DNA from: Marchantia polymorpha subsp. ruderalis | Taxonomy: Eukaryota > Streptophyta > Marchantiopsida > Marchantiales > Marchantiaceae | Direction: 5' to 3' | NCBI GenBank assembly: GCA_037833965.1 | Contig: AP031356.1 | Span: forward strand, 5,664,501-5,728,500 | DNA length: 64,000 nt | Translations under genes and position numbers: made by a program | Part shown: positions 1 to 64,000 of the stretch, piece by piece | Layout: the number at the start of each line of letters is the position of its first letter | Numbering within the stretch: position 1 is the first letter of the stretch | Notes under the pieces: generated by a model | What the model saw: the letters and a program-made list of their open reading frames with translations, nothing else | Told to the model about the DNA's origin: nothing | Database searches by the model: none

Positions 1-13
1 CTCAAAGATCGAA

Positions 14-1852
14 GTGAGGATCGATGGGCATGATGTTTCAGACGTGCTAGTAGATGGTGGTTCTGCTGTAAATGCAATGTCTGAAAGATTGTTGATGAAG
101 TTGGGGATGCGACTTTCCAGACCTTCAAGTATAATTGTTGGTATGGCCAACAAACAGAAGGTAAAACCACTTGGTGTGGTTGACAAAGTTGTGGTAAGTG
201 TGAGAGGTGTGCAAACCTTACTTTCCTTCCAAGTACTCAAGGAAGCTAGTTATGATTTGCTGTTGGGACGTCCTTGGTTGAGGGCGGTTAGAACTACTGA
301 TCGATGGCACAAGGGCTATCTGAGGATAGGCCCAAAGAACCATCGGGTGAAGGTTCCTTTGACAGGAGGAGGAAGTTCTCTTACCGACTCAGATAGACCA
401 ACCGACGAATATTGGGAATCTGAGAGTGAGGAGAGTGGCAGTTTTTTAGAAGTTGACACCGACATGTCAACTTCTGATCAAGAAACATCGTCAGACGACT
501 CTTCAGATGATGATGTACAAGTTCAAGTGGTTGCTGCCATGGAGTTGCTTCCTAGACCGGGGGTGAAGAAAGATCCGGACAAAGTGGAGATGAGCGAAGA
601 GGAGGTGTGTCGAAGACTTTCCACCCTCAAGTTTGGTCCAAATGTTACCATGGAGGAGAAGGCAAGATTTTTGGATATATTTCGCAAATATATCCATGTC
701 TTTGCCTTTAGTTACAAAGATTTAAAGCATGTGACACTTGAAACTCATCACATTGAGTTGGAGGAGAAAGCTCGCCCTATTGGGCAGAAGCAACGGCGAA
801 TCAATCCTCCTACAGCTGTGGTGGTAAAAGAGGAGATTGACAAGCTGAGGGAGGCTGGCTTCATCTATGAGGTAGAAAATTCGGAATGGGTGTCTCCTAT
901 TGTGATAGTGAAGAAAAAGAATAGTAAACTACGTGTATGTGTAGATTACAAGAAGTTGAATGCTGTCACAAAGAAGGACTACTATCCTTTACCTTCTATA
1001 GATGAGATTTTAGAGGAGGTAGCAGGCCATGAGTGGTATAGTTTTGGAGATGGTTATAGTGGCTATAACCAAATCCAAATTGCTCTAGAGGATCAATTGA
1101 AAACTACCTTTACCACACCATGGGGAACTTTTGCCTTTAGAGTAATGCCATTTGGTCTATGTAATGCTCCAGCCACTTTCCAAAGGTTCATGAATAGGGT
1201 GTTTGAACCTTTCATTGAAAAGTTTGTGAGAGATTTCATAGATGACTTTTGTGTGTACGGGAAGAAGCAGGATCATTTTGATCATTTGATCAAAATACTC
1301 CAACGTTTGGAGGAAGCCAAAGCTTCACTCAATCCAGAAAAATGCATTTTTGGATGTGAGGAAGGCTTATTGTTGGGGCACATCATTTCCAAGAATGGTA
1401 TAGCTGTGGATCTAGAGAAGGTGACGAGGATCATGGAGTTACCTTTTCCGGTGATGTTGACCAAGTTGAGACAATTCCTTGGTATGGTGGGGTATTATCG
1501 GAGGTTCATCTTGTCCTTCTTCAACAAAGCTCATGCCTTGACGAGTTACATGAAGAAGGGGACCGAATACGAGCTCATCTTCAATGATGAAGAGGCGAAG
1601 TTGGCGTTTGAGGCACTCAAGAAGGCTTTGGTGACGGCTTCAATTTTGGCGAAACCTGATTGGGGTAAACCTTTTCTTCTGTATACAGATGCATCAAATA
1701 TTGCTGTAGGATGCACCTTGAGTCAATTTGATGATGAAAAGCATGATCATCCAATTGCCTATGCTAGTAGACAGATGGTACAAGCAGAGAAGAATTATTC
1801 AGTGACCGAAAGGGAGGCTTTAGCTGTCATCTTTTCACTTAAGAAGTTTTGA
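14..1852 (+). CDS. pol: gypsy pol: protease, reverse transcriptase, RNase H (first part)
   Basis: This is the N-terminal part of the retrotransposon polyprotein and acts in the cytoplasmic virus-like particle. An aspartic protease motif (DGGSA) lies at residues 14-18. An acidic, serine-rich spacer follows at about 130-170. Reverse transcriptase spans about 270-470, with the catalytic pair in FIDD at residues 410-411. RNase H begins with TDAS near residue 559. The first Met is not a real start, because the frame is open back to the window edge and the polyprotein begins in gag. The frame stops at a TGA (1850-1852) in the middle of RNase H, and the same frame continues homologously on the other side. 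Gypsy copy 2 has a TGA at the same codon. Confidence 0.9.
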   Translation: MRIDGHDVSDVLVDGGSAVNAMSERLLMKLGMRLSRPSSIIVGMANKQKVKPLGVVDKVVVSVRGVQTLLSFQVLKEASYDLLLGRPWLRAVRTTDRWHKGYLRIGPKNHRVKVPLTGGGSSLTDSDRPTDEYWESESEESGSFLEVDTDMSTSDQETSSDDSSDDDVQVQVVAAMELLPRPGVKKDPDKVEMSEEEVCRRLSTLKFGPNVTMEEKARFLDIFRKYIHVFAFSYKDLKHVTLETHHIELEEKARPIGQKQRRINPPTAVVVKEEIDKLREAGFIYEVENSEWVSPIVIVKKKNSKLRVCVDYKKLNAVTKKDYYPLPSIDEILEEVAGHEWYSFGDGYSGYNQIQIALEDQLKTTFTTPWGTFAFRVMPFGLCNAPATFQRFMNRVFEPFIEKFVRDFIDDFCVYGKKQDHFDHLIKILQRLEEAKASLNPEKCIFGCEEGLLLGHIISKNGIAVDLEKVTRIMELPFPVMLTKLRQFLGMVGYYRRFILSFFNKAHALTSYMKKGTEYELIFNDEEAKLAFEALKKALVTASILAKPDWGKPFLLYTDASNIAVGCTLSQFDDEKHDHPIAYASRQMVQAEKNYSVTEREALAVIFSLKKF

Positions 1853-2335
1853 CACTATCTTTTGGGTGGAAAATTCACTATAGTGACTGATCATAAGGCA
1901 TTAAAATATATTTTCAACAAGCCTAATGCTGAGGGGAGGATAGCTAGATGGAAACTACTACTAGCGAAATTTGATTATACCATTGAGGATCGACCGGGAA
2001 AGAAGCATGCTAATGCGGATTTGTTGTCAAGAGCTTATGATGAGGGAGGAGATCAATCAGTGGATGACATTTTCCCGGACGAAGATTTGTTGGTCATGGA
2101 CACGGTGACATTGGTACCAGAAAAGTACAAGGAGATTTGGGAGTTCATTTCCAAAGAAGAATTTCCTCAAGGTATGCATTCAAGAGAAAGAAATGCATTG
2201 GTAAAAAGATGTCAACCCTATATGATCATTGGGAAGGTGTTATTTCATCAAGGAGCTGACGGTCTGCTACGACGAGCTGTTGGAAGAGGCAAAGCATTGC
2301 AACTCATGAAGGAGTTTCACGAAAGTGCCGTGTGA
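1853..2335 (+). CDS. pol: gypsy pol: RNase H (rest) and start of integrase
   Basis: This segment continues the same reading frame after the 1850-1852 TGA. It holds the second half of RNase H (TDHKALKYIF motif, then a DLLSRA signature). After an acidic linker it reaches the region leading into the integrase zinc-binding domain. It ends at a second in-frame TGA (2333-2335). Gypsy copy 2 has a cysteine codon there (57002-57004), so this stop is private to copy 1. With the two stops the element cannot make a full polyprotein without readthrough. Confidence 0.85.
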   Translation, partial: HYLLGGKFTIVTDHKALKYIFNKPNAEGRIARWKLLLAKFDYTIEDRPGKKHANADLLSRAYDEGGDQSVDDIFPDEDLLVMDTVTLVPEKYKEIWEFISKEEFPQGMHSRERNALVKRCQPYMIIGKVLFHQGADGLLRRAVGRGKALQLMKEFHESAV

Positions 2336-3436
2336 GGAGTACATTTTGGGGGAAAGGTAACAGCCTTCAAGATCCTTGATGCTGGATATCATTGGAAGGG
2401 TATTTTCAAAGATTGTGTGGAATTTTGCAAGAGTTGTGATGTGTGTCAAGCTTTTGCTAAAAAGTCCATGAAAACCCCTCCTTTGATTTCAGTTCCAATG
2501 TTAGATACTTTTGAAAAATGTGGGATAGATTTTGTAGGTCCTTTGAATCTTACTCCTCGGGGAAATAAGTTCATTGTGATAGCTACAGATTATCTTACCA
2601 AGTGGGTAGAGGCAAGGCCACTAAAATCTACTAATGAGAAGGAGGTTGGTAGGTTTTTGTATGAAAGAATCATAACCAGATTTGGTTGTCCTTTGGAGTT
2701 AGTGTCGGATAGAGGAGGAGAGTTTGTGGGAAGTATGATCCAAGCAATGTTAGATCATTTTTCCATCAAGTCTCGAGTGACCACTTCCTACAAACCCAAT
2801 GCTAATGGGTTGGCGGAGCGGACCAACTACACTCTTTGTATGATGTTGGCCAAGGATGCAGACATGGACGGGAGCAAGCAAAATTGGGACAAGAGGTTGC
2901 ATGCTATCTTGTGGGTGTATCGAACGACTTGGAAAACATCTACCGGATATTCACCTTTCCGGATGGTGTATGGAGTTGAGTCAAAGCTCCCAATACAATT
3001 TGACTTGACTACTTTCATGACAATCCAGCAAAGGTTGAAGAAATCAAATGGAGCAGAAGCCATCAAGTCTGGCCAACAACAATTGATGGAGTTGGAGGAA
3101 GCTCGAGCACTAGCCATGGTACGAGTGGAGCGGGCTCAACAGTTGCAGAAGAAGTATTTCGACAAACGAAGTGGAAACCAGAACTTGAAGCCGTTCAAGG
3201 AAGGTGATTGGGTGATGCTCTTTGATGCAATTAGATACAAGAGAGCTAGGAAAAAGTTTCTTCCTAAGTATTTTGGACCTTTCATAGTTGAGAAGGTGTG
3301 GGGAAACTTTACTTATGATATCAAGGAGTTAGGAGGACGTCACTTCGATCGAGTCAACCACGACAAGTTGAAATTATTCCATCGAAGATCAGATTCTTTT
3401 CTCCGAGGGCGTAGTGAAATCTTGGTCCAGGGTTAA
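2336..3436 (+). CDS. pol: gypsy pol: integrase
   Basis: Integrase catalyses insertion of the cDNA into the host genome. The paired cysteines of the zinc-binding domain (CKSCDVC) lie at about 2426-2446. The DDE core follows. Counting from the Met at 2417, the acidic residues are at about 38 (GIDF), 98 (SDRGG) and 134 (GLAER), which gives the canonical D-x35-E spacing. A GPF motif in the C-terminal domain (KYFGPFIVE, about 3268-3294) matches the GPY/F module of gypsy integrases. No chromodomain follows. The frame is the same as the upstream pol segments, and the stop is directly followed by the LTR. Confidence 0.9.
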   Translation, partial: GVHFGGKVTAFKILDAGYHWKGIFKDCVEFCKSCDVCQAFAKKSMKTPPLISVPMLDTFEKCGIDFVGPLNLTPRGNKFIVIATDYLTKWVEARPLKSTNEKEVGRFLYERIITRFGCPLELVSDRGGEFVGSMIQAMLDHFSIKSRVTTSYKPNANGLAERTNYTLCMMLAKDADMDGSKQNWDKRLHAILWVYRTTWKTSTGYSPFRMVYGVESKLPIQFDLTTFMTIQQRLKKSNGAEAIKSGQQQLMELEEARALAMVRVERAQQLQKKYFDKRSGNQNLKPFKEGDWVMLFDAIRYKRARKKFLPKYFGPFIVEKVWGNFTYDIKELGGRHFDRVNHDKLKLFHRRSDSFLRGRSEILVQG

Positions 3437-3437
3437 A

Positions 3438-4208
3438 TGTAAAACCAGATATTGCATGTGTGAAATAAAACTAGAATTAGCCAAGGAGTTAATCATGGTT
3501 AAGATAGTTATGACTAAATCTAGCTAGTTATGACTAAGTCTAGCTAGTTTAGCTATAATGTCTATACTTGGCGGAATAACTAGAGAAGTTCTAGAAGATT
3601 TGAGTGAGCACTTCTATTTTGTCTTGTAAAAAAGTCTAGATTCCAAGAGAAAAGACTTTTGAACTTCATGTTTAGTTTTGATTGGTTTGACTAAAGTAAG
3701 GAGTATTCCATTGGTGAGACTAAGTCTAACGTTGACTTAGTGGAAAGTGGAAGTTCTAGAAGTGAGAAAGTCACAAATGGCATGTCGCCACCTCAATCTA
3801 GGGATTAGTAAACATCTAGAAAGTTTAGGGGGTCAATGACATGTTGCCACATATTGATAACTAGTCAACCTTACTATGGTTTATCTTTGTAAAAGTAAGT
3901 TAGATAGGAATTACCATTTGTTACTATGGTAAATTCTCAAGTAGTATATATAGAGAGGTAGGGAAGAGCCTCTCAAGCAAGTTTGGAGAGTTCATATGTA
4001 GAGACTTGTTTCATATATGAAAGGGTGACGAATTTTCAGTACCTTGGAGTGTCGATGAGTGTATGAGTTGGAGTGATACCTTGAGAGATTGTGTGAGAGG
4101 GTGTTTAGGTTATGAGTATGATGCGGAATCCTAGTCTTATAGAATCATGATGAGCTACCAAAAAGCCATATGAGGTAAACCTGAGTGAGAGTCAGCCCGA
4201 AGGTTGCA
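3438..4208 (+). repeat. 3' LTR of gypsy copy 1
   Basis: The LTR begins TGTAAAACCAGATATTG right after the pol stop and ends in GGTTGCA. Matching LTRs lie at about 51211-51977 (5' LTR of copy 2), 12225-12987 (solo, minus) and 17434-18209 (diverged, minus). Short tracts such as TATATATAGAGAGG around 3947-3960 could hold the promoter. Confidence 0.85.
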
Positions 4209-5027
4209 GTCCAAGGTAGCCTATGCCGCAAAAGTGCAATGTGTGGGAGATTGATTGTAGCTGCAGGGAAACGTGATTAGTTGCACGCTGAAGAGTTAGC
4301 TAAGGCGGAAGGACAAATAGCCGAAGAGGCACGGATCGCCGAGGATCTTCGGGAACAGCTTGCTGCGACCAAGACAGAGCAAGAAGAACTTTGGAGTAGG
4401 GTCGTGGAGCTTGCGAACGATCGTGACAAAGAGTTTAAACGCGCGGAGGAGCTTACGGCAAGTTTGGCCGAGGAATTAGAGAAGCACAAAGGTGAATTGA
4501 CGGATTGGGCCAAAAAATTGGCAAATTGTGAAGCGGCCAGATCTTCGGAGGTCGAATGTAAACTAAAGGTCGAATCGGAATAGGGTGGTTACAGAAGCAG
4601 TTGAAGAGAGCTGCTTTGAGATTGGAAGAGTCGCAGAGGAGAGCGGAAAAGGCAAAGTCGGCACACCACAAGTTGCGGGATGAGACGATCGATGAATTGC
4701 AAGTGCGAGTTGAGAGCTGCTTGCGTGGATTTGCACTATGGAAATTACAAAAGGTTAAGTGGCTGAAGTTGGATTCACTGGAGCGACGTCTGATGAGTGC
4801 AAAGACTAGCGGATCCGCAGAGCACAAGCAGTTAGTAGAATAAGTTAATAATTTTTTTTTGAGGGATTGATTGAGGCGCGTGAGAATGTAGAGCTAGAGA
4901 TTCTAAACGTTTTGCCAAGGTTAGGAGCCGATGGAAGCTCAGAGGACGCTGTAACCGCTACGTCAGATGGCACCACACCTGAGAGTCGTTCACCTCAGGC
5001 TGTTGAGATTCCTAGGAGATCAGAGTG
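4209..5027 (+). pseudogene. C-terminal coiled-coil part of a long-terminal-unit ORF (subfamily B), broken
   Basis: Segments 4281-4583, 4601-4843 and 4867-5027 are successive pieces of one protein. It is rich in Glu, Lys, Ala and Arg in a heptad-like pattern and ends in a motif containing LRLGAD-type and DAVTATSDGT sequence. The same protein occurs on the minus strand at 14969-14040 and 35085-34150. Stops and frame changes separate the pieces. The left side is cut by gypsy copy 1. The right side is interrupted by the unit at 5028-10395, after which the subfamily B 3' region resumes at 10396. Confidence 0.7.
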
Positions 5028-5442
5028 TGTGGTACCCCACTTTTGGTAATTTTGAGGAAATTAAAACATTTTTGGAAAATTGTACCACGGCAGCAGTGTA
5101 AATAGCCTTCGGTGCATCAAAACAGAATGAATTCGGAAGATCGCAGAGATTCTCGAGGGACCTCGTAGAATCTAGGAGTTGGGTGCAGCGGTAAGGAAGG
5201 GCACCACCCTCCCTGCGAGCTCTGCAGTTAGGATCCCTACGGCGCAAGGCGCAAAATCCGCCTTCGGCGCTGCGTCCGCGGCGGTAGGGAAATCCTTCAT
5301 ATTTAGGTCAACCCCCAAACACCTTGACTTAGTTAGGATCTCGTTGGAAAGAGCTCGACGCGCTGATTCCAACGAGCCCAAGAACGCCAACAACGGATAA
5401 GGACTCCGGGAGTTATGAAGGTTGTAAGATACTCAGCTCTTC

Positions 5443-5590
5443 GCCTGCGCACAGGCGGAGAAGTTTTGTCCTATGCGAGGACGAGAGAAGTTCGCCTGTG
5501 CACAGGCAAAATAGGGTTTTGATGTAGGCGCGAAGACCGCCTACGCACAGGCGTGCGCCTGCGCACAGGCGCTTCGGCGTCGGCGGGAAA
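5443..5590. repeat. Palindromic repeat cluster CGCCTGYGCACAGGCG
   Basis: Several copies of a 14-16 bp palindrome with core GCCTGTGCACAGGC or GCCTGCGCACAGGC lie within about 150 bp. More copies occur at 5857-5945, and inside the ORF at 7553-7715 and 8036-8070. The related unit at 62104 has the same family at 62516-62700 and 62987-63080. In the ORF the motif encodes short stretches such as PVHRR, so it is tolerated in coding sequence. Confidence 0.75.
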
Positions 5591-6482
5591 TCCGCCTTGG
5601 GCCCTAGAAACGCGCCTTGTGAGGTAGAAACTGTACAGCGCCTTCTGCGCCAGCGCAACGCCGCGGACGAGCAAGGAGCCGCCAGAATAGTAAAATCCGT
5701 ACGGACCGTACGGACGGGACGGATGGATGCGCTCTTGGACGGACGGAGTTGCGGCGGCGAGAGCGCCGACGGAGCGACAAGGAACGGACAGTCTGGACGG
5801 AGTCGTTGACCGCGGTCAACGCCTTCCGCGCCAGCGCATCAACGCGGACGGACTTCGCCTGCGCACAGGCGCTCGCCTGTGCACAGGAGGGTGAAGTTCC
5901 GCGCCAGAGGAGAATCCGCCGAGGAGTCCGCCTGCGCGCAGGCGGGAGTTGAACCTTTGTCCGACATGCGGACACACACACCGAGGCAGAGGAGGATTGG
6001 CTGAGGAGCGGTACGTACGAGTGTACCGCGCAAGGCGGAAAATCCGCCTTCGGCGCTGCGCACCCGTGTCCGCGGCGTAGTACGCTCGCGGAGTTCAAAT
6101 TCGCCAATTCGAGCGTGAGAGTTAAATCGGCGTCGGCGGAGCGTGAAGCTGCGCGTGAGAGTGGAGACCGTTTTAGCGTAGAGCCGGCGCGGCCATCAAT
6201 TGAGTCGTCCTTCACGAGCAAGAGCCGACCATGACCTTCGACCGGGAGGCGGAGAGCGTCCCATTCTTGAATTCGCGATTCCATTCTCTAGTGCGAGCTG
6301 CGCGCGTCCATCTGCTAGCTGCTAAGCATTCTCGACATCGCCGCGCAAAGGATTTCTTGTTGATTGAGGGAGAAGTGAGTGCGCGTGTTTTGGAATTGAG
6401 GGAGATTAGAGTTTGCCGAGGAAGAAAGGAGCTCGAGCGGAGCGGGAGAAGAATTAGCGAGCAGGCGAACTCCAAGAACGCA

Positions 6483-9375
6483 ATGACGAGACTGGGCCGA
6501 TTGCGGATGCTGCCGCTCCGACTACCACAGAACGGGCTGCGCGCTTTTGAGGAGCGCCTGATAGCAAGAAAGCTCGATTTCTTGCTATGGGGATGGAACT
6601 ACATCTGTGTGGATATGGTGCGCGAGTGGCTAGAGCCACAGGGTCCACCTTCGCGCGGATTGCGTCCGCATGTTGATCGGTGGACGGTCCAAGATTGGGC
6701 GCAGGCATTGGGGAGATGTGCAGGCATGCCAGGGCACCTCCTCTTCGATAGTGAGAGCGTCAAGGTGACCAAGCAGGAAGAGGCGCAATTTGTGGAGCTG
6801 TTCAAGAAGGGGAAGTCTACCAAGAATGGGTACAAGACCCGCGATTACAAGGATCGATTCCGCCGAACTTTGGCTACGGCGCTGCTGCAATTACTGCAGC
6901 CACCCCGCGCCTGCTACATCACATTGTGGCAGGTCTCTTTTGTGGAGTGCATCATCGAGGGAACTCCAATTCACTGGGCGAGCATCCTGCACAGAGTGAT
7001 GCGACAGCACGCTTTTGAGGAGAAGGGGGGAACTCTAAATCATCTCTCTCCTTTCCTCATCAATTTTTATCGACAGCGAAATTGTTTGACCGCGGCGGAG
7101 CTTGCTCGTTTTCCGCCGTTGTCCATCGACCATCCCGGGAGGTATGTGCGGGAGAATGAGGTCGACACTGATGCAGAGGAGTCGCCGACTTCTACTCCGT
7201 CAAGGCGGAGGGACGAAGGGAGAAATACTCCTGCAGCAAGAGTGCCGCGGAAGCGGCGATGGAGAGAAGAGTCCGAAGAGGAGCAGCATCAAGAACCCAC
7301 TGCTCCCATTCGACCGCGGCCGTTGTACGAATCGTATAGCCGGCCGAAGCAGAAGGCGCGCAGGCTGGTGTTACCAGTCAGCAGCGCGGACACGGCGACG
7401 ATTGCGACGGAGAAAGGAAGTGCGTCGCCAGAGAAGAACGAGGAAGCACGGACATCTGCAGGAGCAACGGACCACGCTGCACCCTCGACGGACGAGAGGC
7501 CGCCTACGGGCCAAGGGCCTCCGGAGTTACCACGTGCGTGGCGGACAGGTGTTCCGCCTGCGCACAGGCGAGCCTCGACAGACGGGCGAGCCTCGACGGA
7601 CAGACGACCACAAGCGGACGTGGACCTACGCCTACGCGTGGGAAGAAGCAGTCCGCCTGTGCACAGGCGCTCGCTTGTGCACAGGTCACCTCCACACGTG
7701 CCGCATGTGCACAGGCAGGAATCACCCCCGTTCCAACGTAGGAAGGGGAAGGAGCCGGCGGAAGAACCGCCTACGGGACACAGGCCTTCGGGGCCAGACC
7801 CTCCGGTGCACAACGCGCCGCGATTTGCGCCTTCGACGCCAGGGTCTTCGGGCCGAGGAGATGCGAGCAGGGAGCGTGCGGAGGCCGCACCATCGGCGGG
7901 TAATCCGCCGGTAGATGCGCCTTCGGCGGTAGGGCCTCAGGGCCAAGGGACATCTGGCGAGCGGCCCCCGGCTATATCGCCTTTGGCGATAAACGCTTTC
8001 GGCGCTGCGCCTGCGGCGGACAAGGCGCCGGCAGTTGCGCCTGTGCACAGGCGCTCGCCTGTGCACAGGCCGGACACAGCCCTCGCGCAAGACCGATCGA
8101 GGGAGCAGCACCTGACAGAGGAGCGGACTGACTGTTCGCGGGACAAAATTTTGGTGCGCGATGCGCAATCAAACCCCGCGCAGACACCCTCCGCTCGATC
8201 GCCTTCGGCGGCGGACGTCGGCGGCAGAGAGGATACGATTGAAGACCAACAAGCGGGCGACGGGGACGTAGCACGGCCACATTCGCCCACCGCCTTAGAC
8301 ATTTTGGCGAAGAGCAGCGAGGCTGCAGCGGTGCCTTCGCAGGCAGCACACGTCGACGACGTGCAGCCCCACTCGGATCAGTCGCCGACGCAATCAATGG
8401 CGACTGAAATCCTCAGCTCGGATGATGACGGCGGAGGCTCCACCGAAGCACTGTCGGGAGCAGGGGATACCGAGGAGGAGGAGGAGGAAATTGTTGGAGC
8501 GCCGGCGGTGGCGCTCTCTGAGCATGTGATTCCGTTGCTGAAGTACTTGGATCGCAAAATCAATAAATACGCCGATCCACTTCAGCCGGGATCTTACATC
8601 GAATTAGTGCGCAGGCGGACTCGCACTAAAGTCCACACTAGCAAGCTACTAGCTAGGGTGGACCAGGAGTTGAAGGAATTGAAGGAGAGGCATGCCTGTT
8701 TATGGGGGCAGTACAACCTTGAGAGGAAATCGCACGCCCTCGACAGGATGCGGAAGGATAGAGTGGAAGAGCTCACCAGGGATGTGTTGCAGACCACGCA
8801 GGATTTGATGTCTGAGAAAAACTCAGAATCAGATTCTGTCAGAAGAGCTCGTGCGACAGACGCGTTTGTTAACGGAGTGTCAGCTCGCATGGCAGGCGGA
8901 TGAGGATTTAATCCGCAGGCTACAGTCAGAATGTGGCGAATTGAGAGCGCAGCGTGAGGAGGCCGAATCGCAGTTAGTGGTAATTGAAGAGGATCGCAGG
9001 CGAGAGGCAGATCGCACGAAGGAGGAGACGGCGAGGCGTGTCGCCCACTGTCTCAAGGGCTACGCCTACTGGGAAGTGGCGGCGCAGGAGAAACTCACAC
9101 TGCGTGAGTTTGAACTTCGCGCAGCAGGGTTGTTGGCAGGCGACAGCAGGAGTCGGCGGAAGGTAGCGAAGAAGCTCGACGCTTTTTTGTCGAAGGCGCG
9201 TGATACCATGTCCACCCTCGAGGTGGAGGTGTCCGCGGCGTTGCAGCGGTTGGGACTGCGCAGTCGAGCGGAAGACTGGCAGGGTAGGGAGTTAGTGCGC
9301 GGCAATCCGTCGCGCAGGAGACGTAGCACTGGTTCCGCGGAGTGTAGTGTAGCGTGGTTCCGTGCAGGCGCATAG
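6483..9375 (+). pseudogene. Long-terminal-unit ORF (subfamily A): conserved N-domain, disordered linker, coiled coil; one frameshift
   Basis: The function is unknown and I recognise no named family. The ATG at 6483 is preferred over 6231 because alignable protein starts there in four copies and the upstream frame is not conserved in the copy at 62104. Residues 1-220 form a conserved domain with LDFLLWGWN (31-39), GRCAG, GYKTRDYKDR, a W-Q/H-V motif, HWA and FLINFYR. A Pro/Arg/Ser-rich linker carries palindromic repeats. From about residue 680 comes VIPLLKYLDRK, then coiled coil and a conserved C-terminal helical block. The frame breaks near 8810-8820 at a run of A. The rest (to 9375) is in another frame, overlapping the first, which stops at 8903. 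Upstream Met 6231 gives an 890-codon frame. Confidence 0.7.
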
Positions 9376-9411
9376 CGTAGTGCAGTGTAGTGCTAATTAG
9401 GACTTAGAAGG

Positions 9412-9440
9412 TATAAAATAGTTCCAGGCGTTTTGCCTGG
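9412..9440 (+). promoter_or_regulatory. TATAAA box with downstream hairpin (LTR promoter or poly(A) signal)
   Basis: TATAAA at 9412-9417 is followed by a stem CCAGGC / GCCTGG (9424-9429 and 9435-9440) with loop GTTTT. The same layout follows the ORF in every unit seen, with compensating changes in the stem: CCAAGG/CCTTGG at 32933-32950, CCAAGGC/GCCTTGG at 12062-12079, CAAGGC/GCCTTG at 43933-43949 (minus). Subfamilies B and C have AATAAAG in place of TATAAAG. It could therefore be the promoter of the genomic RNA or a polyadenylation signal. Confidence 0.5.
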
Positions 9441-9828
9441 GGTTCTTTCCCAATTTCGGAAGTGCAGATCAGGAACCCATTTTCTCTGCATGTTTGTGTC
9501 CTTAAGTTCTGTCACCACGCAAGAGGAGTTTCAACTTAGCGTTCCGCATTTTGTAGCTGAAGGCCTTCGGCCGAATGTTCAGAGCTAGTACATTGGTTAG
9601 AGACTTGAGTAGTTCGGAACTGCACCTGCGGGTGACTGCCGATGCTCAGAGCTAGTGACTAGTTAGATACTTGAACAGTTTCGCCCCTACACCTTCGAGT
9701 GTTTCTCTCTGATTGTATACCTTCGGAATTTTTCCCCTGAATGCCAAAGTGAAGTTTTGCTACTTCGTGTAAGCCTTGGTTGTAAATTCAGGTTACGTTG
9801 CAGCAGGTGCCTTCAGGGCAACCCCTGT

Positions 9829-10166
9829 AGTATTTCTGGGAATGACAAGTGCCTAAGAATTCAAACTCTTCAATAGACTGTTATTGTGTTACTGGAATGT
9901 TTCTCAGTGAGTCCTTCAGTGCGGACTTGTGTTCTCTGCGCGTTTTGTGAGTTGAGAGTGTTGTTCACGTCTGAGTGACTTCGATCCGAAGTAGGCAGTC
10001 CAAACCGGGTTTCCTACGCTAGCAGCAAGCTAGCGGAAGTGTTGTAAAAGCCGGAGTTGGGAGTCACTACCCGCAGCTTCGCTGAGTGTACTCTCGAGAG
10101 ACTTTTCCCCCCTGAAATCTTGAGTAGAGGTCCTAACGGATCTCTGGGTTGTGTTTCTGTAGTTTC

Positions 10167-10201
<35 letters not shown>

Positions 10202-10310
10202 GCTGCACTGTGCGACCTCCGAGTGCGCTCTGAGTGGACACTTGCAGTATTTCTGGGAGTGACAGTCGCCTGAGAATTCAAACTCCTCAATAGTCTGTTA
10301 AACGTGACAC
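9829..10310 (+). repeat. Duplicated conserved 3' block of unit A1
   Basis: A block of about 60 bp containing TATTTCTGGGA...GACA, CTGAGAATTCAAACTC and CAATAGACTGTTA occurs at about 9829-9893 and again at about 10245-10310. The same block is present once near the 3' end of nearly every unit in the window. Confidence 0.65.
10169..10198. repeat. (GT)n microsatellite
   Basis: An uninterrupted GT dinucleotide run lies inside the 3' region of unit A1. The related minus-strand unit has a CA run at about 43266-43285 in the equivalent place. Confidence 0.95.
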
Positions 10311-10395
10311 TTTGTACCCTGTGTGTTCCTTTGTCCCTGTGGGTTCGACCTTTCTACCACTATATTGCAGTTTTAGCCTTTAGTGGGTTATTACA

Positions 10396-10935
10396 GAGTG
10401 AATAAAGAGGCCCAAGGCTCTTTCCTTGGGGAACTTTTTTGTCAATTGGCTTGTCTTGGCTGTCAACTTGTATCCACTGTGTGTCTGTGTGATGGTGTGT
10501 GATCCTGCCACTAAGCATAGTGCGCTCTTGTTTGTCGAAGCTACCGCATCTGGAGTTGTGAGTATCCAGCCTAAATGTTCTGAGTAGCCGGGGGCTCTTC
10601 GGGATTTAAGCAAATTCGGGTCTGGGTATTCATGTCACCGAGTCAGGAATATGCAATTCTAGGAAGTTTTCTCCTAAAATCATAGTGTGAGGTCCAAGGC
10701 GATTCTCACAAGTGTCGATTGGAAAAGTTTCAGGTTGTGAATGTGATTATACTCTGCTCTTCGAGCCTTCGGCCGTAATTGAGCATTGTCTTCTGGGAGT
10801 GACATTGGCCTAAGAAGTAAAACTCTTCAATAGAATGTTAATATGTAACATATCGTGACTTTTAGTGTTGCATCTGTCTCTGTGGGAACAAATCTATATT
10901 ATTATGCTCCATTTTGATATTTGTTAGTTATCACA
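10396..10935 (+). mobile_element. 3' region of the subfamily B terminal unit, resumed after unit A1
   Basis: AATAAAG followed by a CCCAAGG/CCTTGGG hairpin (10411-10430) continues exactly where 4209-5027 stopped. The same sequence follows the ORF in the minus copies at 14040 and 33950. The unit ends TTAGTTATCACA at 10935. Next comes a different, older unit (subfamily C). Confidence 0.75.
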
Positions 10936-12224
10936 TGGTAGTGTCGTCGGACATTGAGGAAGATCCTGCGGCCATGGATGACGTTATTGAGAAGGTCATA
11001 GAAGACGTAGATGGAGCAGCGTGTGGACCACAGAAGGTGGTACCCCTTGAACATTCACCGGGACAGTCATACTGGAGACGGGTGAAGATCCTTTGGCAGA
11101 AGAGTCACAGTCACAAGCATTCAACGCTACCGACGTTTTATGTGTGCAGGTACTTCCGTTACTTCAATACCTCAAATGTAAGCGGGAGAAGTATGCGGGA
11201 GCGACCACAACGGATCCTACGTGGAGCTAGTACGTAACAGGATAAAGGTGGCAGTGGCTTCTACGGTCACAGTGAAGGAACGTCAGATTCAGTCGAAGGA
11301 GGCGAAGTACTAGGAACTTCGGAAGAGATTGGCCGAGGAAGTGAAGAGGCGGAGGTATTCGGAGAAGGCTTGTGAGGGTCTTTGCGAGGATGTTGAGAAG
11401 GCCAAGTGTGTAATCATGGATCTCTTGAGTAGGATGGAGGCGTGTCGGACCGCCTATAACACTAAGTTGTTGAAGGTGGACGAGTTGACGGCAACATCGG
11501 AGAAGGAGCAGGAGTATGAAACCAAGCTAGCAGCAATGGCAAAGAAGTTGCGGATGGTGAAGCTGCAAGGATTTCGGACCTAGACTTCATTGAGAAGTTA
11601 GAGACCCAGTGCAGCGAGTTGATGTCACAACGGATGCAAGCTGAGGAGCAGTTATGCGAGATGGAGACAAGATTGTTGGAGGCCGAGGAGAAGAAACGGC
11701 AGTTATCAGAATATACGAAGGACGCCTTGACCGCGAGAGTGAACCAATGCTTGCAGGAGTATGTTTTATGGCAGGTCAAGACGCATAAATGGCTGCGGTT
11801 ACGAGAACTTGAGCATCCTACGGCGGAAATGATAGCATGGAGTGTTAGGAGGCAGCGCCGGTTAGCCAAGAAGCTTGACGCGTTCATCACAAGATCGCGC
11901 GATGCGGTACTGAATTTGGAGTTAGAGCTAGCGGCCGTTTTGCAAAGATTAGGTTTAGAGTAGAAGTTAGAGGAAAAGGCAACCGCCGACTCCGCAGGTG
12001 TAGGACATGTTTGGAGCTCGCATCAGAGCGAGTGACAATTTTGAGTTAGGAATAAAGTGGTCCAAGGCATTGGCCTTGGGGGTCTTTTCTCGAATTTAGT
12101 TTCTCTCAGTTTTGAGGTCTACATTCTCCGTGCGTATGTGAGTTGAGTGTTTTGTCACCGTGCGAGAGTTACTTCGACTTGTCAAAAATACCGCATCCGA
12201 GGTAGTAGCCCAATTAGAATGTTC
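10936..12224 (+). pseudogene. Subfamily C terminal-unit ORF, C-terminal coiled-coil part (decayed)
   Basis: Segments at 10936-11237, 11329-11583 and 11619-11963 are pieces of one protein. They include an LPLLQYLK-type motif equivalent to VIPLLKYLDRK in subfamily A. A long Glu/Lys/Arg-rich coiled coil follows, and then the conserved C-terminal block (LAKKLDAFITRSRDAV, then LQRLGLE). Several stops and shifts separate them. The N-terminal domain is missing because the subfamily B unit is inserted at 10935/10936. AATAAAG with a perfect 7-bp stem hairpin follows the ORF at 12051-12079. Confidence 0.65.
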
Positions 12225-12987
12225 TGCAACCTCTGGGCTGACTCTCACTAAGGTTTACCTCAAATGGCTTTTCGGTAGCTCATCATGATTCTAGAAGACT
12301 AGGATTGCGCATCATACTCATAACCTAAACACACTCTCACACAATCTCTCAAGGTATCACTCCAACTCATACACTCATCGACACTCCAAGGTACTGAAAA
12401 TTTGTCACTCTTTCATATATGAAATAAGTCTCTACACATGAACTCTCCAAACTTGCTTGAGAGTCTCTTCCCTACCTCTCTATATATACTATTTGAGAAT
12501 TTACCTTAGTAACAAATGGTAATTTCTTTCTAACATACTTTTACAAAGATAAACCATAGTAAGGTTGACTAGTTATCAATATGTGAGAACATGCCATTGG
12601 CCTCCTAAACCTTCTAGATGTTTACTAATCCCTAGATTGAGGTGGCGACATGCAATTTGTGCCTTTCAACTTCTAGAACTTCCACTAAGTCAACATTAGA
12701 CTTAGTCTAACCAATGGATTACTTCTTACTTTAGTCAAACTAATCAAAACTAAACATGAAGTTCAAAAGTCTTTTCTCTTGGAATCTAGATTTTTTTACA
12801 AGACAAAATAGAAGTGCTCACTCAAATCTTCTAGAACTTCTCTAGTTATTCTGCCAAGTATAGACATTATAGCTAAACTAGCTAGACTTAGTCATAACTA
12901 GCTAGATTTAGTCAGAACTATCCTAACCATGATTAACTCCTTGGCTTATTCTAGTTTTATTTCACACATGCAATATCTGGTCTTATA
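12225..12987 (-). repeat. Solo gypsy LTR
   Basis: This is the reverse complement of the gypsy LTR at 3438-4208 along its whole length, with no internal gypsy sequence beside it. It interrupts the 3' region of the subfamily C unit, which continues at 12988. The flanks TGTTC and GTTTT are only partly alike, so the target duplication has decayed or the end has shifted. Confidence 0.8.
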
Positions 12988-13356
12988 GTTTTGAATAGCG
13001 ATTGGCTAGAATCAGGATTTAAGCAAATTCGTAATTGGTAGCTGTGTGTAGAGTCCCTGAGTGTAATCTTTGGAAATTTCTCCCCCCCCCCCCTTGAATA
13101 CTAAGACAAGGTCGCGAGCGACCTTTGTGTTGCTATATTGAAGAATTTCAGGAGAGAGTGTGTGTGTATTACGCTGCATTGAGTGTCCTTTGAGTTGAAC
13201 ACCTACAGTACTTCTGGAAGTGACAGTGGCATGAGAATTCAAACTCTTCAATAGACTATTAAATACGTGACACTTGGTACTCTTTGTGTTATTTCTGTCC
13301 TCAAGGGATCAGATCTTTACCATTATGCTCTAATTTGGTATTTACCCGTCATTAGA
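12988..13356 (+). mobile_element. 3' end of the subfamily C terminal unit
   Basis: This continues 10936-12224 after the solo LTR. It contains a poly-C run (about 13083-13094), the conserved TTCTGGAAGTGACAG...GAATTCAAACTCTTCAATAGAC block (split here for length) at about 13210-13258, and ends near GTCATTAGA. Minus-strand copia coding sequence begins directly after it, so the unit was inserted into the copia gene. Confidence 0.65.
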
Positions 13357-13508
13357 GTTTGCTTGATGCCTCGTTATCGTGGATTTTTTTGCCTAGAATA
13401 CGCTTACCGAGATCCAAACCATGTTAAACTTGAATTTGAGCTGGAATTTGAGTTTAGTAATTTCAGATCTATCCCTAGAGGCCATAAGCATGTCATCTAC
13501 ATACAACA
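13357..13508 (-). pseudogene. Ty1/copia reverse transcriptase, fragment after the insertion
   Basis: On the minus strand this piece begins at the copia RT catalytic motif (LYVDDM) and runs on through SRDRSEITKLK and an LGKKI-like stretch. It is the direct continuation of 17433-17066, from which it is separated by the unit at 13509-17065. The left end is cut by the subfamily C unit. Frame damage is visible near 13430. Confidence 0.75.
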
Positions 13509-16500
13509 TGTAATGATAGATAAATACCAAAATAGAGCATAATGGTACAGATCCGATCCCACGAGGATAGAAACAACCACAAAAGTCACGATTTGTCACT
13601 TATTAACATTCTATTGAAGAGTTTTACTTCTTAGGCCGATGTCACTGCCAGAAAACCGCGCTACGGCCAAAGACCAACAGAGTAGAATATAATCACACAC
13701 ACAACCTGAAACTTTTCCAATCGACGCATGTGAGAATCGCATGCGATCCCACACTTAGATTTCAAGGGAAAAACTTTCCAACATTGCATACATCCCAACT
13801 TACTGACCCGAATACCTAGACCCAAATTTGCTTAAATCCCAAATAGCCCCCGGCTAATCAGAACATTCAGGCTGGACACTCACAACTCCCGATGCGGTAA
13901 CTTCGACAAGCGGGAGCGCACTGTACTCGATGCCTGGATCACACAGTAGCACATAGACACATAGTGGATATATGTTTACAATCAAGACAAGCCAATTGAC
14001 AGAAAAGCCTCCCAAGGAAAGAGCCTTGGGCCTCTTTATTCACAATGACAACTCTGGAATCTCAAACGCCTGAGGCGAACTACTCTCAGGTGCGGTGCCG
14101 TCCGATGTTGTGGTTACGGCGTCGTCTGAACTTACATCTGCTCCTAGCCTACGCAAAACGTTTAATATTTCTAACTCTACATTCTGTCGCGCCTCATCTA
14201 ATTTCTCAAAAAATGTTTTAACTATCTCTACAATCTGCTTTTGTCCCGCGGATCCGCTGACCTTAGTGCTCATCAACCGTTGCTATAGCAAATATAACTT
14301 CAGCCACTTCACCAATTGCAATCCCCACATGGCGAATCCCTGCAGGCACTTCTCTACACGCAATCTCAATTCATCGATTGTCTCATCGCGCAGATGACGG
14401 TAGACCTCCTTTGACTTTTCCATTCTCCTCTGCGACTCTTCTGATCTCATGGCCGCCTTACCTAACTGCTCCTGCAACCGTCGACATTCCGATTTGACCT
14501 TTAATTTACATTCGACCTCGAAAGATTTGCAATCTCCCAATTTCATGGCCCAATTCGTCAACTCCTCTTCGTGCTTCTTGATTCCCTCCGACAGACTCGC
14601 CGATAGCTCCTCAATGCGTCGGAATTTCTTATCACACTTACTCGCAATCGTACTGCGAAGTTCCTCTTCCGCCGTCTTCGCCTCTACAATCTTCCCCCGA
14701 AGTTCTTCGGCGATACGAGCTTCTTCGGCTCTTCAAGCTTCGGCTTTAGCGAGCGCCTCAGCATGCATTTTCTGCCGCCTCTCGGTAGTCGTGATCATTC
14801 TCTCCGAACATTGGATTGCCACCTCACACGCCTCCTTAGATTTCTTCAATCTCCCGAGCAGGTCAACTGTCATCTTCTGTGCATTCTCATTAGAGATACA
14901 AAGTCCGCTGCAGAGCTCCTCTAACTTTGCACATCGCCCAGATTCCTTTGCGAAGTTCAACTGCAGCACTTCGCACTCAATCTACTTCTCCCGAAATTTG
15001 TTCTCTCGCTCCCGCAATGCCGCCTTCGTCGCTACGCACTCGGTTGTCAAGCTTGCAGCTCGCTCCTTCGCCATCGCAGTCGTTGAATTCCACTCCCTCT
15101 TCACTGCTACTGCACTTTTGAACTTCGTCCTATACCTAATCAGCTCAACATAGGATCCGGACTCCTTGCTCACAATATACTTTTCCCTCTTCGTACTTTC
15201 GTAAAGGTACTATGCTATCCTGCAAGAAGTCGGGGAAGGTAATTTCCAATGGCTTCACCTCTTCGCCCGAAGTCTTCGTCCTGACCTCAGATCTCACTTC
15301 CTCCTCTGGTTGGGAATCTTGCAGTGGGGAATCTTGAGTGTGGGAAATCTTGAGGAATCTAAACTTGCAGAAGATTCTTTTGCAAGATTTCCCACAGTCC
15401 CACCAACCCCTGCCACAATCTGTTCCAAGATTGCTTTGCTCAACGTAAACTCCGTTGCTACTTCTACTCCGATCTTCGGCTGAGGCACGTCCTCACTCCC
15501 CACAGATCGCGTCCGCTCTGAAGACAAAGAATTTGGACTTACTATCTCTGTTTTCTCCTTCAAAGGTTCCACTGTTGCGTCTGCTGGAACTTCAACTGGT
15601 ACCGTCGAAGGTCCTTCTGCCACCACAGGCTGTGTCGGCCCGCCAGCTGCCACTTCGGGTGAGGCGTTGGTTGGAGCAGTTGTCTTCTTCACACTGCTGT
15701 CTGAAGCTTCGGTTACTACCAACCCTCGACTCGCCTTCCTCTTCGTTCTAGCTCGAGTTTTCGATTGCCTAACTCCCTCTATCTCTGTTCCCGCTCTTCT
15801 TGCCTCTAGCATCAAGTCCTCCTCGTCATCAGTCACCACCTTCCGCCTCTTCGCCAATCGCCATTCTGGCTTCTCTCGATTTGGCAGAACATTCACCTTA
15901 ACAATTTGCGTGCTGTCGTCTGAGGTGGAATTTGAGATCGACTGTTATACTCTTCTTCGGCCCCTTCACTGGACTCGATTGCTAAGATTTCCCGCTCCCT
16001 CAAAAATCGCTTCTCCTCCTCCCTCGTAAGCAATCCCATGCATCGATAGAAATTCACAAGGAAGAGAGTCAAGTGATTTGCCAACGGCCCTGCCCACCGA
16101 GAACTTGCATTCATCCAAACAAGATCGTAAAAGATTCTTGCCCAGTGCAGCCACTGTCCCTTAATGACTCGTTCGAAGAATCCCACCTGCCAAGCCGTGG
16201 TATAAGTCGTTCGCGCCGGTCATAGGATGTGCATAATGCCCAGCGCAATTGCCCGTCTCTTCGGATCCTTGTAGTCGGCGGTCTTCCATCCATTCGTCCC
16301 CGACCTTCCATTATTGAAGAGTGGCCCGAAGGAGAACTCTTCCATGCGAGTAAGGTTCACGCTACTCTTCTCGAACAGGAGATCTCCGTCGCTACCTGCA
16401 CACGGCCCCATCACTCTCGCCCAATGCTCCATTGTCCACAACATTGAATTGCCTCGGAGATCCTCGCCCTCAATCCGATTCTTGTCCATAATCTCCTTGC

Positions 16501-17065
16501 AAATGCTCGACGAGATGCAGTTCCAATACCATAAGAGGAAATCAAGATGCAATTCGCTGAATTCGCGCCTGAAGGGTCGCAATTCCTCGTATGGTACTTT
16601 CAATGGGACCAATTTCCGCACTTTGTCACTTGTCTTGGGCGGCGTTATGTCTTCAATTCGCGTCGTCACGGATAGTAATGCCGATCGATCTCTCTCTCGC
16701 TTCGTCCGTGCTCGCTCAGTATCGCAATGTCGGCGCGCTTGCTTCTGGACCTGCTTTTCCCTCGATGCCCTAGCATTTCCTCTTCCCGCGCCCAGTAGGA
16801 TTCTCGACGCGTGCAAAAGTTGTACGGCCCGTTGTGCATTTCAAATTGATCTTTATGTCTTCGCCGAAGACTCAATTCTTGCATTGTCTAGAAAGGCTAC
16901 GCCAAAGGTCTGAAGATCCGAAGATCTTCGGCCAAAGGCGAATTCTAACTAGTTTTATCATAAATCTTCTATCTTTATCACTTCTTACTCATATGTCTAC
17001 GTTCTACACAATTTTATTTAAGTTTTTGTTAATTTTTGAAGAAAAACAAAAAACTAGGCCCTACA
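13509..17065 (-). mobile_element. Subfamily B terminal unit, complete (3557 bp), probable solo LTR
   Basis: On its own strand the unit starts TGTAGGGCCTAG (at 17065) and ends ATCATTACA (at 13509). A perfect 5-bp duplication CAACA lies at 13504-13508 and 17066-17070. It splits the copia RT just before the catalytic YVDD, and removing the unit plus one CAACA rejoins the copia frame. It contains one decayed long ORF and the AATAAA-hairpin block. Confidence 0.8.
14040..16816 (-). pseudogene. Subfamily B terminal-unit ORF, complete in extent but broken
   Basis: Read from 16816 down, the pieces are 16816-16220, 16186-15893, 15896-15294, 15173-14982, 14969-14733, 14561-14283 and 14276-14040. The first two hold the conserved N-domain: LDFLLWYWN, GPCAGSDGDLLF, a K-x-A-DYKDPKRR stretch, AWQVGFFE, HWARI and FLVNFYR. 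A short acidic and Thr/Ser-rich linker follows, then a coiled coil. The linker is much shorter than in subfamily A and lacks the palindromic repeats. Stops (for example just after HIL, near 16220) and frame changes make it a pseudogene. The function is unknown. Confidence 0.7.
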
Positions 17066-17433
17066 CAACACGAGTAATATGAAGCTAAAACTTGTGTTGC
17101 TGACACGATTCATGTACACACAAGGGTCATATGCACTTTGTATAAAGCCGTGCGTATGCATGAACTCATCAAAACGTTTGTTCCATTGTCGGGTACTTTG
17201 CTTAAGTCCATGCAAGGATTTAAACAACTGACAAACCAAACGTTATCCTCTTCAAAATTCCTTCCGATTGTCTCATGTAAATCACTTTGTCCAATGATCC
17301 ATGCACAAGGCTATAACAAAATTTGGTCGAGGAATAGATCAAATAATATGACAAGTGCACACAACAAGCATATAGTTGAAAACTTAGCTATTGGTGAAAA
17401 AATCTCGGTGTACTCAATGTTCTTCCGTTGTTT
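17066..17433 (-). pseudogene. Ty1/copia reverse transcriptase, N-terminal part
   Basis: The minus-strand translation shows EIFSPIAKFSTI, an FDLFLDQ stretch, SLHGLKQSTRQWNKRFDEF and HTHGFIQSAYDPCVY. These are the ordered landmarks of a copia RT (the SLYGLKQ-PRQW region). Stops near 17300 show decay. The gene continues at 13508 across the inserted unit and is cut on the right by an old gypsy LTR. Confidence 0.8.
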
Positions 17434-18209
17434 AGCAACCTCCGGACTAACTCTCACTAAGATTTACCTCATATGGCTTTGGTATAGCTCATCATGGTTC
17501 TTAAAAACTATATTTTATCTTTATGGTCATATATTAAACATCCTCTCACACATTCACTCAATTCATCAGTCAAATTCATACACACTTTGACATTGCAAGA
17601 TGTTGAAAAACATCACTCTTATATGGATAAAACAAGTCTCTAGACATGATGTTCTCCAAAATTGCTCAAAATACTCTCCCCTACCTCTATATATATACTA
17701 CTTGAGAAGTAACCATAGTAACAAATGGTATTACTTATCTATCCTACTTTACAACGATTAACCATAGTAAGTTTGATTGATCCCCCATACCTGGCAACAT
17801 ATCATTGGACTCTTGAATTTTCTAGAGGTTTTCTAATACTTAGATTGAGGTGGTGACATGCCATTTGTGACTTTCCAACTTCTAGAATTTTCTCTTATCA
17901 TTAAGTCAACATTAGACTTAGTGTAATAAATGAAATTCTCATTACTTAGTCAAACCAATCAAAACTAAGCATAAAGTCAAAAGTTTTATCCTTTGGAATC
18001 TAAACTTTTGTAAGAGAAAAAAAAGAAGTGCACCTACAAATCTCTTAAAACTCTACTAGTTATTGCGTCAAGTATACACATTATAGCTAAACATAGTTAT
18101 AACTTGATAAATTTAGTTATAACTAGCTAGACTTAGTTATACCTAAGCTAATCATGATTAACTCTTTGGTTATTTCTAAATCTATTTCACACATACAACA
18201 ACCGATCTT
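17434..18209 (-). repeat. Diverged solo gypsy LTR
   Basis: This is the reverse complement of the 3438-4208 LTR but clearly more diverged than the solo LTR at 12225, with many substitutions and small indels. It starts near GCAACCTCCGGACTAAC and ends near CAACAACCGATCTTA. No gypsy coding sequence adjoins it. Confidence 0.7.
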
Positions 18210-18260
18210 AATGTGTAGAGCTCTTTCCAAGAATCATGCCAGCATCATTTGAGAATTTTG

Positions 18261-18319
18261 CAATTGTTTAGCATAGGGATACGTTGCGAGATGCAACGTA
18301 TCCCTATGCTAAGCAATTG
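18261..18319. repeat. Long near-perfect hairpin, 27-bp arms
   Basis: The arms 18261-18287 and 18293-18319 are inverted repeats with a single mismatch and a 5-base spacer (GAGAT). The arm carries TTAGCATAGGGATACGTTGC. No coding sequence overlaps. It could be the relic of a small foldback element, a replication-generated palindrome, or a small-RNA precursor. Confidence 0.9.
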
Positions 18320-18600
18320 TAATCCCCATATGATTGCAGTATGTAACTATATAAAAGGAGATTTTTGATCATCAATTTGTAGACTTCATGTGGAGAAGTA
18401 CGACTATTTACAATAGACTGCACCAACTTCATTATATGTGACACCGGTACGCACTATCTTGCCAGTGCAGGAGGTGTTATCTTATGGAGGTCTCATGTTG
18501 GAGTTGTGTGGAAGGATCATATGCTCAACTTTGCACCCTGACACCTTTCAAACATGAATGGTATAGTGGATCCAAGTGTAGCCATGATACAGGCTTGAAA

Positions 18601-18774
18601 TGTATATTGAGTGGTTCAGCTAGTGATTCTAACCGTATGTTATAATGTGATATGTGTTCTCGGGGTTGGCACGTGTCGTGCTTAACTCCACCTATCGATG
18701 TTATTCTTCCTGGACGATGGGTTTGTCCTCAATGTACTTCTTACGATGGATCACTTGATTTACACGTGACATGA
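18601..18774 (+). pseudogene. PHD zinc-finger fragment with an in-frame stop
   Basis: The frame reads C-D-M-C-S-R-G-W-H-V-x-C-L-T-P-P ... GRWVCPQC. This is the Cys-His spacing and the W-x-C-P-x-C ending of a PHD finger, a chromatin-reading domain. A TAA at 18643-18645 interrupts it just before CDMC, where a glutamine codon would be one substitution away. A related, more decayed piece lies on the minus strand at 40640-40865, so this is a repeated fragment, probably from a transposon or a dispersed host gene. Confidence 0.6.
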
Positions 18775-18963
18775 ATTGCAAATATGCGACTTACGATGAG
18801 GCTTCCTTTGCATCTAGCCAACTGATCTTCACATACACAAAGATGTATGTCATAATGTAGATATATAGTGTTATCAGCAAGTTAGAGGGACCTAACCGCC
18901 AGCTAGGGGGCGAGTTGTGATACATTTGTGTATGTATAGACTCTTGTTCATTACATCTCTGTG

Positions 18964-19401
18964 TGAGTATGGCATGTCAACAATGTAGGTTGTATGACGT
19001 ACATATTTGCACAACAGCTAACATGTGTTTACATGTTATTTATAATTAGTATCGGATTAGGGTGTACTCTAGTTGTGTTAATCCTAGGTAGAGTTTAGGT
19101 TAGTTCCACTTGCGTCAGAGTGTATAATTGCGTGAACTTGAAAAACTGTCATTCTTTGAGCTGAGACTTTCAGCGTTGGCATAGCTTTCAGTAGGTTGGC
19201 TATGGTGTTCCACTAGCATCTGTTTGGATTCTCCGAGCTGAAGTGAACTTGGCTCGATTTGATTTGAAGTTTGTGTTTGAAGCCAATGGGGTTTGCACAA
19301 AGCATTTCAGTTGTGCTATATATATATATATATATATATATATGTTTGAGTATGACATGTTAGCGTTGTAGGTTGTATGACGATACATATTCGCACAACA
19401 A
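18964..19401. repeat. Pair of 50-bp direct repeats and a (TA)n run
   Basis: The repeats at 18964-19013 and 19348-19401 share GAGTATG, a GTAGGTTGTATGACG core and CACAACA. A TA dinucleotide run lies at 19317-19343, immediately before the second copy. The span between them (about 330 bp) has no convincing ORF. The pair could be the remnant terminal repeats of a very small element. Confidence 0.6.
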
Positions 19402-20230
19402 ATGGTGTATTGTTTTCCGGAACATTGCTATGATCTTCCATAAATGAAAGGTTTGTAATCGTACTAAAATTTGTCTCTCTTGGCAACTTTTGATCAAAAA
19501 TCTATTTTGATTGGCTGCAAGCATTGTTAGTCTGATCTCCTTCAGCTTCACTTCATATCCTGTAATTGTCTATATACTAAAACACTCCAAAATAGCAAAA
19601 AAATCTTTAAAGATTTCAATTTAAATAAGATCAATCGGAAATCTCATAGCATCTAAAAAAATGATACGTCAAATTGCAGATTTGAGCCTAGCCGTCAACC
19701 ATTCTCATCAGGCTTGCCGAGCAAATCGTGAAAATTGCATCATAATGGCTTAAAAATTTTCCACTTTTCATGAAGCTTGCAAATCTAACAATGTTGCCCA
19801 TGAAATTGCACTAATAGCACACGACTCCCATTCTCTCTAATATCAATTTTGACTCAAAACTCAAAAAGTGCAATAGGTTGGACCAAAAAATCCAAGACAC
19901 ACGATACGACACAAATACTAAGTGGTTCATCCAAACTGCTATTTACACAAAACTAACTTGTTATGTTTGTGCAAAGGCGATATGTCTCTGGTCTTCACAT
20001 ATATGTAGTTGGAAGCTAAACCCTAGAGTTAAAGGTTAACTAGCAACTAATTGGAGGAAGTACAAAACAAAAACTATTCATAACAAATTTGAATGATTGC
20101 AAAAATATAATGAGATTTATAAATTATCTATTCTTATTGATAAAAAATATACAGCTTGAATTTCATGCTACATTGAGATTGAACTACATTTAATAGATTA
20201 CAAACAGAAATTCATCATCGTCAGTTGGTA
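19402..20230. other. AT-rich spacer, nothing recognised
   Basis: There is no convincing ORF, RNA gene or repeat with a partner elsewhere in the window. From about 20232 the sequence becomes recognisable as the upstream region shared by the terpene synthase copies. Confidence 0.5.
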
Positions 20231-20231
20231 A

Positions 20232-21008
20232 AAAGTTGAAATTGCAAGATTTCATCTTTATGTAACTAACTATGAGAAAGTTAAATTGGTAGTGATATGT
20301 TTTGTTACATATAGTTTCACTTAATGAAAGTGGTAAAAGACAAATGTTGGAAGTGAGCACATATTTGTGTTAAGTTTGGCTTGTTTGAAGCAATGATTTA
20401 GAATTTTTGATACCTTTTGTACTTTTGCATATCATCTTGTGATACAAATGAAGGATTGAAGAATTTTAGTAAAAGATTCAAGACTAAAATTTGAAAGACT
20501 ATGATTTAAGACTAAAAATATGAAATGCATAAAAACAATTTACAATTATGTCTGAAGTATTAATTTGATCAGATAATCTGATTCAGAGTTGTTTAAAAAT
20601 TTGTGGTTAAGTCAATAAGCTGAATTTGATAAGACGAAAGGAAAAGTCATAAAGTACAAATTACACAAAAAATCTCAAAGAGTGTTATACAATAAGACAA
20701 TGTGATAACTTCAAAGTATTCTGTATACCGGGATTTAGAGATGCCTGCATGGAATATCCGCACATGAAGTTGCTCTTCTCACTTTATGTACGCAATTTGA
20801 ACGTGCGCAAAACTGAAAGTCTGCACATGCTGATAAAAAACATGTCTTAGAAGAGATAAGATGATTTTCAATAGCAGGGAATATCTACCCCCGTGCTGTA
20901 AAGTATTGCTGCTAGAGCTATACTGCGCGGCCTTATGATTTCTGCTAGACCTCTACTACGCGGCCATTTGATTTCTGTTTAGAGGAGAGGCAGCGATCAA
21001 AGTCGAGC
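20232..21008 (+). promoter_or_regulatory. Upstream region of terpene synthase gene A
   Basis: This region is related to 23424-23857 (upstream of gene B) and 39419-39890. Shared blocks are GAAATTGCAAGATTTC, GTGATATGTT, GAAGTTGCTCTTC, GCACATGCTGATAAA and a GATATCTATCCCCGTGC-like box close to the start codon. Near the gene, the CGCGGCC and TTTGATTTCTGTTTAGAGG blocks are duplicated once relative to the other copies. Confidence 0.55.
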
Positions 21009-22088
21009 ATGGCGAGCTGTGGTGCCGGGAACGAGGAGATCGTCTTCAAAGACAAGTTCCGCAACAGATGCTCGAAGTCCCTGAAAGACATGTGCTTCAA
21101 GAACACCAAAGAATGTGCAAGTCATGAACTGTTGGATCAGATTTACGACGCTGTGTGCAGCCTGAGAAAAATGCAATCAGCAAGCGTCGATGTGATCAGA
21201 GGATGCTGTGCATATGCGGACTTCACGAGTAGGCACCATACGTTCGAGCACAAAGTCAAAGTTGCCCATTCTACCAGTGTGGCCACAGAGATTGACAATC
21301 TGTTGGACAGTGCTACCATGCGCTCGATGCCTGATGGTGGAGCTTGCACGAAAGAAGACTGTGAATTATTTCATCTCAAGCTCCTCAATCCTGAATTGTA
21401 CAAGAAACTACATCCGACTCGTGGACCTTTGCACCCTCTTTTCGAGGAAATGATCGCGATCCTGCTGACAGACCTGAATCCATTTTTTCCATCGCAGCCA
21501 CGACATCACAGGACGCTTGTGGCAGCAACCCTGCAATTCATTGAAGCGTGTCAGTTGGAGTACGAGTACAGCGAGAGTGGGTTTGAGATTCAGGCTGACA
21601 CGCCTCGCCTTCCTCTATTTCTACGACACAAATCTGGAATTCCAGAACCGTTTGTTCTCTTCGTCCTTGTTGGGTCTCATCAAGTTCCAGAAAACTATGC
21701 TTCCGAAGATGGAAGCTCAGATCGCCTATTCTTCTACAACAAGATATATCCGATGCTCCCAGAGCTCACTGCAGTCTCCGACCACGTCAACGATGTTCTC
21801 TCGTTTTACAAGGAGTACGAGGAGGAATACGTAGGAGCGAATTACATTTTCACCGTGGCCAAAGCTGAGAACATCACCCTATTCGAAGTCCTCGATGGTC
21901 TCATGAACCAGATAGTGGAGATCCGGAAGAATGTAATGGCCATAGCGGAGAGGACCAATTCTCTGGAGGTCAAGAGAACCGTTGCTCAGTACTTTCAAGG
22001 CTATATTGCCTTCCACTTTTCTTGGGAGAAGCGTTATAGGCTTGGGGAGGTCTTTGGTGACGGCTGGTTCCAAGGTAATCTCATTTAG
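21009..22088 (+). CDS. Trichodiene-synthase-like class I terpene synthase, gene A
   Basis: Predicted sesquiterpene cyclase (farnesyl diphosphate as likely substrate, Mg-dependent, cytosolic). It has 359 residues, a single exon and no transit peptide. The NSE metal-binding motif is clear: N261-D-x-x-S265-x-x-K-E269, followed by an acidic run. A conserved Arg-Tyr pair lies at 342-343. The upstream aspartate-rich motif is degenerate, with D96-N-x-x-D100 the best candidate. Length and layout fit the fungal trichodiene synthase family better than typical plant terpene synthases. AATAAA at 22194-22199 may be the poly(A) signal. Gene A differs from the other copies at residues 2, 14, 24, 26, 88, 223 and 225. 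The product cannot be predicted from sequence. Confidence 0.75.
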   Translation: MASCGAGNEEIVFKDKFRNRCSKSLKDMCFKNTKECASHELLDQIYDAVCSLRKMQSASVDVIRGCCAYADFTSRHHTFEHKVKVAHSTSVATEIDNLLDSATMRSMPDGGACTKEDCELFHLKLLNPELYKKLHPTRGPLHPLFEEMIAILLTDLNPFFPSQPRHHRTLVAATLQFIEACQLEYEYSESGFEIQADTPRLPLFLRHKSGIPEPFVLFVLVGSHQVPENYASEDGSSDRLFFYNKIYPMLPELTAVSDHVNDVLSFYKEYEEEYVGANYIFTVAKAENITLFEVLDGLMNQIVEIRKNVMAIAERTNSLEVKRTVAQYFQGYIAFHFSWEKRYRLGEVFGDGWFQGNLI

Positions 22089-23150
22089 TGCGGGCCCATT
22101 CGCATGACGTTCTAAGATATGTTGGACGTAAACAGTTGCCACTTCGTGAACGGCAACATGCAGCTAGCAGTTTTGTAGCAAGATGCGTGTTGTAATAAAT
22201 TAGCCAGAGACTTATATTCAATGCCTCTAGCTTCAAAAGCATAATCACTGCAGATTTTATCCTGTCTACCTCTCACACTCACGTAGACAAGAAGACAAAT
22301 CCATCATCATTGGATTCCACCTTCTCAGTCACTTGATACTACACGCTTTACCTTCAAACCATTCCTGTTTACTTATCCGAGAACAAGTCGTGAAACGCTC
22401 TGTAATCGTATTGCATCTTAAATCAGTTATTGTGATCGATGAGGACAAGTTATATAGTACCAAAAAAGGAGTATCAGCTCACCATCTTCGAGTCCCATCT
22501 TCTTCACTTTGATTGCATGTGGATTTCTGGATTTTGTTATCCGATTCTTAACACTGTTACCTTCAGAGTGTTAAAAATGGAGGACATGTTTCCGATGGCA
22601 TGACGATTGGTTGCACGGGCACGTATATCAAGTCGTCAAGTTTCTCTTCAAAGCATGTGTGCGAACGAGTCCGCACTCATCCCTGTATGTAATTCGAAAG
22701 AATATAATTAAAAGATATGAAATATATAAAAAAATGTCACAATTATTTCTGAACTATTATTTTGATCACATAATCTGATTTAGACTTGTTTAAAAATTTG
22801 TGGTTAAGTCAATCAGCTGAAGTTGATAAGACGAAAGGAAAAGTCATATAATACAAACTACATAAAAAAGAGTATTATACAAGAAGACAATATGATAACT
22901 TCAAGGTATTCTGTATACCTGCATGGACTATCCGCACATGAAGTTGCTCTTCTTACTTTATGCACGCAATTTGAACGTGCGCAAAACTGAAAGTCTGCAC
23001 ATGCTGATAAAAAAACATTTCTTAGAAGAGATACGATAATTTTATCTAGCAGGAGATACCTATCCCCGTGTTATGAAGTGTTGCTGCTAGAGCTGTACTA
23101 CGCGGCCATTTGATTTCTGTTTAGAGGAGAGGCAGCAATCAGAGTTGAGC

Positions 23151-23421
23151 ATGGTAAGTTGTGGTGCCGGAACGAGGAGATCGTCTTCAGAGACAATTTC
23201 CGCAACAGATGCTCAAAGTTCCTGGAAGACATGTGCTTCAAGAACACCAAAGAATGCGCAAGTCATGAACTGTTGGATCAGATTTACGACGCTGTGTGCA
23301 GCCTGCGAAAAATGCAATCAACAAGCGTCGATATGATCAGAGGTGCTGTGCATATGCGGACTTCACGTGTAGGTACCATACGTTCGAGCACAAAGTCAAA
23401 GTTGCCTATATTACCATTGTG
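23151..23421 (+). pseudogene. Truncated terpene synthase copy T1
   Basis: Only the first ~90 codons remain. A one-base deletion near codon 7 (GCCGGAACG instead of GCCGGGAACG) shifts the frame at once, and another deletion follows near codon 65. Homology stops abruptly at ACCATTG, after which the upstream region of the next full gene begins. All truncated copies share this breakpoint, so the truncation predates the tandem amplification. Confidence 0.85.
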
Positions 23422-23758
23422 AAATTGTAAGATTTCAACGTTATGTAACTACCTATGAGAAAGTTAAACTGGTAGTGATATGTTCTCTTACATATAGTTT
23501 CACCTAATGAAAGCTGTGAAAGACAACTGTCAGAAGTGAGCACATATTTGTGTTCAACAAAAAGTATTATACAATAAGACAATATGATAACTTCAAACTA
23601 TTCTGTATACCTGGATTTGGATATGCGTGCATGGACTATCCGTGGATGAAGTTGCTTTTCTTACTTTATGTAAGAAATTTGAACGTGAGCCAAAACTGAA
23701 AGTTTGCACATGCTGATAAACACATTTCTTAGAAGAGGTAAGATAATTTCATAGAGCA

Positions 23759-23785
23759 GGGGATATCTATCCCCGTGCTATATAA
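23759..23785 (+). promoter_or_regulatory. Inverted-repeat box and TATA box upstream of gene B
   Basis: GGGGATA-TC-TATCCCC (23759-23774) is a perfect 7-bp inverted repeat. TATATAA follows at 23779-23785, 73 bp before the ATG of gene B. The same elements precede genes C and D. In front of gene A the inverted repeat and TATA box are degenerate, which hints at different expression. Confidence 0.5.
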
Positions 23786-23857
23786 CATTTCTGCAAGAAC
23801 TATAGTACGCGGCCATTTGATTTCTGTTTAGAGGCGAGGCAGCGATCAGAGTCCAGC

Positions 23858-24937
23858 ATGCCGAGCTGTGGTGCCGGGAACGAGGAGATCGTCTTCAGAG
23901 ATAAGTTTCGCAACAGATGCTCGAAGTTCCTGGAAGACATGTGCTTCAAGAACACCAAAGAATGTGCAAGTCATGAACTGTTGGATCAGATTTACGACGC
24001 TGTGTGCAGCCTGCGAAAAATGCAATCAGCAAGCGTCGATGTGATCAGAGGATGCTGTGCATATGCGGACTTCACGAGTAGGCACCATACGTTCGAGCAC
24101 AAAGTCAAAGTTGCCCATTATACCAGTGTGGCCACAGAGATTGACAATCTGTTGGACAGTGCTACCATGCGCTCGATGCCTGATGGTGGAGCTTGCACGA
24201 AAGAAGACTGTGAATTATTTCATCTCAAGCTCCTCAATCCTGAATTGTACAAGAAACTACATCCGACTCGTGGACCTTTGCACCCTCTTTTCGAGGAAAT
24301 GATCGCGATCCTGCTGACAGACCTGAATCCATTTTTTCCATCGCAGCCACGACATCACAGGACGCTTGTGGCAGCAACCCTGCAATTCATTGAAGCGTGT
24401 CAGTTGGAGTACGAGTACAGCGAGAGTGGGTTTGAGATTCAGGCTGACACGCCTCGCCTTCCTCTATTTCTACGACACAAATCTGGAATTCCAGAACCGT
24501 TTGTTCTCTTCGTCCTTGTTGGGCCTCATCTGGTTCCAGAAAACTATGCTTCCGAAGATGGAAGCTCAGATCGCCTATTCTTCTACAACAAGATATATCC
24601 GATGCTCCCAGAGCTCACTGCAGTCTCCGACCACGTCAACGATGTTCTCTCGTTTTACAAGGAGTACGAGGAGGAATACGTAGGAGCGAATTACATTTTC
24701 ACCGTGGCCAAAGCTGAGAACATCACCCTATTCGAAGTCCTCGATGGTCTCATGAACCAGATAGTGGAGATCCGGAAGAATGTAATGGCCATAGCGGAGA
24801 GGACCAATTCTCTGGAGGTCAAGAGAACCGTTGCTCAGTACTTTCAAGGCTATATTGCCTTCCACTTTTCTTGGGAGAAGCGTTATAGGCTTGGGGAGGT
24901 CTTTGGTGACGGCTGGTTCCAAGGTAATCTCATTTAG
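23858..24937 (+). CDS. Trichodiene-synthase-like class I terpene synthase, gene B
   Basis: This gene encodes 359 residues identical to genes C and D and differing from gene A at seven positions (Pro2, Arg14, Phe24, Glu26, Tyr88, Pro223, Leu225). The NSE motif and the Arg-Tyr pair are intact. Most differences from gene A lie in the first 90 codons, so the 5' part and promoter come from a different ancestor than the 3' part, which matches gene A. The start codon is supported by conservation in every copy, including the truncated ones. Confidence 0.75.
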   Translation: MPSCGAGNEEIVFRDKFRNRCSKFLEDMCFKNTKECASHELLDQIYDAVCSLRKMQSASVDVIRGCCAYADFTSRHHTFEHKVKVAHYTSVATEIDNLLDSATMRSMPDGGACTKEDCELFHLKLLNPELYKKLHPTRGPLHPLFEEMIAILLTDLNPFFPSQPRHHRTLVAATLQFIEACQLEYEYSESGFEIQADTPRLPLFLRHKSGIPEPFVLFVLVGPHLVPENYASEDGSSDRLFFYNKIYPMLPELTAVSDHVNDVLSFYKEYEEEYVGANYIFTVAKAENITLFEVLDGLMNQIVEIRKNVMAIAERTNSLEVKRTVAQYFQGYIAFHFSWEKRYRLGEVFGDGWFQGNLI

Positions 24938-25999
24938 TGCGGGCCCATTCGCATGACGTTCTAAGATATGTTGGACGTAAACAGTTGCCACTTCGTGAAC
25001 GGCAACATGCAGCTAGCAGTTTTGTAGCAAGATGCGTGTTGTAATAAATTAGCCAGAGACTTATATTCAATGCCTCTAGCTTCAAAAGCATAATCACTGC
25101 AGATTTTATCCTGTCTACCTCTCACACTCACGTAGACAAGAAGACAAATCCATCATCATTGGATTCCACCTTCTCAGTCACTTGATACTACACGCTTTAC
25201 CTTCAAACCATTCCTGTTTACTTATCCGAGAACAAGTCGTGAAACGCTCTGTAATCGTATTGCATCTTAAATCAGTTATTGTGATCGATGAGGACAAGTT
25301 ATATAGTACCAAAAAAGGAGTATCAGCTCACCATCTTCGAGTCCCATCTTCTTCACTTTGATTGCATGTGGATTTCTGGATTTTGTTATCCGATTCTTAA
25401 CACTGTTACCTTCAGAGTGTTAAAAATGGAGGACATGTTTCCGATGGCATGACGATTGGTTGCACGGGCACGTATATCAAGTCGTCAAGTTTCTCTTCAA
25501 AGCATGTGTGCGAACGAGTCCGCACTCATCCCTGTATGTAATTCGAAAGAATATAATTAAAAGATATGAAATATATAAAAAAATGTCACAATTATTTCTG
25601 AACTATTATTTTGATCACATAATCTGATTTAGACTTGTTTAAAAATTTGTGGTTAAGTCAATCAGCTGAAGTTGATAAGACGAAAGGAAAAGTCATATAA
25701 TACAAACTACATAAAAAAGAGTATTATACAAGAAGACAATATGATAACTTCAAGGTATTCTGTATACCTGCATGGACTATCCGCACATGAAGTTGCTCTT
25801 CTTACTTTATGCACGCAATTTGAACGTGCGCAAAACTGAAAGTCTGCACATGCTGATAAAAAAACATTTCTTAGAAGAGATACGATAATTTTATCTAGCA
25901 GGAGATACCTATCCCCGTGTTATGAAGTGTTGCTGCTAGAGCTGTACTACGCGGCCATTTGATTTCTGTTTAGAGGAGAGGCAGCAATCAGAGTTGAGC

Positions 26000-26270
26000 A
26001 TGGTAAGTTGTGGTGCCGGAACGAGGAGATCGTCTTCAGAGACAATTTCCGCAACAGATGCTCAAAGTTCCTGGAAGACATGTGCTTCAAGAACACCAAA
26101 GAATGCGCAAGTCATGAACTGTTGGATCAGATTTACGACGCTGTGTGCAGCCTGCGAAAAATGCAATCAACAAGCGTCGATATGATCAGAGGTGCTGTGC
26201 ATATGCGGACTTCACGTGTAGGTACCATACGTTCGAGCACAAAGTCAAAGTTGCCTATATTACCATTGTG
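26000..26270 (+). pseudogene. Truncated terpene synthase copy T2
   Basis: This is a base-for-base repeat of T1, one 2849-bp period downstream, with the same early frameshift and the same truncation point. Confidence 0.85.
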
Positions 26271-26706
26271 AAATTGTAAGATTTCAACGTTATGTAACTA
26301 CCTATGAGAAAGTTAAACTGGTAGTGATATGTTCTCTTACATATAGTTTCACCTAATGAAAGCTGTGAAAGACAACTGTCAGAAGTGAGCACATATTTGT
26401 GTTCAACAAAAAGTATTATACAATAAGACAATATGATAACTTCAAACTATTCTGTATACCTGGATTTGGATATGCGTGCATGGACTATCCGTGGATGAAG
26501 TTGCTTTTCTTACTTTATGTAAGAAATTTGAACGTGAGCCAAAACTGAAAGTTTGCACATGCTGATAAACACATTTCTTAGAAGAGGTAAGATAATTTCA
26601 TAGAGCAGGGGATATCTATCCCCGTGCTATATAACATTTCTGCAAGAACTATAGTACGCGGCCATTTGATTTCTGTTTAGAGGCGAGGCAGCGATCAGAG
26701 TCCAGC

Positions 26707-27786
26707 ATGCCGAGCTGTGGTGCCGGGAACGAGGAGATCGTCTTCAGAGATAAGTTTCGCAACAGATGCTCGAAGTTCCTGGAAGACATGTGCTTCAAGA
26801 ACACCAAAGAATGTGCAAGTCATGAACTGTTGGATCAGATTTACGACGCTGTGTGCAGCCTGCGAAAAATGCAATCAGCAAGCGTCGATGTGATCAGAGG
26901 ATGCTGTGCATATGCGGACTTCACGAGTAGGCACCATACGTTCGAGCACAAAGTCAAAGTTGCCCATTATACCAGTGTGGCCACAGAGATTGACAATCTG
27001 TTGGACAGTGCTACCATGCGCTCGATGCCTGATGGTGGAGCTTGCACGAAAGAAGACTGTGAATTATTTCATCTCAAGCTCCTCAATCCTGAATTGTACA
27101 AGAAACTACATCCGACTCGTGGACCTTTGCACCCTCTTTTCGAGGAAATGATCGCGATCCTGCTGACAGACCTGAATCCATTTTTTCCATCGCAGCCACG
27201 ACATCACAGGACGCTTGTGGCAGCAACCCTGCAATTCATTGAAGCGTGTCAGTTGGAGTACGAGTACAGCGAGAGTGGGTTTGAGATTCAGGCTGACACG
27301 CCTCGCCTTCCTCTATTTCTACGACACAAATCTGGAATTCCAGAACCGTTTGTTCTCTTCGTCCTTGTTGGGCCTCATCTGGTTCCAGAAAACTATGCTT
27401 CCGAAGATGGAAGCTCAGATCGCCTATTCTTCTACAACAAGATATATCCGATGCTCCCAGAGCTCACTGCAGTCTCCGACCACGTCAACGATGTTCTCTC
27501 GTTTTACAAGGAGTACGAGGAGGAATACGTAGGAGCGAATTACATTTTCACCGTGGCCAAAGCTGAGAACATCACCCTATTCGAAGTCCTCGATGGTCTC
27601 ATGAACCAGATAGTGGAGATCCGGAAGAATGTAATGGCCATAGCGGAGAGGACCAATTCTCTGGAGGTCAAGAGAACCGTTGCTCAGTACTTTCAAGGCT
27701 ATATTGCCTTCCACTTTTCTTGGGAGAAGCGTTATAGGCTTGGGGAGGTCTTTGGTGACGGCTGGTTCCAAGGTAATCTCATTTAG
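26707..27786 (+). CDS. Trichodiene-synthase-like class I terpene synthase, gene C
   Basis: The protein is identical to genes B and D, and the nucleotide sequence including both flanks appears identical to gene B. The inverted-repeat box and TATA box lie at the same distance upstream. Near-zero divergence means either very recent duplication or ongoing homogenisation. An assembly artefact is possible for perfect repeats, but the private differences around genes A and D argue that at least some copies are real. Confidence 0.75.
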   Translation: MPSCGAGNEEIVFRDKFRNRCSKFLEDMCFKNTKECASHELLDQIYDAVCSLRKMQSASVDVIRGCCAYADFTSRHHTFEHKVKVAHYTSVATEIDNLLDSATMRSMPDGGACTKEDCELFHLKLLNPELYKKLHPTRGPLHPLFEEMIAILLTDLNPFFPSQPRHHRTLVAATLQFIEACQLEYEYSESGFEIQADTPRLPLFLRHKSGIPEPFVLFVLVGPHLVPENYASEDGSSDRLFFYNKIYPMLPELTAVSDHVNDVLSFYKEYEEEYVGANYIFTVAKAENITLFEVLDGLMNQIVEIRKNVMAIAERTNSLEVKRTVAQYFQGYIAFHFSWEKRYRLGEVFGDGWFQGNLI

Positions 27787-28848
27787 TGCGGGCCCATTCG
27801 CATGACGTTCTAAGATATGTTGGACGTAAACAGTTGCCACTTCGTGAACGGCAACATGCAGCTAGCAGTTTTGTAGCAAGATGCGTGTTGTAATAAATTA
27901 GCCAGAGACTTATATTCAATGCCTCTAGCTTCAAAAGCATAATCACTGCAGATTTTATCCTGTCTACCTCTCACACTCACGTAGACAAGAAGACAAATCC
28001 ATCATCATTGGATTCCACCTTCTCAGTCACTTGATACTACACGCTTTACCTTCAAACCATTCCTGTTTACTTATCCGAGAACAAGTCGTGAAACGCTCTG
28101 TAATCGTATTGCATCTTAAATCAGTTATTGTGATCGATGAGGACAAGTTATATAGTACCAAAAAAGGAGTATCAGCTCACCATCTTCGAGTCCCATCTTC
28201 TTCACTTTGATTGCATGTGGATTTCTGGATTTTGTTATCCGATTCTTAACACTGTTACCTTCAGAGTGTTAAAAATGGAGGACATGTTTCCGATGGCATG
28301 ACGATTGGTTGCACGGGCACGTATATCAAGTCGTCAAGTTTCTCTTCAAAGCATGTGTGCGAACGAGTCCGCACTCATCCCTGTATGTAATTCGAAAGAA
28401 TATAATTAAAAGATATGAAATATATAAAAAAATGTCACAATTATTTCTGAACTATTATTTTGATCACATAATCTGATTTAGACTTGTTTAAAAATTTGTG
28501 GTTAAGTCAATCAGCTGAAGTTGATAAGACGAAAGGAAAAGTCATATAATACAAACTACATAAAAAAGAGTATTATACAAGAAGACAATATGATAACTTC
28601 AAGGTATTCTGTATACCTGCATGGACTATCCGCACATGAAGTTGCTCTTCTTACTTTATGCACGCAATTTGAACGTGCGCAAAACTGAAAGTCTGCACAT
28701 GCTGATAAAAAAACATTTCTTAGAAGAGATACGATAATTTTATCTAGCAGGAGATACCTATCCCCGTGTTATGAAGTGTTGCTGCTAGAGCTGTACTACG
28801 CGGCCATTTGATTTCTGTTTAGAGGAGAGGCAGCAATCAGAGTTGAGC

Positions 28849-29119
28849 ATGGTAAGTTGTGGTGCCGGAACGAGGAGATCGTCTTCAGAGACAATTTCCG
28901 CAACAGATGCTCAAAGTTCCTGGAAGACATGTGCTTCAAGAACACCAAAGAATGCGCAAGTCATGAACTGTTGGATCAGATTTACGACGCTGTGTGCAGC
29001 CTGCGAAAAATGCAATCAACAAGCGTCGATATGATCAGAGGTGCTGTGCATATGCGGACTTCACGTGTAGGTACCATACGTTCGAGCACAAAGTCAAAGT
29101 TGCCTATATTACCATTGTG
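28849..29119 (+). pseudogene. Truncated terpene synthase copy T3
   Basis: This is the third identical copy of the frameshifted 5' fragment, located between genes C and D. Confidence 0.85.
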
Positions 29120-29555
29120 AAATTGTAAGATTTCAACGTTATGTAACTACCTATGAGAAAGTTAAACTGGTAGTGATATGTTCTCTTACATATAGTTTCA
29201 CCTAATGAAAGCTGTGAAAGACAACTGTCAGAAGTGAGCACATATTTGTGTTCAACAAAAAGTATTATACAATAAGACAATATGATAACTTCAAACTATT
29301 CTGTATACCTGGATTTGGATATGCGTGCATGGACTATCCGTGGATGAAGTTGCTTTTCTTACTTTATGTAAGAAATTTGAACGTGAGCCAAAACTGAAAG
29401 TTTGCACATGCTGATAAACACATTTCTTAGAAGAGGTAAGATAATTTCATAGAGCAGGGGATATCTATCCCCGTGCTATATAACATTTCTGCAAGAACTA
29501 TAGTACGCGGCCATTTGATTTCTGTTTAGAGGCGAGGCAGCGATCAGAGTCCAGC

Positions 29556-30635
29556 ATGCCGAGCTGTGGTGCCGGGAACGAGGAGATCGTCTTCAGAGAT
29601 AAGTTTCGCAACAGATGCTCGAAGTTCCTGGAAGACATGTGCTTCAAGAACACCAAAGAATGTGCAAGTCATGAACTGTTGGATCAGATTTACGACGCTG
29701 TGTGCAGCCTGCGAAAAATGCAATCAGCAAGCGTCGATGTGATCAGAGGATGCTGTGCATATGCGGACTTCACGAGTAGGCACCATACGTTCGAGCACAA
29801 AGTCAAAGTTGCCCATTATACCAGTGTGGCCACAGAGATTGACAATCTGTTGGACAGTGCTACCATGCGCTCGATGCCTGATGGTGGAGCTTGCACGAAA
29901 GAAGACTGTGAATTATTTCATCTCAAGCTCCTCAATCCTGAATTGTACAAGAAACTACATCCGACTCGTGGACCTTTGCACCCTCTTTTCGAGGAAATGA
30001 TCGCGATCCTGCTGACAGACCTGAATCCATTTTTTCCATCGCAGCCACGACATCACAGGACGCTTGTGGCAGCAACCCTGCAATTCATTGAAGCGTGTCA
30101 GTTGGAGTACGAGTACAGCGAGAGTGGGTTTGAGATTCAGGCTGACACGCCTCGCCTTCCTCTATTTCTACGACACAAATCTGGAATTCCAGAACCGTTT
30201 GTTCTCTTCGTCCTTGTTGGGCCTCATCTGGTTCCAGAAAACTATGCTTCCGAAGATGGAAGCTCAGATCGCCTATTCTTCTACAACAAGATATATCCGA
30301 TGCTCCCAGAGCTCACTGCAGTCTCCGACCACGTCAACGATGTTCTCTCGTTTTACAAGGAGTACGAGGAGGAATACGTAGGAGCGAATTACATTTTCAC
30401 CGTGGCCAAAGCTGAGAACATCACCCTATTCGAAGTCCTCGATGGTCTCATGAACCAGATAGTGGAGATCCGGAAGAATGTAATGGCCATAGCGGAGAGG
30501 ACCAATTCTCTGGAGGTCAAGAGAACCGTTGCTCAGTACTTTCAAGGCTATATTGCCTTCCACTTTTCTTGGGAGAAGCGTTATAGGCTTGGGGAGGTCT
30601 TTGGTGACGGCTGGTTCCAAGGTAATCTCATTTAG
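29556..30635 (+). CDS. Trichodiene-synthase-like class I terpene synthase, gene D
   Basis: The protein is identical to genes B and C. Its 3' flank differs from all other copies at three positions, which marks it as the original right-hand gene of the array. The array's next segment is displaced by the 31273-38710 retrotransposon, about 640 bp after the stop codon. The gene itself is not touched. Confidence 0.75.
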   Translation: MPSCGAGNEEIVFRDKFRNRCSKFLEDMCFKNTKECASHELLDQIYDAVCSLRKMQSASVDVIRGCCAYADFTSRHHTFEHKVKVAHYTSVATEIDNLLDSATMRSMPDGGACTKEDCELFHLKLLNPELYKKLHPTRGPLHPLFEEMIAILLTDLNPFFPSQPRHHRTLVAATLQFIEACQLEYEYSESGFEIQADTPRLPLFLRHKSGIPEPFVLFVLVGPHLVPENYASEDGSSDRLFFYNKIYPMLPELTAVSDHVNDVLSFYKEYEEEYVGANYIFTVAKAENITLFEVLDGLMNQIVEIRKNVMAIAERTNSLEVKRTVAQYFQGYIAFHFSWEKRYRLGEVFGDGWFQGNLI

Positions 30636-31976
30636 TGCGGGCCCATTCGCATGACGTTCTAAGATATGTTGGACGTAAACAGTTGCCACTTCATGAACGG
30701 CAACATGCAGCTAGCAGTTTTGTAGCAAGATGCGTGTTGTAATAAATTAGCCAGAGACTTATATTCAATGCCTCTAGCTTCAAAAGCATAATCACTGCAG
30801 ATTTTATCCTGTCTACCTCTCACACTCACGTAGACAAGAAGACAAATCCATCATCATTGGATTCCACCTTCTCAGTCACTTGATACTACACGCTTTACCT
30901 TCAAACCATTCCTGTTTACTTATCCGAGAACAAGTCGTGAAACGCTCTGTAATCGTATTGCATCTTAAATCAGTTATTGTGATCGATGAGGACAAGTTAT
31001 ATAGTACCAAAAAAGGAGTATCAGCTCACCATCTTCGAGTCCCATCTTCTTCACTTTGATTGCATGTGGATTTCTGGATTTTGTTATCCGATTCTTAACA
31101 CTTTTACCTTCAGAGTGTTAAAAATGGAGGACATGTTTCCGATGGCATGACGATTGGTTGCACGGGCACGTATATCAAGTCGTCAAGTTTCTCTTCAAAG
31201 CATGTGGGCGAACGAGTCCGCACTCATCCCTGTATGTAATTCGAAAGAATATAATTAAAAGATATGAAATATTGTGGTAAAGCAGTTTTTGTTTTTTGTC
31301 GGAATTAAAACATTTTTGAAAAGTAAGTACCATGGTAGCAGTTGTACATAGTAATCGGTACGCAAAAACAGAAAAAAAAGGGAATCTCGGGGTCTAAGGG
31401 AATCGAGGGCAGTCTAGGAGTTTTGAGCTTAGGCCACGGTCGGACGGTTCATGCTGTAGGATCCCCTTCAGACGCCTTAGGCTATAGCTCCTTTGTTGAG
31501 TAGCCTTCGGCGCAAGTAGAAGGAAGTTGATTCGGCTCAAGCTCCTTGGCGAAGGCGCTATCGCGGAAGACATACGAAGCATGTATTACGGAACTCCTTC
31601 GTCGGTGGAAAACGACCTCGTCACTAGACTTCGCCTTCGGCTGTAGACTCCTACGGCCGAAGCACCTTCGGCATTAGCGCCTTCGTTGCTAGTGTCGTCT
31701 TCGTCGTTAGTATTCGCCTTCGGCGGAACCCTAACGGCTCAAGCACCTTCGGCGCAGGAGTGGTTCAGGGAGGAGCCTTCGGCTCAAGGGACTTCGGCGC
31801 AGAAACCCCTGGAGCAAATTGCTGCGGGCGAAGGCATGGGGAGACACGTGTGCCTTCGGCACAAGCGCCTTCGGCGGTAGCATTCCAGGCAGGTGTAGCA
31901 GGCCCACCTGGAGCAGGTTCTCCCACCCTGTTGGAAGTATTGGTAGGACACAGAGTGGAGGCCGCAGCAGAGGAAG

Positions 31977-32888
31977 TTGTGCGGCCCAGTGCAAGACGAC
32001 ACGCCTGAGGAGGAGGAGGAAGTGCAGTCGGTGCAAGGTACACCAACCGGAGTGCTCTGCGAGCAAGTGGTACCACTATTCCGGTACCTTGATCGCAAGG
32101 CGACCAAGTACGGGGATCCTTGCCAGTGTGGAACCTATGTTGAGCTGGTCAGGAATCGGACTCGGATCAAAGTAGCCACGAATCTTGAGTTGATGGCCCT
32201 GGACCATAAGTATCGGCAGCTGGAGGAGCGCTACAATTTTTTGCAGGATCAGTGTACCCTACCACGGAAACTGCAGAAGACGGCGATTCCATTGCGAGAT
32301 GAGATGGTGAGCAAGGCGCAGCGCAAAATTGAAGAGCTGCGTGCGAGGAACGAGACGAAGATCAATTCCAAGCAAGCTCAAAACCGCATTCTGGCAGGGG
32401 AGCTCGTGCAACAGACGCGGGCGTTAGAGCAGAGTGAGGCTGCGAGGAAGGCGGACGAGGAGTTGCTGGGTCGACTGCAATCGTAGTGCGACGAATTGAG
32501 GTCGCAGCGTGTGGAGGCGGAGTTACAATTGGAAGAGGTCGAAGGCCACAAACGGCGTGCGACAAATCGCACGCGGGAGGAGTTAGTTTCGCGGGTTGAC
32601 CAATGTCTTAGAGGTTATGCTCGTTGGGAGATCGTGGCGCAGGAGAGAATGACGTTGTGCGAAATGAAGATACGTGCGACAGCTTTGATGTTTGGCAACA
32701 GTCGGAGTCGGCGGCACGTGGCAAAGCGGTTGGAGTCATTCCTGTCGAGGTCGCGGGACGCCATTGCAAACGTCGAGGCAGAGGTGACCAAGGTGTTGCG
32801 GCGGCTCGGACTGCGTAGGAGAGCAGACGAGTGGACGGGTAGTGAGATAGTGAGTCGTCGGCCGTCTCATAGGAGGCATAGCCGATGA
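31977..32888 (+). pseudogene. LTR-borne ORF (subfamily A), C-terminal half
   Basis: The remaining part starts in an acidic stretch and then has VVPLFRYLDRK, a VELVRNRTRIKV motif, a coiled coil, and the conserved C-terminal block with GYARWEIVAQE and FLSRSRDAI. A TAG at 32484-32486 interrupts the coiled coil where a glutamine codon is one base away. The N-terminal domain is absent: the sequence before 31977 is linker with CCTTCGG repeats and then the LTR leader. TATAAAG plus hairpin follow at 32922-32950. Confidence 0.7.
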
Positions 32889-33441
32889 AGTGTAGTGTTA
32901 GTTAGTTAGGATGTTAGAGTGTATAAAGTAATCCAAGGCGTTGACCTTGGGAGATTTCTCAGTTTCGTAATTGCAGTTCAGAAAGTCGTTTTCTCTGCGT
33001 GTTTGTGTTTTTTGTTGTGTCACCACGCAAGAGTAGCTATAGCTTGTCGAAGTTACTGCATTTTATAGCAGAAGGCCTTCGACCGAATGTTTAGAGCTAG
33101 CGTAGTCTAGTCATGATCCAAGCAAGTTCGGACTTACACCTTCGGACGTTTTTACCTGATTGTACTCCTTCGAGAGTTCCCCCTGAATACCAAAGTGAAG
33201 TTTTGTTAACTTCAGAGTGAGAGTTGGTTGAATTCAAGTTGAGTGTGTTACGCTACTTCAGGCGCCTTCGAGGATAGCCTTCGCAGTATTTCTGGGGATG
33301 ATAGTTGCCTGAGAATTCAAACTCGTCAATAGACTGCTAAGTTGTAACAATGGGACTTTTCTCAACTTAGTTTCTCAGTTCGGATTTCTGTATTCTCTGC
33401 GCGTTTTGTGAGTTGAGTGTGTTGTTCACCGCGTGAGAGGG

Positions 33442-36400
33442 TGTAATGACAGACCAATACCAAAATGGAACATAATGGTACAGATCCGTTCCCAAAAGTA
33501 CAAAAACAACCACAAAAGTCACGATTTGTCACAGAATAACATTCTATTAAAGAGTTTCACTTAGGCCAATGCCACTCCCAGAAGACACTACCCAGCTAGA
33601 GCCGAAGATCCGCAAAGTAGTGCATAACCTCACTCACAACCTGAAACTTTTCCAAACAACGCCTATAGGAATCGCTTGCAACTCCACACTTATATTTCAG
33701 GGGGAAAACTTCCCAGCATCGCATACATCTCAACTCACTGACCCGAATACTCAGACTCAAATTTGCTTAAATCCCAAGGAGCCTCAACTGCTCAGGACAC
33801 TCGAGCCGAATACTCACAATTCCTGATGCGGTAACTTCGACAAACAGGAGCGCACCGTGCCTCAGGCCTGGATCACACACCAGCGCAAAGACACAGTGGA
33901 TACAGATTCACAATCAAGACAAGCCAATTGACAGAAAAGCCCCCCAAGGAAAGAGCCTTGGACCTCTTTATTCACAATGGTAACTCTGAGATATCAACCG
34001 CCTAAGGCGAATCGTTCTCAAGGGCTGTGCCGTTTGATGTAACGGTTACAACATCGTCTGAACTACTCTCTACTCCTAATCTACGCAGCACGTTTACAAT
34101 CTCTACTTCTACATTCTGGCGCGCCTCATTCAATTCCTCTGAAAATGAATTAACTAACTCTACAAACCTGTTTGTGTCCTGCGGATCCGTTGGTCTTTGC
34201 GCTCATCAGCCGTCGCTGGAGTTGATCTAGCTTCAACCACTTCACCGAATCCAATCTCCACATCGCAAATCCGTTCAGGCACTTCTCTAACCGCAATTTC
34301 AACACGTCGGTTGAATCCTCCTGCAGTTGACGGTAGGTCTCCTCTGCCTTTTCCATTCTCCTTTGCGACTCTTCCAATCTCATCTCCGCCTTCCCTAACT
34401 GCTCTTGTAATCGTTCACAGTCCGATTCAACCTTTAATTCACATTCGACCTCCGAAGACTTGGCCGACTCGCAATCTGCCAATTTCTTGGCCCAATCCGC
34501 TAACTCCTCCTCATTCTTCTGGTTTCCCGCCAACAGACTTGCTGATAGCTCCTCCGCACATTGGAATTCCATCTCATACTTCGCTTCAATCTCCAAAATT
34601 TTCCTACCAAGATCTTGCTCCGCCGTCTTCGTATCTTCGAGTTTGCCCCAAAGTTCTTCGGCAAAACTAGCTTCTTCGGCTCTTTGAGCTTTCAATGTAG
34701 CAAGTTCCTCGACATGTTTCTTCTCTCCCTTCTCCGCAGTAACGATCAGCCGCTCCGATCTTTTGCTTGCCGCCTCGTAAGTTTCTCTGGATTTCTCCAA
34801 TCTCACCACCAAATCCACTGTTTCCTTCTGGGTATACTCATTGGAGATACGAAGTCCTCTACAGGTCTCCTCTAGCTCTGCACAGCGCCCGGATTCCTTC
34901 TCTAGATTCAGCTGCAGTACTTCGCACTCAATTTCCTTCTTCCGAAGCTGGGCTTCTCGCTTTCGTACCAATGCAGTTGCGGAATTCCACTTCCTCTTTA
35001 CTGCAACTGCTCTCTTGAGCTTCGTCCTATTCCTAATCATTGGTACATAGAATCCTGGCTCCTCCGTTACAGCATGTAGTTCCATTGTTGAAGTACTTGG
35101 AACGGGAAGAGATGGCTCTTCCCGTCCAAGTACTTCAACAATGGAACTACACTATCTTGCAAGAATTTAGGAAATGTAATTTCTAATGTCTTCACATCTT
35201 CGCCCAAAGTCTTCTTCCCTTCTTCGGGTCTCACCGAAGATGTCGGCAGTGTAATGCCCTCGGCTTCTACCACCGTGCCTCCTACCCTTGCGACAACTTG
35301 TTCCAGAATCTCCTCGCTCAAAGTGAACTCCTTCTCCAGGTCCTCGTTCATCTTCATCTGTGGTGTCTCTGCGCCTTGCGCCGATTGCGTCTGCTCCGAA
35401 GATAGAGAAATCGGACTTACCAATTCCGTTCTATCGTTTCAAAGGTTCTGTCGGTATGTCTGCCAAAACTTCAAGTGACACCTCCGAAGGTACTTCTATC
35501 TCCACAGGTCGCATTACCTCGCCAGTTGCGACTTCCGATGTGTTTACAATTGGTGCCACTGTCTTCTCCACACTGCTGTCCGACACCTCAACTGTCACCA
35601 TCCTCCGTTTTGCCCTCTTCTTTGGTCTTGTGCGAGCTCTGTGCTGCCTGGCTCCACTTACATCCATATCCATCCTTCTTACTTCGTGGGTCAATTCCTC
35701 CTCGTCGTCACTCACGACCTTCCTTCTCTTTGCCAATCGTCTCTCTGGCTTCTCCTGCCTTTGAACCACGTTCACCTAAAGTGGTCCTCGAGCTGTTGTT
35801 TGTGGTGGGATTGAGGGGGGTCGGTTCTCGTCTTCAGTCCCTTCACTAGACTCAGCTGTCAAGACTTCTCGCTCTTTCGGAAATCGCTTCTCCTCCTCCC
35901 TCGTAAGCAACCCCATCCCTCGATAGAAATTAACCAGAAAGGAAGTGATGTGGCTGCTCAGAGCTCCCGTCCACCGGAAGCCTACGTTTACCCAGACAAG
36001 ATCGTGAAAGATCCTTGCCCAATGTACTAGCTGTCCATTCAATATGCGTTCAAAGAATCCTACTTGCCAGGCCGTCACATAAGTCGTGCGCGCCGGCCGT
36101 AAGATGTGCATGATCCCCAACGCAATCGCCCTTCTCTTCGGATCTTTGTAATCGACAGTCTTCCATCCATTCGTTCCCTGTCTTCCAGACTCGAAGAGAG
36201 GCCCGTAAGAGAATTCTTCGCCGCGTGTAAGTCCTACGCTATTCTTCTCAAATAGCAAATCTCCTTCGTTGCCCGCACAGGGTCCCAGTACCGTCGTTCA
36301 ATGTTCGATAGTTCACAGCATGGAATTACCGCGAAGCTCCTCGCCTTCGTCCGTGCTCTGGTCCATTAACTCCTTGCAGATACTCGTTGAGACGCAATTC

Positions 36401-36948
36401 CAATTCCACAGAAGGAATTCAAGCCGCAGTTCCCTCAACTCGCGTCTGAAGGGTCTCAATTCCTCGTAAGGCACCTTCAAGGGAACCAATTTTCTCACCT
36501 TCTCACTCTTCTTGGGCGCCATGTCTTCAATTTGCGTTTTCGCTAATCGCGGGTTGGCTCGATTACACTTCCTCTCTCTCTCGCTCGTTCTTGCTCGATA
36601 TCGCAATGTCGGCGTGAAGTCTCCTCGTATTGCCTTTACCTTTGAAGCCCTAACATTGCCTTCTCTCGCGCCTCATAGAACTTCCGACGCGTGCGAACAT
36701 CGTGTGGCCCGTTGCATGATTTGAAATTGATTGCGATGTCTTCGGCGAAGACGTAGCTCTTCGTACATCCATAAAAGGCTGCGCCGAAGACACGAAGATC
36801 CGAAGATCTTCGAACGTAGACGAATTTTCACTAATTCTATCATTTCTCCTCAGAATCTGCTCATTCTAACTCTAACAACTACTTTCTAAACAAATATCTT
36901 TAAGTTTTGTTGATTTTTAAAGAAAAACAAAAAAAACTAGGCACCACA
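33442..36948 (-). mobile_element. Nested subfamily B terminal unit (3507 bp)
   Basis: Read on its own strand, the ends are TGTGGTGCCTAG (at 36948) and GTCATTACA (at 33442). The flanks GAGGG and GAGTA share three bases, so the duplication is imperfect. The host sequence on both sides belongs to one LTR (TGTTGTTCACCGCGTGAGAG continuing as TAACTTCGGTTTGACG). The unit resembles that at 13509-17065 throughout. Confidence 0.75.
34150..36606 (-). pseudogene. Subfamily B terminal-unit ORF in the nested unit
   Basis: In order on the minus strand, pieces 36606-36313 and 36258-35776 hold the conserved N-domain (LEFLLWNWN, LLFEKNSV, DYKDPKRR, AWQVGFFE, HWARIFHDL, FLVNFYR). Pieces 35775-35431 and 35423-35067 hold the linker with VVPLLKYLDGK. 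Piece 35085-34150 is a 311-residue open coiled coil ending near SAKTNGSAGHKQ. It is less damaged than the copy at 14040-16816, with long open stretches but several frame breaks. An inverted repeat around 35080-35150 (AAGTACTTGGAACGGGAAG / CTTCCCGTCCAAGTACTT) disrupts the YLDGK region. Confidence 0.7.
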
Positions 36949-37413
36949 GAGTAACTTCGGTTTGACGAAGGTACCGCATCCGAAGTAGGAAGTCCAACCC
37001 AAATGCAGTGCACTAGCAGTGGCTAGTGACAAGGTTTAAGCAAGTTCGGAGTTGGGTGACTACCTGCAGATCCTCTTAGTGTACTCTTGGGAAACTTCCC
37101 CCCCTCCCCTCTCCCCCCCTTGAATCTTAAGTGGAGGTCCTAACCGACCTCTGAGTTGTGCATTTACAGTTTCATGTGTGTTTGGGGTGTACTACGCTGC
37201 ATTGAGTGTCCTTCGAGTGACCTCCGAGTTGAGCACTTGCAGTATTTCTGGGAGTGACAGTAGCCTGAGAATTCAAACTCCTCAATAGACTGTTAATACA
37301 TGACATTTTGTACTCTGTGTGTTGTCTCTGTCTCTGTGGGATCAATACTTTGCTATTATACTGCAATTTAGCCTTGGGTGGGCTATCACATAGAAGATGA
37401 CTTACTTTCTTTT

Positions 37414-37431
37414 TGGTGCCGCTGCCAGGGA
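37414..37431 (+). promoter_or_regulatory. Primer binding site (putative)
   Basis: TGGTGCCGCTGCCAGGGA, 23 bp after the LTR end at 37390, resembles the TGGCGCCGTTGCCGGGGA-type primer site used by several plant gypsy lineages. Minus-strand DNA synthesis would start here. Confidence 0.6.
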
Positions 37432-37474
37432 TAGTGCGTCAGCACCGGAGTACGCTTGCAGAAATTCTCGGTGA

Positions 37475-38142
37475 ATGTCGACGGAAGAAGGTGTGGGTAA
37501 ATTAAGTGCTAGGGCCACACGAAAACTCCGTCGAGATTCGGAAAAAGCCGTAGAAGAAGAGCGGCGCTATAAAGAGAAAACTAAAACATTGGAGTCTTTA
37601 CCAAAGCTTAGGTCGACAAAAGCTACTGACGGAGAGCTACTCAATTCACCATATTAGGCCTTTGTGCTAACGGTACTATTAGAGATACCTTCCGCGGAAT
37701 CTTTTTCAAATTTAGGCCAACCTGACACTGATCCGTTGTTAGACTCACCAATGGCCGACGGTCAAGCAAACCCTCGCCAGGTGTTCTCTCAACCTTTTAC
37801 GAAACATTCGTATCCGAAGTACAAGGAGAGAGGAGACGATGATGATGCGGACTCGTATATCAAACTTTTCGAATCAGTGTCCATTACCAACCGCGAAACC
37901 AGTGATGACGATAGGTTGCGGATCTTCCCCAGCCTACTGCGCAAGAAGGCACGCAGTTGGTATAACCACAAGAGTACCAACCCAAATGGCCTACAGATGT
38001 GGGCTCAGCTAAAGGAGAAGTTCTTGCGGCGGTTCCGCGAGCTTAGCTACGACAGTCGGATGTTGACCAAATTGCGCAACCTCCAGCGAGAGAGGAAGGA
38101 AAATCTTTGCGATTATATAGAGAGATTCCAGGATCTCCTTGG
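37475..38142 (+). pseudogene. gag: gypsy gag, 3'-truncated
   Basis: The capsid precursor starts at ATG 37475 after the primer site. One frame runs to the LTR junction with a single TAG at 37655-37657. The Retrotrans_gag landmarks are present: an ADSYIKLFE stretch, LRIFPSLLRKKARSWY, FLRRFRELS, and QRERKENLCDYIERFQDL. At 38139-38146 the gag sequence joins 3' LTR sequence at the shared octamer TTGGGGTG, which explains the internal deletion. Confidence 0.8.
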
Positions 38143-38348
38143 GGTGTACTACGCTGCATTGTGTGTCCTCCGAGTGACCTTCGAGTTGAGCACTTGCAGT
38201 ATTTCTGGGACTGACAATAGCCTGAGAATTCAAACTCGTCAATAGACTATTAAAACGTGACACTTTGTACTCTATGTGTTGCCTCTGAACCTGTGGGTTT
38301 GACCTTTTGCTACTATACTGCAGTTTTAGCCTTTGGTGGGCTAGTACA

Positions 38349-38476
38349 AAGCTTCAAAGTGTGAATTTGGCAAGTCAGAAGTAGATTACTTAGGTCATAG
38401 AGTTACAGCTGGAGAAATCCAAGTGATGAGTGAGAAGATAGATGTTATTTTAGATTATGAAGATATTAGATTATAA
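38349..38476 (+). pseudogene. gypsy reverse transcriptase fragment
   Basis: A short frame with KCEFGKSEVDYLGHRVTAGE matches the segment of gypsy RT after the catalytic site. It lies between two partial 3' LTR ends (38139-38348 and 38508-38710), so it was left behind by recombination. It shows that the giant-LTR element once carried pol of the gypsy type. Confidence 0.7.
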
Positions 38477-38710
38477 AGATAGATTATGAAGAGATTCCAG
38501 GATCTCCTTGGGGTGAACTACGCTGCATTGTGTGTCCTTCGAGTGACCTCCGAGTTGAGCACTTGCAGTATTTATGGGAGTGACAGTAGCCTGAGAATTC
38601 AAACTCCTCAATAGATTGTTAAAACGTGACACTTTGTACTTTGTGTGTTGTCTCTGTGGGATCGATCCTTTGCTGTTATACTGCAATTTAGCCTTGGGTG
38701 GGCTATCACA

Positions 38711-39891
38711 AATATATAAAAAAAATGTCACAATTATTTCTGAACTATTATTTTGATCGGATAATCTGATTTAGACTTGTTTCAAAATTTGTGGTTAAGT
38801 CAATCAGCTGAAGTTGATAAGACAAAAGGAAAAGTCATATAATACAAATTACATAAAAAAACTCCAAGAGTATTATACAAGAAGACAATATGATAACTTC
38901 AAAGTTTTCTGTATACTTGCATGGACTATCCGCACATGAAGTTGCTCTTCTTACTTTATGTACGCAATTTGAACGTGCGCAAAACTGAAAGTCTGCAAGT
39001 GCTGATAAAAAAACATTTTTTAGAGGAGATAAGATAATTTTAAATAGCAAGAGATATCTATCCCCGTGCTATAAAGTGTTGCTGCTAGAACTATACAACG
39101 CGGCCACTTGATTCTTGTTTAGAGGCGAGGCAGCAATCAGAGTCGAGCATGGTAAGTTGTGGTGCCGGGAACGAGGAGATCGTCCTCAGAGACAAGTTCC
39201 GCAACAGATGCTCGAAGTTCTTGGAAGACATGTGCTTCAAGAACACCAAAGAATGCGCAAGTCATGAACTGTTTGATCAGGTTTACGACGCTGTGTGCAG
39301 CCTGTGAGAAATGCAATCAACAAGCATCGATATGATCAGAGGATGCTGTGCATATGCAGACTTCACGTTTAGGTACCATACAGTCGAGCACAAAGTCAAA
39401 GTTGCCCATATTACCATTGTGAAATTGCAAGATTTCAACGTTATGTAACAAACTATGAGAGAGTTAATATGGTAGTGATATATAGTTTTTGTTGCATATA
39501 GTTTCACTTAATGAAAGCTGTGAAAGACAATTGTTAGAAGTGGGCACATCTTTGCGTTAAGTTTGGCTTGTTTGAAGCACTGACTTAGAATTTTTGATGT
39601 CTTTTGTACTTTTGCACATCATTTTGTGAAACAAATGAAGGATTGAAGAATTTTATTAAAAGATTCAAGACTAAAATTTGAAAGATTATAATCTAAGACT
39701 TTACATATGAAATGTATAAAAAACTTCACAATTATTTCTGAAGTATTTTTTTGATCAGATAATTTGATTCAGAGTTGCTTAAAAATTTGTGGTTAAGTCA
39801 ATAAGCTGAAGTTGATAAGACGAAAGAAAAGTCATAAAGTACAATTTACATAAAAAATCTCAAAGATAACTATACAATAAGACAATATGAT
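38711..39891 (+). repeat. Right end of the terpene synthase array
   Basis: This continues the unit broken at 31272: an AATATATAAAAA stretch, TGTCACAATTATTTCTGAACT and the CTGATTTAGACTTGTTT block, then a truncated gene copy and another upstream region. It is diverged from the three homogenised units. It ends at 39891, where a TGTTAGAATATG sequence begins. Confidence 0.75.
39149..39419 (+). pseudogene. Truncated terpene synthase copy T4
   Basis: This is a 5' fragment with the same breakpoint as T1-T3 but independent damage: the codon-7 frameshift is absent, and a TGA replaces an arginine codon at about 39305. It belongs to the older, unhomogenised part of the array. Confidence 0.8.
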
Positions 39892-40639
39892 TGTTAGAAT
39901 ATGCGCTTCCAGAAGCCTAACGTGGGAACTCCCACCGCTATCTAGTGAACTTCCAATACTCTCTAGAAATATATAGTAAACTATGTTAAGTAGTGACTAA
40001 CCAAGTGAAGATGTATTGTTACTGTGAACCGAGATTTTTTTTTTGTGCAAATATTTATGTCAATATAAATAACATATATTTATGTTAATACATGTGTATT
40101 CATTATTCAAAATTACGAATTTAAAGTGACTACCTCGCTGGCAAACATGATAGTCCACTTACATACAATCGAGCCCAACCCACTGATGAGAAAATCCAGG
40201 TTGACGCTTACGTGCATTCACTAATCCCAACGCTACAGGCTCGACTCGAAGAACTAAATGCTCTTTGAGTTTTGTCAACTCTATACCCTCTCCAAATGGT
40301 AACCCTAGGCCGACGGCTAAATATAATAAACACTAGAAGACATGACAGCTGTTGTGCAAATATATATCGCCATACACTCTACATCGCTGACATGCTACTC
40401 ACACACACATATGGATACGAGAGTGTACACACTCAAATGTACCACAACTAGCCCCCCTCCCCCCCCCCTAATTGGCGGTCAGGTCCCCTTGATTCTAGGT
40501 AGCTTTATCTACAACTACATGTTATACATTTTCATGGATACGCGAACTAGTAGGCCGGATGCTATGTCGCCCTATCGTTAGTCGCCTATCTGCAATTCAT
40601 AACATGCAAAGATCAAGTCATCTACCCCCCTGAAGTACA

Positions 40640-40865
40640 TCAAGGATAAATCCATTGTCCAGCTGGAACAACATCGATAGGTGGAGTCAGGCAAGACATG
40701 TGTCATGCCCTAGTATACCTATCACACACCAACATACGGGCCATTTGATTAGCTGATCCACATAACATGCACCTTAAGCCAACACGTACTATTGCTAAAC
40801 TTGGGTCTATATTATCATCCACGTTTGGGAGGTGACATGGCGCACAATTGCGTACATGATCATTC
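40640..40865 (-). pseudogene. PHD-finger-like relic, second copy
   Basis: The minus strand shows CLTPPIDVVPAGQW and a preceding CGSANQMARM-like stretch, related to 18601-18774 and its upstream 70 bp. Key cysteines are lost and there is an in-frame stop. Confidence 0.45.
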
Positions 40866-41075
40866 TAAACAACACTTCCACGATACTAGAGAAAGACGAC
40901 TCTCTCACTGGTTGCTATGCAACATCCTTCAAAGAATAGGTACGGATCTCCGTACCCTCCTTTGAACCAATCTCCACTTGAAAAACTCCTCCAACTACAT
41001 GGGCTGCAAGTCTAGCAGACACTCTCATCATGTTCCACGAACTCCACGGATGACGAATATCTCGCTTGAATTACG

Positions 41076-41460
41076 GTGAATTTATATGTTATTTTCTTGA
41101 ATGAATATCGATTCTTTGGAGTATGTTGCATGCAACCAGTGAAAGAGTCGTCTTTCTCTGTTGTGCCTATAGAAAAGGATTGGGAGCCATTGATTGATCC
41201 CGAGATCACAAGAGGAGAGAGACAACAGTTAACAAAATTCCTACGTGATTATAGGAATTGTTTAGCCTTCGACATAAAGGAGTTAGATTCTTTGATTGGA
41301 CCAGTCATATGGATAGAGTTGGCTAGTGATACGCCAATCTTTCGTCGTCCCTATCGATATATATTGATATGGGAAGATATTTGATTTGGAGTAGGACGTT
41401 AAACCTACTAGAGGGTGGATTAGTGGAGTGGTTGCATATGTCGATTCTATACACTTTGCG
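41076..41460 (+). pseudogene. gypsy pol fragment (protease-RT spacer)
   Basis: The frame contains DPEITRGERQQLTKFLRDY, CLAFDIKEL and TPIFRRPYR, the signature of the segment just before RT in many plant gypsy elements. It continues in another frame with an LLEGGLVEW stretch. No RT core follows. Confidence 0.6.
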
Positions 41461-41590
41461 AATGGTGACCCTAGGCCTATGGCTAAATATAGTAAACATA
41501 AAAAACATGACACTTTGGATCTATATATAAGATAATTTTTATGACTGTAAAGGCAGGCTCAATCAGAGACAGAACACTAATTTTTGAACA

Positions 41591-41602
41591 TGATATCAAA
41601 GC
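41591..41602 (+). promoter_or_regulatory. copia primer binding site (initiator Met tRNA type)
   Basis: TGATATCAAAGC differs at two positions from TGGTATCAGAGC, the usual copia primer site, and follows directly after a sequence ending in CA. Confidence 0.65.
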
Positions 41603-41608
41603 AAAGGT

Positions 41609-41856
41609 GATGACACTAGTATAAGAAAAATAGTGAGCTCTGCTCCATATCTTTGAGGCGAAGTTTTGTTGATGACACTAGTATAGAAAAAATAGTGAGC
41701 TCTGCTCCATAACTTTGAGGCGAAGTTTTGTTGATGACACTAGTATAGAGAAAATAGTGAGCTCTGCTCCCTATCTTTGAAGCGGAGTTTTGTTGATGAA
41801 ACTAGTTTAGAGAAAATAGTGAACTCTTCTCTTATTCTTAGAAGTGAGGTTTTATT
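41609..41856 (+). repeat. Four tandem 62-bp repeats in a copia leader
   Basis: Units start at 41609, 41671, 41733 and 41795, each beginning GATGA(C/A)ACTAGT and ending GTTTTGTT or similar. They lie between the primer site and gag. The fourth unit is the most diverged. Confidence 0.9.
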
Positions 41857-41885
41857 TATTTTTTCATTGTGCAATTTGCCTCATC

Positions 41886-43029
41886 ATGGACAAAGATGGC
41901 AAGATGATGCTTGAAAGAGATAGTAACAAGTTGGTGGAAGAATCCAACTATCACGTTTGGCGACTGAAGATGCGCTTCATGCTTAAACGATTCGACTTGT
42001 GAGAAGTGACTGCAAACAAAATCAAAACAATAGGGAGATCACCTATCACATGTCATAGTAAATGGCATACTTTTGAACAAGATCCAGTTGACAAAATTGA
42101 AGAACATAGCACATGCAGCAATTACAATGTCTGTTAGTGATGATCTTGTGGATTTAGTGTCTGAAAATGATGACCCAGCTGATGTTTGGCAAGTGCTAGA
42201 AAGAAATTTCCAGTTGGGTGATCAAGGACAAATACTTCTGTTGTCCCAGCAGCTACAATCATTCAAGATGATGGAGGGAGCATCGATTACACATTACATC
42301 TATCAAGCAAAGGAGTTTTAGAACAAGTTGTCATCGGTGGGAGAGGCAGTATCTGACAAGACTATGGCTTCAAAAGTTCTTAATGGATTGCCACAATCTT
42401 ACAAAGGAGTTATTCAAGGCATTGCTACTTTGGAAGAGCTTACTTCCTTTGAAAAGACTATCTACAAACTTCTCATTGAAGCACACAGAATGGAGATGAA
42501 AATTCAACTAATTGGAGAAGAAGATGCAGCTCTAGCTTTATAGTGGCAATGTGCACCAATAAGACGTGAGTATGGTAAAAATTCTCATTTCATTGGTGGA
42601 GGATTCGGTAATCGTCGATACATGGGAGGAAGGAGCAAAGCTTCACAATTTTAGCAATATCATCAAATTCGTGAACATAACAGTCTTACTTGTTGGGTGT
42701 GTGACAAGGAAAAGCACTTTATTTCGAATTGCTTACAGAGGAAGCTTGAAGGAGGATCTTTGAGAGAGAGACGTGAGTCGATCAACTCCATCATAGATGA
42801 CGGAGAAAAATTACATTACAGTGATGTGATTGATCACCATAACCACAAGTGGTATATGGATAGTGGTGCTTCTAACCACTTGACAACAAATAAGGAAGCT
42901 TTAGATGCGATGAAGCTTGAGAAGAGAGTTACTGTGATGGCAGCTAGAGGAGAATAGTATAAAATTGAGGGACGTGAGAATGCTCACGTTTTCAGCAGAC
43001 AGTTATGGAATAAAGCTTGACAATATTCT
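41886..43029 (+). pseudogene. Ty1/copia gag and protease
   Basis: A copia gag starts at ATG 41886 (NYHVWRLKMRFML motif). It stops at 42000, shifts frame, and runs on at 42073-42321 and 42328-42543 (UBN2-type gag: DVWQVLERNF, LSQQLQSFKM). A zinc knuckle CWVCDKEKHFISNC lies at about 42684-42725, and a protease motif WYMDSGASNHLT near 42852. The gene is split at 43029 by the unit 43030-47909 and continues at 47915. Confidence 0.8.
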
Positions 43030-43993
43030 TGTAATAACCCACCAAAGGCTAAAACTGCAGTATGGTGGTAAAAAGATCGAACCCACAGGGACAGAGGCAA
43101 CACACAGAGTAAAAGTGTCACGTTTAACAGACTTTTGTAGAGTTTGAATTCTAGGCGACTGTCACTCCCAGAAATACTGCAGTGCTCGACTCGGAGGCTC
43201 GACTCGGAGGAGGATCTCGACTCGGAGGATGCTCGGAGGATGCACGGTACAGCGTGGTCACTCAACACACACACACACACCCACACACCTGAAACTGGCA
43301 AAAAGCACAACTCGGAGGTCGGTCAGGACCTCCGCTTCGGATTTCAGGAGGAAAGTGTCTCAAAAGTTCACTCAGAGGTTCTGCAGGTAGTGCCTCCCAC
43401 TCCGGCTTTTACTGCCCTTCCGCCAGGAACTAGCGTAGGGTACCCGGACTGGACTTCCCACTTCGGAACGAAGCCTCTTCATACGCCGTGGACGTCACCC
43501 TCGACTATCACACCAAACGCAGGGAGTGCAGACCCGACTGAGAACTTAACTGAGACACGATCCAGTAACACACACACAACCTGAATTACAAACCAAGGTT
43601 TACACGAAGTAATAAAACTTCACATTGGCATTCAGGGGAAACTTCCCGTAGGAGTACAATCAGGATATGTCACTCGAAGGAGTAAGGGGGAACTGTTCAA
43701 GTCTCTAACTCGCAGCCGGCTCTGAGCATCAGAAATCACCCGCAGGTGCAGATCCGCACTACTCAAGTCTCTAACCGGGTGCTAGCTCTGAACATTCAGC
43801 CGAAGGCCTTCAACTTACAGCATACGGTAACTTCGCTATGCTGCAGCTTCTCTACGTGGTGCCAGGACCAAAATGCACAAACACGCCAAGAAAGTGAGTT
43901 CCTGATCTGCACTTCCGAAACTGGAAGAGTCCCAAGGCAAAACGCCTTGATCTACTTTATACCCTCAAAGATCCTAACTAGCACTACGCTATC

Positions 43994-46549
43994 CTATCTA
44001 CTACTCGCAGCATCTGCGCAAAACCAAACTATTCTACTGCACTCGGCTGATCCGGTGCTGCGCCTCCTGCGCGCCGGACTGCTCCGCTCGCTGTCTCTAC
44101 CTTGCCAGTCTTCCGACCGGCTGCGCAACCCCAGGCGTCGGAGCGCTGTGGTGACTTCCGACTGTAAGTGCGCCATAGTGTCGCGCGCACCCGACAAGAA
44201 GGTTTCTAATTTCCTCGCCACTCGCCGCCGACTCCGACTGTCACCCTCCGTCAATGCCGCCGCCCGAAGCTCGAACTCCCTGAGTATGATCCTCTCTTGA
44301 GCTGCCACCTCCCAATGGGCGTATCCTTTTAGACAACGAGTCACCTGTGTCGCCAACTCTCCTCGTGCCCTGCAGCTGCTCTCCACCTCTGCCAGCTGCA
44401 TTTCTGCTTCCGCACGTTGTGCCCTCAAATCCGAGCACTCGGATTGCAAGTTGCGCAACAACTCCTCATCCTCCTTGCGGGCTCTTTGACTTTCTTCTAA
44501 GGCGCGCGTCTGGCGCGCAAGCTCGGCTGCTAGGACTTGGTTTTGTCTCCGCTCCTCCTGCAATTCCGACTCGATCTTTGCCCGTATTAGCTCGGCATCC
44601 GTCTGACTTTTCGTTGCCGCATCCTCCCTCTGCTGCTGCAAGGCTTGGTATAGCTTCTGTGTGACCGCCAGGTGTTGTCGGAGGGCGGTGTTCCTATCCA
44701 CATATACTCCGCACCTAGAGGCCCACTTTGCCACCTTGCTCCTCGTCCTTCGCCTGATAGTCTCCACATAAGACTGCGGTTTTAAAGCACTCGCGTATTT
44801 GGATGTCTTGCGATCCAGATATCGCAGGAGTGGAACTATCTGTTCGCACAGCACCCCTGTTGGCGTTTTCTGCACCGAATCCGCTTCCTGCTCTTCCGAG
44901 CTCGTCTCATCCTCAATCTCGAGGATTTCAGTCGCCACCGAATCCCTTGGCGACTCCCTGGAACTGTGGTGCGCAGCAGCTTCCGCTGCGACTGCTGCTC
45001 CACTGCCTGCTAAAATATCCAGGGCAGTGGGAGATCCCACTGCTTGAGCCCCTGTTCCGGCTCGATCTTCGGTTTCCGAAGGGGTCGACGCCGCAGTGAC
45101 TCTTGTCACTTTTGCACCGCCCGCTTCTGCTGCCTGTCCTTCCGGCGCAATCTGCGCAGAAGGTGTCTTCGCTGAAGGTGCGTCCGCCGAAGGCGTCTGC
45201 ACACTGGTCGTCGGCCCCATCCGTCTCGCAGTCGGCGAATCCGGCCGACTCTCTGTTGCCCGACTCGCAGTCGGCCGACCAGCAGTTGTCCGACAGGGAG
45301 TCGGATACACCCTGCGCGTCTTGACCCCACTTGGTCTGCTTGCTGGTGGCGTTTTCCCAGAAGTGCCTTCCGCCGAAGACGACCCTCTGAGGATTGTTGG
45401 CTCGTCAGCCAAACTCTCTTCTGCTCCCGGCCTGCTGTCCGGTTCAACGCGCCGTTCAGTTGGCCTTCCTTCCGCTTGTCGGCCTTCAGTCATCCGACTC
45501 GCAGTCGGCCGACTGTCAGTCCGTCCATCTCCTCCCGAAGGCCGTGGTGCCTTCTGTGCAGAGGTATCTGTCGTCTTCCCTAGAATCTGCGCGATTATCT
45601 CCTCCTGTGTGAGATTCCGCCGGGTCGGAGTTCGCCCGGTCTCCTCAGTACCAGTTGGCATTTTGCGTGCCCTCTGTTTTGGTCGACTGTGAGGCTCGGG
45701 GGTGGGCCGACCACGAGTCGGTGCAGCTGGCACTTCCGGCTGCCTGTCCTCAGGTCTCTCATCCCACTTCCGCTTTCGCGGAATGCGCTCACTTCGACGT
45801 TCTTCTGCTGCTCTTGCTGGAGCCGGAGCCGGAGGCGTACTGGCAGGTTCCTCGTCCGGATCCGTGTCTACTTCGGCCTCCCTCGAATATCTCCCTGGAT
45901 AGTTCCGGGTCAGCTGCGGAAACCGTGTTTTCTCAGCATTTGTCAAACATCCCATCGCCCGATAAAACACGATCAAGTAAGGCGAGAGATGATTGAGGGT
46001 TCCTCCTTTCTCTTCTTGCGCATGTTGGCGCGTCACCTTCCACAGGAGCCGTGCCCAATGCACTGGAGCTCCTGACAACACTAGCTCCACAAATTCTACC
46101 TGCCAACCATGCATGTAAGCGGTCTTGGTCGGCTGCAATATCTGCAGCAATGCAGTCGCGACATTTCTCCGCAATCGATCTTTGTAATCCCGTGTCCGGA
46201 AACCGTTCTTGGGATGCCTGGCAACTTTGAAGAGCTCATTGTAGGAGACTTCTTCCTCCTGGGACACCTTCACGCTATCGGCCTCGAAGAGGAGATCCCC
46301 TTCCTCGCCGGCACACCTGCCCAACACCTGCGCCCAGTTGCAAATGTCCCATCTTTCTGGATGTGGACGGAATCCGCGAGAGGGCTTGTGTCTCTCCTGC
46401 AGATACTCGCGCACCATCTCCGGACATGTCCAGTTCCACCCCCACAGGAGAAAATCGAGCTTCAGCCTCAGCAGCACATCTTGAAATGCGCGTAGACCGA
46501 TCTGCGGCACCCTGAGTGGAGACACTCGCAGGTGGGGAACCTTCGACAT
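43994..46549 (-). CDS. Intact LTR-borne protein: novel N-domain, repeat linker, coiled coil (851 aa)
   Basis: The function is unknown. The frame is open from 46837 (947 codons). I take Met 97 of that frame (46549) as the start because homology with the copies at 6483, 49855 and 63617 begins exactly there. Residues 1-220 form the conserved domain: LDFLLWGWN (31-39), NWAQVLGRCAG (71-81), GFRTRDYKDRLRR (116-128), HGWQVEFVEL (148-157), HWARL, FYRAMGCL. Residues about 230-560 are a Pro/Ser/Thr/Arg linker with NLS-like basic patches and repeated ADSRP/TASR-type units from palindromic DNA. IVPLLRYLDRK lies near 569, followed by a VETIRRRTRSKV motif, a long coiled coil, and a helical C-terminus. No membrane segment or catalytic motif is visible. 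Confidence 0.75.
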   Translation of the reverse strand: MSKVPHLRVSPLRVPQIGLRAFQDVLLRLKLDFLLWGWNWTCPEMVREYLQERHKPSRGFRPHPERWDICNWAQVLGRCAGEEGDLLFEADSVKVSQEEEVSYNELFKVARHPKNGFRTRDYKDRLRRNVATALLQILQPTKTAYMHGWQVEFVELVLSGAPVHWARLLWKVTRQHAQEEKGGTLNHLSPYLIVFYRAMGCLTNAEKTRFPQLTRNYPGRYSREAEVDTDPDEEPASTPPAPAPARAAEERRSERIPRKRKWDERPEDRQPEVPAAPTRGRPTPEPHSRPKQRARKMPTGTEETGRTPTRRNLTQEEIIAQILGKTTDTSAQKAPRPSGGDGRTDSRPTASRMTEGRQAEGRPTERRVEPDSRPGAEESLADEPTILRGSSSAEGTSGKTPPASRPSGVKTRRVYPTPCRTTAGRPTASRATESRPDSPTARRMGPTTSVQTPSADAPSAKTPSAQIAPEGQAAEAGGAKVTRVTAASTPSETEDRAGTGAQAVGSPTALDILAGSGAAVAAEAAAHHSSRESPRDSVATEILEIEDETSSEEQEADSVQKTPTGVLCEQIVPLLRYLDRKTSKYASALKPQSYVETIRRRTRSKVAKWASRCGVYVDRNTALRQHLAVTQKLYQALQQQREDAATKSQTDAELIRAKIESELQEERRQNQVLAAELARQTRALEESQRARKEDEELLRNLQSECSDLRAQRAEAEMQLAEVESSCRARGELATQVTRCLKGYAHWEVAAQERIILREFELRAAALTEGDSRSRRRVARKLETFLSGARDTMAHLQSEVTTALRRLGLRSRSEDWQGRDSERSSPARRRRSTGSAECSRIVWFCADAASSR
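45215..45510. repeat. Palindromic repeat cluster GACTCGCAGTCGGCCGACT
   Basis: At least six variants of AGTCGGCCGACT, often preceded by CCGACTCGC, lie in the linker part of the ORF. The motif differs from those of the other units but sits in the same protein region. Confidence 0.75.
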
Positions 46550-47914
46550 TGCGTTGCCTGCACACACAAACGTTCTCCCTTTCGCTCGCTCTCTCACAAT
46601 CGCCACTGCGCGTCGGCCGCTCAAGCACTGACTGCTCACACTCTCTTCGCTCACACTCAAGATCGCTACTCGCAATTCTCTCCAAGGTCTGTCAAGATCC
46701 TTGCGCAACTCGTCTCCGCACTCTCTCCTCTCACTGCAGGTCGCTCCGCTCTTGCGCGTAATCTTGGAAACTGGAAATCGCAAAATCAAGAATGAGAGAA
46801 TGAGACTGGAGCGCAGTCTTTTCTTCTCTGATTTCAAGAACGTCCAACGTTCTTACTGGTTCCAACGTACGCAGCCGGCTATACGGCCTAACAGTTCGCC
46901 CTTTGCATGCGCGAATTCACGTCTCCGCACTGCGCGCATTCGCATGCGTAAATGTTGAATTCTCCCGCCGCCGCCACCTTCCGGACTCGAGTCCGCCGCA
47001 GGGTATACGTCGGCCATGTTGTATTTTCCTAATCCGTCCCTCACCGGAGGCGTGTCGCCGCTGGTGCGTTCCTTATCCGTCGGCGCCTTGCTGGAGGCGC
47101 ACATCTAGTCGGAGCGAATTACGCCGGCGCGCAGTCGTACCGCTTATTTTGTCCTTTATGCCTCGTCCATTGCTGCCGGCGCATATCCGCCAGCGCAACT
47201 CATGCCAGCGCATCCGGCCGTCAGCGCCACGTTGGAGGCGTACATCCGACCGGCGCCTTCCTTCCATGAACAGCCGCCAAAGGCGCTTTCGACTCTGAGT
47301 TGGTTTCCTCCTATGAGCGCGTGATTCCGCCGAAGGCGCATCGCCGAGGGCGTACGGGAATCCTTTCCGGCTGTGAACCCTAGCGCGAACGGCGCATGTC
47401 CGGCTACGAGTTTTCCGACGCTCATAACTTCTCCGTCCCTGATCCATCTCCGACGCTCTTGGGCTCGTTAGAACGAGCGTCTCGAGCTCTTTCTAATGCG
47501 ACTGCAACCAACTGGATCTACCGTGTATCCCGATCGTTATGAAGGTTTTCCCTTCCCGCGCTAGCGGCGCATCGCCGAAGGCGCACTCATGGTCGGACGC
47601 CTTCAGAGGTCCGGGCCCTTCTCCTGACGTCTTTAGCAAAACCTCCTCCTGAGGTGTCTGCGCCGGAAGCGTAGCTTCCTTATACGCTGGAAGCGCGTGA
47701 GTAGAGACACCTCAGAAGAGGAGCTTTTGCCGAATGCGCCGAAGACATTGGCGTTGGTACATCCGACTACGTGATTCTTCGTGTCCTCGTGACGATCTCA
47801 TCAATCCACTCTTTTTAACGTACCCTTTTCTAACTACAAACACTGCTTCGGTACTAGTTTTCTAAAATTGTTTAAATTCTGCAAAAAAAACAAAAAGTGT
47901 GTTACCACAATTCT

Positions 47915-48553
47915 CTACGTACCATCAATGCAAAAAAAAATAATTTCAGTAGGCAAACTTGCTGATAATGACCATGCCATCTTATTTGCACAAAGATCTT
48001 GCTGGATCATGGATGACTTGATTAACAAGCAAGTTATAGCTATCAGTAGTTGAGACCAATGAAGCAGACTCTACATGTTTAATTCATCAACTAGTGAGAT
48101 AAACAACCTGACAAAAACATGAGATGCAAGCTTATGGCATTGTAGATTTGATCAACTCAATTTCTATGGATTGAGTCATTTGTCTAAAGAGGATCATGTA
48201 GTAGGAATGCCTTGGGTAGATGATATACATAAAATTTGTACAACATGTCAGGCTGGGAAATAGTTAAGACAAAGATTTCCTAGATTATCAGCCAATAGAG
48301 CTGGTGAACAACTAGAATTAATTCACACAGATCTTGTAAAATCTTTGCAATGTCCCTCACTAAGCAAGTCTTGATATTTTGTAGCATTCACTAACAATTA
48401 TTCAAGAATAACACTTGTTTACTTCATGAAGGCAAAAATGAAACCTACATCAAATTTACCTTGAAATCTTGAAAACAATGTCAAGAGACAAATAGATAAG
48501 AAGATGAAGACTTTGAGATTAGACAAAGAAGGCGAGTATATGTTCAAGGAGTT
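47915..48553 (+). pseudogene. Ty1/copia protease-integrase junction and integrase start
   Basis: The copia frame continues with LYVPSMQKKIISVGKLADN. It then has the pre-integrase zinc domain (LWHCRFDQLNFYGLSHLS, then C-x-x-C in ICTTCQAGK) and the start of the integrase core (ELIHTDLVKSL, a VAFTNNYSR stretch). There are stops after ISS and elsewhere. The integrase is cut at 48553 by the next unit, and the rest of the copia element is not found in the window. Confidence 0.8.
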
Positions 48554-51210
48554 TGTGGTAACCCACTTTTTGTTTTTGTGCGAAATTTAAAACATTTTTA
48601 GAAAACAGTACCGCAGCAGCGACTGTAAATAGTAATTGGTCACTTAAATAGAATGAAAATGGATGATCACGGCTCTCGTAGAATTCAGAAGAATCCAGGA
48701 GTTGTGCGCAATATCCAGGACAAGCGCCCTGGCCCGAACGAACGGTTCTGAGGGAAATCGCCTTCGGCGCAAGCCGGAGAATACGCCTTCGGCGCTAGAC
48801 GCCTTTGGCGCTAGGAAAATCCCTTCTGACTGTCCCGATTCGTAACGCCTTGATCTGGTTAGGGTCTTGTTGGAAAGAACTTGACGCGCTCGTTCTAACG
48901 AGCACAAGAACTCTTGGAACGGATAAGAGATCAATGAGTTACGAGTGTCCGAAGTTACTGATATGGAGCGCCTTCGGCGACGGACGAAACGCCTTCGGCC
49001 CAAGGGTCAACGCCTTCGGCGAAGTACTCCTTTGCCTTAGCGCCTTCCGTGCCAGCGCATCAAGATTAGGTCAACGCCTTTGGGGCAAGCGACTCCGTAC
49101 GGTCTGCCTTCGGCCGAACGCCTTCAGCGGTACGTCCTAGTCGGACACGTGCGCCTTCGGCGGAACGGAACTCATGCGGCGAAAGCGCCTTCGGAGGGAC
49201 AAGACAAGTTGACTTCAGTCAACGCCTTCGGCTCAAGCGCCTTCGGCGCTGCACCTAAGTCGACGGACGTCTTCAAGGATACGCCTTCGGCGCTGCAGGT
49301 CAACGCCTTCAGCGGAAGATGTATGCCTTTGGCGGTGCGGGAAGGGAAAGAATCGAGAATCGGCCAGAGGCGAAGGCCTCCGCCGCCACGCCTTTGGCGC
49401 TGCGCGAGCAAGGCTACGTCGACGGACGACTGCGGAAATCAAATTCAAGTTTTGAGCGTGTGAGCCCGCACAACGGCGGAGCGTGAAGCCGAGCGTGCGA
49501 GAGGGGGGCCGGTTACGCCTCCAAGCCGGCGCGGCAATCAAGTGGGTCGATCCCCACGCCCAAGTGTCGACGATGAAATCTTGTGTGCCGAAGGCGGGCG
49601 ACTCATTCTTGGAATTGCACTTTCGATTTCTCGCGAGAACTGAGTGCGTACACGAACGGGCGGAGAGAAATCGGAGAGAGCTGCGGCACGCGGAGAATTG
49701 CAGGACAGAGCGAAGCAGCTCAGTGCGCGGCCGAGGGAATTGCTAGGGAGTGAGAGTGAGAGTTCGCGGAGAGATCGCGTCCGCGTGCTAGACACGAGGA
49801 GCTAGTAGAAGAAAGTGCGGACTTTTGAAGTGCGCGGGGAATTTCAAGAACGCGATGTCGAAGGCGACGCAGCTGCGGATGATTCCGCTGAAGCTACCGC
49901 AGATTGGGTTGCGCGCGTTCCAGCACGAGCTGACAGGGGTGAAACTCGATTTCCTCCTGTGGGGGTGAAATTGGGTGTGTCAAGACATGGTGCGCAAGTG
50001 GCAGAAGGGCAGGGACCAACCTACGCGCAGATTTTGACCGCACGTAGAGCGATGGGACGTCAGTGACTGGGAGCAGGTGTTGGGAAGATGCGCGGGAGAG
50101 GAAGGCCATCTTCTATTTGAGAGTGAAAGCATCAAGGTCACGAAGGAGGAGGAGATTTCCTTCGCGACCCTATTCAAGAGCAGCAAGTCTAGCAAGAACG
50201 GATACAAGACCCGGGACTACAAGGATCGCTACTGCAGAAATGTAGCGGTAGCACTTATTCAACTCTTGCAGCCGCACAGGACCACCTACATAACTTCTTG
50301 GCATGTGGCATTCGTGGAGCTGGCGTTGGCCGGAGCTCCGATTCATTGGGCTCGCATTCTGTGGAAGATAACGAGGCAGCATGCGTTCGAGGAGAAGGGA
50401 GGATCAATCAATCACCTCTTCCCCTTCTTGATGAATTTCTATCGGTCAATGGGTTGTTTGACCGCGACCGAGCGGGTGCAATTTCCATTGCTGTCACGCA
50501 GCAAATCGGGGCGGTATGTGAAGGACGTCGAGGTCGACACCGACGAAGACGAGACTCTTGCCTGCACGCCACCAGCCCAACCGAGGGTCAAACGATAATC
50601 GCTCGTAGCACGAGTGCCGCGGAAGCGAAGATGGGAAGGAGGAGCAGAGAAGGGCCAGCAACGCGAGGCGGCTGCTCTCAAACGGAAGCAGTCACTACAA
50701 GAGCTCAACAGTCGGCCTAAGCAGAAGGCACGCAGACTCGTGTTGCCTGCAAGCAGCGCGGAGACTGGACGTGCTGCGGAGGGAAAGAACTCACCATCCT
50801 CGGGGGAGGATCGAAGCCCGCGGACCGTAGAGAGGTCAGCTGACCTCCCTTCGCCGAAGGCACGAACGTCTTTGGCGGAAGCAAGACGGCCTTCGGGTCA
50901 AGAGAAACAACACGCGGCACCGACAACTGTGCCGGCGGCGGACAGGTGCTTCGCGTCCGAGCAAGTACCGTTCGGTGACTCGACCTCGGGTCAGGAGCCT
51001 TCGGCGCAGCGGAAAAGTGGGAAGGAGCCTTCGGGTAAGACGCCTTCGGCTCAAGGGCCTTCGGCCCAAGAGCTTTTGGGTAGGGAGCCTTCGGCTCAAG
51101 GGCCTTCGGCCCAAGGGACTTCGGGTGAGCCGCCTTCGGCGGAAGCGCCGCCGGCAGAAGCCCAATGCGAGAAGATAGATCTCCAAGGGAGTAAAAGATA
51201 GCGCTGGACA
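48554..51210 (+). mobile_element. Terminal unit A3, 3' part missing
   Basis: It starts TGTGGTAACCCAC, with GAGTT as left flank. The leader is packed with CGCCTTCGGCG-type palindromes (about 17 variants between 48760 and 49420). The ORF starts at 49855. At about 51210 a gypsy element (copy 2) is inserted, and the unit's 3' half does not reappear in the window. Confidence 0.75.
49855..51201 (+). pseudogene. Terminal-unit ORF, N-domain and linker, with in-frame stops
   Basis: One frame runs from ATG 49855. The conserved N-domain is complete, with LDFLLWG, LGRCAGEEGHLLF, GYKTRDYKDRY, HVAFVE, HWARILW and FLMNFYRSMG. It is interrupted by a TGA where other copies have Trp (49966-49968), a second TGA near 50035, and a TAA near 50596. 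The linker (50614-51201) is rich in PSAQGPSAQ-like repeats encoded by CCTTCGG palindromes. The coiled-coil half is lost to the gypsy insertion. Confidence 0.7.
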
Positions 51211-51977
51211 ATAAGACCGGATATTGCATGTGTAAAATAAAACTAGAATTAGCCAAGGAGTTTATCATGGTTATGATAGTTATGACTAAATCTAGCTAGT
51301 TATGATTAAGTCTAGCTAGTTTAGCTATAATGTCTATACTTGGCAGAATAACTAGAGAAGTTCTAGAAGATTTGAGTGAGCATTTCTATTTTGTCTTGTA
51401 CAAAAGTCTAGATTCCAAGAGAAAAGACTTTTGAACTTCATGTTTAGTTTTGATTGGTTTGACTAAAGTAAGGAGTATTCCATTGGTTAGACTAAGTCTA
51501 ATGTTGACTTAGTGGAAAGTGGAAATTCTAGAAGTTGGAAAGGCACAAATGGCATATCGCCACCTCAATCTAGGAATTAGTAAACATCTAGAAGGTTTAG
51601 GGGGCCAATGGCATGTTGCCACGTATTGATAACTAGTCAACCGTACTATGGTTTATCTTCGTAAAAGTAAGTTAGATAGACATTACCATTTGTTACTATG
51701 GTAAATTCTCTAGTATATATAGAGAGGTAGGGAAGAGCCTCTCAAGCAAGTTTGGAGAGTTTATATGTAGAGACTTGTTTCAAATATGAAAGACTGACAA
51801 ATTTTCAGTACCTTGGAGTGTCGATGAGTGTGTGAGTTGGAGTGATACCTTGAGAGATTGTGTGAGAGGGTGTTTGGGCTATGAGTATGATGTGGAATCC
51901 TAGTCTTCTAGAACCATGATGAGCTACCAAAAAGCCATCTGAGGTAAACCTAAGTGAGAGTCAGCCCGGAGGTTGCA
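51211..51977 (+). repeat. 5' LTR of gypsy copy 2
   Basis: This is closely similar to 3438-4208. It ends GGTTGCA and is followed by TTTTTGATTCCATTGCCGGGA, which could contain a degenerate primer site (about 51980-51998). Confidence 0.85.
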
Positions 51978-52054
51978 TTTTTGATTCCATTGCCGGGAGC
52001 TCAATCTAGAAGGCTAAATGTTTAGGATTCGATTTCTAGCTCGAGAGAAAGTAT

Positions 52055-53082
52055 CAATGAGGGATCACTTGGAGTTAACATTGGGGAATGAAAGAGCAAA
52101 GAGTGTGATTGAGAGCAAAATTCCCTTTGTTTATCCAGTAGTTTCATATGATAGTCTAGAAGTGATTTTGTATGTTTTGTTCACGTAAACATGTCTTTTT
52201 GAGATAAAAGTGATCTTAGACACCGAAAAAGTATTTTTGAAGGTATTTTTCAAAGTTTTTATTGATTGTAGAGTGGAAGATATAAAACGTTTTAAATTTT
52301 GTTTCAGGTCTAGATCATGTGTTAACAAAAAGATATGAGAGTTAGAAGTTGAGGGGGTTTTCACGGGTACCAAAAGTTTGCTCTCTGGAAAGTTTGTACA
52401 CAATAAATTACTTTTTTGGTATTTCAAGTTAGGCTTTGCAACTTTTTACGCGTGTGTATTGCAAGATTACCTACGTGCGAGTCAAAATTTCACTAAGAGA
52501 TCATGTTTAAAGAGAAAGTGATGTTGATTTGAAGTTTAGGGGGTACAAAATGAGGATAAGAGAGCAAAAGTTTTGGATATCTTTATTCGCAATTTTGGAC
52601 TAGTAGAGCCGTTTTGAGTGGTTTCTACTTTATGGAAAAATGACTGAACAAGGGGTTGGAAGGTTTGGTTATCCAAAGTACCTCAAGGCTTGGATGTTAT
52701 AGTGTTTTTAGACTCCAATACAAAGGATATCAAAGTGGAGTTTGAAGAAAGAGTAGTAAGTCAATCCCCAAGAGTCAAATGTGAGACTTGTTTTTATTGT
52801 GGAGACGAGGGACATAAGGTTGTCAATTGTTCCCTACGCAACAAGGATAAAAGATTGAGGAGCAAGAGTAACTTGGGAGAGTTGAAACTTCACTTGGGAC
52901 CATCATCGCCACATGAATTCCAAAGTGCAACCTTTTGTGACAATTGCGGAGTGATTGGACTACTGGGGGACACGAATGCAGCGGAGTGAAAGCGCTTCTA
53001 GAATCACTTGTGGAAGAGTTTGACAGCAAGCTAAGTGCTGAAACGGAGAAAGTGACCTCAGCGGGTTCAAGCTCCAATTGAA
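52055..53082 (+). pseudogene. Extra ORF before gag with CCHC zinc knuckles
   Basis: From an ATG near 52055 a frame encodes a coding-like sequence (ESKIPFVYPVVSYDSLEVI, FIDCRVEDIKRFKFCFRS) with only two stops in about 470 bp. A second segment, 52690-52989, holds a good zinc knuckle (CFYCGDEGHKVVNC). After it, CDNCGVIG continues one frame away as GHEC, which suggests a second knuckle broken by an indel, then a short coiled stretch to 53082. It precedes the true gag at about 53297. Not recognised; possibly a duplicated or accessory nucleic-acid-binding ORF. Confidence 0.5.
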
Positions 53083-53296
53083 GATGGATCTCATCATTCG
53101 GACGATAGAGTAGATGATGATGAGGGTAAGACTCATTGTATGCCTAGGGGACGAGAGAGCTTTGGCTATCTTGGAGCAACCAATTCCTTTTGTGTTTCCT
53201 TTGATGAATTACCCAAGGATGGATTTTGTGTTGTTTGTATTGTATTAGGGAGCCCCATATAAATTTCCAATAGAAAAAAAAATAAAAAATTTGTTG

Positions 53297-54209
53297 GAAA
53301 TGAGGAAGCTTCCGGTGTTTTATGGTAGGGAAAATGAGGATGTAGAAGCCTTTGTTAGGGACTTGAAGAGGGCTTGTATATGAAACAATGAAATGAAGAA
53401 GGTTGAGTGGGCTATGCTTTTGCCGGATTTCTTGGAGGATTCTGCTCTCAAATGGTACCAAGATTACAAGAGTGAACATATGGAGGAGTACACTTGGGAG
53501 ACGTTGACGGAGAGCCTCATCAAAAACTTTCTTCCCAATGAAAGTTATGAAAAGCTGATGTGTGAGGTCACCTTCTTAAAACAAGGAGAGAACAAAAAGG
53601 TGAGAACCTATGTGGAGAGAACTGAGAAGTTAGAGTCTCCACGTGGTGTTGAGGAAGGGTGGAGACGAAGTGGATGTTACAATGGTGGGAATACGAGCAA
53701 TGCTCATGAAGAACTTCGTCGGAGGTTTGAGACCCGAGATTCGAAGTAAGGTGAGATATGAGAAGCCTTCTTCTAAAGCTGAAGCCATTCGAATTGCTAT
53801 TAGAATGGAGGAAAGCTTAGAAGATGATGATTCTAGCTTGGTGGCTAGAGAAGTAGCTCCACCGGTTGTAGGAAGATCCATGGGTTCAAATCTTGCTAGT
53901 TCATCCACGATGGCGAATCCTAATGTAGATTTGCAAAATGAGTTGAAATCTATTACGGAGACTCTAGCAGACCTCAAGATCAATGTAGTATAGTTGTGGG
54001 AGAAGAGGAATCAGAATGTAGGAGGAGGTTCTAGAGGGTATGGAAATTATCCTCCAAGAGGAAATCCACCTCAAGGGAACTTTGCAGTTTCTTGTTTTAC
54101 TTGTGGCGGTCCTCATTTCAGCGAAATTGTCCTAACCCTCGACAACATGATGGAGTTCGGCACAACAACAATGCACCTGCCACACAACAAACCAAGGATA
54201 ACGGAGTAG
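53297..54209 (+). pseudogene. gag: gypsy gag, copy 2
   Basis: The Retrotrans_gag region shows MRKLPVFYGRENEDVEAFV, WAMLLPDFLEDSALKWY and FLPNESYEKL, then shifts frame at about 53640 to 53643-53993. A TAG at 53991-53993 and a frameshift inside the zinc knuckle (CFTCGGPHF in one frame, then RNCPNPRQH in the other) show decay. The frame continues at 54092 into the protease. Confidence 0.75.
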
Positions 54210-54964
54210 CATCCATTGATGTATTTCCTCATCAATGCACCTTTGAGAAAGGAGAGAGCTCAAAGTCGAAGGTGGATATCCTTGCACATGAGAAGAAACG
54301 TGCTCGATTTGCAGATGAGTCAATTTCCATGGAGGACATGCCTAGTCGGAGTACAGGGTCAAGTGGAGTGAGTCAACCAAGAGTACCAAGAAAGAAGTTG
54401 GGCATGAATGACTTTTCCATTTCATCTTCTCAAGCTAAGTATGACATGGTGGAGGATGTAGGAAGTCAGAAGGCTAATATCACAGCTGGCCAACTCATTG
54501 CTTTAAATCCAGCCATACGGAAGGAGTTGAGAGAAGGCCTTAGCTCCACAAGGATCAAGAAGCAAAGATCCAAGGAAAAGGCTCACATGACTAATGTGGG
54601 AGTTGGGGTGGTGAATGCTGCTGCCTCGGAGGTATGTACACATGCCTCAAAGATCAAAGTGAGGATCGATGTGCATGATGTTTCAAACGTGCTAGTAGAT
54701 GGTTATTCTGCTGTAAATGCTATGTCTGAAAGATTGTTGATGAAGTTGGGGATGCGACTTTCTAGACCTTCGAGTATAATTGTTGGTATGGCCAACAAAC
54801 AGAAGGTAAAACCACTTAGTGTGTTTGACAAAGTTGTGGTAAGTGTGAGAGGAGTGCAAACCTTGCTTTCCTTCCATGTACTCAAGGAAGCTAGCTATGA
54901 TTTGCTATTGGGACGTCCTTCGTTGAGGGCGGTGAGGACTACTGATCGATGGCACAAGGGCTAG
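54092..54964 (+). pseudogene. pol: gypsy gag C-terminus and protease, copy 2
   Basis: A basic, Ser-rich linker leads into the protease region, in which the active-site motif reads LVDGYSAVN, with Tyr replacing the second Gly of copy 1 (DGGSA). The frame stops at a TAG (54962-54964), where copy 1 reads on as GYLR. Confidence 0.75.
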
Positions 54965-54991
54965 CTAAGGGGAGGTCCCAACAAGCATCGA

Positions 54992-56523
54992 GTGAAGGTT
55001 CATTTGACAGGAGGAGGAAGTTCCGTTACCGACTCAGATAGACCAACCGACGAATATTGGAAATCTGAGAGTGAGGAGAGTGGCAATTTTTTAGAAGTTG
55101 ACACCGACATGTCAACTTCTGATCAAGAAACATCGTCAGACAACTCTTCAGATGATGATGTACAAGTTCAAGTGGTTGATGCCATGGAGTTGCTTCCTAG
55201 ACCGGGGGTGAAGAAAGATCCGGACAAAGTGGAGATGAGCGAGGAGAAGGTGTGTCAAAGACTTTCCACGCTCAAGTTTGGCCCAAATGTTACCACGGAG
55301 GAGAAGGCAAGATTTTTGGATATGTTTCGCAAATATATCCATGTTTTTGCCTTTAGTTACAAAGATTTGAAGCATGTGACTTTTGAAACTCATCACATTA
55401 AGTTGGAGGAGAAATCTCGCCCTATTCGGCAAAAGCAACGACGAATCAATCCTCCTACAGCTGTGGTAGTAAAAGAGGAGATTGACAAGCTAAGGGAGGC
55501 TTCATCTATGAGGTAGAGAATTCGGAATGGGTGTCTTCTATTGTGATAGTGAAGAAAAAGAATGGTAAACTACATGTATGTGTAGATTACAAGAAGTTGA
55601 ATGCTGTCACAAAGAAGTATTACTATCCTTTACCTTTCATAGATGAGATTTTAAAGGAGGTAGCAGGCCATAAGTGGTATAGTTTTGGAGATGGTTATAG
55701 TGGCTATAACCAAATCCAAATTGCTTTAGAGTATCAATTGAAAACTACCTTTACCACACCATGGGGAACTTTTGCCTTTAAAGGTATGCCATTTGGTCTA
55801 TGTAATGCTCCAGCCACTTTCAAAAGGTTTATGAATAAGGTGTTTGAACATTTCATTGGAAAGTTTGTGAGAGATTTCATAGATGACTTTTGTGTGTACG
55901 GGAGGAAGGAGGATCATTTTGATCATTTAATCAAAATACTCCAACGTTTGGAGGAAGCCAAAGCTTCACTCAATCCAAAAAAATGCATTTTTGGATGTGA
56001 GGAAGTCTTATTGTTGGGGCACATCATTTCCAAGGATGGTATAGCTGTGGATCGAGAGAAGGTGACGAGGATCATGGAGTTACCTTTTCCGGTGACGTTG
56101 ACCAAGTTGAAACAATTCCTTGGTATGGTGGAGTACTATCGGAGGTTCATCTTGTCCTTCTCCAACAAAGCTCATGCCTTGACGAATTACATGAAGAAGG
56201 GAAACGAATACGAGTTCATCTTCAATGATGAAGAGGCGAAGTTGGCGTTTGAGGCACTCAAGAAGGCGTTGGTGACGGCTCCAATTTTGGCAAAACCTGA
56301 TTGGGATAAACCTTTTCTTCTGTATACAAATGCATCAAATATTGTTGTAGGATGCACCTTGAGTCAATTTGATGATGAGAAGCATGATCATCAAATTGAC
56401 TCAAGGTGCATCCTACAACATCCAATTGCATATGCTAGTAGACAAATGGTACTAGCAGAGAAGAATTATTCAGTGACCGAAAGGGAGGCTTTAGCTGTCA
56501 TCTTTTCACTTAAGAAGTTTTGA
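54992..56523 (+). pseudogene. pol: gypsy reverse transcriptase and RNase H start, copy 2
   Basis: Two frames, 54992-55516 and 55531-56523, are separated by a 4-base deletion near 55500 relative to copy 1. The RT catalytic FIDD motif is intact. An in-frame 30-base insertion at about 56389-56418 repeats the preceding sequence in inverted form. The RNase H motif has TNAS in place of TDAS, so a catalytic Asp is lost. The TGA at 56521-56523 is at the same codon as in copy 1. Confidence 0.8.
56345..56418. repeat. 32-bp inverted repeat created inside gypsy RNase H
   Basis: The arms 56345-56376 and 56387-56418 are perfect inverted copies with a 10-base spacer. Copy 1 has only the left arm, so the right arm is a derived insertion. 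Confidence 0.9.
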
Positions 56524-57179
56524 CACTATCTTTTGGGTGGAAAATTCACTATAATGACTGATCATAAGGCCTTGAAATATATTTTCAACAAGCCTAATGC
56601 TGAGGGGAGGATAGCTAGATGGAAACTACTACTAGTGAAATTTGATTATACCATTGAAGATCGACCAGGAAAGAAGCATGCTAATGCGGATTTGTTGTCA
56701 AGAGCTTATGATGAGGGAGGAGATCAATCTATGGATGACACTTTTCTAGACAAAGATTTGTTGGTCATAGACACGGTGACATTGGTACCAGAGAAGTACA
56801 AGGAGATTTGGGAGTTCATCTCCAAAGGTTAGTTTCCTCAAGGTATGCATTCAAGAGAAAGGAATGCATTGGTAAAAAGATGTCAACCCTATATGATCAT
56901 TGAGAAGGTTTTATTTCATCAAGGAGCTGATGGTCTTTTACGACGAGCTGTTGGAAGAGGCAAAGCATTGCAACTCATGAAGGAGTTTCACGAAGGTGCA
57001 GTGTGTGGAGGACATTTTGCGGGGAAGGTAACAGCTTTCAAGATCCTTGATGGTGGATATCATTGGAACGGTATTTTCAAAGATTGTGTGGAATTTTGCA
57101 AGAGTTGTGATATGTGTCAAGTTTTTGCTAAAAAGTCCATAAAACCCCCTCCTTTGATTTCAGTTACAATGTTAGGTCC
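56524..57179 (+). pseudogene. pol: gypsy RNase H end and integrase zinc domain, copy 2
   Basis: The frame continues after the TGA, with a TAG at 56830-56832 where copy 1 has Glu. The zinc-binding domain keeps its cysteines (CKSCDMC), and the Cys lost in copy 1 is present here. The sequence is cut before the DDE core by the insertion at 57180. Confidence 0.8.
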
Positions 57180-59455
57180 TGTAATAAGCCACCAAAGGCT
57201 AAAACTGCAGTATAGCAGCAAAAAGGTCAAACCCACAAGGACAGAGGCAACACACAGAATACAAAGTGTCACGTTTAACAGACTATTGAAGAGTTTGAAT
57301 TCTTAGGCGACTGTCACTCCCAGATATACTGCAAGTGCTCAACTCAGAGGTCACTCGGAGGACTCACAGTGCAGCGTAGTTCACTCAACACACACCTGAA
57401 ACTATAGAAACACAACTAAGAGGTCGGTTAGGACCTCTACTTAAGATTTCAGGGGGAAAGTTTCTCACGAGTACATTCAGCGAATCTGCAGGTAGTGACT
57501 CCCAACTCCGGCTTTTACCACCCTGCCACTAGTTTCTGCTAGCCCCGGGCACCCGGGTTGGACTTCCTACTTCGGATGCGGTATCTTCGTCAAACCAAAG
57601 TCACTCACACGCGGTGAACGACACACTCAACTCACAATACGCGCCATAACAGTCTATTGACGAGTTTGAATTCTCAGGCACTAGTCATTCCCAGAAATAC
57701 CACAGAGGTTTGCCCCAAGGGCTCTTTCTTTAGCGTAACTTGAATTACAACCAAGGCTTACTCGAAGTAACAAAACTTCACTTTGGCATTCAGGGGAAAC
57801 ATCCCAAAGGTGTACAAACAGGAACAATCACCCGAAGGTGTAGGGACGAATTGTTCAAGTATCTAACCAGTTACTAGCTCTGAGCATTCAGCAATCACCC
57901 GCAGGTGTATATCCAAACTGCTCAAGTATCTAACCAGTACACTGGCTCTGAACATTCGGCCCAAGGCCTTCAGCTACAAAATGCGGTATCTTTGTCAAGC
58001 TGTAGCTCCTCTTGCGCGGTGACAGAACTAAGGACACAAACACGCAGAGAAAATGAGTTCCTGATCTGCACTTCCAAAACTGGAAGAATACTAAGGCAAG
58101 ACGCCTTGAACTACTTTATACCTTCTAAGTCCTAACTAACACCACACTACACTACAATGCAAGTCATCTATTGTGTCTCCTGCGCGACGGACTGCCGCGC
58201 GCTAACTCCCTACCCGACCAGTCTTCGGCTCGACTGCGCAAACTCCCAGCTGCCGCAACACCGCAATCACCTCCGCCTCGAGGTTCGCCATGGCGTCCCG
58301 CGACCTTGACAGAAACGAATCTAACTTCTCCGCCACTCGCCGCCGGCTCCGACTGTCACCCGACATCAATCCCGCCGCACGAAGCTCTAACTCGCGCAAG
58401 GTGATCTTCTCCTGCGTAGCCACTTCCCAGAGGGTGTAACCTCTGAGACAGTGGTTTACACGTTCCACCAATTCTTCTTTCGTGCGATCTGCCTCCCGCC
58501 TGCGATCGTCTTCAACCACCACCAACTGCAACTCTGCCTCCGCACGCTGCGCTCTCAATTCGCCGCACTCTGATTGCAGTTGGCGGATTAAGTCCTCATT
58601 CGCCTGGCGTGCGAGCTGACACTGTTTTAGCAACCGTGTCTGCCGCACGAGCTCCTCTGACAAAATACGATTCTGAGTTTGCTCAAAATCTAGCTCATCC
58701 GCGAGCTTCGCCTGCTCCTTGGCGAACTCCTTCTTCGCCTCCTCGAACTTGTCGTCGTGCGTCTTGTTGACTGCCTTCGGCAACTTCCGCAAAAGAGTAA
58801 TGTGGCCACGCAGGGCCTCGTTTTTCAATCGCAGATCCTTGATGTCCTCATCCAAGGAAGCCAACAATTTGCTGGTTCTGACTTTGGTGCGAGTTCGCCT
58901 ACGCACCAATTCGACGTAGGACCCAGGGTGGCGGGGGTCAGCATACTTCGCCACCTTGCGATCGAGATACCTCAACAGAGGTACCACCTGTTTGCACAAT
59001 GCTGTCGTCGGCGTGCCTTTCACCGATTGCTCCTCCTCCTCGTCCGAGCCCGATTCGTCTCCGTCATCCTCCGAATTGAGGATTTCGGTCGCCACGGAAT
59101 TTCTTGGTGATTCCCGCAACACATGTGCCGAAGGCACACGTGTCTCCTCTTTCTCTCCGTCGTCTTGCTTCTAGCATTGGGCTTCCGCCAAAGGCGCTTG
59201 CGCCGAAGGCGTATCGCCGAAGGCGGCTCGCCTGAAGTCACTTGAGCCGAAGGCGCATCTTCCGGCGGTGCTTCCGCCGAAGGCTCTTGCCCCGAAGGCT
59301 CCCTACTCACAAGCTCTTGGGCTGAAGGTCCTTGAGCCGAAGGCGCCTTATCCGCCGGCTCCTTCCTCTTTCTCTGCTGTGCCAAAGGCGCTTGAGCCGA
59401 AGGCTCTTGCCCCGAAGGCGAGTCAGCAAACGGTGTGGAAAGTGAATTCCACTGG
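57180..59455 (-). mobile_element. Terminal unit A4, 5' part missing
   Basis: Its 3' end, TGTAATAAGCCACC on the plus strand, abuts gypsy copy 2 at 57180 (left flank GGTCC). The conserved 3' block is present twice (about 57285-57330 and 57655-57700). TATAAAG plus hairpin lie near 58090-58123. Towards the right, the ORF linker with CCTTCGG repeats (59190-59430) ends and unrelated sequence begins near 59455. The N-domain and leader are missing. Confidence 0.7.
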
Positions 59456-59466
59456 TAACCGGCCAA
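58202..59466 (-). pseudogene. Terminal-unit ORF, linker and coiled-coil half
   Basis: Open segments 59466-59020 (linker, repeated PSAQ/PSGQEP units) and 59137-58202 (311 residues) are in different frames. The long one has VVPLLRYLDRKVAKYADP, a YVELVRRRTRTKV motif, an extended coiled coil rich in Glu/Lys/Gln, and the C-terminal block with GYTLWEVATQE and FLSRSRDAM. This half is the best preserved version of the C-terminal domain after the copy at 43994-46549. Confidence 0.7.
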
Positions 59467-60103
59467 ACAAGTATTTCTGGCAAAAAAAATTTAAAAAAAT
59501 GAAGTTTTTTTTAATAGCTACAGTAAGTTTGTATGTTAGAAAGTAATAACTACGGGATAAGAAGGTCGGAAAGTCGAAACAAAGAAAGAAATTAGGGGAC
59601 GAGGAAGGAGGAAGAAAAGGAAGCTGAACAGGGTTGAGCTTGGTGCGAAATTAGAATTGGAATTGGAAGTACGCAGAGGGAACTGAGTCTTGAAGATGGA
59701 CGGTGTGGAAGATACGAGTGGTGGTGATGGCGCGTGGGAGCAGGAGAAGGAAATGCGGCCCACTCTGGGCTTCAACACGCCGTCCCTGGTCGCGGCGATC
59801 TTGAATTACTGGAAAGGACGGGAGTCGAGCTATGTATGACAGGCAATTGAGTCTGCCGAGACGAGCACGATCTTGAAGACTATACAATGTTGCCAGATTG
59901 GTGGAGGGTGGAGGAGATGGAGTGGTTCTTGAATGGGTAGCAGTGCACTAGGTTCAGTACCCGGGTAGATCTGTCAGGGAAGAAAGGTGCGGCGAAGAAG
60001 GAGTGACTGGTGCGTTATAGGGGAGGAGGAGGGCTGGAACGAGCAAGAAGAGAAGGCTTTGTTTTCGCTTTGAGAGTAGGCTGAGGGTTTAAGAGGTTAG
60101 GCG
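59456..60103 (+). other. Single-copy sequence upstream of the TRM10-like fragment
   Basis: A short frame from ATG 59694 encodes 47 residues (GFNTPSLVAAILNYWKG), ending TGA. Another frame directly after it (about 59854-59940) reads coding-like (DYTMLPDWWRVEEMEWF). They could be one decayed exon with a frameshift. I do not recognise it. The purine-rich stretch 59560-59620 may be an untranslated leader. Confidence 0.35.
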
Positions 60104-60574
60104 ATGGTAATTGCAGGTATGGAGAAAACAAAGGCTCTGGCCACGGGGAAAAACGGGCACACGAAGGTGGGGAAGAAATCGAAGGCCGTTGAGAATGGCG
60201 CTGCGAAGGTCGTCGAGGCGGAGGACGTGGAAGAGGGTGAAGTTTTGCCCATGGATGCCGAAGGTGGCAGGTCAGGGGATGAGGGTCCGAAGGTAGACAA
60301 ATCCTCAGTGGAGGATGGCAAGGTGGACAAATCCGGGGATGCCGGTCAGAATGTCAATAGATCCGAGGAGGAGAATGAGAGCGACGATGAGGAAGAGGAT
60401 GAAGCCCCGGGGCCGATGTCAAAGTCGGCACTGAAAAATGCCGAGAAAGCAAGGAGGTACAAGATTAAGAAGAAGATGCGAAAGGCAGCCGAGAAGGAGA
60501 AACGACATGAAGAATCCAAGAGGAAACGAAAAGAGTGGAAAGAGAAGCTCGCCCTCATGACGGAAGGGAGGTAG
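60104..60574 (+). pseudogene. TRM10-like tRNA (guanine-9) methyltransferase, N-terminal fragment
   Basis: The frame encodes 156 residues: a Lys-rich start, an acidic low-complexity region, and then MSKSALKNAEKARRYKIKK with a long Lys/Arg/Glu helix ending EWKEKLALMTEGR. That helical segment resembles the N-terminal extension of TRM10-family enzymes, which methylate G9 of tRNA. The SPOUT methyltransferase core is absent. The frame ends in TAG inside GGGAGGTAGAGGGC, which could also be a splice donor (AG|GTAGAG), so this may be a first exon. It is directly followed by sacsin-like sequence. Confidence 0.5.
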
Positions 60575-60575
60575 A

Positions 60576-61519
60576 GGGCAAAAGGTGGACCTAACTCAGC
60601 GTATCAGAGAGGTTCTTGCCAATTATCCGGAAGGTACCACTATATTGAAGGAGCTTATTTAGAACTCAGATGATGCGAGAGCCACCCAAATTTTGTTCTG
60701 CTTGGATCGTCGGCAACATGGAGTGGAGTCGCTCGTTTATGGACCGTTGGCAGAGTGGCAGGGGCCCGCATTGTTGGCTCATAACAATGCACAATTTTCC
60801 GAGAGGATTTTGAAAGTATATTCAGAATTGGAGACAGTAAAAAGCGTGGGCAAGCATGGAAGACAGGACGCTTTGGGGTTGGCTTCAATTTTATGTACCA
60901 TCTATCGGACTTACCCTCGTTTGTTAGTGGTAAGTACGTCGTTCTCTTTGATCCACATTGCAAATTTCTTCCGAGAGTTTGTGCAGCAAAACCGGGAAAG
61001 AGGATTGGCTTTGTGAGCTCCTCCGCGTTGCAACGGCACAAGGATCAATTCGCACCGTACATTGCATTCGGCTGCGATATGCAAAATCCATATGATGGAA
61101 CTCTATTTCGTTTCCCCTTAAGAAGCGTGCAGCAAGCTGAAGATAGTAGGCTCTCCAGGCAGTCGTACACGGAGGATGATATGAGCTCGTTGCTCTATGA
61201 GCTGTACTTAGAAGCCGTTCCAGCCATGCTTTTTCTCAAAAACATTGAAGTAATAGAAATATACGACTGGCAAGAGGGTGCATCCGATCCCAGCCGAGTC
61301 TACTCGTGTCAGGTCCAGTCAGTGTCAGCAGAGATTCGCTGGCACAGACATGCATTTGCAAGACTATCGATGGCACAAGTGGCACCGAATAAAGGTTCAT
61401 CGCCTGTGCCGAACCATGACATATTTGGTCTCGACTTTACAAGTGAAGTTTACTCCGGAGTGCATAAAGGTATAAGAAGAAGCGAGTCATTTTTTATTTC
61501 TCAGTGTATGGATGCAACT
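60576..61519 (+). pseudogene. Sacsin-like protein, N-terminal HSP90-type ATPase domain, fragment
   Basis: The translation begins GQKVDLTQRIREVLANYPEG and continues with NSDDA (ATP-binding N box), CLDRRQHG and LAEWQGPALLAHN. It continues with GRFGVGFN (G box), YHLSDLPSFVSGKYVVLFDP and AFGCDMQNPYDGTLFRFPLR. These mark the first ATPase repeat of sacsin-type chaperone-like proteins. A TAG at 60660-60662 (where Gln is expected) and a one-base deletion near 60803 break the frame. After that the frame is open to 61519, where a terminal unit is inserted. It is intron-free in this stretch and has no TRM10 core before it. Confidence 0.75.
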
Positions 61520-62103
61520 TGTGGTAACACACTTTTTGTTTTTTTTTGCAGAATTTAAACAATTTAGAAAAGAAGTACCGAAGCAGTGTCTGTAGTTAGG
61601 AAATGGTACGTTAAATAGAGTGGATTGAGGAGATCGTCACGAGGTCACGAAGAATCGCGAAGTTGGACGTACCAGCGCCAAATGCCTTTGGCGTCTTCGG
61701 CAAGATCTCCTTTACTGAGGTGTCTCTACCCACGCGCTTCCAACGTTTAGGGGAAGTACGCTGCCGGCACAGACACCTCCGGAGGAGATCTGGCTAAAGA
61801 CGTCAGAAGCCGGCAAGGACCTCTGAAGGCTTCCGACCATGAGTGCGCCTTCGGCGATGCGCCGCTAGCGCGGGAGAAAAACCTTCATAACGATCAGGAT
61901 ACACGGTACTTCCAGTTGGTTGAGATTGCATTGGAAAGAGCTCGGAACGCTCGTTCTAACGAGCCCAAGAGCGCCGGGGATGGATCAGGGACAAAGAAGT
62001 GATGAGCATCGGAAAACTCGCATCCGGACATGCGCTGTTCGCGCTAGGGTTCACCGTCGGAAAGGACTTCCGTACGCCTTCGACGATGCGCCTTCGGCGG
62101 AAC
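61520..62103 (+). mobile_element. 5' end of an A2-like terminal unit
   Basis: It starts TGTGGTAACACAC and matches the 5' end of the unit at 43030-47909 (read on its strand). It is inserted into the sacsin-like fragment after CAACT and is itself interrupted at 62104. Confidence 0.75.
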
Positions 62104-64000
62104 TGTGGTACCCCACTTTTGGTAATTTTGAGAAAATTAAAACATTTTTGGAAAACTGTACCGCGGCAGTAGTGTAAATAGCCTATGGTGCATCAAAATA
62201 GAGTGAATTCGGAAGATCGCAGAGATTCTCAAGGGAATTCGTAGAATCTAGGAGTTGGGTGCAACGTCAAGGAAGGGCACCACCCTCCCTGCGAGCTCTG
62301 AAGGTATGATTCCTTCGGCGCAAGGCGCAAAATCCGCCTCGGCGCTGCGCCCTCGGCGCTAGGGAAATCCTTCATATTTAGGTCAACCCCCAAATGCCTC
62401 GACTTGGCTAAGTACTTGTTGGAAAGAGCTCGACACGCTGATTCCAACGCGCCCAAGAAAGCCACAAACGGATGAGGACTCCGGGAGTTATGAAGGTCGC
62501 AAGATACTCAGCTTTTCGCCTGCGCATAGGCGAAGAAAGTTTTGTCCTATGCGCGGACGAAGGAATGTCGCCTGCGCACAGGCGAAAAAGGGTTTTGGCG
62601 TAGGCGCGAATGTCGCCTACGCACAGGCGAGGAAACCTCTGCCTAGGCGGACGAGCGAAGTTCGCCTACGCACAGGCGTTCGCCTGCGCATAGGCGCTAA
62701 GGCGTCGGCGGGAAATCCGCCTTCGGCCCTAGAAATGCGCCTTCGGAGGTAGAAATTGTACGGCGCCTTTTGCGCCAGCGCAACGGCGCGGACGAGCAAG
62801 GAGCCGCCGGAGTAGTAAAATCCGTACGGACCGTATGGACTGTACGGATGGGACGGATGGATGCGCTCTTGGTCGGGCGGAGTTGCGGCGGCGAGAGCGC
62901 CGACGGAGAGACAAGGAACGGACAGTCTGGACGGAGACTATTGACCGCGGTCAACGCCTTCCGCGCCAGCGCAGCGACGCGGACGGAATTCGCCTACGCG
63001 CAGGCGAGCGCCTGCGCACAGGCGGGTGAAGTTCCGCGCCGGCGGAGAATCCGCCGAGGAGTCCGCCTGCGCACAGGCGGGAGTTTAACTTTTGTCCGAC
63101 GTGCGGAAGAGCGCCGAGGCAGAGGAGGATTGGCCGAGGAGCGGTACGAACAAGTGTACCGCGCAAGGCGGAAAAGCCGCCTTCGGCGCTGCGCACCCAT
63201 GTCCGCGGCGTAGTACGCTCGCGGAGTTCAAATTCGCCAATTCGAGCGTGTGAGTTAAATCGGCGTCGGCGGAGCGTGAAGCCGCGCGTGAGAGCGGAGA
63301 CCGTTTTAGCGTAGAGCCGGCGCGGCCATCAATTGATTCGACCCTCACGATCAAGAGCCGACCATGACCTTCGACCGGGAGACGGAGAGCGCTCCATTCT
63401 TGAATTCGCGATTCCATTTTCTAGTGCGAGCTGCGCGCGTCCATCTGCTAGCTGCTAAGCATTCCAGACATCGCCACGCAGAGGATTACTTGTTGATTGA
63501 GAGAGAAGTGAGTGCGCGTGATTTGGAATTGAGTGAGATTAGAGTTTGCCGAGGAAGCAAGGGAGCTCGAGCGGAGCAGAGAGAGAATTAGCGAACAGGC
63601 GAATTCCAAGAACGCAATGTCGAGGCTGAACCGATTGCGGATGCTGCCGCTCCGGCTTCCACAGAACGGGCTGCGCGCCTACGAGGAACGGCTGATAGCA
63701 AGAAAGCTCAATTTCTTGCTATGGGGATGGAACTACATTTGTGTGGATATGGTGCGCGAGTGGCTGGAGCCACATGGACCACCTTCGCGCGGATTGCGTC
63801 CGCATGTCGATCGGTGGACGGTCCAAGATTGGGCGCAGGCATTGGGAAGGTGTGCCGGCATCCCAGGGCACCTCCTCTTTGATAGTGAGAGCGTCAAGAT
63901 GTATAAGCAGGACGAGGCGCAATTTGTGGAGTTGTTCAAGCGGGAGAGGTCTACCAAGAATGGGTACAAGACCCGCGATTACAAGGATCGCTTCCGCCGA
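62104..64000 (+). mobile_element. A1-like terminal unit, running off the window
   Basis: It starts TGTGGTACCCCAC after flank GGAAC. It is closely similar to 5028 onward, including the CGCCTGCGCACAGGCG palindromes (62516-62700 and 62987-63080) and the ORF. Confidence 0.8.
63617..64000 (+). CDS. Terminal-unit ORF, N-domain (partial, right edge)
   Basis: The start at 63617 corresponds to 6483 in unit A1. The upstream frame (from 63364) ends in a stop at 63591, so the longer start used by A1 is not conserved. The visible 128 codons are intact: LNFLLWGWN, DWAQALGRCAG, LLFDSESVK and GYKTRDYKDRFRR. Confidence 0.75.
   Translation, partial: MSRLNRLRMLPLRLPQNGLRAYEERLIARKLNFLLWGWNYICVDMVREWLEPHGPPSRGLRPHVDRWTVQDWAQALGRCAGIPGHLLFDSESVKMYKQDEAQFVELFKRERSTKNGYKTRDYKDRFRR

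What the first reader, a model, noticed from the sequence alone, without database searches (positions are those of the whole stretch)
31273..47909. Giant LTRs that encode their own long protein
Seen: ORF-bearing units of 3.5-5.4 kb have TG...CA ends and perfect 5-bp duplications (GAGTG, CAACA, ATTCT). In the 31273-38710 copy, such a unit is followed by a primer-site-like sequence and gypsy gag, and its 3' terminal 200 bp is repeated at the far end before an AATAT duplication. Known: genes inside LTRs are rare (retroviral nef and sag are examples). Inferred: the units are LTRs, mostly solo, each carrying an internal gene of about 850 codons. Every solo LTR would keep that gene, so the protein could outlive the parent element.
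Basis: partly seen in the sequence, partly recalled or inferred. Interest (0 to 1): 0.88.

Follow-up and report, generated by a model that had tools for sequence, protein, structure and literature searches.

The report
Plant retrotransposon LTRs carrying a gene
In the liverwort Marchantia, a family of jumping elements carries an 851-amino-acid protein gene inside each of its two end repeats, and natural selection has kept that gene working while the elements copied themselves.

Summary
The units are LTRs with perfect target duplications: GAGTG, CAACA, ATTCT, and AATAT around the gag-bearing copy. The genome is Marchantia polymorpha, judged by protein names. Among the 53 best ORF copies 15 same-strand pairs lie 10,654-10,665 bp apart; of nine pairs checked, seven have perfect outer duplications and two run into a further PBS leader. 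Young elements have near-identical LTRs, a tRNA-Asp PBS, a PPT, gag-protease, a TAG, and RT-RNaseH-integrase.

The gene is real: Ka/Ks is 0.22-0.38 between insertions, with no detectable constraint between the two LTRs of one insertion, and indels avoid it. Of 20 ORF-bearing LTRs checked, 12 are solo with perfect duplications.

The only TATAAA-type motif lies just 3' of the ORF, so the gene probably sits in U3, as sag does in MMTV. That is inferred; no RNA was examined. Function is unknown: no Pfam match above cut-off, no fold match, no membrane segment by hydropathy. One recently moved element lacks half the gene. The literature searches listed showed no plant case.

The parts
43030..47909 (-). 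Solo LTR of the young family, 4880 bp, TG...CA
   Evidence: ends and ATTCT duplication; same length and order as paired LTRs of full elements
43994..46549 (-). LTR-encoded gene, 851 aa plus stop; N-terminal conserved domain about 1-215, low-complexity middle, C-terminal part about 560-835 that looks like coiled coil by eye
   Evidence: start codon supported by an in-frame stop 36 nt upstream in the C7 copy and by frame-breaking indels just upstream
43956..43961 (-). TATA box candidate (LTR position 3949), followed by a short hairpin-like sequence; proposed U3/R boundary just 3' of it
   Evidence: only TATA[AT]A match on the sense strand of this LTR and of both LTRs of the C2 and C7 elements; role inferred, no RNA data
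43030..43955 (-). Proposed R-U5; fewest substitutions of any part of the LTR, though it has several indels
   Evidence: 0.84% substitutions against 1.2-3.4% elsewhere in C versus C2 LTR2, with 13 gap columns
43025..43029 (+). Target-site duplication ATTCT, left
47910..47914 (+). Target-site duplication ATTCT, right
5028..10395 (+). Solo LTR of a second subfamily, 5368 bp, GAGTG duplication; single TATA[AT]A at LTR position 4385
6483..8903 (+). LTR gene of that subfamily from the family-conserved start; the C-terminal part continues in another frame from about 8824
13509..17065 (-). Diverged-subfamily solo LTR, 3557 bp, CAACA duplication, gene broken
31273..38710 (+). Degraded element: 5' LTR (31273-37390, with a nested unit), PBS-like site, gag piece, remnants of LTR 3' ends; AATAT duplication
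33442..36948 (-). Nested diverged-subfamily LTR-like unit with broken gene (pieces 36492-35875 and 35085-34150); no perfect duplication
37414..37431 (+). [quoted passage not shown]
   Evidence: young-family PBS and tRNA gene
37664..38120 (+). gag piece
   Evidence: PF03732
48554..51214 (+). 5' part of another LTR unit with a broken N-domain (49855-50499, 2 stops); its 3' end was not found (the end given is roughly where other sequence begins)
61520..64000 (+). LTR unit, entered at 62104 by a unit-A-like LTR that runs off the window

Best explanation
The units are LTRs of a Ty3/gypsy (no chromodomain found, tRNA-Asp-primed) retrotransposon lineage of Marchantia. SHOWN: the LTRs are about 4.87 kb, and in full elements both copies carry the same 851-aa gene, sense to gag-pol, at LTR positions about 1360-3913. 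The gene has been under purifying selection across transposition cycles and drifts after insertion. Many copies are solo LTRs that still hold the gene. INFERRED: solo LTRs arise by LTR-LTR recombination, as usual. The gene lies in U3, because the single TATAAA-type motif is just downstream of its stop. In the genomic RNA it would then be the last gene, 3' of pol, and reverse transcription would copy it into the 5' LTR too, as for MMTV sag. It would need a spliced or otherwise subgenomic mRNA, or a second promoter. INFERRED, weakest step: the protein is a nuclear accessory factor of the element (no membrane segment, basic clusters, coiled-coil-like C-terminus), for example a trans-activator or anti-silencing factor that can act in trans.
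For: Full element C2:7710192-7730593: LTRs 4869/4869 bp, 22 differences, GCCTC duplication, PBS, PPT, gag, pol, ORF in both LTRs with the same stop. C7 element: LTRs 4873/4872 bp, 2 substitutions and 1 indel, both ORFs intact at 851 codons and 1 residue apart, gag-PR frame 942, pol frame 946. 15 pairs at 10,654-10,665 bp, 27 of 53 ORF copies. Outer duplications perfect in 7 of 9, the other 2 followed by a PBS leader. PBS of the C7 and C3 elements complementary to the 3' 18 bases of tRNA-Asp with CCA. Ka/Ks over the full gene, nine between-insertion pairs of five copies: 0.225-0.384; LTR1 versus LTR2 of C2: 4 synonymous and 8 nonsynonymous, p 0.51 against no selection. Indels in three LTR comparisons: 1 (6 nt) inside the ORF, 26 outside, 25 of these not multiples of three. 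ORF without stops in 34 of 53 and 47 of 53 best copies. Old elements of diverged subfamilies show the same order, ORF, LTR end, PBS-gag, pol, INT, LTR start, at C1:0.59 Mb and C1:4.09 Mb; a second ORF match in the 3' LTR is seen at C1:0.59 Mb.
Against: One recently moved element (C3:2020407-2031863, LTRs 2829 bp and identical, AAGGC duplication) has lost the first 469 or so codons of the gene in both LTRs, so the gene is not needed in cis and might be dispensable. One LTR used in the selection test (L025) reads GTG at the start codon. No transcript, protein or promoter was examined. AlphaFold2 models of the N-domain are poor (mean pLDDT 48.5 and 52.3) and gave no fold match, so function is a guess. 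A promoter upstream of the ORF is not excluded.
Confidence: 0.85

Rival explanations
1. The gene sits in R or U5, not U3: the promoter is near the LTR 5' end, so the gene is the first ORF of the transcript, and a solo LTR could make a full mRNA for it.
For: The first 100 bp of the LTR are similar between subfamilies and hold A/T-rich TATA-like strings. ORF-first order would ease its translation.
Against: No TATA[AT]A there in the C, C2 or C7 LTRs, while one lies 3' of the ORF. It would give gag a leader of about 5 kb containing an 851-codon ORF. The region after the TATA has the fewest substitutions of the LTR.
Confidence: 0.15
2. The units are a DNA transposon with a transposase-like gene and TG...CA ends.
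For: In the window the units mostly occur singly with short duplications.
Against: Paired near-identical copies flank PBS-gag-pol-PPT. No transposase family matched the LTR ORF above its cut-off.
Confidence: 0.01
3. The ORF is an open frame by composition only, without a selected protein.
For: G+C-rich sequence; one young element lacks half of it.
Against: Shuffles reach at most 281 of 952 codons; Ka/Ks 0.225 with p 3e-15 for C versus the nested copy; indels avoid it; the N-domain is alignable over subfamilies at about 40-65% identity to that of C.
Confidence: 0.02
4. An ordinary host gene captured by an LTR in one family and carried as a passenger.
For: Marchantia annotation lists pieces of it as genes.
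Against: Present in several diverged subfamilies (Ks above 1) at the same place; selected during transposition; of 112 relatives listed 90 are named, all Marchantia polymorpha, and 22 are unnamed.
Confidence: 0.05

Closest known systems
MMTV sag (betaretroviral superantigen gene)
   Same: A gene in the LTR, mostly in U3; solo LTRs keep it (490 of 527 shortlisted sag contigs lacked other retroviral genes; passages of PMC4667437).
   Different: Animal retrovirus, superantigen. No sequence relation showed up in the Pfam scans, but no direct comparison was made. The gene here is 851 aa, in a plant Ty3/gypsy element.
Athila/Calypso/Diaspora and Tat Ty3/gypsy elements of plants
   Different: Diaspora has one gag-pol ORF and no other lengthy ORF. 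LTRs of Ogre (over 5 kb) and BAGY-1 (4.2 kb) are as long, but the passages read report no gene inside them.
Additional ORFs (aORFs) of plant LTR-retrotransposons
   Same: Extra gene of unknown role in most copies of a family (PMC7264820, first of three parts read).
   Different: Those are described in the internal region, most often between pol and the 3' LTR; here the gene is in the LTR and is therefore doubled and kept by solo LTRs.

Membership tests
Ty3/gypsy LTR retrotransposon | TG...CA LTR pair with 5-bp target duplication | tested here: met
   C2 GCCTC, C3 AAGGC, 7 of 9 further elements, the other 2 not testable because another PBS leader follows
Ty3/gypsy LTR retrotransposon | tRNA primer-binding site and polypurine tract | tested here: met
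   PBS 18 of 18 to tRNA-Asp(GTC) of this genome in C7 and C3, 17 of 18 in C2 (the mature 3' end is set by the acceptor stem plus CCA, ARAGORN's 73rd base being the first C); GAGGAGGGGGGCA before the 3' LTR
Ty3/gypsy LTR retrotransposon | gag, and pol order RT-RNaseH-integrase | tested here: met
   Pfam order in the 946-aa pol; gag matches
Chromovirus branch of Ty3/gypsy | integrase chromodomain | tested here: not met
   none in the Pfam scan of the 946-aa pol at E up to 1
Tat/Athila branch | position in an RT tree | not tested
   no tree was built; the PBS type fits; the closest named pol proteins are of Riccia sorocarpa, up to 76% identical over part of the query
sag-type LTR gene (works like) | gene inside both LTRs, in U3 | tested here: inconclusive
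   inside both LTRs: met; U3 rests on TATA position alone
sag family (member of) | sequence homology to MMTV sag | tested here: inconclusive
   no sag family appeared in the Pfam scans; that Pfam holds a sag model is recalled, and no direct comparison was made
Env-like aORF | between pol and LTR; transmembrane segment | tested here: not met
   gene is in the LTR; highest 19-residue hydropathy 1.22
Plant transposon protein family PF20167 (suspected from memory) | Pfam match | tested here: not met
   not among the families matched by 52 members at E up to 10

The most novel reading that the evidence does not exclude
Solo LTRs are not dead scars here: a large reservoir of intact U3-encoded genes, with copies on all nine contigs, makes a protein that acts in trans on its parent elements (activating them or protecting them from silencing), so that LTR-LTR recombination removes gag-pol but keeps the helper gene, and helper-less deletion derivatives such as the C3 element can still move.
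Probability: 0.22. Interest if true: 0.88.

Novelty: new variant of a known kind. Interest (0 to 1): 0.7.

Why it matters
LTRs are ordinarily non-coding (so stated in PMC4667437); in the sources read, sag is the clear exception, in an animal retrovirus. Here a plant Ty3/gypsy lineage holds a large, selected gene in each LTR, in a leading model plant. It offers a reason for some giant LTRs, changes what a solo LTR is, and would explain many 'hypothetical protein' models in the Marchantia annotation (90 named relatives). The selection pattern (constraint between insertions, none seen within one) makes the role of the gene in transposition directly testable with RNA data.

Tried and rejected
DNA transposon: rejected on the paired LTRs. 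Coding start further upstream (the 952-codon frame): rejected because 1-, 1- and 2-nt deletions fall there in the nested copy and a 2-nt insertion in L025, and an in-frame stop lies 36 nt upstream in C7. Short-LTR form as the main active form: considered, rejected because 39 of 40 other pol copies have the full-type LTR at positions 601-900 (one was ambiguous, 6 of the 46 others were not examined; this stretch lies 5' of the ORF and does not show the ORF intact). Fold of the N-domain: two low-confidence models, best PDB match E 3.3, useless. Profile search of solved structures: one chance-level hit, E 7.9. Pfam: weak matches below the curated cut-off only, for example Extensin_1 to the low-complexity part of P0004. 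A splice acceptor just 5' of the start (TTTGTGTGTGCAG in the young family) was looked at over 19 copies; other subfamilies have only a loose pyrimidine stretch and AG there, so it stays a hint. Relatives in other liverworts could not be searched: G000 has no relatives here and the other genome collection holds prokaryotes.

Selection numbers: one search lists all pairs run. Pairs with saturated synonymous sites (Ks printed as inf, ratio printed as 0.0) carry no weight, and one pair (C-terminal part, B versus L011) gave 0.52. For the solo test I took 20 of the 53 ORF copies, from its first 26, leaving out the window's own, two C1 copies and three copies with stops, so the share without stops among them is biased upward. 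Of the 20: 12 solo with perfect duplication (8 of the 12 without stops; two of the 12 read by eye), 1 with a probable duplication and an altered start, 1 with neither duplication nor PBS/PPT, 3 followed by a PBS leader, 1 preceded by a PPT, 2 with an end not at the expected place.

Full report
Observation. Unit ends and 5-bp duplications were found again by script: 5028-10395 (GAGTG), 43030-47909 minus (ATTCT), 31273-38710 (AATAT), and 13509-17065 minus (CAACA). The ORF at 46549-43994 has 851 codons. Its open frame of 952 codons is far above the 281 maximum of 300 dinucleotide shuffles of the same LTR. The 31273-38710 copy has a PBS-like site, gag (PF03732, E 2.6e-12) and repeated LTR 3' ends.

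Organism. The 15 proteins most like the ORF all carry the name Marchantia polymorpha subsp. ruderalis. The genome is 241 Mb in 9 contigs. The identity is inferred from these names.

Full elements. A genome search with the ORF gave 53 scored copies out of 13,234 first-look candidates, all 53 at 96% identity or more, 34 of 53 without a stop. One pair, on contig C2, was fetched. It is an element with two 4869-bp LTRs (22 differences), a GCCTC duplication, PBS, PPT, gag, pol, and the ORF in both LTRs with the same stop at codon 365. A solo LTR of the same family sits inside its gag with a CTGTC duplication. A second element, on C7, has LTRs of 4873 and 4872 bp with 2 substitutions and 1 indel. Both its ORFs are intact at 851 codons and 1 residue apart, with open frames of 942 (gag-protease) and 946 codons (RT-RNaseH-integrase). 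Its 5' LTR is preceded by another PPT, so it is part of a chain and its own duplication cannot be tested. Searching again with this ORF gave 53 scored copies, 47 without a stop. Among them are 16 same-strand pairs 8-14 kb apart: 15 at 10,654-10,665 bp, involving 27 of the 53 copies, and one at 13,014 bp. At nine such places I read the outer ends: 7 of 9 have perfect 5-bp duplications (6 by script, 1 by eye, its LTR start differing by a base) and the other 2 run into another PBS leader. The 48 listed pol copies are all 99-100% identical with 946 open codons. Four of the 48 have a listed ORF copy on both sides and one on one side; both lists are capped, so these are lower bounds. [quoted passage not shown] ARAGORN calls that tRNA in both loci tested, and the end was set by the acceptor stem, since ARAGORN includes one further base. 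The C2 element matches at 17 of 18 and the window's degraded copy at 16 of 18.

Old subfamilies. Nine loci carrying gag were read. At C1:0.59 Mb and C1:4.09 Mb the ORF, LTR end, PBS-gag, pol, integrase and LTR start lie in one line although the ORF protein is only about 48-64% identical to that of unit C. At C1:0.59 Mb the ORF match recurs in the 3' LTR; at C1:4.09 Mb the 3' LTR is interrupted after its start. The other seven are fragments, nested, or carry parts of this order. The gene in the LTR is thus old within the lineage.

A selected gene. Between insertions the gene is constrained. Over the full gene, nine pairs of five copies give Ka/Ks 0.225-0.384: C versus the nested copy Ks 0.12, Ka 0.027, ratio 0.225; C versus C2 LTR2 0.241; C versus L025 0.384. 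The binomial p for the first is 3e-15. L025 reads GTG where the others have the ATG. Between the two LTRs of one insertion there are 4 synonymous and 8 nonsynonymous changes, p 0.51 against no selection; with 12 changes this test is weak. In three LTR comparisons (C2 LTR2, nested and L025, each versus C), indels inside the ORF number 1 (6 nt) and outside 26, of which 25 are not multiples of three, including some just before the start codon. So selection acts on the copies that transpose, starting at the Met used here.

Anatomy and mechanism. The only TATA[AT]A on the sense strand of the C LTR and of both LTRs of the C2 and C7 elements is at 3945-3950, about 34 nt after the ORF stop. It is followed by a short hairpin-like sequence. 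The part after it has the fewest substitutions of the LTR, though several indels. If transcription starts there, the gene is in U3, is the last gene of the genomic RNA, and is copied into both LTRs by reverse transcription. This is how most of MMTV sag lies (passages of PMC4667437). How a U3 gene gets translated here (spliced mRNA, second promoter) was not shown. A promoter upstream of the ORF remains possible.

The protein. No Pfam family above its cut-off, no useful PDB sequence match, poor AlphaFold2 models of the N-domain, no fold match. It has a conserved N-domain with 8 of its 13 Trp, a Pro/Ala/Arg-rich middle with basic clusters, and a C-terminus that looks like coiled coil by eye. Its highest 19-residue hydropathy is 1.22, so no membrane segment is expected. 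Relatives: 112 listed, 90 named, all Marchantia polymorpha, 22 unnamed. The pol has relatives in Riccia sorocarpa at up to 76% identity, but no Riccia protein appeared. LTR genes may be missing from annotations and the search needs shared 5-residue words, so this is weak evidence for acquisition on the Marchantia side. A nuclear accessory role is my guess.

Solo LTRs. Of 20 ORF-bearing LTRs examined (chosen as told in Tried and rejected), 12 are solo with perfect duplications and 8 of these 12 have no stop. The gene therefore persists after loss of gag-pol. Whether it is expressed there is open. One young element (C3:2020407-2031863) moved recently without the first half of the gene, which suggests help in trans or dispensability.

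Novelty. Searches of the open-access library for genes in LTRs and for Marchantia LTR elements gave listings in which I saw no plant case; I read passages or sections of eight papers. The library lacks most subscription journals. A review of additional ORFs in plant elements (PMC7264820, first of three parts read) places them in the internal region. I rate it a new variant of a known kind.

Noticed in passing
window 21009-30635 (+): Four 359-aa ORFs at an exact 2849-bp spacing; the one tested matches TRI5 (terpene synthase, E 9e-14), a tandem array of terpene-synthase-like genes.
   Followed up: no
C2 (L027-L028), C3 (L030-L031) and C7 (L072-L073) elements: gag-protease and RT-RNaseH-integrase are in one frame separated by a single TAG with the context TAG CAA CTA in all three, which looks like the leaky-stop context of tobamoviruses (recalled).
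   Followed up: partly
G000:C3:2020407-2031863 (L030-L031): Recently inserted element (LTRs identical over 2829 bp, AAGGC duplication) whose LTRs lost positions 724-2759, including the N-terminal half of the LTR gene.
   Followed up: partly
G000 C7:0.19-0.22 Mb, C4:3.41-3.44 Mb, C9:5.36-5.39 Mb: Chains of three ORF-bearing LTRs at about 10.66 kb per step, as LTR-internal-LTR-internal-LTR; too regular for separate insertions. Only part of the C7 chain was read.
   Followed up: partly
G000:C1 (5.59 Mb contig): ORF and gag copies with equal scores recur three times each about 0.34-0.41 Mb apart, as if a large block of this small contig (perhaps a sex chromosome) is amplified.
   Followed up: no
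window 60893-61558 (+): A sacsin-domain ORF (PF25794, E 4.9e-37) is cut by the LTR that starts at 61520.
   Followed up: no
window 41546-41855: Tandem repeat with a 62-bp period just before copia-like sequence.
   Followed up: no
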